Positions 1-37,666 of a stretch of 37,666 nt of DNA are shown piece after piece. The stretch comes from Candidatus Abyssobacteria bacterium SURF_5 (GTDB lineage: Bacteria; Abyssobacteria; SURF-5). Position numbers and translations under genes: made by a program. Location of the stretch: assembly GCA_003598085.1 (NCBI GenBank), contig QZKU01000077.1, positions 1 to 37,666 on the forward strand, in the 5' to 3' direction. The number at the start of each line of letters is the position of its first letter. Position 1 is the stretch's first letter. The notes below the pieces were generated by a model. The model was not told where the DNA came from. It saw only the letters and a list, made by a program, of their open reading frames with translations, and made no database searches.

Positions 1-325
1 AAACACCAAAGCTATCACTCAGAAGAAAAAGAACAAAAGCCGCCCTCGATCAAACTTTCCTACAGAAATTACTCGGAATTTAGATGCGTAAGCCCTGGAG
101 CAGGGGGAAGAAACTGCAGGGTGCAAGCCACGGTTGCCCAAAATTACAGATGTGTTAGAAAGTATCGAAAATGGGAATGCAGCCCAAAACGGTTTTTTCT
201 GCGGTAAATCATAAGCCCTTTTGCAACAATAGTTTGTGGTCATCGCCTATTTCTGGCATAGCCATTGCTTTTACAAATGCAAACGACCGGACGGATAAAG
301 GCTCTCATAAAAGTGGAGTACCGCG
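1..325. other. Non-coding left end upstream of the PilZ gene
   Basis: I find no convincing gene here. An open frame on the minus strand spans most of it but ends in a phenylalanine run and resembles no family I know. The stretch holds short inverted repeats, for example CCCTG-GAG-CAGGG near 92-104 and GGGTGCAA paired with TTGCCC near 118-138. The sigma-54 type promoter listed separately lies at 254-269. The part around 50-130 has the feel of an insertion-sequence border, but no terminal repeat pair or target duplication can be seen. Confidence 0.4.
254..269 (+). promoter_or_regulatory. Sigma-54 (RpoN) promoter for the PilZ gene
   Basis: The sequence TGGCATAGCCATTGCT matches the -24/-12 pattern TGGCACG-N4-TTGCW. 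The GG and GC cores are exactly 10 bases apart, and the TTGCT half is complete. A start about 12 bases downstream would give a leader of roughly 45 bases before the ATG at 326. Seen: the motif and its spacing. Inferred: use by RpoN with an activator encoded elsewhere. Confidence 0.6.
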
Positions 326-871
326 ATGACTCTCGAACTGTCAAGCCAAAAGCTGGAGCTGGACGACGAAGTGCAGTTGTCCTATTTCGTCAATCACAAG
401 AATCGAAAAGCCTCTCGTGTCGGACATGCCAAGCTGATCGATATTTCCGAAGCAGGTTTATGCATGGAAATCTCTCCATACGATTCGGATCTTTTTCTTG
501 AGTCGCAGGGGAGATTATTCATTATGAGCACCCAGGTGGAGATGCAGGTGTTTTGCCGGTCACACCCGATCAATGTTTCCATGACAGGCGTCATCCGATG
601 GTTCAAGCAAAAAAAAGAATTCGGCGACATGCCGGACAACGAAAATATCTTCGTGGGCGTCATCTTTCCATTTGCCAGCGGCAGTCAAAGAAAGACGATT
701 GTCGACCTCGTCGGCCATCTGAAAAATGATGTGGTCAAATGCGGCGAATGCGGCGCCACAATTTCAGCAGATGTTTTCATCTGTTATCACTGCGGCTCAA
801 GACCTGTCAGGAAAAGGAGCGTCCTCAAGAAGATGATTTTGGGGTTCCTCGGCAACAGCGATTCGCCTTGA
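326..871 (+). CDS. PilZ-like protein with C-terminal zinc ribbon
   Basis: This 181-residue protein has a beta-rich N-terminal part with the PilZ signature DISEAG near residues 46-51, the D/NxSxxG half of a cyclic-di-GMP binding site. The other half, RxxxR, normally lies 20 or more residues earlier. Here the only match, RKASR, comes just before the DISEAG strand, so ligand binding is uncertain. Residues about 138-159 hold two CxxC pairs (CGEC and CYHC), a zinc ribbon, followed by a basic tail. There is no membrane segment. A GTGGAG ribosome-binding site supports the ATG. The gene stands alone, convergent to the malQ end of the glucan operon, behind a sigma-54 type promoter. Likely role: a c-di-GMP-responsive or degenerate PilZ adaptor; its partner is unknown. 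Confidence 0.6.
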   Translation: MTLELSSQKLELDDEVQLSYFVNHKNRKASRVGHAKLIDISEAGLCMEISPYDSDLFLESQGRLFIMSTQVEMQVFCRSHPINVSMTGVIRWFKQKKEFGDMPDNENIFVGVIFPFASGSQRKTIVDLVGHLKNDVVKCGECGATISADVFICYHCGSRPVRKRSVLKKMILGFLGNSDSP

Positions 872-970
872 AAACAAAGTGCGCTAGAAGAAGCGCTAAT
901 AAATCTAAAGGTGCTCCTCCAATCTTTCTTCACGGTTAATCCAGGTTATCCACGCGGTTAGTGAGCATCT

Positions 971-994
971 GCAAAATTGCGGATGAGAATCCGC
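971..994 (-). terminator. Hairpin terminator after malQ
   Basis: On the coding strand of the glucan operon, eight bases after the malQ stop, GCGGAT-TCTC-ATCCGC forms a perfect 6-bp stem with a tetraloop and is followed by AATTTTGC. The U tract is short, so termination may be partial. It sits where the seven-gene transcript should end. Confidence 0.45.
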
Positions 995-1001
995 CCTGCG
1001 G

Positions 1002-2495
1002 TCAAGCTCTTCCATATGTGCGGGTCGCCTCGCCCAGACTCTCAACGAGGTTCTCGGTGAGCATGTTTGGCGCCAGGCGCCACTGCCAGTTTCCTTTCCG
1101 CGTTGCCGGTAAGTTCATGCGCGCATCTTCTCCAAGTCCCAGGATGTCCTGCATCGGAAAGATCACCAGACTGGCCACCGACATCATGAGCAGCCGGATC
1201 AGATCCCAATGAATCTGATCGGCCGCGACTTCTCGTCCCAGATATTGGAACAGTCTCTTCTTCTCTTCTGGGCCGATGGTGTCAAACCACCCTCGGACGG
1301 TGTTGTTATCGTGAGTGCCGGTATAGGCAACGTAATTGGGTTCGTAGTTATGAGGGATATAGGGATTGGAAGGCATGTCGTCACCGAACGCGAACATGAG
1401 GAGTTTCATCCCGGGCAGATCAAAGCGGCTGATTACCTCTCTCACGTCGGCCGTGATCGTTCCGAGATCTTCGGCAACGATCGGAAGGTAAGGAAACTTC
1501 TTCATAAGCTGGTGGAAAAAATCAAGGGCGGGCGCTTCCACCCATCTCCCATTGACAGCCGTCTTTTCATGGACGGGGACCTCCCAATAGGCGACAAATC
1601 CGCGGAAATGGTCGATCCGCACGAAATCATATAATTTCAGGCAGTGCTCGATCCTGCGAATCCACCAGTCGTAGCCCGTTCCCTTGAGGACGTCCCATCG
1701 ATAAATCGGATTGCCCCAGAGTTGGCCGGTCTGGCTGAAATAATCCGGGGGCACACCCGCAACCACATACGGCCGCTTCTGCTCATCCAGTTTAAACAGG
1801 TATGGATGAGTCCACACGTCGGCGCTGTCGTAATCAACATAAATCGGCAGGTCTCCGATGACTTGGATCCCACGGTGATTGCAGTGTTTTTTTAGCAGGG
1901 CCCATTGCGTGTAAGAGATATATTGAAGGAATTTCTCCAGTTCAATTCGCTCTGCAAGTTCAACCGAAATCTTCAGCAGCGCATCAGGATGGCGATCGCG
2001 GAATTCCGCCGGCCATTTGCTCCAGATTTCGCCGTTGAACTTGTGCTTGAGCGCCATGAAAAGAGCAAACGAATCAAGCCAGTGGGAACTTTCGTGGCAG
2101 AATCTATTGTAGTCGGCCATCGGCTCACGGCGTCGAAAACGTTCAAACGCTTTCAGAAAAAGCGGTTTCTTAAAGGAAGCCACGGCGTCATAATCAACTT
2201 TGTTGGCCGGAAACTCAGGCGGAGATGCAATCTCCTGGCTCTCGAGCAGCCCCTGATCGACCAAGAGCTCCGGACTGGCGATCAGTGAGTTGCAGGCGAA
2301 GGCGCCGGTGGTATGATAGGGCGAATGGGAATGAATTCCTTCCGTTGGATTGAGGGGCAATATCTGCCAGAAGGTCTGCATGCTTCGGGCGAGAAACTCG
2401 GCGAAATGATGCGCCTCGGGCCCCATGTCACCGATACCAAACCGTGATGGAAGAGACGTGACGTGCAGAAGAATGCCGCTGGCTCGTCTTTTCAT
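1002..2495 (-). CDS. malQ: 4-alpha-glucanotransferase (amylomaltase, GH77)
   Basis: This 497-residue cytoplasmic enzyme moves maltooligosyl units between alpha-1,4-glucans and releases glucose. The length is typical of the compact bacterial amylomaltases. The N-terminal signature around residues 6-20 (SGILLHVTSLPS region), GDLPIYV at 214-220 and the three catalytic carboxylates are all present: nucleophile D295 in RIDHFRG, acid/base E342 in VAEDLG, and D396 in GTHDNN. The ATG directly follows the treY stop with no gap, and GAGGG just before it serves as ribosome-binding site, so translation is coupled. It is the last gene of the glucan-trehalose operon. There it would redistribute chain lengths to feed TreY, which needs longer maltodextrins, and GlgE. 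Confidence 0.95.
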   Translation of the reverse strand: MKRRASGILLHVTSLPSRFGIGDMGPEAHHFAEFLARSMQTFWQILPLNPTEGIHSHSPYHTTGAFACNSLIASPELLVDQGLLESQEIASPPEFPANKVDYDAVASFKKPLFLKAFERFRRREPMADYNRFCHESSHWLDSFALFMALKHKFNGEIWSKWPAEFRDRHPDALLKISVELAERIELEKFLQYISYTQWALLKKHCNHRGIQVIGDLPIYVDYDSADVWTHPYLFKLDEQKRPYVVAGVPPDYFSQTGQLWGNPIYRWDVLKGTGYDWWIRRIEHCLKLYDFVRIDHFRGFVAYWEVPVHEKTAVNGRWVEAPALDFFHQLMKKFPYLPIVAEDLGTITADVREVISRFDLPGMKLLMFAFGDDMPSNPYIPHNYEPNYVAYTGTHDNNTVRGWFDTIGPEEKKRLFQYLGREVAADQIHWDLIRLLMMSVASLVIFPMQDILGLGEDARMNLPATRKGNWQWRLAPNMLTENLVESLGEATRTYGRA

Positions 2496-5288
2496 TTATC
2501 CCTCGCTTACCAATAGTGAGACGGGAAAACGCCGGAGGACTTTCCCGACGGGCAGAAAATTATCAAGAGTCGCCTGGTCGTCTGTTATCGCATCCCGCCA
2601 GGATTTGGGAGCCCCCTCCGGGAGAGCAAGATAGGTATCCTTCCACACCTTTTCACCAAAAGGATCCTCGTCTTCTTTCAACACGGTGATCAGGAAGCGC
2701 GGCGCAACAGTCACAGCCCACATATTGCTATAGATGCGGGCAAAAGCTATGACATGATTCTGCAAGTGACCCTGCACCGGCAGCGGCTCATATGAACCTT
2801 CCTGAAAAATGCGGTGCCGCTTCTTGCGCGCCGAGAGCAGTCTGTGTATGAGAAACAGCTTGATCCTGCCGTCCTCCCTCGAATCGAGCAATTCCTGAAG
2901 CAGTCCGGCAAGGTCGTCGTTCAGTTTTGTCTTCATCTCTTCGAACAAATGCATCCGGGTTTGAAAGTCAACCGGTCGCCGGTTGTCCGGATCCACGAGT
3001 GAAAGGTCCCACAGTTCTGTTCCCTGAAAAAAGTCGGGAACTCCCGGCGCCGTAGCCTTTATGATCACCTGCGAAAGCGAATTGAAGATGCCAAAGCGAG
3101 CGATCCTTTTCTGGTACGCGCGGAAATCCGCGAGGAACGCGTTATCTTCTTTTGGAGTAACGATTTTTTCCAGAAACGAGAGAAAGGCATTTTCATATTC
3201 CACGTCCGGCTTGAGCCATGCCGTGTGTACCTTTGCTTCCCGGACCACTTTAATCGCGTATTCCTTGAGCCGCTCGACGTACACCTCGTAGTCATCCTCT
3301 TGCGCGGGAAATGTTCCAATAAGCGTCTGATAGAGAAAATATTCGTCGTTGCGGTCCGGGATGGAAATGCCGCCGGCTATCTGCTTGGCCTTTCGATTCA
3401 GCTTGCTCCATCTCTTCACGGCAGACTCCCATTCCTTCGGGATTTCCGACAGAACGTTGATGCGAGTCCGAACGTCTTCCCCTCGTTTCGTGTCGTGCGT
3501 GGAGGTTGCGTTCAATGAGTGCGGCCATGTTGTCGCCCGGCTGTTGTTAAACCGGTGGAACTCCTCGAGCGGGATGCCGAACTTGTCCGGCGAGCCGCCG
3601 ACTTCATTCAATGAGATGAGCCTGTTGTAAACGTACAACAGCGTGTCCTCGAACCCTTTCGCCATCAGAGGTCCGGAGAACTGCTGAAACCGCATGACGA
3701 AGCGAACGCGCTGCCGTTTCTCATCTTCAGAGATATTGGGTCCGAAGTCCATCAGAAAGAATTTCTTGAGAAAATTGAATTCATTAAGCAGGCCCGGATT
3801 GTGTAAGGCTGCTCGCTGGACGGCTTCGAGGATATAAATGCTGTCGCGGTCGGAAACCAGTTCATCATTTACATAGGTGCGGTAGACGGGAAACTGGGCC
3901 AATATCTCGACGAGTACTCGCCTCAACCCGTACAGAGTTATATCTCTGCCGTGGCGGTCCAGCCCGGAGATGCTCTTGAGGAGCCGCGCGAGGGCGTCGA
4001 CGTCGCCGCCCATGTGCTTCTCGATTATGAGGCGCTTCTTCTCATAAACAAGTTCTCCATAGGAAGGATTCTGGCCGGAGAATCCTGTATATGCTTTGGT
4101 CATGAGAGACTCATTATCCCCCATGCAGAACAAGCCGTTGACGTAATTCAGAAAGTCGTAGCCGGTGGTTCCCTGAACCGGCCAGACGCGAGGCAATTCC
4201 TCGCTGAGGTCCAGAATTTTCTCGACAACGACGTAAACGTTGTCGCCGCTCTCTTTCAGCCGCTTCAAATAACCGGCGGGGTCATAAAGCCCGTCGATGT
4301 GATCCACGCGCAGTCCGGTGAACTTTCGTTCCGCGACCATTTTACAGATCAATGAATGAAGATGCTCGAACGCTTTTTCGTTCTCCAGCTTCATCGAGAT
4401 CAGATTATTAATGCTGAAGAACCTTCGGTAATTGATCTCCTCGTATGCAACCTTCCAGAACGAAAGCCGGAATACCTGTTCCGATAGGAGATCATCCAGC
4501 AGATTGAAAGAGTCCGGGTCGTTCGAGTCACCATTGAAGCGGCGGAGGTTTGAATCAATGAAAAATGCGACGGTCGAGTTCTCATTATATAGATCCCAAA
4601 AAGTTTTCTTGATGACCTTTATGCGCTCGTTACGTTCGGACTCGGCTTCCGGCGCGGACAGGCCCTCCAGAACATACAAGGCGCCCAGATAACGGATGAA
4701 GTCGGAATGCGTGTCTCCAAGTTGCTCGCGGAGTACGGCAAGCCGGTGGGTGAATACGTGAACGTACGACTCCACTTTCAGCGGGAATTCCAGGTCGTAA
4801 TATTTCGCCGCCAGCCCGGCCGGCCCAAATTTTAGAGCGATTTCACCGCCTTCAAGCGCTTCGCCGTAGAACTCTCCCAGGAAGGGCGCCAGGACCTGTG
4901 CCTTCACCTGCGTATCCTGCCGCCAATTAACGTCAAAAAAGCCAAAATAGGGTGAGTTTTCCCCATTCTCGAACACGTCCATCAGCATGCGATTTTCCGA
5001 ATCAAAAGCCATATGATTTGGGACAATATCCTGCAGCCAGCCCATGCCGCGTTCGTGCACCTCGGTCATAAGCTCTTCAAATTCGGCCGCCGAGCCGAGT
5101 TCGGGATTCAGTTCGTTCGGGTCCACCACGTCATACCCATGAAGGCTTCCTTTCTTCGCCTTGAAAATAGGCGAAGCATATATGTCGGAAACACCCAGAT
5201 CCGCCAGGAAAGGCACTATGTTTCTGGCGTCTTTGAATCCGAACTCATGATGGAGTTGAAGCCTATACGTGGCTATGGGAATTTTCAT
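2496..5288 (-). CDS. treY: Maltooligosyltrehalose synthase (GH13_26)
   Basis: TreY isomerises the reducing-end alpha-1,4 bond of a maltodextrin to alpha-1,1, giving maltooligosyltrehalose. The protein opens with the family signature IPIATYRLQL and carries the GH13 motifs DIVPNHM, RVDHIDG (nucleophile Asp), VVEKIL (acid Glu) and STHDTKRGED. The C-terminal part has the family block VPDFFQGTELWDLSLVDPDN. The open frame can be extended to a TTG at 5336, but the ATG at 5288 has GGGATGG at good distance and starts at the conserved N-terminus; an ATG at 5297 is the alternative. From 5288 the length is 930 residues, normal for TreY. It lies about 40 bases after the GH57 gene and abuts malQ. Together with TreZ it turns glucan into trehalose. 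Confidence 0.94.
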   Translation of the reverse strand: MKIPIATYRLQLHHEFGFKDARNIVPFLADLGVSDIYASPIFKAKKGSLHGYDVVDPNELNPELGSAAEFEELMTEVHERGMGWLQDIVPNHMAFDSENRMLMDVFENGENSPYFGFFDVNWRQDTQVKAQVLAPFLGEFYGEALEGGEIALKFGPAGLAAKYYDLEFPLKVESYVHVFTHRLAVLREQLGDTHSDFIRYLGALYVLEGLSAPEAESERNERIKVIKKTFWDLYNENSTVAFFIDSNLRRFNGDSNDPDSFNLLDDLLSEQVFRLSFWKVAYEEINYRRFFSINNLISMKLENEKAFEHLHSLICKMVAERKFTGLRVDHIDGLYDPAGYLKRLKESGDNVYVVVEKILDLSEELPRVWPVQGTTGYDFLNYVNGLFCMGDNESLMTKAYTGFSGQNPSYGELVYEKKRLIIEKHMGGDVDALARLLKSISGLDRHGRDITLYGLRRVLVEILAQFPVYRTYVNDELVSDRDSIYILEAVQRAALHNPGLLNEFNFLKKFFLMDFGPNISEDEKRQRVRFVMRFQQFSGPLMAKGFEDTLLYVYNRLISLNEVGGSPDKFGIPLEEFHRFNNSRATTWPHSLNATSTHDTKRGEDVRTRINVLSEIPKEWESAVKRWSKLNRKAKQIAGGISIPDRNDEYFLYQTLIGTFPAQEDDYEVYVERLKEYAIKVVREAKVHTAWLKPDVEYENAFLSFLEKIVTPKEDNAFLADFRAYQKRIARFGIFNSLSQVIIKATAPGVPDFFQGTELWDLSLVDPDNRRPVDFQTRMHLFEEMKTKLNDDLAGLLQELLDSREDGRIKLFLIHRLLSARKKRHRIFQEGSYEPLPVQGHLQNHVIAFARIYSNMWAVTVAPRFLITVLKEDEDPFGEKVWKDTYLALPEGAPKSWRDAITDDQATLDNFLPVGKVLRRFPVSLLVSEG

Positions 5289-5328
5289 TTTCGCCATCCC
5301 GATCGGGGTGGACCCGCCGCCTATGCAT

Positions 5329-7806
5329 TTATTCAACCTTTACGGACAGCAGTTCCCCGATCGCTGCAAACCGCCGTATCCAACGGCGGGCCTGTTCGTT
5401 TTGCTGGTCCGCTTGCTTGCGGACTGAAGGGAACTGATTTCGCAGCAGCATATAATAGAGGTTTTGAGTCTTCCACAGGTTCGCCTCAAACGGCAGACGG
5501 CGCACAAGATCGAGAACATCCTGCAAGCGTTCCAGGAGGGCCTCCTGCGCGGGTGCTTGCACGATCTCTTCCGACACTGTTTCCAGGTTTTTTCGCAGAG
5601 CATATTCCAGCGATTCGACGTGAAGCGAGACGCCCACCAAGTTCGCCTCGTGAAGCAGACTCTCAATCCGGTCGGCATCAAACTGCTCCTCTTCGAGGGC
5701 CTGGCGAATGCTCACATTCAAGATGAGTTCAGCCGCCGCGTACAATGCGCGGGGGATGGGGACGCCGGAGTCTTTGAGGAACCGCATCATCGGAGCATAC
5801 CGGTTATACAACAGCCGGTAGGTATCCTCCGCGTCATTGAGCGCCGTCTCCAAAATCAAGTTGAGTATTTTCCGCTGTTCGTCGCGAAACAGCGATTTCA
5901 ACGAGTAAGTTGACGCGCCGAAGTGCTTGTCGAGCAGACGGATAGCAATCAGCAAATCCGCTCGTTGAAATGCGTCGGATATTTCCTTATAGAGCGCTTC
6001 AAACGGTTTTGCGCCCGCGTAATCCATGACGCCGCAATTGAGGTTATGGTCGCCGAAATGGAGCACGCCGAAGCAGAGGTCCTGCGATTCGCCGGTTATC
6101 TCGGAGGATAGCTTCACGCTTCCTATCGCAAGCTTTGCGCTTCCCGTGGCAAAGCCGTCATATCTTTTCTTCTCGACGGTGTAGCAGTAGATATTTGTAT
6201 GCTCCGCATACTCCTCGAAAAGAGAACTTATGGCATAGTGCGCAGCCACCTTTTTCAGGTCAACGACCGCCGGCCGCACGAACTTCTCAAAGATGAGACG
6301 TCCGTCGTGAAATTCGGCTATGTTGCTCTTCGCTCTGGAAAGAAGTTCAAGAAAATGGGTTTCGATTTCATTCCCGAAAAGCTCTTGCGCCAACTGGAGA
6401 GCGCGTCCTGCGTATTGTATCACCTGTACCGTTTCGATACCCGACAACTCGTCAAAGAACCACCCACAGCTCGTGTACATCAGCAAAGCGTGCCGCTGCA
6501 GCTCGAGAAGCTTGAGAACGGTTTCGCGTTCCGCGGACTGCAGCGGGCGAACGGCGTGCTGATTAATGAAGGAGTTGACATTCGCTGCGGACCTGTTCAG
6601 TACGACATCGATATAATCGTCGCGCGCGGCCCAGGGATCAAGCACGTACTTCGCGGCATTCAACTCGTATTCAGGAATCAGACGGTCGCGAAGCCAATCG
6701 AGCGCCTCGCGCAGGGGAGTCCTCCAAGCCTGCGTCCACCCCGGCCGGCCCCCGGTGTTGCAACCGCAGTCGCTGCGCCATCGTTCAATGCCATGAGCGC
6801 AGCTCCAGGACGTGTTTTCATAAATGTCGACCTCATGCGTTGGCGGATGCTTCTCGAGATACTCGCCATACACGGTCAGTTGGGCCAATTTTCGGGATTC
6901 GATGTACTGGAGAGCGTACGCGAGCGCCATGTCTCCATGCCGATGATGGTGTCCATAGCTTTCTCCATCCGTTGCGATATGGACGAGCTGTGGCCAATCT
7001 CGTGCGGCGGAGAACCCGCTTGTCAGCCTTTTAGCAAAGGTCTCGCCCTGGTTCAACAGGCCTTCAAAAGCGACGGCGCGCGAAATCGGGCCGTCATAAA
7101 AAAGCACGTTTATTGTTCTCCTTGACGGCAGTTGGAGCAGATACCCCATGGTCGGGTCGATTTTCCCTCCCGTCACATCGCGCCACCTGCTGTCCTTCTC
7201 CGGCCGAGCTTGCCCTGCTTGATGTGCAGCGATGCACGTTCCCCGTCGAAGCGGGCGCACCCGTTTCGCCTGATGCGGCGCCAGGACGGTGAAGGAAATA
7301 CCGCTTTCAGCGAGCAGTTCCAACGTCTCCAGGTCGACAGCCGTTTCCGGCAGCCACATCCCTTCGGGATGCCGCCCGAAACGATGCTCAAAATCGCGAA
7401 TCCCCCACAGTATCTGTGTTCGCTTGTCTCTCCTGTTTAACAGCGGGAGAATCGGGTGGTTATATGCCTGTGCCATTGCACCGCCGTGCCCCGAAAATTT
7501 GGCCATGCCCTCCTTATCCGCATTCAGGATAGCGATATAGACATCCGGGGCTTTCGCCTCCAACCACGCCAGCAGCGTCGGCCCGAAATTGAAACTCATG
7601 TTTCCATAATTGTTGACGATTTGTACGATTCGCCGGCGATCGTCCAGGATACGGGATGTTGCGTTCGTCCCATAGCATTCGGCGGTAATCTTTTCATTCC
7701 AGTCATGGTAGGGGTAGGCGGAATCCTGCAGCTCTATTGCTTCCAGCCAGGGATTTTCCCGCGGCGGCTGATAGAAATGGCCGTGAACGCAGATGTACTG
7801 GTTCAT
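5329..7806 (-). CDS. GH57 family glycoside hydrolase with DUF3536 domain
   Basis: This 825-residue protein is a COG1449-type GH57 enzyme. Conserved regions appear in order: HGHFYQPPRENPW (8-20), GHGGAMAQAYNHPILP (106-121), GMWLPE (149-154, E154 the expected nucleophile) and TDGESYGHHH (279-288, D280 the expected acid). The C-terminal half is the mostly helical DUF3536 region with no assigned activity. I placed the start at the ATG overlapping the treZ stop as ATGA, eleven codons inside the longest frame, because MNQYICVHGH is the family N-terminus. Substrate is not certain. Family members act as alpha-amylases, 4-alpha-glucanotransferases or branching enzymes. Its position between treZ and treY suggests work on the same glucan. 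No signal peptide is visible, so it should be cytoplasmic. Confidence 0.88.
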   Translation of the reverse strand: MNQYICVHGHFYQPPRENPWLEAIELQDSAYPYHDWNEKITAECYGTNATSRILDDRRRIVQIVNNYGNMSFNFGPTLLAWLEAKAPDVYIAILNADKEGMAKFSGHGGAMAQAYNHPILPLLNRRDKRTQILWGIRDFEHRFGRHPEGMWLPETAVDLETLELLAESGISFTVLAPHQAKRVRPLRRGTCIAAHQAGQARPEKDSRWRDVTGGKIDPTMGYLLQLPSRRTINVLFYDGPISRAVAFEGLLNQGETFAKRLTSGFSAARDWPQLVHIATDGESYGHHHRHGDMALAYALQYIESRKLAQLTVYGEYLEKHPPTHEVDIYENTSWSCAHGIERWRSDCGCNTGGRPGWTQAWRTPLREALDWLRDRLIPEYELNAAKYVLDPWAARDDYIDVVLNRSAANVNSFINQHAVRPLQSAERETVLKLLELQRHALLMYTSCGWFFDELSGIETVQVIQYAGRALQLAQELFGNEIETHFLELLSRAKSNIAEFHDGRLIFEKFVRPAVVDLKKVAAHYAISSLFEEYAEHTNIYCYTVEKKRYDGFATGSAKLAIGSVKLSSEITGESQDLCFGVLHFGDHNLNCGVMDYAGAKPFEALYKEISDAFQRADLLIAIRLLDKHFGASTYSLKSLFRDEQRKILNLILETALNDAEDTYRLLYNRYAPMMRFLKDSGVPIPRALYAAAELILNVSIRQALEEEQFDADRIESLLHEANLVGVSLHVESLEYALRKNLETVSEEIVQAPAQEALLERLQDVLDLVRRLPFEANLWKTQNLYYMLLRNQFPSVRKQADQQNEQARRWIRRFAAIGELLSVKVE

Positions 7807-9656
7807 AGAAGTCGCTCCGCCTGTTTCAGAAAAACGCATGCGGCAAAGGGGCGAAGATCAAACCTGACGCGGCCGGCAGACGAAATTAATTCGGGCAGGG
7901 AACCGGCCCGCCCGCCCCATCGAGGATTATGTGCGTCCAGGATTTTTTTCCATTCGCCTTCCGGCAAGGGAACGTCGACCGAATCATTCTCCTTGCGAAA
8001 ATGAAACATGCACGCGACCATTTCGTCTTCTTCCCATCGTCTTACCAGAAGCACCTTTTCAGATTCGAAGGCTCTGACCGCCATGGTTTCTTTCCGCAAA
8101 TGCGCAAGCGCCGGAATTTTTTTGCGCAACCGAATCAGTTCCTTATAAAAAGCGAGAAGCGCTGCATGATGCCCGCTGCTCTTTAACGAATGGTTCAGCT
8201 TGGCGCTGCGAAATGTGTCCTCGCTCTGTGGATCAGGCGGCTCGCCCTCCCATTGGAACTCCAAAAATTCGTCGCGTCGCCCCTTGCGTACCGCCTCGAC
8301 GAGCCGGGGGTCGCCGTGACTGATGAAATAAGGGAAGCGCGCGGTTTCTCCGTATTCCTCTCCCATGAAGAGGAGCGGCAGGAACGGAGAGAGGAGAACG
8401 ACTGCGGCTGCCAGTTTGAGCGCGTCAAATTCAACCAGTTCCGTCAGGCGTTCCCCCTGCATTCGATTGCCCACCTGATCATGGTTCTGCGAAAAAACGA
8501 CAAAACGTTCGGCAGGCGCCTCGCGCGAAGAATTGCCATGGCGCCGCCGCCGATACCGGGAATATTGGCCCGAATAAACATATCCCTCGCGAAAAGACTT
8601 CGCAAGATGGGCAAGTTCCCCGAAATCCTGGTAATATCCGGTTCGCTCGGCAGTCAGAAGAGCCCGCAGAGAGTGGTGAAAGTCATCGCACCACTGCGCG
8701 TCGAGCCCGTATCCGCCAAGCTCCCTCGGCCTGATAAGCCGCGCGTCATTGAGATCGCTCTCCGGGATCAAATATAACCGTCGATTCATTTTTTCCGACA
8801 GTTCGCGGGTGACGACGCCCAGTCTTTCGAGGAACGGCTCGGCCGAAAAATCGAGAATGGCGTGCACTGCATCCAGCCTCAGCGCATCGAAATGAAATTC
8901 CTTCAACCAATAGATGGCGTTCTCAGTGAAGTATCGGCGCACGCCGTCGCTGTATTCGTCATCAAAATTCACAGCCTCTCCCCATGGGGTCTTGTGGCGC
9001 GAGGTAAAATACGGGCCGAACTTTACCAGGTAATTTCCTTCCGGTCCGAGATGGTTGTATACAACATCCAGGACCGCCGCAAGCCCTTTCGCGTGACAGG
9101 CATCTACCAGTCTCTTCAATCCCGCCGGCCCGCCATATGCCGTATGCACCGCAAAAGGATAGGCGCCGTCATACCCCCAGTTCCGAGTACCGGGAAATTG
9201 AACCACGGGCATAAGTTCGACCGCCGTGATCCCGAGGTCCACCAGGTAATCGAGGTGGGGGATAAAAGCATCGAAGGTGCCCTCCGGCGTGTATGTCCCG
9301 ACGTGGACCTCGTACAGGATGTAGTCTTTGAGCGGAAGACCGAACCAGCAGGAGTCATTCCAGGCAAACTCCGAGCTTATTACCTCTGACGGCCCGTGAA
9401 CGCCTTCGGGCTGATATCGAGATGCCGGATCCGGCAGCTCAGCTTCGTCGTCCAGCCGAAATCGGTACCGTGCGCCGGGCTGAATGTCGCTCGCCGCAGT
9501 GCGGAAGTAGCCGAAATCGCCTCCTTCAAGGGGGATCACCGTCTCATGCGGCGAGAGAATATGAAGATCGACTTTCCGGCAGTTTGGCGCCCACACCAGA
9601 AAGTCGCAATTGCCGCCGCCGCGGTAAACGGCGCCGAGGCTGACGTCAAGGTTCAC
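7803..9656 (-). CDS. treZ: Maltooligosyltrehalose trehalohydrolase (GH13_10)
   Basis: TreZ cuts the alpha-1,4 bond next to the trehalose end of maltooligosyltrehalose and frees trehalose. The true start is very probably the GTG at 9656: GAGGAG lies seven bases upstream, and it gives 617 residues beginning MNLDVSLGAVYRGG, whereas the longest frame runs 35 codons back into glgB. An N-terminal CBM48-like beta domain (FLVWAPN) is followed by the GH13 barrel with DVVYNHLGPEGNYL, RLDAVHAI (nucleophile Asp), LIPESDLND (acid Glu) and FSQNHDQVGNR. It overlaps the end of glgB by 11 bases and the GH57 start by 4, so these three genes are translationally coupled. Confidence 0.94.
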   Translation of the reverse strand: MNLDVSLGAVYRGGGNCDFLVWAPNCRKVDLHILSPHETVIPLEGGDFGYFRTAASDIQPGARYRFRLDDEAELPDPASRYQPEGVHGPSEVISSEFAWNDSCWFGLPLKDYILYEVHVGTYTPEGTFDAFIPHLDYLVDLGITAVELMPVVQFPGTRNWGYDGAYPFAVHTAYGGPAGLKRLVDACHAKGLAAVLDVVYNHLGPEGNYLVKFGPYFTSRHKTPWGEAVNFDDEYSDGVRRYFTENAIYWLKEFHFDALRLDAVHAILDFSAEPFLERLGVVTRELSEKMNRRLYLIPESDLNDARLIRPRELGGYGLDAQWCDDFHHSLRALLTAERTGYYQDFGELAHLAKSFREGYVYSGQYSRYRRRRHGNSSREAPAERFVVFSQNHDQVGNRMQGERLTELVEFDALKLAAAVVLLSPFLPLLFMGEEYGETARFPYFISHGDPRLVEAVRKGRRDEFLEFQWEGEPPDPQSEDTFRSAKLNHSLKSSGHHAALLAFYKELIRLRKKIPALAHLRKETMAVRAFESEKVLLVRRWEEDEMVACMFHFRKENDSVDVPLPEGEWKKILDAHNPRWGGRAGSLPELISSAGRVRFDLRPFAACVFLKQAERLL

Positions 9657-11595
9657 CTGTTTTCTCCTCGCACTTGAAGAATACGATCCCCATGGGCGGT
9701 ATCGTCGCCATGAGGAAATTGGGGCGCCCGTGAAACGGGAATGGCGCGGCCTCGATGCCACCCAAATTTCCTTGTCCGCTGCCGCCGTAATCCTTTGAGT
9801 CGCTATTCAGGATTTCCCTCCAGAAGCCCGCGTGCGGAATCCCTATCCTGTAATTATGGCGCGGAACGGGAGTAAAGTTGCATGCAATGACAATGGTGTG
9901 ACTGGGGGAATGTCCTTTCCGCAAGAAAGTGATGACACTCTGCTCCGAATCATTGCAATCGATCCATTCAAATCCATACGGGTCGAAGTCGAATACATGC
10001 ATCGCCGGCTCGGTCCGATACAGCCGGTTGAGGTCTTCAACCCACCGCTTCATCCCCGCATGGAAAGGGAAGTCGAGGAGGTGCCAGTCCAGACTCTTCT
10101 CATGGTCCCATTCATCCCATTGTCCAAATTCCGCGCCCATGAAAAGCAGCTTCTTGCCCGGCTGTCCATACATGTAGCCGAGCAGTAGCCTCAGGTTGGC
10201 GAATTTCTGCCAGTCGTCGCCCGGCATCTTCCGCAAGAGGGAACCTTTTCCATAGACGACCTCGTCATGTGAAAGCGGGAGCACGAAGTTCTCATGGAAT
10301 GCGTACAGCATCCGGAAATTCAACAGCGTGTGATGAAACTTGCGGTGAACCGGGTCTTTCGACATGTATTCGAGGATATCGTGCATCCACCCCATATCCC
10401 ATTTCATGCCGAAGCCGAGGCCGCCCACATATGTGGGCCGGGACACCATCGGCCAGGCGGTTGACTCTTCAGCAATTGTTTGCGCAGTTGGAAAATGCTT
10501 GTAGACCTCCGCGTTGAACCGCCGCAGGAACGCGATAGCCTCCAGATTCTCCTTCCCGCCGAACTCGTTCGGTACCCATTCGCCGTCCTTGCGTGAGTAA
10601 TCGAGGTAGAGCATCGAGGCGACGGCATCGACCCGGAGCGCGTCGATATGATAGGCATCCATCCAGAAGAGGGCGCTGCTGATAAGGAAGCTCCGGACCT
10701 CGTTTCGGCCGTAATTGAAGATGTAGCTGTTCCAATCCGGCTGAATCCCTTTTTTCGGGTCAGCATGTTCGTACACATGGGTCCCGTCAAAGTATCCCAA
10801 TCCGTGTTCATCGCTCGGGAAATGAGAGGGCACCCAATCCAGAATCACGCCGATCTCGTGCTGGTGGAGAAGATCGATCAAGTACATAAAATCTTCCGGC
10901 GGACCATACCGGCTCGTGGGCGCGAAATACCCGAGAGACTGGTATCCCCACGAGCCATAGAAGGGATGCTCCATGACCGGCAGGAACTGAACATGAGTGA
11001 AGCCCGCGCCTTTCACATATTCAGCCATTTTCGGCGCGATCTCCCGGTAGGTCAGGGGCCGCTGCCATTCCTGGGCCATACGCATCCAGGAGCCGAGGTG
11101 CACTTCGTAAATCGAGATGGGGGAGGCATGGGAGTTCCGGCTCTGTCTGTTTTGAATCCATTTCGCATCTCCCCAACTGTAATTCACATCCCAGACGATT
11201 GAGGCCGTTTTTGGGGGGATCTCATAGTAGCGCGCCAAGGGGTCGGCCTTGTCCACCCGGTAATTGTGGTAGCGGGAAACGATGTGATACTTGTAGTGAG
11301 TTCCTTTACCGACTCCCTCGATGAAGCCCTCCCAGATGCCGCTCTGCCCCTTGGGATACAGGGGGTGGCTGGACTTATTCCATTCATTAAAGTCACCCAT
11401 CACAAAGACGCGTTCGGCGCCGGGAGCCCAGACCGAGAAGCAGGTTCCGGCGTTGCCCTCCCGTTCAACCAGATGAGCACCCAACTTATCGAAGAGACGA
11501 AAATGACTTCCCTCATTAAAAAGGTAGAGATCATCCTCGCTGAGCAGCGTTACATCATGCCGGACCTTCGCTCCGGCCGCCGCCGTTTCGTTCAT
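9646..11595 (-). CDS. glgB: 1,4-alpha-glucan branching enzyme (GH13_9)
   Basis: This 649-residue enzyme makes alpha-1,6 branches in the polymer produced by GlgE. An N-terminal CBM48 module (SVWAPGAERVFVMGDFNEW, about 54-72) precedes the barrel. Motifs are DWVPSHFPSDEHGL (253-266), ALRVDAVASMLYLDYSR with nucleophile D323, IAEEST with acid E376, and LSHDEVVYGKGSL. The C-terminal all-beta domain is complete. AAAGGAG five bases upstream fixes the ATG at 11595. The protein lacks the extra N1 domain of the longer enterobacterial form. It follows the treS-maltokinase gene after 42 bases. In GlgE-pathway operons GlgB is the standard partner. Confidence 0.95.
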   Translation of the reverse strand: MNETAAAGAKVRHDVTLLSEDDLYLFNEGSHFRLFDKLGAHLVEREGNAGTCFSVWAPGAERVFVMGDFNEWNKSSHPLYPKGQSGIWEGFIEGVGKGTHYKYHIVSRYHNYRVDKADPLARYYEIPPKTASIVWDVNYSWGDAKWIQNRQSRNSHASPISIYEVHLGSWMRMAQEWQRPLTYREIAPKMAEYVKGAGFTHVQFLPVMEHPFYGSWGYQSLGYFAPTSRYGPPEDFMYLIDLLHQHEIGVILDWVPSHFPSDEHGLGYFDGTHVYEHADPKKGIQPDWNSYIFNYGRNEVRSFLISSALFWMDAYHIDALRVDAVASMLYLDYSRKDGEWVPNEFGGKENLEAIAFLRRFNAEVYKHFPTAQTIAEESTAWPMVSRPTYVGGLGFGMKWDMGWMHDILEYMSKDPVHRKFHHTLLNFRMLYAFHENFVLPLSHDEVVYGKGSLLRKMPGDDWQKFANLRLLLGYMYGQPGKKLLFMGAEFGQWDEWDHEKSLDWHLLDFPFHAGMKRWVEDLNRLYRTEPAMHVFDFDPYGFEWIDCNDSEQSVITFLRKGHSPSHTIVIACNFTPVPRHNYRIGIPHAGFWREILNSDSKDYGGSGQGNLGGIEAAPFPFHGRPNFLMATIPPMGIVFFKCEEKTGEP

Positions 11596-11637
11596 GTTTT
11601 CTCCTTTCCAAATGCATTCTCGCCGAACAAGAAAACG

Positions 11638-14600
11638 CTATGACTCCATTAGTTTTTGAATTCCGCGAATCGGTATCCGCACCCAATTCGGCCGGTGATT
11701 GAGCTCATACCCCAATTCATAAATGGCTTTTTCCAGCAGGTAAAGGTCGAGAAGGACCCGAAGCTCCTCTCTTTCTTTTGGGAGGAAGGCACTCTGACCC
11801 GCCGGTTCCAGATACGACTGCAGAAACAATGCAGCGATCCACGTGTACCAGAACAGGGCCCACCGTTCAACGTAGGGCAAGTCCTCCGGGCGAATCAGAC
11901 CCCGTTCTTCTTGAGAAAAAATCGCCGAATAGGCGGCGTAATGAAATGAGCGCAGCATTCCCGCCACGTCGCGCAGGGGAGACCGCTTGATCCTGCGCTC
12001 GGAAATGGGGCGGGCCGGCTCTCCTTCGAAATCGATAATGACAAAATCCTTTCCCGTAAAGAGCAATTGCCCCAGGTGATAATCTCCATGACATCGAATT
12101 CGCATCGCAGTCACTTTCCTATCTACGAGAGAGCGGAAGCGGGAAAGGATTTCTTTCTCTTGCGCCGAAATTTGCTGAGCCTCCAGCCGGATTCCCTCGG
12201 GCAGGATCTTCATGAACTGATTCAAGAGCCCGAATGACTTAAGCGTCAAGTTACGCATCGATTGGTACAGTGACCGCTGGTATAATTTTGAGAACGGCTC
12301 GGGCGCAAAATCGGGATTTTCGCGGTTGGATGCCAATGCCACATGCAACTCGGCCGTGCGCCGCCCGATGAGGCGCGCCGCTTCCATATATGGGCCTATC
12401 ATTTCCTGTGCGAGATCAGACGGCTCCTTCCCGACAAGTTCCAGCGGGTGCATCGCGGGAACCGCCGGCTCGGCTTCGCGAGTCGTTCGCGCAAGCGCAT
12501 TTTCATAGTAATGTCCAAGATGTTCGAGCGTGTATCGCCACGCGTCGCCTTCGTTCGGAATGAAGTTCATGAGGATCGCGACTGTGGTTGGTTCGGCTCC
12601 CTTTACGCGATATTCTATGGCGCCGGCAACCGGGGCAATGGAAACATTGCGTTCGTTCAGAAACAGTCCGATCTCGAGGTCTGGATTGATCCCCCTGTCG
12701 GGGCGCCGAAACAGCTTCAAGATATATCGATCGCCATAGATAATCGAGGTGTTGCTCTGTTCCACATTGGGGATGAAAGGTTCGAGCGGCGGCTCCGTCT
12801 TGCGGGGTCTCCGGAAGAAACGAGTGGTAGTGGCGAACAATTCGCCGCGCCGTCCTTTTCGGCGATGATGCGATGCAATAACATGGAAGAGTTCGAAGGA
12901 AAATTGCTTATCCACCAGCGCGTCGTACAGGATTCCGGTTTCATTTTTCGATTTCACCTGCACGCGCGCGACAGTGGAGAGCGGGTGCTCCTTCATCAAA
13001 GCGTCGGCCTGCTCTCCGGCGACATAATTGAGAGGAAGCACGTATTCCTCTGAATCCCGGTCCAGATAATCCACGCGCACGATTGTTAGATGCGCCAGCA
13101 ATTGTTTATCCGGTATGGGAATAGCTTCGATTATCTCTGTCAAACTTACCTTCTGGGCTTTGCCGCCGAACCACCTGCATGATTTCAGGTATCCGGGGAG
13201 ATGCGCCTCGAGCTCTTCCTTTGCTTTTCCCCGAAACACCGATTCCCAATCCTTTGCGACTGTCAGAAGCGGCAACTCAAGCACATGACTGGCGACTTCC
13301 ATGCTTTCTTTCGTTTCACGCTTGGACTCGAGCAAAAACCAGTAGAACGAGTGTGGACCGAGCGTCAGCAGGTATGGCAATTCGCTCACCGCCGGGAATT
13401 CCGTTCGCCCGAACAATTCGATCGGGACAACCCCCTGGTATGCAGAAAGATCCAATTCGACGTATTGCACGAACCGGGACAGATTTGCGACAATCAGTAT
13501 TCGTTCCTCCTGGTATTCGCGAATATATGCGAGTATTTTTGGATTCGCTGGATTCAGGAATTGTATCGAGCCGCGTCCGAAGGCCTGGAATCGCCTCCGG
13601 AGCGAGATGAGGCGTTTCATCCACCACAACAACGAACTGGGATTATTCTGCTGCGCTTCCACGTTCAGTGATTCGTAATGGTATTCCGGATCGATGATGA
13701 CGGGCAGGTACAGCTTCTGCGGATTGGCGGAGGAAAAGCCTGCATTGCGGTCGGCGCTCCACTGCATCGGGGTCCGGACACCGTTGCGATCGCCCAGATA
13801 GTAATTATCGCCCATCCCGATCTCGTCGCCGTAATAGATGACAGGGGTGCCCGGCAGCGAGAGCAGGAGCCCGTTCATCATTTCGATGCGGCGGCGGTTG
13901 TTTTCCAAAAGCGGAGCCAACCGTCTGCGGATTCCGAGATTCACCCGCATTCGAGGGTCCTGCGCGTACACCCTGTACATGTAATCCCGGGCCTCATCCG
14001 TCACCATCTCGAGCGTCAGCTCGTCGTGGTTGCGAAGAAAGAGCGCCCACTGACAAGAGTCGGGAATGGCCGGCGTCTGATCGAGTATGTCGATTATCGG
14101 GAAGCGATCCTCCATCCGAAGCGCCATGAACATGCGCGTCATCAAGGGGAAATGGAAAGCCATGTGGCATTGATCGCCTTCGCCGAAGTACGCGACTGCA
14201 TCCTCAGGCCATTGATTCGCTTCTCCGAGGAACATGCGGTTCTTGAACCGCTTGTCGACGTGCGCCCTGAGCTTCTTGAGAAACTCGTAGGTTTCCGGAA
14301 GGTTCTCACAGTTTGTGCCGTCGCGTTCATAGAGATAGGGGACCGCATCCAAGCGCAGGCCGTCAACCCCAAGACTGAGCCAAGAGTCGATCACGCGCAG
14401 CATTGCTCGCTGAACGTCCGGATTATCGTAATTCAGGTCCGGCTGATGCGAATAGAAACGGTGCCAGTAATATGCCTTAGCCAGGTGATCCCAGCTCCAA
14501 TTAGACGGTTCGAAATCCCGGAAAATTATCCGGGCTTCCTCGTACCGCTCCCGAGTATCGCTCCATACGTAGAAGTTGCGCCACCGCGAGTTCGGAGCGG

Positions 14601-14985
14601 CCCTTCGTGCTCGCTGAAACCAGATGTGCTGATCGGATGTATGGTTCAGAACAAGCTCGGTAATCACGCGGATTCCGCGCTCATGCGCGCCGCCCAGGAA
14701 CTCCTTGAAATCGCGCAGGTTCCCGTATGCGGGATTGATATCCGTATAACTGGATATATCGTACCCGTCATCTCGCAGAGGGCTGGGGCAGAACGGGGTT
14801 AACCAGATAGCGGTGATTCCGAGGTCTTGCAGATAATCGAGCTTTTCGGCCAGTCCCCGAAAATCTCCGGTTCCGTCGCCGTCACTGTCGCGGAAAGCGC
14901 GCACGTGCGCCTCATAAACAACAGCATCTTTGTACCAGTATGGATCGTCTTCCAACGCGACAAATTCTTTCGGCCCGAGCTTCAT
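11638..14985 (-). CDS. treS: Trehalose synthase / maltokinase fusion
   Basis: This 1115-residue bifunctional protein interconverts trehalose and maltose (TreS, about 1-560) and phosphorylates maltose with ATP to maltose-1-phosphate (Mak/Pep2, about 590-1115). TreS motifs are ELVLNHTSDQHIWFQ (110-124), GLRLDAVPYLYERDG with D213, FLGEANQWPED with E255, and FLRNHDELTLEMV with D321. The C-terminal part has the aminoglycoside-phosphotransferase-like catalytic loop CHGDYHLGQLL and the metal site VIIDFEGEP. GAGGGAG seven bases upstream supports the ATG, 13 bases after the glgE stop. Such fusions are known in several phyla and channel trehalose toward GlgE. This is the ATP-consuming step of the locus. 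Confidence 0.95.
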   Translation of the reverse strand: MKLGPKEFVALEDDPYWYKDAVVYEAHVRAFRDSDGDGTGDFRGLAEKLDYLQDLGITAIWLTPFCPSPLRDDGYDISSYTDINPAYGNLRDFKEFLGGAHERGIRVITELVLNHTSDQHIWFQRARRAAPNSRWRNFYVWSDTRERYEEARIIFRDFEPSNWSWDHLAKAYYWHRFYSHQPDLNYDNPDVQRAMLRVIDSWLSLGVDGLRLDAVPYLYERDGTNCENLPETYEFLKKLRAHVDKRFKNRMFLGEANQWPEDAVAYFGEGDQCHMAFHFPLMTRMFMALRMEDRFPIIDILDQTPAIPDSCQWALFLRNHDELTLEMVTDEARDYMYRVYAQDPRMRVNLGIRRRLAPLLENNRRRIEMMNGLLLSLPGTPVIYYGDEIGMGDNYYLGDRNGVRTPMQWSADRNAGFSSANPQKLYLPVIIDPEYHYESLNVEAQQNNPSSLLWWMKRLISLRRRFQAFGRGSIQFLNPANPKILAYIREYQEERILIVANLSRFVQYVELDLSAYQGVVPIELFGRTEFPAVSELPYLLTLGPHSFYWFLLESKRETKESMEVASHVLELPLLTVAKDWESVFRGKAKEELEAHLPGYLKSCRWFGGKAQKVSLTEIIEAIPIPDKQLLAHLTIVRVDYLDRDSEEYVLPLNYVAGEQADALMKEHPLSTVARVQVKSKNETGILYDALVDKQFSFELFHVIASHHRRKGRRGELFATTTRFFRRPRKTEPPLEPFIPNVEQSNTSIIYGDRYILKLFRRPDRGINPDLEIGLFLNERNVSIAPVAGAIEYRVKGAEPTTVAILMNFIPNEGDAWRYTLEHLGHYYENALARTTREAEPAVPAMHPLELVGKEPSDLAQEMIGPYMEAARLIGRRTAELHVALASNRENPDFAPEPFSKLYQRSLYQSMRNLTLKSFGLLNQFMKILPEGIRLEAQQISAQEKEILSRFRSLVDRKVTAMRIRCHGDYHLGQLLFTGKDFVIIDFEGEPARPISERRIKRSPLRDVAGMLRSFHYAAYSAIFSQEERGLIRPEDLPYVERWALFWYTWIAALFLQSYLEPAGQSAFLPKEREELRVLLDLYLLEKAIYELGYELNHRPNWVRIPIRGIQKLMES

Positions 14986-14998
14986 TCGGATGCTCCCT

Positions 14999-16984
14999 CT
15001 ACATGAAATAATCGAAATCTCTTTCCGTCCGAATCCGCCTCCGGATTCGAAACAGGTGTGCGGGAACCACGTTCGGGTCTATCTCGACGTAGTTTCTCGA
15101 GCCGTACCACAGGTACCGCGCGCCGCTCAACAGATCGTGCGCCTGGTAGGACTGATGCGGATCGAGCCCGAACAGCGAAAGCGGGATGTCGAGCCAGCCC
15201 GCATGCGCATGATGCGCATCCAGGTTGACTACCGCCAGGATGATATCGCTCAAGTCGTCCGTATGCTTGCTGTAGCAAATGAGCTGTTCGTTGCTGATCG
15301 CATGAAAACGCAGGTTCCGACCGCTTTGCAGCGCGGGATTTTCCCGGCGCAGCTTGTTGACCATCGCGATGAGATGCTTGAGACTGTCAGACCGATCAAT
15401 GTCCCAATACCGTATCTCGTACTTCTCGCTGCCAAAGTATTCCTCGCTTCCAAATTCGCGCGCGCGGTCCTCGCACAACTCAAAGGCAGGCCCATATATC
15501 CCATAGCTGGCGCCGAGGGTGGCCGCAAGGATAAAGCGGATCATGAAAGCGGGGCGGCCGCCCATCTGGAGATATTCCGTGAGGATATCGGGCGTGTTCG
15601 GCCACAGGTTCGGTCGAAAAAACTCGCTGACTTCCGTCTGTGTGAGCTCCGCGAAATACTGCTCGAGTTCCCATTTCGTATTTCGCCAAGTGAAATACGT
15701 GTAGGACTGGCTGAACCCCACCTTTGCAAGGTCATACATGACCTTTGGACGCGTGAACGCCTCGGAGAGAAAGAGGATGTCCGGGCGAACCGATCGAACT
15801 TCTGCGATCAACCACTCCCAGAACTGAAATGGTTTGGTATGCGGATTATCAACCCGAAAAATGGTTACTCCCTGTTCGATCCAGAAGAAAACGATCTTTC
15901 GGATCTCTTCCCACAGCTTTCGCCAGCTATCAGATTCAAAGTTGAAGGGATAGATGTCCTCATATTTCTTTGGCGGGTTCTCGGCGTATTGTATAGTTCC
16001 GTCGGGACGCCAGCGGAACCATTCAGGGTGGTCTTTGACATATGGATGATCGGGAGTTCCCTGAAGCGCGAGATCGATCGCGGTTTCAACCCCTAATTCT
16101 TTCCCCTTTTCAACGAGCCGGCGGAAATCCTCAAGTGTACCCAACTGCGGGTGCACCGCCATGTGTCCGCCTTCCGAGGAGCCAATGGCCCATGGACTGC
16201 CGGGATCGTCGGGGCCGGCATCCGGTCGATTGTTTCTTCCCTTGCGGTTGGTTGTGCCAATCGGATGTATCGGGGGGAGGTAAAGGACGTCGAACCCCAT
16301 CGACGCGATGTACGGGAGCCGCTTTTCGCAATCGGCGAACGTGCCGTGCCGGCCGGGCTCGGCACTGCAGGAGCGGGGGAACATTTCGTACCAGGCGCTG
16401 AACTGCGCCTTGGTGCGGTCCACGAAGACAACCAATTCTTTTCCGTAGCCGGTGGCGAAACGTCTATCCGGATATTTTGCCATTAAACTTGCGGGTTCAT
16501 CTCCGAACGACAGGTCGAACGCCGTTTGATCGTCGGGTACCGTTCTCAAAGCTCGGGCCAAATCCTGAAGCCTTTCGGCATCGGGACCGGATGCCCGTCC
16601 GGCGGCCTCACCAAGGAGGTCCGCGCCAATGAGAAGATCAACCCGCGTGCCTGTTCCCGCATTCGCTTTTTTGGCTAAATCGGCGCGCCACGTTTTAAAA
16701 CGATCCACCCACGCCTCAATTGTGTAGCGGTAAAAGCCTATCTCGTCAACCGGAAATTGGCCTTCCCAACGGTCGTTCACCAGGTACTTCATGTGGGTCT
16801 CGTTCCAGACGGGAGCGCCCTCCTTCTTATGACAGAGGACCGCGGAGAGAGAATCATGCCCATCTGCAAAGATATCCGCTCGAACAGTCACCTTCTCGCC
16901 CACAACTCGTTTGATCGGAAAGCGGCCGCAGTCGATCTCAGGCCTCACCCGTTCAATTACAACTCGTTTTCTGCCTTCATCCAT
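14999..16984 (-). CDS. glgE: Alpha-1,4-glucan:maltose-1-phosphate maltosyltransferase (GH13_3)
   Basis: GlgE transfers maltose from maltose-1-phosphate to the non-reducing end of alpha-1,4-glucan, giving linear polymer. The start chosen (ATG at 16984, CAGGG eight bases upstream) gives 661 residues beginning MDEGRKRVVIERVRPEID, the family N-terminus. Longer frames reach a TTG at 17047 without a ribosome-binding site. Domains: an N-terminal beta and helical-bundle part (1-210), then the barrel with LYLPPIHPIG, FRVDNPHTKP (nucleophile D379), FLSEAFTRP (acid E408), and PNLWPNTPDILTEYLQ with the third carboxylate, then a beta domain. It is the first gene of the seven-gene operon and the committed polymer-building step, since no glgA or glgC lies in the window. 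Confidence 0.95.
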   Translation of the reverse strand: MDEGRKRVVIERVRPEIDCGRFPIKRVVGEKVTVRADIFADGHDSLSAVLCHKKEGAPVWNETHMKYLVNDRWEGQFPVDEIGFYRYTIEAWVDRFKTWRADLAKKANAGTGTRVDLLIGADLLGEAAGRASGPDAERLQDLARALRTVPDDQTAFDLSFGDEPASLMAKYPDRRFATGYGKELVVFVDRTKAQFSAWYEMFPRSCSAEPGRHGTFADCEKRLPYIASMGFDVLYLPPIHPIGTTNRKGRNNRPDAGPDDPGSPWAIGSSEGGHMAVHPQLGTLEDFRRLVEKGKELGVETAIDLALQGTPDHPYVKDHPEWFRWRPDGTIQYAENPPKKYEDIYPFNFESDSWRKLWEEIRKIVFFWIEQGVTIFRVDNPHTKPFQFWEWLIAEVRSVRPDILFLSEAFTRPKVMYDLAKVGFSQSYTYFTWRNTKWELEQYFAELTQTEVSEFFRPNLWPNTPDILTEYLQMGGRPAFMIRFILAATLGASYGIYGPAFELCEDRAREFGSEEYFGSEKYEIRYWDIDRSDSLKHLIAMVNKLRRENPALQSGRNLRFHAISNEQLICYSKHTDDLSDIILAVVNLDAHHAHAGWLDIPLSLFGLDPHQSYQAHDLLSGARYLWYGSRNYVEIDPNVVPAHLFRIRRRIRTERDFDYFM

Positions 16985-17063
16985 AAGAAAACCCTGCTTC
17001 TGATCATTGGCGGGGCTCTTGGTACACATCGCCAACAAAGTGATCAAGAGGATAACTTTTTAT

Positions 17064-17092
17064 AGATTAACGAATTTAAAGCCAGTCGGCAA
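17064..17092 (-). promoter_or_regulatory. Possible sigma-70 promoter of the glgE operon
   Basis: On the minus strand TTGCCG and TAATCT are 17 bases apart, about 80 bases ahead of glgE. A TATAAA overlaps just downstream (17059-17064) but has no well-spaced -35. The match is weak, and an activator or another promoter in the 281-base gap is possible. Confidence 0.25.
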
Positions 17093-17265
17093 GGGAATGA
17101 ACAATACTGATCATCCAAGCCGAATGCGGTGCGTCGATCGGCGCCGCCAGTTCTTCTCAAAATATCAGCTTAAGGGTACTACGAAATTTGGGAAATGCTG
17201 GACGAGGCCTGGCGCTTTGCCGGAAATATCAGAAGAAGCCGAAAAAAGAGCGAAAGCTTGCCGAA

Positions 17266-18501
17266 TCAGCCGATAGCTGAAATCTCGGCCTGGACCCCGC
17301 CACTGACGTCCATGACGATTTTGAAGGTAGGCTCTTTTCGCTTATGTGTCATGGTTTCTACAGCATCTCGAATCCGCTTGAGCGGGAACCGATGTGAAAT
17401 CAATGAGGCGGTATCGATTTTTCCCTGCTGGATCAGTTCGATTGCCCAGTCGAAGGAGGTCCGCGAAACTCCGCCCGCGTGTTCCTGCCCGTGACAATTG
17501 ATGCCGGTCACATGGATCTCCTGGTGCCAAACCGGTGCGAAATCGAACTTCGGCGTTGCCAGCTCGACACCGCTGAGAATAACCGAACCGCGGCTTCTCA
17601 CCCAGCGGAGCGCGTCCTGGAATGTATTGCCGGAACCGACCGTGTCATGAACGATATCGTATCCCCCGAGGATCATCCGGCTCCCCATCATTCCGCAGAA
17701 AAGCCTGGCGCCCGTATCGTCGGCCACGGCACGATACAGGTCGCCGCCGCGAATGACTTTCTCCGCCCCAAATCCCAGAGCCTTCTCTTCCTGCGCCTGG
17801 TAGCGGGCCAGCATGGTCACACGAGCTTCGGGCTCGAGAGCCTTGATCACCTGGAGCAGATTCAATCCGACCGTTCCCGATCCGATAATGAGAACGCGGT
17901 CGCCCGCGCGCGGTGGGGACTTCAGAGCGGCATGAACCGCCACGGCGATCGGCTCAGTCAGCAACGCCTGGTCCTCGGTAAAACCGGCAGGGAGTTTGAC
18001 CCATTGGGAACGATGCGCGATCATGTATTCCGAAAAACCGCCTCCGCGGTTAAAAGGCAGCTTGCCCTTGTCGGGAGCAAGACATAATGTATAATTCCCC
18101 TCGGCGCAGGGCGCACAAGGGGTCGCGCCAAGAGCCTTGCAATTGGGGAAGAATCCGAGGTAAGCCAGCCGATCACCCACTGCCACGTCGCTGACCGCAT
18201 CACCCGTCTCGACAACCTCGCAAAACAATTCATGTCCGAGAAAGATGCGCTCCATTCCGGGGATAGCGGCAATGCAGCTTCGGGGATTGATGTCGAGTTT
18301 CAGCAGGTGAAGATCGCTTCCGCACAACCCGCAAGAATGAACGCGGACCTTCACCCACTCGGGCCCGGGCACGTCCGGCTCCGGCAGAAAGCCCACTTTA
18401 AGAGGTGAGAACCTGCTCCAGATGGCGTTTTTTGATATCTTGGCTGAAACTTGCGTCAAGGCGATTTTTAACGGAATAATATCCACATAAATAGACAGCA
18501 T
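17266..18501 (-). CDS. Zinc-dependent alcohol dehydrogenase (MDR family)
   Basis: This 411-residue medium-chain dehydrogenase has the catalytic zinc ligands C60 (CGLCGSDLH) and H90/E91 (GHELF), a structural zinc lobe with four cysteines (from NCKALGATPCAPCAEG to YTLC), and a Rossmann glycine motif GSGTVGLNLL. AAGGAG six bases before the ATG at 18501 fixes the start; the frame continues 88 codons further up but has no family resemblance there. The lobe resembles threonine/sorbitol-type dehydrogenases; the substrate cannot be told. It precedes the glucan operon by 281 bases on the same strand but has its own promoter and a dyad in the leader, so it is probably a separate, regulated unit. Confidence 0.82.
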   Translation of the reverse strand: MLSIYVDIIPLKIALTQVSAKISKNAIWSRFSPLKVGFLPEPDVPGPEWVKVRVHSCGLCGSDLHLLKLDINPRSCIAAIPGMERIFLGHELFCEVVETGDAVSDVAVGDRLAYLGFFPNCKALGATPCAPCAEGNYTLCLAPDKGKLPFNRGGGFSEYMIAHRSQWVKLPAGFTEDQALLTEPIAVAVHAALKSPPRAGDRVLIIGSGTVGLNLLQVIKALEPEARVTMLARYQAQEEKALGFGAEKVIRGGDLYRAVADDTGARLFCGMMGSRMILGGYDIVHDTVGSGNTFQDALRWVRSRGSVILSGVELATPKFDFAPVWHQEIHVTGINCHGQEHAGGVSRTSFDWAIELIQQGKIDTASLISHRFPLKRIRDAVETMTHKRKEPTFKIVMDVSGGVQAEISAIG

Positions 18502-18513
18502 GCGCTTCTCCTT

Positions 18514-18526
18514 GTGGCTGAGCCAC
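18514..18526. promoter_or_regulatory. Dyad in the leader of the dehydrogenase gene
   Basis: GTGGCT-G-AGCCAC is a perfect 6-bp inverted repeat around one base. It lies between the inferred transcription start and the ribosome-binding site of the dehydrogenase gene. It could be a repressor operator, or in RNA a small hairpin with a 5-bp stem next to the Shine-Dalgarno sequence. Confidence 0.4.
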
Positions 18527-18552
18527 TTATGCAGGCGGGAATGTTTTGCATC

Positions 18553-18581
18553 ATTATTGCAAATAACCGAAACCGCGTCAA
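18553..18581 (-). promoter_or_regulatory. Sigma-70 promoter of the zinc dehydrogenase gene
   Basis: On the minus strand TTGACG (-35) and AATAAT (-10) are separated by 17 bases, with five of six consensus bases in each box. The expected start near 18546 leaves a leader of about 45 bases that contains the dyad at 18514-18526. Confidence 0.55.
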
Positions 18582-18605
18582 GTAATCCCACGTTTTCGAA
18601 GACCC

Positions 18606-18637
18606 TTGCATTTCCTTCTAATCCAGCATAATATAAT
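18606..18637 (+). promoter_or_regulatory. Possible sigma-70 promoter of the FGE-fold gene
   Basis: A perfect TATAAT lies at 18632-18637. The best -35, TTGCAT at 18606-18611, is 20 bases upstream, longer than usual; an overlapping CATAAT at 18627-18632 would be 15 away. The AT-rich block and its position 43 bases before the ATG make a promoter likely, but the exact boxes are uncertain. Confidence 0.3.
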
Positions 18638-18679
18638 AATCTTACAGGGTGAGGTAGGAGAGAGGAAGGACCAAATCCA

Positions 18680-19783
18680 ATGGACTCGAGACGACGCGGG
18701 ATAACGGTTGCACTCATCGTTCTTGTAATCATATTTGCGGTCTGGGTATCAAGGACGGGCGTCAAGAAATCGATGCCTCCAGCCGAATTCGAAAAACCGG
18801 CAATAACTGAAGCTGAAAAACCGCGATCGATGGCAGGAACGCAGGTCCCCTCAACACAGGAACCGGCTGAACAAATTTTGGAGCAAGTGCAGGAAATTCC
18901 TCAGGAGGCTACGCCCGAACCTGCGCCCGAAATTGCTCGCGCTATTGCGCCCGTTGCCGGACAACCATGCTCACCGGACACTCCCGCAGTAGCGAAACAA
19001 CGCTCTGCCGCCGCGCCTGCCGGAATGGTTTACGTTCCCGGTGGAATCTTTACGATGGGCGTCTCAACCGGAGCACAAGGCTCAGATGACATGCCCGCAC
19101 ATAATGTCTGTCTCAGCGGCTTTTATATCGACAGATTTGAAGTGACCAACGCGCAGTTCAAAGAATTTGTCGATGCGACAGGATACGTCACCGACGCCGA
19201 GAAGCAAGGCGCATCTGAGAGCGTGCGTACCTGGCGTCACCCGTACGGACCGGATTCGAACTTTGAAACGATGCTCGATCACCCGGCCATTTGCGTGAGT
19301 TGGAATGATGCCAATGCATACGCTGGCTGGATCGGAAAGAGGCTGCCGACCGAGGCGGAATGGGAAAAGGCGGCGCGCGGCACGGACGGGCGCATATTCC
19401 CCTGGGGAAACACGACGCCGGCCGGCTCAATTGCTAATGTTGCCGACAAGAGTTTTTCTGCGAAATGGAGCGCCGCCGGGATGGATGATTCCCATAAAAC
19501 CGCCGCGCCGGTGGGGTCTTTCCCGACCGGCAAGAGCGTGTATGGCGCGGAAGATATGGCCGGAAACGTATGGGAGTGGTGTTCGGACTGGTGGGACAGT
19601 AAATATTACATGCAGAGCCCTCCGAATAATCCCGTTGGTCCGGCTACAGGTGAGTACAGGATAATCCGAGGAGGTTCCTGGTACTATCACCTTGATGGAG
19701 CAAAGACGACACAACGGATGTATTTCCGGCCTGACGGCAGCAGCGCCGCGATTGGATTCCGCTGTGTCTTAGAGGTGAAGTGA
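18680..19783 (+). CDS. Membrane-anchored FGE/SUMF1-fold protein
   Basis: This 367-residue protein has an uncleaved signal anchor (about 7-24, hydrophobic ALIVLVIIFAVWV), then a Pro/Glu/Ala-rich linker to about 112, then a formylglycine-generating-enzyme fold: MVYVPGGIFTMG, FYIDRFEVTNAQFKEFV, RLPTEAEWEKAARG, AEDMAGNVWEWCSDWW, and the terminal IRGGSW and IGFRCV. The true enzyme has a cysteine pair in an SYCxRYR-like segment before GFRC. Here that segment reads KTTQRMYFRPDGSSAAIG with no cysteine, so sulfatase activation is unlikely. The fold is widely reused, for example in ergothioneine and pyoverdine modification and as a ligand-binding module. It would face the periplasm. AGGAAGGA lies upstream of the ATG. 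Divergent from the dehydrogenase. Confidence 0.75.
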   Translation: MDSRRRGITVALIVLVIIFAVWVSRTGVKKSMPPAEFEKPAITEAEKPRSMAGTQVPSTQEPAEQILEQVQEIPQEATPEPAPEIARAIAPVAGQPCSPDTPAVAKQRSAAAPAGMVYVPGGIFTMGVSTGAQGSDDMPAHNVCLSGFYIDRFEVTNAQFKEFVDATGYVTDAEKQGASESVRTWRHPYGPDSNFETMLDHPAICVSWNDANAYAGWIGKRLPTEAEWEKAARGTDGRIFPWGNTTPAGSIANVADKSFSAKWSAAGMDDSHKTAAPVGSFPTGKSVYGAEDMAGNVWEWCSDWWDSKYYMQSPPNNPVGPATGEYRIIRGGSWYYHLDGAKTTQRMYFRPDGSSAAIGFRCVLEVK

Positions 19784-19856
19784 CATTCCCATTTTCCCTC
19801 GCGATGTTCGATCCTCAACCGCCGATCCTTATACCCAGGAAGCAATGAGGCGGAAA

Positions 19857-20657
19857 ATGAAGAACTTTCGGATAATCACATGCACCGCAATAGGGATATT
19901 GTTCTTCTTGCTCTCCGGGTGCGCCACGCTCGGATTGTTCAAGAGACCGTGGGTGGAATCCGTGCAAGCGAGCATCACCGGCATTGATTTCACCGGCGTC
20001 CGCCTGAAACTGGAAATGGATGTATTCAACCCACATTCTTTTCTCATTCATGCAGTGCCGGTCCAGGTGGGAATTGCCGTCAAGGGAAAGGAAATTTTCA
20101 AGAGTGACACGGCGGTGGAATCTTCGCTTCTTCCAAATCAAACAAGCACCGTTAGCCTTCCCTTAAAGCTTGCCTATGCCGACCTGGCGAAATTGGACAA
20201 AGACGTATCGAGCGCTTCGCAAGTCGATTATCTGGCGTACGGCGCATTGAAAACTCACATATTCGGCACTCCGGTCGAGATTCCGTTTTCGCGCAGTGGG
20301 ACACTTCCGATCCTTCGCCCGCCGGTGCTATCGACCGTAAAAGTGCAACTAGCGGATGTTTCACTCACCAAGGCTCGGGTAATCGCAGATGCGGAAATAG
20401 AGAACCCGAATGTTTTCGATCTGGGAATAAAAGACTTGACGTTTGCGATGAATCTGGGAAGCGCCCAAATAACCGGTTTGAAGCCCGACGGCGAGACGGC
20501 TACGGTGACGGCGGGGAAACGGGACCGCATAATTTTGACGGGAGAACTCTCCGCCGGCAGCGGCTTAATTAATGTCTTGATGAATGGCGTCAGCGGCCAT
20601 CCGGAATTAGCCGCCTCGGGATACCTGCAAACGCCCTACGGTGAAATCAAACTTTAG
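19857..20657 (+). CDS. LEA14/WHy-domain lipoprotein
   Basis: This 266-residue protein starts with a lipoprotein signal (FFLLSGC, lipobox Cys near residue 20) and contains two consecutive LEA14-like WHy (water stress and hypersensitive response) domains, about 35-130 and 150-260. The repeats are recognisable from LKLEMDVFNPHSFLIH and ADAEIENPNVFDLGI, the typical xNPNxF element. The ATG at 19857 has GAGG six bases upstream and gives a clean signal peptide; an ATG at 19845 is also possible. Bacterial WHy proteins are linked to desiccation and freeze protection by homology; the function here is inferred. It sits 73 bases after the FGE-fold gene and may share its transcript. Its stop overlaps the stop of the convergent gene by four bases. 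Confidence 0.75.
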   Translation: MKNFRIITCTAIGILFFLLSGCATLGLFKRPWVESVQASITGIDFTGVRLKLEMDVFNPHSFLIHAVPVQVGIAVKGKEIFKSDTAVESSLLPNQTSTVSLPLKLAYADLAKLDKDVSSASQVDYLAYGALKTHIFGTPVEIPFSRSGTLPILRPPVLSTVKVQLADVSLTKARVIADAEIENPNVFDLGIKDLTFAMNLGSAQITGLKPDGETATVTAGKRDRIILTGELSAGSGLINVLMNGVSGHPELAASGYLQTPYGEIKL

Positions 20658-22069
20658 GCGCTTTTATTTCTTCGCCGGATCTCCGCGCATTTGACCAATG
20701 CGTACATTGCCTTGGCGCAATCCATCGGGTTGTCAAAGAATGGAACGTGCTTACCCTTGAAAATCTCGTAGACCGGACCGGCCAACTCATGCTCATTGGC
20801 GCATACAAGCGGCTTCCCATATTTTTCCGGAATCGCCGAGATTGCTTCGGCCAGGCGAATCCTCTTGATCATGTCCCCGGCTTTCATGTGGCGCTTGAAC
20901 TGGCCGACGTGCGGCGTCATGATGAGGCCATCGATGTTGTCCTGGCGTGCAACGATATCGGCGATATCCAATATCGAGTCGTTGCTCTTGCGGGCAATAC
21001 AATCAATCGGGTTAACGGGCGGAGGAGCGAATGCGCGCATGTGCTCGCGCAGGGACGCCTGCGCCTGTTCGCTCATTTCCGGCAAATCCATCCCCATTCG
21101 CGAACATGACTCGGCTGCAGTCACGCAGAAACCGCCAGCCGAAGAAATGACAGCTATTCGATTGCCTCTCGGAAGCGGCTGGTAACACAAGGCCTCGGCC
21201 ATGTCGAAAATCTCCATGAAATCGTGCCAGCGAATGATGCCGGCCTGCCGACATGCCGCATCAAAAATTTCGTTGTTGCCGGCGATAGCGGCGGTATGGG
21301 ATCGCGCGGCGCGCGCCGAGTCGCGCGTGGAACCGGCCTTGTAAATCAGGAGCGGTTTTTGCGCCACCACTTTCTTCGCCACCTCCACAAATCTGCGCCC
21401 GTCGCCCACGTCTTCGACATATCCAATCACGACCCGCGTCTGAGGGTCGTCCGCAAGATACTCAAGAAAATCATTAAAGCTAATGCATGCCTGGTTGCCG
21501 CAACTGACGAATTTATCGATGCCATAGCCTCTTGATTGTGTTGCATTGTACAGATATTCACCGAGCGATCCGCTCTGCGAAACGAAAGAGATCGGCCCTT
21601 TCGGGGGCAGATCCCAGAACAGCGTGTTTACGTTTGCCTGCGAGCTCCAGATACCCCAGCAGTTTGGACCAACAAAATAGAAGCCGGCGCGCTTCGCCTC
21701 TTCCGCGAGTTGCTGCTGGACGACCGCTCCATCGGAGCTGACTTCCGCAAAGCCGGCGGTAATGATGATGCCGCCCTTGACTTTCTTCTGGATACACTGG
21801 CGAAGGATGTCGGGAACCGCTGCAGCGTTGACAACTATCACGGCCAGATCTATGTCCGCAGGAATGTCGTGAATGCTCCGGTAGCAGGGAACACCCTGCA
21901 CCTCTTGCTCATTCGGGTTCACAGGATACAGCGCATTTCGATATCCGGCCTCAAGCATATTGAGCATTGTGCCGTACCCCCAGCGGTCGCGGTTATTGCT
22001 CGCGCCGATAATGGCAACTGAGCGCGGTTTAAATATTGCGTCAAGCGAACATTTCAACTGGCTGTTCAT
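20654..22069 (-). CDS. ADP-forming acyl-CoA synthetase, alpha subunit type
   Basis: This 471-residue protein has a CoA-binding Rossmann domain (RSVAIIGASNN, 16-26), then two succinyl-CoA-ligase-like domains with FVSQSGSLGEYL (162-173) and the phosphohistidine loop ARSHTAAIAG, H258, matching the catalytic His of ADP-forming acetyl-CoA synthetase alpha chains. The ATP-grasp beta part found in fused enzymes is absent, and no separate beta gene lies nearby. GGAGG eight bases upstream supports the start. The gene follows priA by 27 bases on the same strand. Expected reaction: acyl-CoA + ADP + Pi to acid + CoA + ATP, given a beta subunit elsewhere; the substrate is unknown. Could instead be a regulatory or lyase-associated homologue. 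Confidence 0.75.
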   Translation of the reverse strand: MNSQLKCSLDAIFKPRSVAIIGASNNRDRWGYGTMLNMLEAGYRNALYPVNPNEQEVQGVPCYRSIHDIPADIDLAVIVVNAAAVPDILRQCIQKKVKGGIIITAGFAEVSSDGAVVQQQLAEEAKRAGFYFVGPNCWGIWSSQANVNTLFWDLPPKGPISFVSQSGSLGEYLYNATQSRGYGIDKFVSCGNQACISFNDFLEYLADDPQTRVVIGYVEDVGDGRRFVEVAKKVVAQKPLLIYKAGSTRDSARAARSHTAAIAGNNEIFDAACRQAGIIRWHDFMEIFDMAEALCYQPLPRGNRIAVISSAGGFCVTAAESCSRMGMDLPEMSEQAQASLREHMRAFAPPPVNPIDCIARKSNDSILDIADIVARQDNIDGLIMTPHVGQFKRHMKAGDMIKRIRLAEAISAIPEKYGKPLVCANEHELAGPVYEIFKGKHVPFFDNPMDCAKAMYALVKCAEIRRRNKSA

Positions 22070-22096
22070 TCACATCCTCCACGAGAAAGCTTCACA

Positions 22097-24553
22097 TCAC
22101 ATCATTGACACCGGGTCCATATCGACGGTCAAGCGCGCCTTTGCGCCGTGAATTTTTTTGTGAGAATCGATTATGGCCTGCCCGATGCGCTTTAGTACCG
22201 CCGCATGCGGCGACAACAGCAGGAAGCGGAATCGATACCGTCCCTTGATCTTTGCAAGCGGCGCGGCCGATGGTCCCATAATCGTAAGAGTCCGCGCATC
22301 GGCGGCCTCGCCTTGCTTCGCCACTTCTGCGAGACGACGGGTTGCCTGTAATGCCTCCTTTTGCGAGGTGGAATCGACCAGCACATTCATCAGGCGCCGG
22401 TAGGGCGGGAACCCGACTTCGCGTCTCAGCTTCATTTCTTCCTGATAGAAACCCCGATAATCGTGCATTTTTGCGCACTGAATCGCATAATGCGCCGGAT
22501 TGTAAGTCTGGATAATGACCTCTCCTCCCCGATGACTGCGCCCGGAGCGGCCTCCGACCTGCATCAGCAATTGAAAGGTCCTTTCGGCGGCGCGGAAATC
22601 AGGCAGATTCAAAGCCACATCAGCCAGCACCACGCCGACCAGAGTCACCCGCGGGAAATCAAGCCCTTTTGCCAGCATCTGCGTGCCGACCAGAATATCG
22701 AGTTCTCCTTCCCGAAAAGCGGTGAAGATTTTTTCATGCGCCCATTTCGTCGAAGTCGTATCGGCATCCATCCGCTGGATGCGCGCGTCGGGAAAAAGGT
22801 TCTCTATCTCTTCCTGCACCCGTTCTGTGCCGGTGCCGAATTTCGCGAGTTTCGCATTCCCGCAGTAGGGGCACTGCTGAGGGACAGGGCTGGTGGAATT
22901 GCAGTAATGACACTTCATTTTGTTCTCGGTCGCGTGATAGGTGAGTGCTACGCTGCAGTGCTGGCAGCCCAATGAGACGCCGCATTTGGGACACAGAAAA
23001 AAAGGGGTGTACCCTCGCCGATTCAGAAAAATGATCGCCTGTTCTTTCCGGGCGAGTTTTTCGCCGATTTTGAAAGCGAGTTCATCGGAAAGAATCCGCT
23101 CGACCGTCTGGCCGCGTTGCGCAGCGCGCAGATCGATCAACTGAATCTCAGGCAAGACCTGGCTCTGGACCCGCGCGCTCAGTTCGGTCCGCGCGTACTT
23201 CCCGAGTTCAACATTGTGGTATGTCTCCAGCGAAGGAGTCGCAGTACCCAGCACGACGACTGCGTTTGCATCGCGTGCTCGCATGATTGCAACGTCGCGC
23301 GCCTGATAGCGAGGGGTCTCATTCTGTTTATACGAAGCCTCGTGCTCTTCATCCACGACAATCAGCCCCAGGTTTTTCACCGGCGCGAAAATGGCGGAGC
23401 GGGCTCCCACAACTATGTTGAGAATTCCGGCCTTGATCCGCCGCCATTCGTCGTATCGCTCGCCCAGAGATAGACGCGAATGCAGCACGGCCACGGAATC
23501 TCCAAACCGTCCTCTGAAACGGGAAACCGTTTGCGGAGTCAACGCAATTTCAGGGACCAGAACAATGGCGCCCATTCCCTTTCTCGCCACAAAATCGATT
23601 GCCCGCAGGTATACTTCCGTTTTTCCGCTGCCGGTAATACCTTCCAGCAGCACCGTTTGAAACTGCTGCTGTTCAAGATGCCGCTGGATCAGGGCGACCG
23701 CCTCCTGTTGTTCGGCTGTTAACGTATGCACAGCTGTATCGTTCGCGGAAGGAGAGAGGGTTGGATATGACCGCACGATTTCCTTCTCGAATAACTCGAC
23801 GAGCCCCTTCTTGACCAGTCGCTGGATCGTGTCATAGGAAGCTCCCGCGGATCGCGCGGCCTCAGCGGCAAGAATCTCTCCGCGATCAGCGATCAGCTCC
23901 AGCAGCCGCCCCTGCTTGATTGAGCCGCTTGCCAGGGTCGAGGCGGCTTTCACCGCGTCCACATGAGCAGGGATTCTCAGCGCCGTCAGCCGTTTCACGT
24001 GCTCGCTCCTGACGACCTCAGTCAGTCTGGTCACGATGCCGCTTTTCTCGAGCGACGAGAGCGCGCCGTACAGGCTGTCGTTCCCCATGGCCTTCTGGAG
24101 TTGTGCCAGACTCATTTTCCTTTTTTCGAGCAGGATTTTCAGAATTTTGAATTGAACCGGAGCCTGCTGCTCCAAGGTTGATACGATCCTGCTCAATTCG
24201 GATGGGGGAAGTCGATTCAGACTGATCCGGGTGCGGGAAGAGAGCCTGACGCCCGGCGGCAGAGCGCAATCGAGCGCCTGTCCCCAGGAACAGAGATAAT
24301 ACTCGGCTATCCAGCGCGTGAGCCGAAGAAGATATTCATCAACAAGCGGCTCGGCATCCAGCACATCGCAGACAGGCTTGATTTCTCCCTCCGGCGCCGT
24401 TTCGCTCAGTTCGATAACGAAACCTGTCGAAAGGTGTTTGCGAAGGTAAACCGATACACGGACCCCCGGCACCACGTATTCGGCAAGGTCATGCGGGATT
24501 GAATAGGTGTAGGAGCGATCGAGCGGCAAATTGAAGACAACCTGTGCAAACAT
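22097..24553 (-). CDS. priA: Primosomal helicase PriA (replication restart)
   Basis: This 818-residue 3'-5' DNA helicase reloads the replisome at stalled forks. The N-terminal DNA-binding domain begins VVFNLPLDRSYTYSIP. The helicase core has Walker A GITGSGKTEVYL, DEEH box VDEEHEASYKQ, GTATPS and the motif V/VI region MQVGGRSGR. The inserted zinc-binding module with eight cysteines runs from CPKCG through CQHC and CHYC to CPYCG. All motifs look intact. No Shine-Dalgarno is obvious before the ATG at 24553. A terminator separates it from the upstream HNH gene, so it needs its own promoter, perhaps around GATAAC at 24566-24571. The acyl-CoA synthetase gene follows. Confidence 0.95.
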   Translation of the reverse strand: MFAQVVFNLPLDRSYTYSIPHDLAEYVVPGVRVSVYLRKHLSTGFVIELSETAPEGEIKPVCDVLDAEPLVDEYLLRLTRWIAEYYLCSWGQALDCALPPGVRLSSRTRISLNRLPPSELSRIVSTLEQQAPVQFKILKILLEKRKMSLAQLQKAMGNDSLYGALSSLEKSGIVTRLTEVVRSEHVKRLTALRIPAHVDAVKAASTLASGSIKQGRLLELIADRGEILAAEAARSAGASYDTIQRLVKKGLVELFEKEIVRSYPTLSPSANDTAVHTLTAEQQEAVALIQRHLEQQQFQTVLLEGITGSGKTEVYLRAIDFVARKGMGAIVLVPEIALTPQTVSRFRGRFGDSVAVLHSRLSLGERYDEWRRIKAGILNIVVGARSAIFAPVKNLGLIVVDEEHEASYKQNETPRYQARDVAIMRARDANAVVVLGTATPSLETYHNVELGKYARTELSARVQSQVLPEIQLIDLRAAQRGQTVERILSDELAFKIGEKLARKEQAIIFLNRRGYTPFFLCPKCGVSLGCQHCSVALTYHATENKMKCHYCNSTSPVPQQCPYCGNAKLAKFGTGTERVQEEIENLFPDARIQRMDADTTSTKWAHEKIFTAFREGELDILVGTQMLAKGLDFPRVTLVGVVLADVALNLPDFRAAERTFQLLMQVGGRSGRSHRGGEVIIQTYNPAHYAIQCAKMHDYRGFYQEEMKLRREVGFPPYRRLMNVLVDSTSQKEALQATRRLAEVAKQGEAADARTLTIMGPSAAPLAKIKGRYRFRFLLLSPHAAVLKRIGQAIIDSHKKIHGAKARLTVDMDPVSMM

Positions 24554-24584
24554 CTGATTGGTACCGTTATCAGTGGCCGAAATG

Positions 24585-24608
24585 AAAAATGGGCCTCAGT
24601 CAGGCCCA
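24585..24608 (-). terminator. Rho-independent terminator after the HNH gene
   Basis: On the minus strand TGGGCCT-GACTG-AGGCCCA forms a perfect 7-bp GC-rich stem with a 5-base loop, followed directly by TTTTT. This is a textbook intrinsic terminator for the HNH endonuclease transcript and isolates it from priA. Confidence 0.8.
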
Positions 24609-24678
24609 CAAGCAACTCCACTTCTTCACCTGGCGAGGCTTCCCGGCGATGCAGAGGAGATGCGGCAAATCCGAAGGG

Positions 24679-25269
24679 TCAGTCTTTCAGCTCAACGTCC
24701 CAATATGCAGCATCCACAAATCTTTGCCAGCTCGGCTTTCGGGCTGAAGCAAAGCTTTCGGTGGAATAGGGTATCCAGCGCGGTTTCCGGGGCTTGCGAA
24801 TGAGGGGCATCGCCGCTTCTTCCGGCAAACGGTTCCCTTTGCGCACATTGCAGGGTATGCATGCAAGCACCAGGTTTTCCCAGGTGGAGCGCCCGCCTAT
24901 ACTGCGCGGAACCACGTGATCAAGCGTCAGTTCCCACTTCTTGAACTTGTTCCCACAGTACTGGCAGGTGTTTCTGTCTCTCTCAAATATATTTCGTCGA
25001 GAAAATTTGATGTCGCGCCGATGAATCCCATTGAAAACGGTGAGCACAATCACGTCGGGGATCCTTATCTTGAAGTTTACCGCATGGATACAGTAGTCAT
25101 CCGCGGCTTGAGATAGTTCTCTCCAATCGTCAAAGTCATACGTGGAAAAATCTTCCGGCGAGACAACCTTTGCATAGCCTTGGTATAAAAGGCTTATTGC
25201 ACGGCGGGCACTTGCAACATTTACCGCTATCCAGGAGCGATTCAGTACGAGAACGCTTTCATTTACCAT
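24679..25269 (-). CDS. HNH endonuclease family protein
   Basis: This 196-residue protein belongs to the stand-alone HNH nuclease group (COG1403 type). The N-terminal part (VLVLNRSWIAVNVASARRAI) is typical of this group. The HNH core is CQYCG, then LTLDHVVPRSIGGRSTWENL with the catalytic His, and CIPCNVRKGNR, giving four zinc cysteines. Members are common single-copy chromosomal genes in many phyla. Their biological target is generally unknown, and some are associated with DNA repair or phage packaging. There is no sign of a neighbouring toxin, modification or phage gene here. It has a near-consensus promoter and its own terminator, so it is a monocistronic unit. Confidence 0.82.
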   Translation of the reverse strand: MVNESVLVLNRSWIAVNVASARRAISLLYQGYAKVVSPEDFSTYDFDDWRELSQAADDYCIHAVNFKIRIPDVIVLTVFNGIHRRDIKFSRRNIFERDRNTCQYCGNKFKKWELTLDHVVPRSIGGRSTWENLVLACIPCNVRKGNRLPEEAAMPLIRKPRKPRWIPYSTESFASARKPSWQRFVDAAYWDVELKD

Positions 25270-25294
25270 AAAGATTTGCCTTATGCGTTAACTC

Positions 25295-25323
25295 ATTATA
25301 GTATGCGGCGCAAAAAAAGTCAA
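25295..25323 (-). promoter_or_regulatory. Near-consensus sigma-70 promoter of the HNH gene
   Basis: On the minus strand TTGACT and a perfect TATAAT are separated by exactly 17 bases. The start near 25288 gives a leader of about 20 bases. This is the closest match to sigma-70 consensus in the window. Confidence 0.7.
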
Positions 25324-25396
25324 GACGCTCGCAATCCATAAACTGGACAGTTTTCGGGCTTGAAACAAGATGATCTTTGTCCAGGTTTTTGAATAA

Positions 25397-25416
25397 CTTA
25401 AGGATGTTTCCTTAAG
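25397..25416. repeat. Perfect inverted repeat in the HNH-thioesterase gap
   Basis: CTTAAGGA-TGTT-TCCTTAAG is an 8-bp perfect stem with a 4-base loop. Two more small hairpins lie close by: GCCGG-N6-CCGGC at 25428-25443, and GCGCGAGG with a mismatched partner at 25475-25497. On the thioesterase strand the first is followed by TTATTC, so it may be a weak terminator for that operon. No known RNA family is recognised. Confidence 0.4.
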
Positions 25417-25526
25417 GGAGTTTAGAGGCCGGTTTGATCCGGCGCTTTCAGCCTTCAATCACGTATTCTGTGCTGCGCGAGGTGATTCCCCACGCGCGGC
25501 TTTCCTGTTGACGGAAATTCCTGTTC

Positions 25527-25991
25527 CTAATTCACTCGGACGGCGACCACCTCTCCTTTGACACATTCCTCGCCATTGGCCAGCAATCTCGTTTCAACCA
25601 GGATACTGCGATTGCCTTTCTTTACCACTTTCGAGCGCAGTTCGAGGATAGTGTCCATAGGGGTCCTCTTCAAATAGGTCACCGTCAGTTTTGCGGTGGC
25701 ATAGTCTATGTAATCGCCCTCACCAAAATTACGGTCTTCCAGCTTGTATGCGGCCGCGATGGCCGTGTACACACTGTGACAATCGATCAACGTGGCGGCG
25801 ACACCTCCGTTCAGTGAGTCCGGAGGGCCCGAAGAATGGTGGGGCTGGGGTTTCCAATGAGCGACAGCCTCATCTCCCTCCCAATAGCTTTTGATTTGAA
25901 GTCCCTTGGTGTTGTCAGCTCCGCAGCCATAGCAGTACCGCCTCGATGAGTCCGGCGGTACGAGATCTTGAAACGCCCTTGTCTCTTTCAT
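25527..25991 (-). CDS. PaaI-like hotdog-fold thioesterase
   Basis: About 154 residues from the chosen ATG at 25991 (AGGA eight bases upstream); an ATG at 26000 and one at 26033 are alternatives, while the longest frame runs deep into the upstream gene and is unlikely. The protein has the YCYGCGADNTKGL element common in this thioesterase subgroup, and the hotdog helix LNGGVAATLIDCHSVYTA with the GG and Asp of the active site. Expected role: hydrolysis of an acyl-CoA thioester, substrate unknown. It follows the YbhB-like gene by 28 bases and should be co-transcribed from the promoter at 26530-26558. Confidence 0.75.
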   Translation of the reverse strand: MKETRAFQDLVPPDSSRRYCYGCGADNTKGLQIKSYWEGDEAVAHWKPQPHHSSGPPDSLNGGVAATLIDCHSVYTAIAAAYKLEDRNFGEGDYIDYATAKLTVTYLKRTPMDTILELRSKVVKKGNRSILVETRLLANGEECVKGEVVAVRVN

Positions 25992-26019
25992 TCGTTCCAT
26001 CCTGATTATCGAGCTGTAG

Positions 26020-26478
26020 TCAGCTCCTCCCATAACGCCCCATGAGTTGACCTTCAGCGAGAATATGCGCTTCCATCGCTTTGAGGAGCTCCGCCTTTCT
26101 TGCGCCCGGAGCAAGTGAAAGCTTCATATCGAGCGCATACAGTTTGAAGTAGTACCGGTGCGGCCGGCCCGGCGGCGGGCATGGGCCTCCATATCCAATG
26201 TTGCCGAAATCGTTGCGCCCCTGTCTCGCGCCGCCGAGAACCTCGTTGTCCGGCGGAACGCCCTCGCTCAGTCTGGTTACGTCCGGCGCCAGTCCGTAGA
26301 GAACCCAATGCACCCATGTTCCCATCGGGGCGTCCGGATCATCCGCAATGAGCGCAAGACTCTTGGTCCCGTTTGGCGGATCCGACCAGGAAAGTGGAGG
26401 GGAGACATCCTGCCCCTCACAGGTGTACTTTTTGGGGATAGTGCCGCCTTCTTCGAAAGCGCTGCTCTTTATCTGCAT
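26020..26478 (-). CDS. PEBP family protein (YbhB/YbcL, Raf kinase inhibitor-like)
   Basis: This 152-residue protein is a compact phosphatidylethanolamine-binding-protein homologue. The ligand-site motifs are both present: DDPDAPMGTWVHWVLY (46-61, with H57) and GYGGPCPPPGRPHRYYF near residue 95-111. There is no signal peptide, so a cytoplasmic location is likely. AAGGAGG upstream of the ATG at 26478 is a strong ribosome-binding site. The function of bacterial members is poorly defined; the name reflects the eukaryotic relatives only. It leads a two-gene unit with the thioesterase. Confidence 0.88.
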   Translation of the reverse strand: MQIKSSAFEEGGTIPKKYTCEGQDVSPPLSWSDPPNGTKSLALIADDPDAPMGTWVHWVLYGLAPDVTRLSEGVPPDNEVLGGARQGRNDFGNIGYGGPCPPPGRPHRYYFKLYALDMKLSLAPGARKAELLKAMEAHILAEGQLMGRYGRS

Positions 26479-26529
26479 TGCTCTCTACCTCCTTCCTTTC
26501 GGGTGCTTTCGTTCTTTCGAAACTATAAT

Positions 26530-26558
26530 ACTATAATCCAATTGCTTATCTGTGACAA
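26530..26558 (-). promoter_or_regulatory. Sigma-70 promoter of the ybhB-thioesterase unit
   Basis: On the minus strand TTGTCA and TATAGT are separated by 17 bases, with five of six consensus bases in each box. A second TATAGT eight bases further along might serve as an alternative -10. The start near 26523 leaves about 45 bases of leader. Confidence 0.6.
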
Positions 26559-26572
26559 TCATCCTCAAGCAG

Positions 26573-27670
26573 CTAAAATTTGTATTCAATAGATGAGAAT
26601 ACGCGCAAATCGTTTCTCTCGACGTCTTCCGTTTCGGGATTGCTGTCATATTCATCAATTGCAGAGAATTTGACCCACCAACTGTTCTTGATCAATGTAC
26701 TTATCGCAGACGTTGATCGTATGCGATAGTCGTCGAAGTCGCCGATGGTGGGGAATAGCGTGAGAGTCTGGAGGAACTCTATGCGCTCCGAAAGTTTTTG
26801 CTTCCATTCCGCATTGAGCCAAAATGCCGGTTCCGTAGTGTCTTCCTCGCCGTCTTCGTCAAAAAACTCCGCCACAAGTCCCACGCCCATCTCCCCCAAA
26901 AAATTGAGGTTCTCTTTCTTGATGAAATAATATCCGGGACCTCCGAATAGTTGAGCGCGAAGACCCAGATTCTCCATCTCATCGTACTCGAGATTGGAGA
27001 CGCCAAAGAGATACCAGCGCGTGTTCGGGAACAGTTTTAATTTCGACTCTCCGAAAACCACGTTCTGATCGGTGTCCCCTTCGGTCTCGGAATAGTTGGA
27101 AAAGACCTTCAGGCTTAGTTCCTCGCGCGGAAGCTTTCGCACCGCGTTCGCCTCGAAATGCAGGCTGAGATCGTCTGTATTGCCTTCGTGAAGCTGCGTC
27201 CCAAAGACAACGGACCCCGTCCACAAATCCGGAGACTCGTCTTCAGGTTTTTCGGCAGGCGTTTCTTCGGCAAGAGCCGATACCTCCGAAGACGGCTGAA
27301 TGTCCGTATTCGGGTCGATCTGCTCGAATCTGGCAAATTCATCGAGAGGAATAAGAACCTCTTCCGTGAATGGGGACTGGATGAGAATATGATCATCGAT
27401 CCGTGAGCGGATGCTGCCAATCAGGATGTCGCCGTTCTTGAGCAGGACCCTGCCGGGCCGGTCAGTCGATATGGATGCCGCCATTGAAAGGGGGAGACAG
27501 ATATCGCCCGCGTAGTCGGTTTTTATTTCAATCTCGATCGGAGAGATGTATAATATGTCTCCACTGATTCTGTCGCCGTTAACGAGCACGATCTCATCGG
27601 CCAGAGCGTCATGAGAAAAAAGCAAGGAGACGAATATAATCGCAAAAAGAGAAGAGAAGCGCATCACCAT
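26573..27670 (-). CDS. DUF481 outer-membrane protein
   Basis: This 365-residue protein has a Sec signal peptide (about 1-24, cleavage after ALA near DALADE), then a periplasmic part with two related about 40-residue repeats (DRISGDILYISPIEIEI and DILIGSIRSRIDDHILI). An acidic linker follows, then a DUF481 (YdiY-type) barrel from about residue 150 with alternating polar and hydrophobic strands, ending in EYKF, a C-terminal aromatic typical of outer-membrane insertion. E. coli YdiY is described as salt-induced; nothing here proves that role. The ATG at 27670 is followed by a second in-frame ATG at 27664 and neither has a clear ribosome-binding site. It shares a short promoter region with the divergent MFS gene. 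Confidence 0.8.
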   Translation of the reverse strand: MVMRFSSLFAIIFVSLLFSHDALADEIVLVNGDRISGDILYISPIEIEIKTDYAGDICLPLSMAASISTDRPGRVLLKNGDILIGSIRSRIDDHILIQSPFTEEVLIPLDEFARFEQIDPNTDIQPSSEVSALAEETPAEKPEDESPDLWTGSVVFGTQLHEGNTDDLSLHFEANAVRKLPREELSLKVFSNYSETEGDTDQNVVFGESKLKLFPNTRWYLFGVSNLEYDEMENLGLRAQLFGGPGYYFIKKENLNFLGEMGVGLVAEFFDEDGEEDTTEPAFWLNAEWKQKLSERIEFLQTLTLFPTIGDFDDYRIRSTSAISTLIKNSWWVKFSAIDEYDSNPETEDVERNDLRVFSSIEYKF

Positions 27671-27720
27671 TTTGAAAAGTTTGAACCTGTTCTTCCGTGA
27701 ATTTGTGCGCAGGCGTTCCC

Positions 27721-27749
27721 ACTATACAAAACAAGCGGCATTTTTACAA
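27721..27749 (-). promoter_or_regulatory. Sigma-70 promoter of the DUF481 gene
   Basis: On the minus strand TTGTAA and TATAGT are separated by 17 bases. The start near 27714 gives a leader of about 44 bases. The boxes overlap the region expected to drive the divergent MFS gene, for which I found no well-spaced boxes. Confidence 0.5.
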
Positions 27750-27760
27750 CCGGAGTTCTT

Positions 27761-29266
27761 ATGGAGTTGGAATCAAAGGGCCTCGAACAGATATCGGCCC
27801 CACGGGCAGTAACGCAGAGCACAAGCATTTTCGAGAAGACGGCGTACGGAATCGCCGGGTTCGGCGGCGGAATCACGCGGAACATGTTGTCGCTGTACCT
27901 GCTGTTCTACTATGCCGATGTCGTCGGGCTCAATCCTGCGTACGTCAGCGCCGCGATAATGATCGGGAACATCTGGGATGCAGTCACCGATCCGCTTATG
28001 GGATTCGTCTCTGACCACACACATACGAGGTTCGGCAGGCGAAGAATTTACCTGCTCGCAGGCGCACTCCCATTAGGAATTCTCATTTTCGCTCTTTGGG
28101 CGCCGCCGGCGCGTCTTATCGGGTTTCCGCTCTTCATTTATGTGACCGTGCTAGTTGTTCTGCTCTATGCGCTGTATACGGTCGTGGCTGTTCCATATCT
28201 GGCCCTGGGCGCAGAGTTGAGTCCGGACAGCGACGAGCGCTCAAGTATATTCGGGTTCAATTTCGCATTTACCCGCTTCGGCGAACTGGCGGGCGCCATC
28301 GTCCCGCACGTGGCGCTCGAGTTCTCCGACGACGTTCTTATCTTTCTGCATCAGGACATCGGAATCCTCCCGGACGCTTTCTTCACGCGAGCCCTGGAAT
28401 ACTTCAGCCAGCCGACCAACGCCTTTCGTTTCAGCGCCGGATTGGCGGGATTTATCATCACCTGCACCACACTTGCCACGTTCTTCGGCACCCATGAGCG
28501 AGTCGCGCATGAACCTGAGCGAAAGCTGGCGTCTTCGCGACAAATAATGCGAACAATGTATGGAGACCTCTTTTCGACGCTGAAGAACCGCCCCTTCTTC
28601 ATTCTGCTGATTTCAATGATGACCATCGACGTCGGCAGCGGCATCACGGCTTCCATGATGATGTATATAACGAAGTACTGGCTCAAGATGGAGGAACTCG
28701 TATCGGTTTTCTTCGCCACGTACATGTTTTTTGCAATGCTGTCAGCGGTTTTCTGGGTGCAGTTTTCAAAGCGAACGAGCAAGAAGCTGGCCTACCTGCT
28801 CGGACAATCCATCCTCACAATAGCTCTGTTCGCCTCATTTTTCATGGAGGAAGGGAAAACCCTGCGCGTGTTCGCGCTGCTTGCCTTCGGGGGTTTCGGC
28901 CTTGGGGCATATGTAATGCTCTGGTCCCTCATAGCTGACCTGGTCGATTTTGACGAGTACGAGACACACAAGAGGCGCGAGGGGGCATACTACGGCATCT
29001 ATACGCTCTTCAGCAAGGCGGCCGGCGGAATCGGAGTCTTTCTCACGGGCGTGTATCTGAATTTCATAGGTTTTGAAAAAGGAGTGGAGATCGATCCGGA
29101 GATACTGCTCAAGATAAAGTTGTTGTATGCCCCGTTCACCGCTCTCATCAACCTGGCGGGGGTCATCATCTTCTCATTCTTCAGCTATGACAAACAGGAG
29201 CATGCGCGCATCCAGATGGAACTGGCGGAGCGGAAAGGACGGGTTGCGGAATCGGAGCAGGAGTAG
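27761..29266 (+). CDS. GPH-family sugar:cation symporter (MFS)
   Basis: This 501-residue membrane protein belongs to the glycoside-pentoside-hexuronide:cation symporter family (MelB type). The helix 2 to loop 2-3 signature WDAVTDPLMGFVSDHTHTRF followed by GRRRIYLLAGA is clear, including two acidic residues in the place of the MelB cation site. Twelve hydrophobic segments can be traced. An insertion between about 170 and 205 (FSDDVLIFLHQDIGILP region) is larger than in MelB and is shared with some uncultured-lineage homologues. GGAG five bases before the ATG is the ribosome-binding site. The substrate is unknown; no sugar-catabolic gene adjoins it. The C-terminus is cytoplasmic and charged. 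Confidence 0.85.
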   Translation: MELESKGLEQISAPRAVTQSTSIFEKTAYGIAGFGGGITRNMLSLYLLFYYADVVGLNPAYVSAAIMIGNIWDAVTDPLMGFVSDHTHTRFGRRRIYLLAGALPLGILIFALWAPPARLIGFPLFIYVTVLVVLLYALYTVVAVPYLALGAELSPDSDERSSIFGFNFAFTRFGELAGAIVPHVALEFSDDVLIFLHQDIGILPDAFFTRALEYFSQPTNAFRFSAGLAGFIITCTTLATFFGTHERVAHEPERKLASSRQIMRTMYGDLFSTLKNRPFFILLISMMTIDVGSGITASMMMYITKYWLKMEELVSVFFATYMFFAMLSAVFWVQFSKRTSKKLAYLLGQSILTIALFASFFMEEGKTLRVFALLAFGGFGLGAYVMLWSLIADLVDFDEYETHKRREGAYYGIYTLFSKAAGGIGVFLTGVYLNFIGFEKGVEIDPEILLKIKLLYAPFTALINLAGVIIFSFFSYDKQEHARIQMELAERKGRVAESEQE

Positions 29267-29310
29267 GCTCGGGACTTGAGGCAAGAGCATGGTTCAAGAA
29301 AAGTGCTGCT

Positions 29311-29913
29311 TCAGGTTCCTTCGCGCAGGCGGCGCTCCCAGTCGAACTCGCGACCGGTGACGATGCTCTCCATGTGCTGAATTCGGCGATCAAGGTTGTC
29401 GAACGTGCGCTTCAAGCGTTTCACGGCCATCGTGCGGGAATTCATATAACTGTTGTAGAATTCCTCCGCCTCTTCCGTCTGCAGCGGCAGGACAGGCTCG
29501 GGCTTGATGAGAAACGCTGCGAGTACATACAGAATCGCGATGGGCCAAATTCCGGAGAGAATGAGGAGCACGAGGGCGAGAATCCGCGTCCAGCCGACCG
29601 ATAGATCAAAATATTCGGCGATCCCCTTGCAGACGCCGAGGATCATTCCGCTGCGAGAACGATACAGCCTCCGGGGAGAACGCGCCGGTCTCTCTTCCGC
29701 CGAATAGGGCGCCGGCTTCATCAGCAGGGCCGCGAGGATATACAACACGGCTACCGGCCAGAACCCCGTCAGGATAAATGCGACCACCGTGATAATCCTG
29801 AGCCAACCAACGGAAAATCCGAAGTAATCGGCGACCCCTTTGCATACACCGAGAATCATGCCGTCGCGGGCGCGATACAGGCCCGTCATGCCCATCCCGT
29901 CAAGCAGATTCAT
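29311..29913 (-). CDS. pspC: Tandem PspC-domain membrane protein
   Basis: This 200-residue protein has two PspC domains, about 10-70 and 83-145, each with the signature GMILGVCKG followed by a membrane segment. The copies are closely similar (YFGFSVGWLRII and YFDLSVGWTRIL), indicating an internal duplication. The C-terminal 55 residues form a charged, coiled-coil-prone tail. I placed the start at the ATG at 29913, with AAAGGA upstream; it overlaps pspB by 14 bases. PspC is the envelope-stress sensor that with PspB recruits PspA to the inner membrane. The tandem layout differs from the single-domain enterobacterial PspC but is seen in other phyla. Confidence 0.85.
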   Translation of the reverse strand: MNLLDGMGMTGLYRARDGMILGVCKGVADYFGFSVGWLRIITVVAFILTGFWPVAVLYILAALLMKPAPYSAEERPARSPRRLYRSRSGMILGVCKGIAEYFDLSVGWTRILALVLLILSGIWPIAILYVLAAFLIKPEPVLPLQTEEAEEFYNSYMNSRTMAVKRLKRTFDNLDRRIQHMESIVTGREFDWERRLREGT

Positions 29914-30154
29914 TGACTCTTTCCTTTCGTTCCCGCTCAAGAAGAATTGTCTCCAGCGCCTCGACTCGCTTCTCCATTCGGAGCAGGCCGTCGTGCAACT
30001 CCTGTATCATTTGCGTCTCGCCTTTCTGATCCGCGCCGCGAAGTCGAGGAAAGCTGTCTTTAGGCCGTTTGATCGCCACGATGGTTGCAGCGATGATGCC
30101 CATGGCTATCAATACGGAACTCAGAACGATGCCAACTATGATCACGCCGGTCAT
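29900..30154 (-). CDS. pspB: PspB-like phage shock protein
   Basis: This 84-residue protein has one N-terminal membrane helix (about 3-27) and a C-terminal amphipathic segment, MIQELHDGLLRMEKRVEALE, matching the PspB coiled-coil pattern, ending near TILLERE. Length and layout fit PspB. The start codon overlaps the stop of the 61-residue gene as ATGA, and AAGGA eight bases upstream is the ribosome-binding site. It should pair with PspC in the inner membrane to sense damage and bind PspA. Confidence 0.8.
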   Translation of the reverse strand: MTGVIIVGIVLSSVLIAMGIIAATIVAIKRPKDSFPRLRGADQKGETQMIQELHDGLLRMEKRVEALETILLERERKERVNESA

Positions 30155-30336
30155 TTGTCTGGTCCTTCTTCCGTTCTCTCCGTTAAAGTATTCCGTCGTC
30201 TCTGTCGCTTGGGAGCAGTCGAAAAAACGATGTCATCTCTCAAACGGGCGATGATCTGCTCCAACTCCTTGACCTGGTTCGTATCCAAATCTATTGAATT
30301 GGATGCTCTTTTTCCCGACTCTACATACTTTAACAT
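30151..30336 (-). CDS. Unknown 61-residue protein in the psp operon
   Basis: Not recognised. The ATG at 30336 has GGGAG eight bases upstream, and the stop overlaps the pspB start in an ATGA junction, so it is very probably translated. A GTG at 30345 is the alternative start. The protein has no membrane segment. Its middle (TNQVKELEQIIARLRDDIVF) is predicted helical, and its C-terminus is rich in Arg, Lys and Glu (KRQRRRN). It sits between pspA and pspB, where it could bind PspA or modulate PspF. This is an inference from position only. Confidence 0.65.
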   Translation of the reverse strand: MLKYVESGKRASNSIDLDTNQVKELEQIIARLRDDIVFSTAPKRQRRRNTLTERTEEGPDK

Positions 30337-30376
30337 AAAGTTCACTCCCGTTGGAAGAGCGCCCGCCGCTTAATCA

Positions 30377-31105
30377 TTAAGCCGAAGGGCTGTCCCCGCC
30401 CTGAGAGGGCGGCGCATCGCTGGATTTCCGAGGATCGGCCTCTCGCGATTTTTCGGCTGAATCCTTCAGATCCTGTAATTCCTGCTCTATCTCTTCATCG
30501 CCCTCGAGGCCTGCGAATTCATCCTCCAATGAGGATTTTCTTCCGAAATTCACGAGATCGGCCTCCGCCTCCATCCGCTCGATGCGGTTCTCGAACTGCT
30601 CGAATCGAATGAATGCATCCGAGGTCTCCATACGCCTGATATCCAGCTGCGCCCGCTTCTTCTTCTGCGCATGAGTATGCCGCTTCACAAGAATGCGCTG
30701 CTTCTCGCGCGCAGCCGTCAGCTTTTCCTCGAGTTGAACAATATCCGCCTGATACTGCTCTATCAGCGTAGTGCAGTCGGTCGCTTCCTTCTCCAGCGAT
30801 GCGGCGCGCTCCTGGAATCGGCGCTTTTCCAGCAATGCCTCGCGACCCAGGTCCTCGCGACCCTTTTCTACCGCCAGCTTCGCGCGCTCGCCCCACTGGC
30901 CCGCCTTCGCGATCGCCTCCTCGCGCGCGCGCTGCACCTTCTTCACGGCCGCCATCACGTCCGCACACGACGCCCTGATCTCGACCAGCGTGTCTTCCAT
31001 CTCCTGGATCATCAGGCGGATCAGTTTTTCCGGGTCCTCCGCCTTGTCCAGCATTGAATTAATGTTCGAATTGATGATGTCTCGCACTCTCGTGAAGATC
31101 CCCAT
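30377..31105 (-). CDS. pspA: Phage shock protein A (PspA/IM30 family)
   Basis: This 242-residue coiled-coil protein has the amphipathic N-terminal membrane-binding helix MGIFTRVRDIINSNINSML and the conserved DKAEDPEKLIRLMIQEME block, then long heptad-rich helices, and an acidic, Ser/Pro-rich tail of about 30 residues (after residue 210) that is longer than in E. coli. PspA oligomerises on damaged inner membrane and in the resting state restrains PspF. GGGAGG before the ATG at 31105 fixes the start; the longest frame extends 23 codons further without support. First gene of the psp operon, behind a sigma-54 type promoter. Confidence 0.94.
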   Translation of the reverse strand: MGIFTRVRDIINSNINSMLDKAEDPEKLIRLMIQEMEDTLVEIRASCADVMAAVKKVQRAREEAIAKAGQWGERAKLAVEKGREDLGREALLEKRRFQERAASLEKEATDCTTLIEQYQADIVQLEEKLTAAREKQRILVKRHTHAQKKKRAQLDIRRMETSDAFIRFEQFENRIERMEAEADLVNFGRKSSLEDEFAGLEGDEEIEQELQDLKDSAEKSREADPRKSSDAPPSQGGDSPSA

Positions 31106-31146
31106 TGTATGCCTCCCTTTTTGATGATTCCTGATGGCTGTGAATA

Positions 31147-31162
31147 GGCACAAACCATGCCA
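31147..31162 (-). promoter_or_regulatory. Sigma-54 promoter of the psp operon
   Basis: On the minus strand TGGCATGGTTTGTGCC matches TGGCACG-N4-TTGCW with GG and GC exactly 10 bases apart; the -24 box is six of seven, the -12 box keeps the GC. Transcription would start near 31136, leaving about 30 bases before pspA. A PspF-type activator is encoded divergently 154 bases away, which strongly supports the call. Confidence 0.7.
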
Positions 31163-31222
31163 TGGCCGCTTCAAATCTCATAAGACATTGGAAATACAAC
31201 GCTTATATATATTTAATTCCAC

Positions 31223-31251
31223 TTGCTACTTTTAAATTCTTATGGTATAAT
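31223..31251 (+). promoter_or_regulatory. Extended -10 sigma-70 promoter of pspF
   Basis: TTGCTA and a perfect TATAAT are separated by 17 bases, and TGG directly before the -10 gives the extended -10 motif TGnTATAAT. The start near 31258 leaves about 58 bases of leader. The AT-rich stretch between this promoter and the sigma-54 promoter is the place to look for PspF binding sites. Confidence 0.65.
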
Positions 31252-31315
31252 GTTTCGAAAATTAGTTTTGTAAACCATCGAATGGCAAAATTAACCACCT
31301 AAAGGACAGGCGGAG

Positions 31316-32341
31316 ATGGGCGTAAGAAGAGATGAAGCACGGAGGGCGGGCATCGGGGAGGCGCTCGGACAATCGGAAGTATTCCTTGATTTCCAGGAGC
31401 GCCTGTCGCGTGTGGCGCGCGTGGATCGGCCGGTGCTTCTGATAGGGGAGCGGGGAACCGGCAAAGAGCTCGCCGCTTCAAAACTTCACTATCTCTCAGC
31501 CCGATGGCAGGGGCCGCTGGTAGCCTTGAACTGTGCGGCATTGGCGCCCACGCTGATCGAGTCGGAATTATTCGGTCATGAGGCCGGCGCGTTTACCAGC
31601 GCGCGCGGGCGGCGCAAGGGCCGGTTCGAAGCCGCTCATGGGGGCACTCTGTTTCTCGACGAGGTAGGGAGCATTCCCATTGAGGTTCAGGAAAAGATAC
31701 TTCGCGCGGTCGAGTATCGGAGTTTTGAGCAGGTGGGCAGTTCGGAGCAGGTGCATGTCGACGTGCGCATCATCGGCGCCACCAACGCGGACCTGCCCGC
31801 CCTGGTCGAGAGCGGGGAATTCAAGCGCGATCTGCTCGATCGGCTGTCGTTTGAAGTCTTGTTTCTGCCGCCGCTGCGCGAGCGGAAGGGGGACATTGCG
31901 CTGCTCGCAAGGCATTTCGCGTCGCGGATGTCATTCGAAATGGGGCGCGACGGCGTAGTCGAATTCAGCGATGGCGCCATTGGAGCGCTTGAGCGGTATC
32001 ACTGGCCGGGCAACGTTCGCGAGCTCAAGAACGTGGTCGAGCGCGCCGTGTATCGTGCTGATTCTCTCCTGATCGACCGTATCGAATTTGATCCGTTCCG
32101 CGATCCGTACGAACGGAACTGGGTTCAGAATCAAGTTGCTTCAGAAGACCGGCATGAAGCGCAAAAGAAATCTGACGGTGTACGTCGGCCGCTCATGCAG
32201 GCGGTTGAGGAACTTGAGATGAATCTGATCAGCAAAGCGCTCGAGGAGTCACGATACAATCAAAAAAAAGCAGCCTTCCTCCTCGGGCTGACGTATGATC
32301 AGTTCAGGGGATTGTACCGGAAATACAAGAAGCGGCTGTAG
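31316..32341 (+). CDS. pspF: PspF-type sigma-54 activator (AAA+)
   Basis: This 341-residue enhancer-binding protein lacks an N-terminal sensory domain, as PspF does. The AAA+ domain starts directly: Walker A GERGTGKE (44-51), loop GAFTSA (91-96) in place of GAFTGA, Walker B GGTLFLDE (109-116), sensor I region RIIGATNADL, arginine-finger region FKRDLLDRLSFEVL, and sensor II WPGNVRELKNVVERAVY. A linker and a Fis-type helix-turn-helix at about 315-340 (NQKKAAFLLGLTYDQFRGLY) end the protein. It should activate the divergent psp operon and be held inactive by PspA. The ribosome-binding site AAAGGA is nine bases from the ATG. Confidence 0.9.
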   Translation: MGVRRDEARRAGIGEALGQSEVFLDFQERLSRVARVDRPVLLIGERGTGKELAASKLHYLSARWQGPLVALNCAALAPTLIESELFGHEAGAFTSARGRRKGRFEAAHGGTLFLDEVGSIPIEVQEKILRAVEYRSFEQVGSSEQVHVDVRIIGATNADLPALVESGEFKRDLLDRLSFEVLFLPPLRERKGDIALLARHFASRMSFEMGRDGVVEFSDGAIGALERYHWPGNVRELKNVVERAVYRADSLLIDRIEFDPFRDPYERNWVQNQVASEDRHEAQKKSDGVRRPLMQAVEELEMNLISKALEESRYNQKKAAFLLGLTYDQFRGLYRKYKKRL

Positions 32342-32375
32342 GCTGTCGCCTCCGACGTGAAAAATCAGGGCGGCA

Positions 32376-32561
32376 TCACGCCGATTGTTCAAGCTCGCAT
32401 TTTGAGAAGTCGATCTTCTTGCCGCAGCCTTTGCAATGATGCTCTTTGTTGAACTCGTCGGAAAAGATCTCGACTTCCTTCTTGCATTTGGGGCACTTGC
32501 AACTGAATGAGCTCAGATGCTTGAGTCTTTCGAACCCGGGACAATCTTGCGGTGTATACAT
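32376..32561 (-). CDS. Zinc-ribbon microprotein
   Basis: This 61-residue protein has CxCPKC and CKGC pairs about 20 residues apart (SCKCPKCKKEVE and HHCKGCGKKID), a zinc ribbon, plus an extra C-terminal Cys. GGGAGG five bases before the ATG at 32561 is an excellent ribosome-binding site, and the promoter at 32598-32626 fits; the longer frame to 32609 would start inside the promoter. No family name is known to me for the full protein. It is convergent with pspF, 34 bases apart. Nucleic-acid binding or a metal-dependent adaptor role is possible but not shown. Confidence 0.65.
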   Translation of the reverse strand: MYTPQDCPGFERLKHLSSFSCKCPKCKKEVEIFSDEFNKEHHCKGCGKKIDFSKCELEQSA

Positions 32562-32573
32562 AAGAGCCTCCCT

Positions 32574-32589
32574 AACCGCACAAACGGTT
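32574..32589 (-). promoter_or_regulatory. Leader hairpin of the zinc-ribbon gene
   Basis: AACCG-N6-CGGTT forms a 5-bp stem between the inferred transcription start and the ribosome-binding site. It may be only chance; if real it could tune translation. Confidence 0.25.
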
Positions 32590-32597
32590 GCACGGAG

Positions 32598-32626
32598 ATC
32601 ATACCGCACGAAAACCGATTGTGCAA
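32598..32626 (-). promoter_or_regulatory. Sigma-70 promoter of the zinc-ribbon gene
   Basis: On the minus strand TTGCAC and TATGAT are separated by 17 bases, with the -10 box five of six. The start near 32591 leaves about 30 bases of leader. Confidence 0.6.
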
Positions 32627-32681
32627 GCCCCCGAGGGTGAGTGATGCTTGGTGATCAAGCCCGGACATCGAGCGTCTCCGC

Positions 32682-32710
32682 TTGACTCCCCTTCGGCTCG
32701 GGAGTACCAT
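32682..32710 (+). promoter_or_regulatory. Sigma-70 promoter of the DUF445 gene
   Basis: TTGACT and TACCAT are separated by 17 bases; the -35 is five of six, the -10 four of six. The longest open frame of the DUF445 gene begins at the TTG of this -35 box, which argues that the real start lies further on, at 32778. Confidence 0.45.
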
Positions 32711-32777
32711 AGGAGAAGAATGTCACCCGCGGGTTTTGCGGGTAGATAATACGTGGGAGAACAGGGCGAACCACCAG

Positions 32778-33641
32778 ATGCGAAATTTTCTCAGCCGGCA
32801 TTTGAGCGCCACTGCGGTCGGCGGCGTGGGCTTTTTATTCTTTCTTTCGTGGGCCCTTTCCCTGAGATACGCGCGGTTGGAAATCATGAGTGCGGTTCTG
32901 CTCGGCGGTTTTATTGGCGGCTTCACCAATACGATTGCGATCCGGATGATGTTCGAGCGATATTGGTATCTGCCGGGCTCGGGCGTTCTTCTGAAAAAAC
33001 GCGATGACATCATTCAATCCCTTGCCGGCACGGTGGAGACGCATATCATCAATCCTGAGCTTCTCCACGACAAGCTGCGGACTGCGGTCGAGAAGGTGGA
33101 CGCCTGCGAGATCCGCAATGCCGTGAACGCTGCCATCGACGAGTTTCGCGACGACGTACTCGAATTGGTTAATTCCGATAAGGCGCACGGCCACGTGATC
33201 GAGCGACTGGAGTCGATGTCCGGCTTCTGGGGCAAAATCCTGAACGGCACCGGCATCATTCATTTCGATTCGCTCGCCCACAAGATACTCGATCACCTCG
33301 ACAAGCAGGTCTCGACGTTTCGACTCACTGATTCAATGCTCGAAGGAGTCATGGAACGGACCGGCTCCCTCGAGCAGTTCGTTTTTCAGCCGAACAATCC
33401 GGTTCTGATAAAGCATTACCAAACGGAGGACTCTCTGGCGACCATGCTTTTGAGCCGGCTGAACGTGAAGGAAATCGTTATCGACAAGCTGTCGGCCTAT
33501 CCGGCCGAGCAGGTGCGCGATATCGTGCAGGAAGGGATTCGCGAGCACCTGGCATGGCTGGAGGTATTCGGAGTCATTCTTGGGATCGCATTTTCCGCAA
33601 TCTTCATCGGACTGAGCAAGGCGGCGGCCTTGTGGGGGTGA
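32778..33641 (+). CDS. DUF445 family membrane protein
   Basis: This protein of 287 residues from the ATG at 32778 has an N-terminal hydrophobic segment (VGGVGFLFFLSWALS), the DUF445 signature LLGGFIGGFTNTIAIRMMF with the GxxTNxxAI core, a long helical soluble middle of about 180 residues, and a C-terminal membrane helix (GVILGIAFSAIFIGLS). This matches the YheB/DUF445 layout of two membrane ends around a helical middle. Function in this family is not established, though it is often annotated as an inner-membrane protein. The ribosome-binding site is weak. The stop precedes the next small gene by four bases, so the two form an operon. Confidence 0.75.
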   Translation: MRNFLSRHLSATAVGGVGFLFFLSWALSLRYARLEIMSAVLLGGFIGGFTNTIAIRMMFERYWYLPGSGVLLKKRDDIIQSLAGTVETHIINPELLHDKLRTAVEKVDACEIRNAVNAAIDEFRDDVLELVNSDKAHGHVIERLESMSGFWGKILNGTGIIHFDSLAHKILDHLDKQVSTFRLTDSMLEGVMERTGSLEQFVFQPNNPVLIKHYQTEDSLATMLLSRLNVKEIVIDKLSAYPAEQVRDIVQEGIREHLAWLEVFGVILGIAFSAIFIGLSKAAALWG

Positions 33642-33645
33642 TCGT

Positions 33646-33828
33646 GTGGAGCAGGAACCTCAGAAACCGGACGCAAGCAAATATGCCGACGCGCGCAAAG
33701 AGAAGAAACTGCAGGCTCAAGAGGAGCAATTCTGGAAGAGGATAACGACAGCCGGCACGTTCGCTCTTGTTGGCGCGATTGCAGCGGCGGCCGAAGTCCT
33801 CATCAAGACTCTCCTCAAACGACATTAA
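33646..33828 (+). CDS. Small single-pass membrane protein
   Basis: This 60-residue protein begins with a GTG, preceded by GGGGGTG, four bases after the DUF445 stop. The first 30 residues are charged (KYADARKEKKLQAQEEQFWK), then a membrane segment of about 18 residues (AGTFALVGAIAAAAEVLI) and a basic end (KTLLKRH). I do not recognise it. Tight coupling to the DUF445 gene suggests a shared complex in the inner membrane. Confidence 0.55.
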   Translation: MEQEPQKPDASKYADARKEKKLQAQEEQFWKRITTAGTFALVGAIAAAAEVLIKTLLKRH

Positions 33829-33873
33829 ACGTTTTCGGAGAATATGAAGAGCCGCCAGGTTCTTAATCTCTCG

Positions 33874-34590
33874 CTATCTTTGCCGTCCCAAAAAGTTCCA
33901 TCGGGATGAAGGCGCCTTCCGCACTCTGATCACAATCAGAAAACCATCCTTCCGATGCGGGGGAAACCTCTCTTCCGTCTCGACTATTGTCCAGTCGAGT
34001 TTCGTCTTCTCATAATGCTTCAAATATTCCATCAGATCAACAACATCCTCTTTCTCGAAAACATGAAAATGAATATTGATCGGTCTTCCTGCTCGAATGT
34101 CATTTTCGCACGAGCGGCGGTATTCCTCACGGGCGCGCGGAATATCGGCGGAACGCAAATCCGGCCTCATCTGTTGGAAATCGGCGCGAGTGACAAAATC
34201 GTCGATATGTGTCGGATCGCAGTCGGTCGTGGCTCGCTCGAAATCGGAGATGAGATGCGAGAGGGGAGTCCTTTCCCTGAATCGATCAAAGGTAAACCTT
34301 CGGTCCGGCACCACCAGGTACACTATTCCGCCCGCCCGTACGATTCGGTTCCATTCCACGAGCGCCCGTATCGGATTGGCAAGATGCTCAAGAAGATGGG
34401 AGGAAGCTATATAATCGAGCGAGTCGTCTTTGAACGGGAGGATGCTTGCGTCGCTGATTGCGTCGACAAGGCACTTTGCGTGGGCAAATTCGAAAAACCG
34501 ATCGACATAGATGGGTCGTATTCCCTCGATAGGCAGGTCATGCGCGCCAATCTCTATTCCTCGTCCCCGCAGCCATTTGTTTCTTCTCAT
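33874..34590 (-). CDS. Class I SAM-dependent methyltransferase
   Basis: This 238-residue protein has motif I GRGIEIGAHDLP very near its N-terminus (9-20), an acidic end of strand 2 (YVDRF), the LPFKDDSLDYIASSHLLEHL motif of Methyltransf_11-type enzymes, and GGIVYLVVPD. The substrate is unknown. The C-terminal third (INIHFHVFEKEDVVDLMEYL) resembles the tail of sugar- or lipid-modifying methyltransferases, which is weak evidence. The ribosome-binding site is poor. It is the third gene of a minus-strand cluster after the J-like gene and the unknown helical gene, 24 bases downstream of the latter. It converges on the DUF445 unit, with no obvious terminator in the 45-base gap. Confidence 0.72.
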   Translation of the reverse strand: MRRNKWLRGRGIEIGAHDLPIEGIRPIYVDRFFEFAHAKCLVDAISDASILPFKDDSLDYIASSHLLEHLANPIRALVEWNRIVRAGGIVYLVVPDRRFTFDRFRERTPLSHLISDFERATTDCDPTHIDDFVTRADFQQMRPDLRSADIPRAREEYRRSCENDIRAGRPINIHFHVFEKEDVVDLMEYLKHYEKTKLDWTIVETEERFPPHRKDGFLIVIRVRKAPSSRWNFLGRQR

Positions 34591-34614
34591 AATGCACGCC
34601 GGATGCCGGCTTCT

Positions 34615-35589
34615 TCAAACGGTGGAAAGCATTTCTGGCGGCAGGAGGAATTCGATGAGCGACTTGCCTTCGCGAAGTATCGGCACGAGCTTCGTTTTCT
34701 CTTTAATCCTTCGAATGCAAACGCACAGCGCCGCCAGCGGGTGCTCGTAGGATAATTCGCGCAGATACTGCCATGCCTCATCGGTTCCGGTTGGTCTGTT
34801 CAGGAGCAGAGGACCGATCGGCGAGTAGTCATCGGGTTTCCCGTCGCGAATGGCCGAAAACAGGTCGGCCGCCTTTCGAAGATTTTCCACGAGAAGATGA
34901 ATATCTTCATCTCGATACTGCGCGAGCACGCCCAGAATTGCTCGCTTCTGCTCAAGAGATGCCAATGAGAGCAGCCGTTGCGACAAAGCGTCATGCGCCA
35001 GCAGATATTGAATGCCTGCATCGATCAGTTCTTCGATGGGCAAGATCGTGACGCATGTCTTCGGCTGGCGCAAACAGGTGGAATGCAATTGAGGCCCCAG
35101 GTACTGAAAATTCGGACCCACCGGCTGATCCAGGCTGGAAGCGACCAAAAAAGACATTGCGGCGTGTGAGGTCTTGCCTTCGCGCAGGAATTGCTCGCCG
35201 CGCTGCGAATATAATGCAACCATTTCCTTCTTGATCCCGAGCAGGCGATATGCATCCTCGGCATATGCGAATTTTCCTCTGATGACCGCATTCTTTGCGG
35301 TCTCTTCCAGAAGGGTTCCCGGAATCGCATCGCCCTCGAGGTCTTGCTTCTCGATCAGGTCAAGCGCCGATTTGAACTCAGCGCAATCCATGGTCGCCTG
35401 ATCAGGAAGCAGGTAGGCTACGTGCTGCATGAGGATTTTGTTCACCTGCGAATCGTCTCCGACCGGCGCGAATTCCTTCAAGCTGGAGAACAGCTCGTGG
35501 AAGGCATAGGTATTGCCGGCTGTGAGCGCGTGGGCGATTACGAGCTTCTTCAACTCACGAATGGTTTGAACGTTTTGAATATCTGTCAT
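34615..35589 (-). CDS. Unknown helical protein in the J-like cluster
   Basis: Not recognised. This 324-residue soluble protein is almost wholly predicted helical, with repeated Leu/Ala-rich stretches such as GKFAYAEDAYRLLGIKKEMV and GKTSHAAMSFLVASSLDQPV that have a TPR-like look without a clear consensus. There is no signal peptide or membrane segment. The start lies four bases after the stop of the J-like gene, so the two are probably translated together. A scaffold or adaptor role with the J-like protein is plausible from context only. Base composition matches the neighbours. Confidence 0.6.
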   Translation of the reverse strand: MTDIQNVQTIRELKKLVIAHALTAGNTYAFHELFSSLKEFAPVGDDSQVNKILMQHVAYLLPDQATMDCAEFKSALDLIEKQDLEGDAIPGTLLEETAKNAVIRGKFAYAEDAYRLLGIKKEMVALYSQRGEQFLREGKTSHAAMSFLVASSLDQPVGPNFQYLGPQLHSTCLRQPKTCVTILPIEELIDAGIQYLLAHDALSQRLLSLASLEQKRAILGVLAQYRDEDIHLLVENLRKAADLFSAIRDGKPDDYSPIGPLLLNRPTGTDEAWQYLRELSYEHPLAALCVCIRRIKEKTKLVPILREGKSLIEFLLPPEMLSTV

Positions 35590-35593
35590 GCGT

Positions 35594-36217
35594 TCACCAA
35601 ATACAACAGTCTTTCACAAGTTGATCGACAATCGCGTCGATCTCCTCGCCGCGCTTCTTCCGCATTTCCTGAATTGCGGGAAATCCGCGCCAGTCGATTC
35701 GAAAGGAAACACGGCGTCCCTTCTGCTCTGCTTTCCGCAGGAGGTCAGCCCGTTGCGAGCTTATCCATTCCATCACGTTATCGGGCGGAACGGATTCGAA
35801 TTTTCGGGTTTTGGCGGCTGCAAAGAGTTGGTCGTAATAGAAATCGGACAGCGCCGCATTGGCTGCATCGAGCTGCAGCGAGACGTTCTTCAACTTTTCG
35901 TCTTCTTCAATCGATTGCTGCTCCTGGAGCTTGCCCGCGCGTTTGGCTTCTATCTTTTCCTTCTCAGTCTGTATCTTTCTGACTTCATTGAGGCGCGCGT
36001 CGAAAAGAGAACGCTTTTTTGAATCCAGGAGCACGAGCTTTGCCGCATCTGCGGCAACAAGCGCAAGGATCGCGGCTTTCCTCTCTTCAGCAGGCATGTC
36101 CTCCGGACGAAGAGAGGCGGTCGCTTCCTCGTACGCCTTCTGTATGTCAGGCTCCTGTGCGTTCGACTGAACACTGAGAACCTTATAGAAATTGTACTGG
36201 TCAGAATTCTGTGCCAT
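35594..36217 (-). CDS. Degenerate J-domain-like protein
   Basis: This 207-residue protein starts with a J-domain-like segment: YNFYKVLSV, then EPDIQKAYEEATA, and SKKRSLFDARL near 66-76, corresponding to helices I, II and III-IV of DnaJ. The HPD tripeptide needed to stimulate DnaK is missing; the position reads RPEDMPAE. A strongly charged helix or coiled coil follows (about 75-115), then a C-terminal part, with CCIW as the end. Loss of HPD usually means a scaffold role rather than Hsp70 co-chaperone action. It is the first gene of a three-gene cluster and has no strong ribosome-binding site before its ATG. Confidence 0.55.
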   Translation of the reverse strand: MAQNSDQYNFYKVLSVQSNAQEPDIQKAYEEATASLRPEDMPAEERKAAILALVAADAAKLVLLDSKKRSLFDARLNEVRKIQTEKEKIEAKRAGKLQEQQSIEEDEKLKNVSLQLDAANAALSDFYYDQLFAAAKTRKFESVPPDNVMEWISSQRADLLRKAEQKGRRVSFRIDWRGFPAIQEMRKKRGEEIDAIVDQLVKDCCIW

Positions 36218-36286
36218 ATGTATTCAATCCAATCAGATAGTTTTTTGGCGCTAGCGCGCGAAGTAAATTACACCCTTAAGTGCTCT

Positions 36287-36347
36287 GGGGACAGACACCA
36301 TTCTATGAATTCAAAAAGGCGTGAATTCCGTAAATGGAGTCAGTCCC
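36287..36347. repeat. 61-bp imperfect palindrome (REP/MITE type)
   Basis: The left arm GGGGACAGACACCATT pairs with the right arm AATGGAGTCAGTCCC with two mismatches. Inside, two GAATTC copies flank a loop AAAAAGGCGT, so the whole 61 bases can fold into one long hairpin. The GGGGACAGACACC core is the kind of sequence often seen flanking or left behind by Y1-type REP-associated transposases, though none lies in the window. Its right arm contains the stop codon of pcm. Confidence 0.65.
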
Positions 36348-37098
36348 GGCCGTGTGTTTGCGCCTCGCCTGTCATCGGGACGAAACGAACAGGCAGATCC
36401 ATCTGTTCGGTCACCCCGTCCGGTCCTTTCGTCAAAATGATAATCCTCTGGTACAGGCTGCCAACCGGAATCACCATCCGGCCGTTCTCCTTCAGTTGCT
36501 CGACGAGCGGCTGAGGAATATGATCGGGGGCCGCGGTAACAATGATTGCATCGAACGGCGCGTGTTCGGGCCATCCCTGATAACCGTCGCCCGCCTTGAC
36601 GTGCACGTTCCGATATCCGAGTCTCGCAAGCGTGCGTTCGGCGTCTCGTGCCAGCGACTCGAGGATCTCGATTGTATACACCTGGCCCGCGATCTCCGCG
36701 AGGACCGCAGCCTGATACCCCGAGCCGGTGCCGATCTCCAACACCTTCTCGCCGCCCTCCAGCCCCAGAGCTTGCGTCATGTACCCGACAATATACGGCT
36801 GCGAGATGGTTTGATCAAGGCCTATCGGCAGCGGACGATTGTCATATGCGGCGGCGCGAAAACGTTTCGGCACGAACTCGTGCCGCGGCACTTTTCTCAT
36901 CGCCGCCAGCACCTTCGGATCGGAGACCCCCTGCGCGTGGATCTCGTTGATCAATCGATCCCAAAGGATCTGGGTCGCCTGTTCAACCTTCTGTGTTCCG
37001 GCGGTGACGGGCGCCGGGTTCTCTGCGCGTTCGGCGCAAGCAAATGGCGCAAGTGCTGCAATTAATGCAAGAATGATGAAAACCCGATACTTGAGCAC
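36340..37098 (-). CDS. pcm: Exported protein-L-isoaspartate O-methyltransferase
   Basis: This 252-residue protein methylates isoaspartyl residues in damaged proteins using S-adenosylmethionine. The family blocks are present: [29 protein letters not shown], motif [40 protein letters not shown] and [12 protein letters not shown]. An N-terminal signal peptide (about 1-22, likely cleavage after ACA) sends it to the periplasm, unlike the cytoplasmic enterobacterial enzyme. The start is a GTG with GAGGG upstream and an extended -10 promoter behind it. The last few codons and the stop lie in the right arm of the palindrome at 36287-36347, so the native C-terminus may have been altered. Confidence 0.9.
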
Positions 37099-37120
37099 GG
37101 CAGTCCCTCTGTTCTTTTTG

Positions 37121-37149
37121 ATTATAGCATACCGGTATTCTACATTAAA
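37121..37149 (-). promoter_or_regulatory. Extended -10 sigma-70 promoter of pcm
   Basis: On the minus strand TATAAT is perfect and is preceded by TGC (extended -10). A weak -35, TTTAAT, lies 17 bases upstream. The start near 37114 gives a short leader before the GTG at 37098. Confidence 0.5.
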
Positions 37150-37217
37150 ACGAGCGCGTTTTCGGCTGTAGGGGCATCCCGCGCCTCGCGGGAACGTGCC
37201 CGTCGATTCACCTGACC

Positions 37218-37267
37218 CGCCGAAGCATTATTCCCCCTTTACGAAAGGGGGACTAAGGGGGATTTCC
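37218..37267. repeat. Hairpin repeat block, copy 1
   Basis: 50 bases containing CCCCCTTT-ACG-AAAGGGGG (37233-37251), an 8-bp perfect stem, followed by ACTAAGGGGGATTT. It matches copy 2 except for a few bases, including the loop. Confidence 0.75.
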
Positions 37268-37302
37268 TCTTCTTCTATTGACCCTGCGCATAGTCCAAAC
37301 AG

Positions 37303-37333
37303 GTCATTCTGAGCGAAAGCGAAGAATCTCTCT
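37303..37333. repeat. 31-base repeat with GAGCGA core, copy 1
   Basis: Runs from GTCATTCTGAGCGAAAGCGA to AATCTCTCT. It is about 85 percent identical to the copy at 37598-37628. This is a very common intergenic repeat in environmental bacteria. Confidence 0.65.
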
Positions 37334-37448
37334 TAACCGCCTGACCTTGCCTTCCAATCCAAAATCGGCAATCCAAAATCTAAAATGGAGAAACCACCAA
37401 TGGACGCCGCTGTAGGGCATGGCGTGACGCGCCCATCGATTCTGACAT

Positions 37449-37498
37449 CGCCGAAGCATCATTCCCCCTTTACCAAAGGGGGACTAAGGGGGATTTCC
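37449..37498. repeat. Hairpin repeat block, copy 2
   Basis: Second copy of the block, 231 bases after the first, with stem CCCCCTTT-ACC-AAAGGGGG at 37464-37482. The loop changed from ACG to ACC while the stem stayed intact. Confidence 0.75.
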
Positions 37499-37525
37499 CC
37501 CCTTCTTCCGCGTCTCTCTGCCGTC

Positions 37526-37550
37526 ATTCCTGCAAGCTTTGGGCAGGAAT
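37526..37550. repeat. Inverted repeat ATTCCTGC/GCAGGAAT
   Basis: ATTCCTGC and GCAGGAAT pair perfectly over 8 bp around a 9-base loop. This is the widespread short intergenic palindrome seen in many bacterial genomes, here nested in the right-end module. Confidence 0.6.
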
Positions 37551-37597
37551 CCAGGATACGCCGCGTTAGCCGCGTCATACTAGCCAACCTCTTTTTT

Positions 37598-37628
37598 GTC
37601 ATCCTGAGCGAGCGCGAAGGATCTCTCT
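37598..37628. repeat. 31-base repeat with GAGCGA core, copy 2
   Basis: Runs from GTCATCCTGAGCGAGCGCGA to GATCTCTCT. Second copy of the repeat at 37303-37333; it closes the second module. Confidence 0.65.
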
Positions 37629-37666
37629 TCGTCTCCTCGCCCATCGGGAGAGGACTGAGGTGAGGG

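Follow-up and report, generated by a model that had tools for sequence, protein, structure and literature searches.

The stretch of DNA analysed here (the window; 37,666 nucleotides) is a single contig of the 5.1 Mb genome of Candidatus Abyssobacteria bacterium SURF_5 (genome G000). The genes of principal concern, listed in the order in which they are read, are as follows.

36340..37098, minus strand: pcm, protein-L-isoaspartate methyltransferase (Pfam PCMT, E=3.1e-65), 122 nt upstream of the J-like gene
35594..36217, minus strand: J-like protein of 207 amino acids (P0001), with a DnaJ-type domain at about residues 9-73 in which R-P-E replaces H-P-D, and long predicted helices thereafter
34615..35589, minus strand: helical protein of 324 amino acids (P0002), member of an unnamed family (P324) with relatives in three phyla
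33874..34590, minus strand: class I SAM-dependent methyltransferase of 238 amino acids (Pfam Methyltransf_11, E=1.7e-9)

The J-like gene is separated by 4 nt from the P324 gene, which in turn is separated by 24 nt from the methyltransferase gene, and the three-gene layout described in an earlier note on this DNA was confirmed in its coordinates, gaps and common minus strand. The product of pcm is apparently exported, as judged from a signal read in its N-terminal sequence. Comparison within the source phylum covered three genomes (G000, G001 and G002), and pcm was found to adjoin the J-like/P324 pair in G000 and G001, the G001 copy being 69% identical and in the same place. At E<=1e-20, isoaspartate methyltransferase genes numbered two in G000 (window 36340-37098 and C42:37904-38488) and two in G001 (C42 and C249), while the single match in G002 was 53% identical to the copy next to the J-like gene and thus about as far from it as the second copies.

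The J-like segment of P0001 is a genuine DnaJ-type domain. Thus, residues 9-73 matched Pfam DnaJ with a score of 29 bits, slightly exceeding the curated cut-off (27.8), and a phmmer search of PDB sequences returned mainly J domains, the best match being to the J domain of DNAJB8 (E=1.8e-7). An AlphaFold model built from a two-sequence alignment had a mean pLDDT of 76.6, with residues 11-80 at 85-95 in blocks of ten, and J domains were among the best Foldseek rows for this model (2dmx, 1.5 Å over 65 columns; 6rzy, 1.5 Å over 66 columns, TM 0.84 by target length), the best E being 0.01 and no row reaching 0.001. Comparisons of the model with J domains by VIA-align gave Z values of 7-8, which are middling for a helical model, and VIA-align rows that paired the model with unrelated helical bundles were set aside. 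These results uphold the relationship to DnaJ on which the earlier note had staked its reading. Pfam DnaJ was also matched at E<=0.1 by 21 of 28 J-like members of a second phylum, that of genome G278 (best E=3.1e-7), which may be Hydrogenedentota. The relative in G001 is 50% identical to P0001, and a search of 386 genomes with P0001 as sole query (E<=1e-6) returned P0001 itself and the G001 protein and no others. Searches of PADLOC and PHROGs yielded no useful name, the sole PADLOC match being weak (E=0.004, residues 39-137).

Compared with canonical DnaJ/Hsp40 proteins (PF00226), the J-like protein shares the J fold and clear sequence similarity but differs in the absence of HPD, in a changed loop, in a longer stretch before helix III and in the remainder of the protein, which is unlike DnaJ. 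With the full-length DnaJ model TIGR02349 it scored only 28.6 bits, against a cut-off of 377.2, over residues 9-91, and it thus lacks the DnaJ architecture beyond the J domain. The position of HPD is occupied by R-P-E in the window, as the earlier note had recognised in calling the motif lost, and by N-P-D in the G001 relative. Among 60 aligned copies (58 from G278's phylum and two from the source phylum) HPD was kept in none; histidine was lost in all 60, its column holding V, L, I or M in most (56 of 60), glutamate was the commonest residue in the D column (50 of 60), and the 58 copies from G278's phylum had neither H nor P at the aligned columns. Since HPD-bearing DnaJ genes were also present in the six genomes checked, which belong to two phyla (G000, G001, G002, G278, G441 and G451), the J-like protein is an extra.

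The 324-residue partner, which the earlier note had described as matching nothing known, is indeed without a family match: Pfam and NCBIfam searches of P0002 with E up to 10, in which HMMER filters drop most matches above 0.1, returned nothing, and P324 thus constitutes a protein family absent from the versions of Pfam and NCBIfam searched. The relative in G001 is 55% identical. No match to P0002 as sole query was noted in a genome contig collection, in which a two-sequence P324 alignment found one locus, apparently the G001 contig, and no P324 match was noted in viral contigs. In the 386 genomes, the two-sequence profile matched G278 (E=5e-21), G136 (4e-18), G273 (1.5e-13) and G141 (3e-12). 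Further matches in G149, G031 and G237 (E=0.004-0.008) and at another site in G136 (E=0.001) were set aside as probable chance similarity of a TPR-like kind, and all were absent when a larger profile was used at the stricter cut-off of E<=1e-5. This larger profile, built from 29 sequences of which five are from genomes of the 386-genome set, matched six of the 386 genomes, in three phyla. P324 is possibly TPR-like. Thus, TPR_16 was matched by seven of 29 family members (best E=8.3e-4), and the family profile showed weak, repeat-like similarity to TPR proteins in its middle, the best PDB match being the TPR domain of OGT (E=0.01 over the whole sequence, with single stretches weaker); this similarity is, however, not significant and was not seen for P0002. 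The model of P0002 was poor (mean pLDDT 53), and its fold matches, none of which was below E 0.4, were set aside.

The J-like and P324 genes were neighbours in both source-phylum genomes that contain them, separated in G001, which is of a second genus, by 286 nt and followed there by a transporter gene, and both were absent from G002, which is 91% complete. In G278's phylum, the P324 family was found in 63 of 68 genomes, among them all 38 with a completeness of 90% or more and a contamination no higher than 5%, with a single match in 61 of the 63 and two in G397 and G443. Sixty-two loci were examined (L023, L024 and 60 more), G397 being omitted because of split hits. In 58 of these, including those of G278 and G141, P324 is immediately preceded by the J-like gene on the same strand, and the remaining four (L064, L079, L098 and L109) are cut off by the end of the contig, either inside the gene or within about 105 nt of it; the two genes therefore adjoin in 58 of 58 loci where the contig extends far enough. 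Gaps between them, measured with script-picked start codons at the 28 J-bearing loci among L029-L058, ranged from -8 to +70 nt and were 5 nt or less in 19, of which seven overlapped. These findings strongly support a fixed, conserved and old two-gene unit.

Both genes were shown to be under purifying selection. Thus, dN/dS was below 0.30 for the J-like gene and below 0.27 for P324 in all pairs for which the ratio was defined (24 of 30 per gene), although these pairs overlap and dS was often saturated. Distances between J-like proteins and between P324 proteins were correlated over 56 loci (r=0.83, compared with a maximum of 0.20 among 1000 label shuffles), and 29 of the 53 splits in each tree were held in common. 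The correlation reflects shared ancestry in large part, since the partial r fell to 0.56 when signal peptidase was used as a control (21 loci).

Neighbouring genes in G278's phylum were less constant than the pair. Downstream of it, where at least 2.5 kb of sequence was available in 48 of the 62 loci, signal peptidase I was encoded on the same strand no more than 3.5 kb away in 33 loci, a metallophosphoesterase in 34 and a PHP protein in 21. Upstream, where at least 2.5 kb was available in 46 loci, ClpS and ClpA appeared on the other strand within 4.5 kb in six and seven loci, respectively, and GroEL preceded the pair in one locus; ClpA and GroEL were named by sequence reading and the remaining families by family search. 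Upstream neighbours are thus variable and downstream ones common yet not fixed, the J-like gene being the one that is fixed. None of the secretion-linked neighbours of this phylum was seen next to the pair in the window.

A third phylum differed in yielding P324 but no HPD-less J. The family was present in seven of eight genomes, and no HPD-less J was found among the nine J hits read, which did not include L154 or L155 and all of which bear HPD; G456 yielded no J hit. P324 can therefore work without an HPD-less J protein. In G136, G452, G454 and G455, P324 directly follows a uridine-kinase-like gene; that of G273 is not preceded by one, and the contigs of G456 and G457 start inside P324. At L025 (8781-10064), L162, L163 and L164, the P324 relatives were of 418-433 amino acids and followed uridine-kinase-like genes encoding 555-618 amino acids, upstream of which were similar small genes, named like the others from sequence reading.

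The J-like proteins of the two phyla that have them are far apart, since a J profile from G278's phylum, searched against the 386 genomes at E<=1e-9, recovered only G278 and G141 and missed G000 and G001. Direct comparison of profiles of the two groups gave E=2.7e-4 and a probability of 42%, over the J part only, and in a tree the two groups fell together, apart from 16 canonical DnaJ domains, with a support of 73 and long branches. Orthology of the two groups would thus rest largely on gene position, together with the shared loss of histidine, the J-part profile match and the tree support of 73.

Several known systems resemble the pair in part. Pfam scans of P0001 and 28 relatives showed no match to Pam16, which has a model in Pfam, and none to the CJD1/CPP1 family, which was sought by Pfam scan only. 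Complexes of CbpM with CbpA and of DafA with Thermus DnaJ, in which bacterial proteins are likewise complexed with J proteins, appeared in the Foldseek list of the J-like model owing to their J domains; CbpM and DafA, however, bind ordinary HPD-bearing J proteins. According to the portion of PMC3806816 available to us, Pam16 (Tim16) is a degenerate J partner of Pam18 in the mitochondrial import motor and thus, like the protein described here, an HPD-less J-like protein that acts via a fixed partner, although P324, unlike the HPD-bearing J protein Pam18, is no J protein. Similarly, the available portion of PMC3196505 describes chloroplast CJD1 as an HPD-less J-like protein that did not rescue E. 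coli dnaJ cbpA, did not bind Hsp70 in yeast two-hybrid experiments and did bind ARC6; in contrast with our pair, CJD1 is a protein with transmembrane segments, and a J-like domain is present in ARC6 as well. These last two parallels are analogies, not kinship.

On balance, we lean towards a dedicated complex in which the J-like domain would serve as a docking module rather than as an activator of DnaK, and which would take part in the handling of exported or damaged proteins. According to this proposal, a two-gene operon supplies an HPD-less J-like protein and a helical, possibly TPR-like P324 protein, which most likely bind one another. The docking role is suggested because the J fold is kept while the residues that trigger DnaK are gone, which would leave a binding surface without Hsp70 activation, and through this surface the J-like domain might link P324 to a third protein, for which clients, canonical J proteins and factors of the membrane or of secretion are candidates. 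The proposed cellular role derives from gene neighbours only, namely signal peptidase I, which is frequent, ClpS/ClpA, which are occasional, a single GroEL and the isoaspartate-repair enzyme in the phylum of the window. A bolder form of the proposal, which we advance only tentatively, is that the pair represents an undescribed chaperone-like two-protein machine, part of the core of a phylum, in which a J-like protein permanently uncoupled from Hsp70 and a dedicated new helical partner act at a stage of export or quality control.

Other readings of the pair appear less probable. The J-like protein might, like Pam16, pair with canonical DnaJ in a J:J-like heterodimer that restrains or positions the DnaK cycle, with P324 as the site adaptor. 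We consider this rather unlikely, for although HPD-less Pam16/Tim16 binds and regulates an HPD-bearing partner according to the available portions of PMC3806816 and PMC3196505, and canonical DnaJs exist in the genomes checked, the Pfam scans lacked a Pam16 match, canonical DnaJ was not among neighbour families found in five or more genomes, and the fixed genetic partner, P324, has no J domain in Pfam. It is more doubtful still that a drifted motif retains weak J activity towards DnaK, to which P324 would present clients. The proline of R-P-E and N-P-D and the still recognisable J domain are in keeping with such activity, but the absence of both H and P from the 58 copies of G278's phylum, the loss of histidine from all 60, the lengthened region before helix III and the failure of the HPD-less J-like domain of CJD1 to rescue dnaJ cbpA, as described in the available portion of PMC3196505, all argue against it. 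The tight operon of unknown proteins could also suggest an anti-phage or other mobile system; however, the pair is near-universal and mostly single-copy in one phylum, J and P324 distances track each other and in part those of a housekeeping gene, and the sole PADLOC match (E=0.004) was weak, so that we give this idea almost no credence.

The remaining alternative concerns the methyltransferase, which the earlier note had included in a trio of fixed partners and made the effector of the complex. On this reading, the J-like protein and P324 would recognise a target and the methyltransferase would modify it once bound. The location of this gene on the same strand after only 24 nt and a composition not far from that of the J-like gene speak for such an arrangement. 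The gene has, however, no match in G001 or G002 at E<=1e-10, its place after P324 is taken in G001 by the transporter, and phmmer searches of the 62 loci in G278's phylum returned a single weak match (L110, E=6e-4), which was on the opposite strand and about 2.4 kb away. The notion of fixed partners thus holds for the J-like protein and P324 and fails for the methyltransferase, which is probably a passenger beside the pair in this one genome, and joint action of the three appears very unlikely; the trio falls by the test that the earlier note had itself set, occurrence of the three genes together elsewhere. Of twelve window genes measured, the methyltransferase gene had the lowest GC3 (0.569), which is a weak sign of recent arrival since the J-like gene was next lowest (0.596).

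A literature search returned no published account that we recognised as describing the J-like/P324 pair. The HPD-less J-like proteins in the available portions of PMC3196505 and PMC3806816 are those of chloroplasts and mitochondria, whereas those described here occur throughout a bacterial phylum with a fixed, unnamed partner. The pair would thus offer a simple, testable case of the role of a J fold that no longer activates Hsp70, beside ordinary DnaJ in the genomes checked.

Other features of the window were noted in passing. Genes resembling the stress-response genes for PspC-type, PspA and PspF proteins lie near the J-like pair at 29311-32341, and a run of glycogen/trehalose-type enzymes, including several GH13-like genes on the minus strand, occupies 1002-17047, these names being from sequence reading. 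A palindrome-bearing repeat of about 45 bp (ccccctttacgaaaggggg...), found by eye, has two near-identical copies, at 37221-37270 and 37446-37500, in the end region of the window, which is apparently noncoding.
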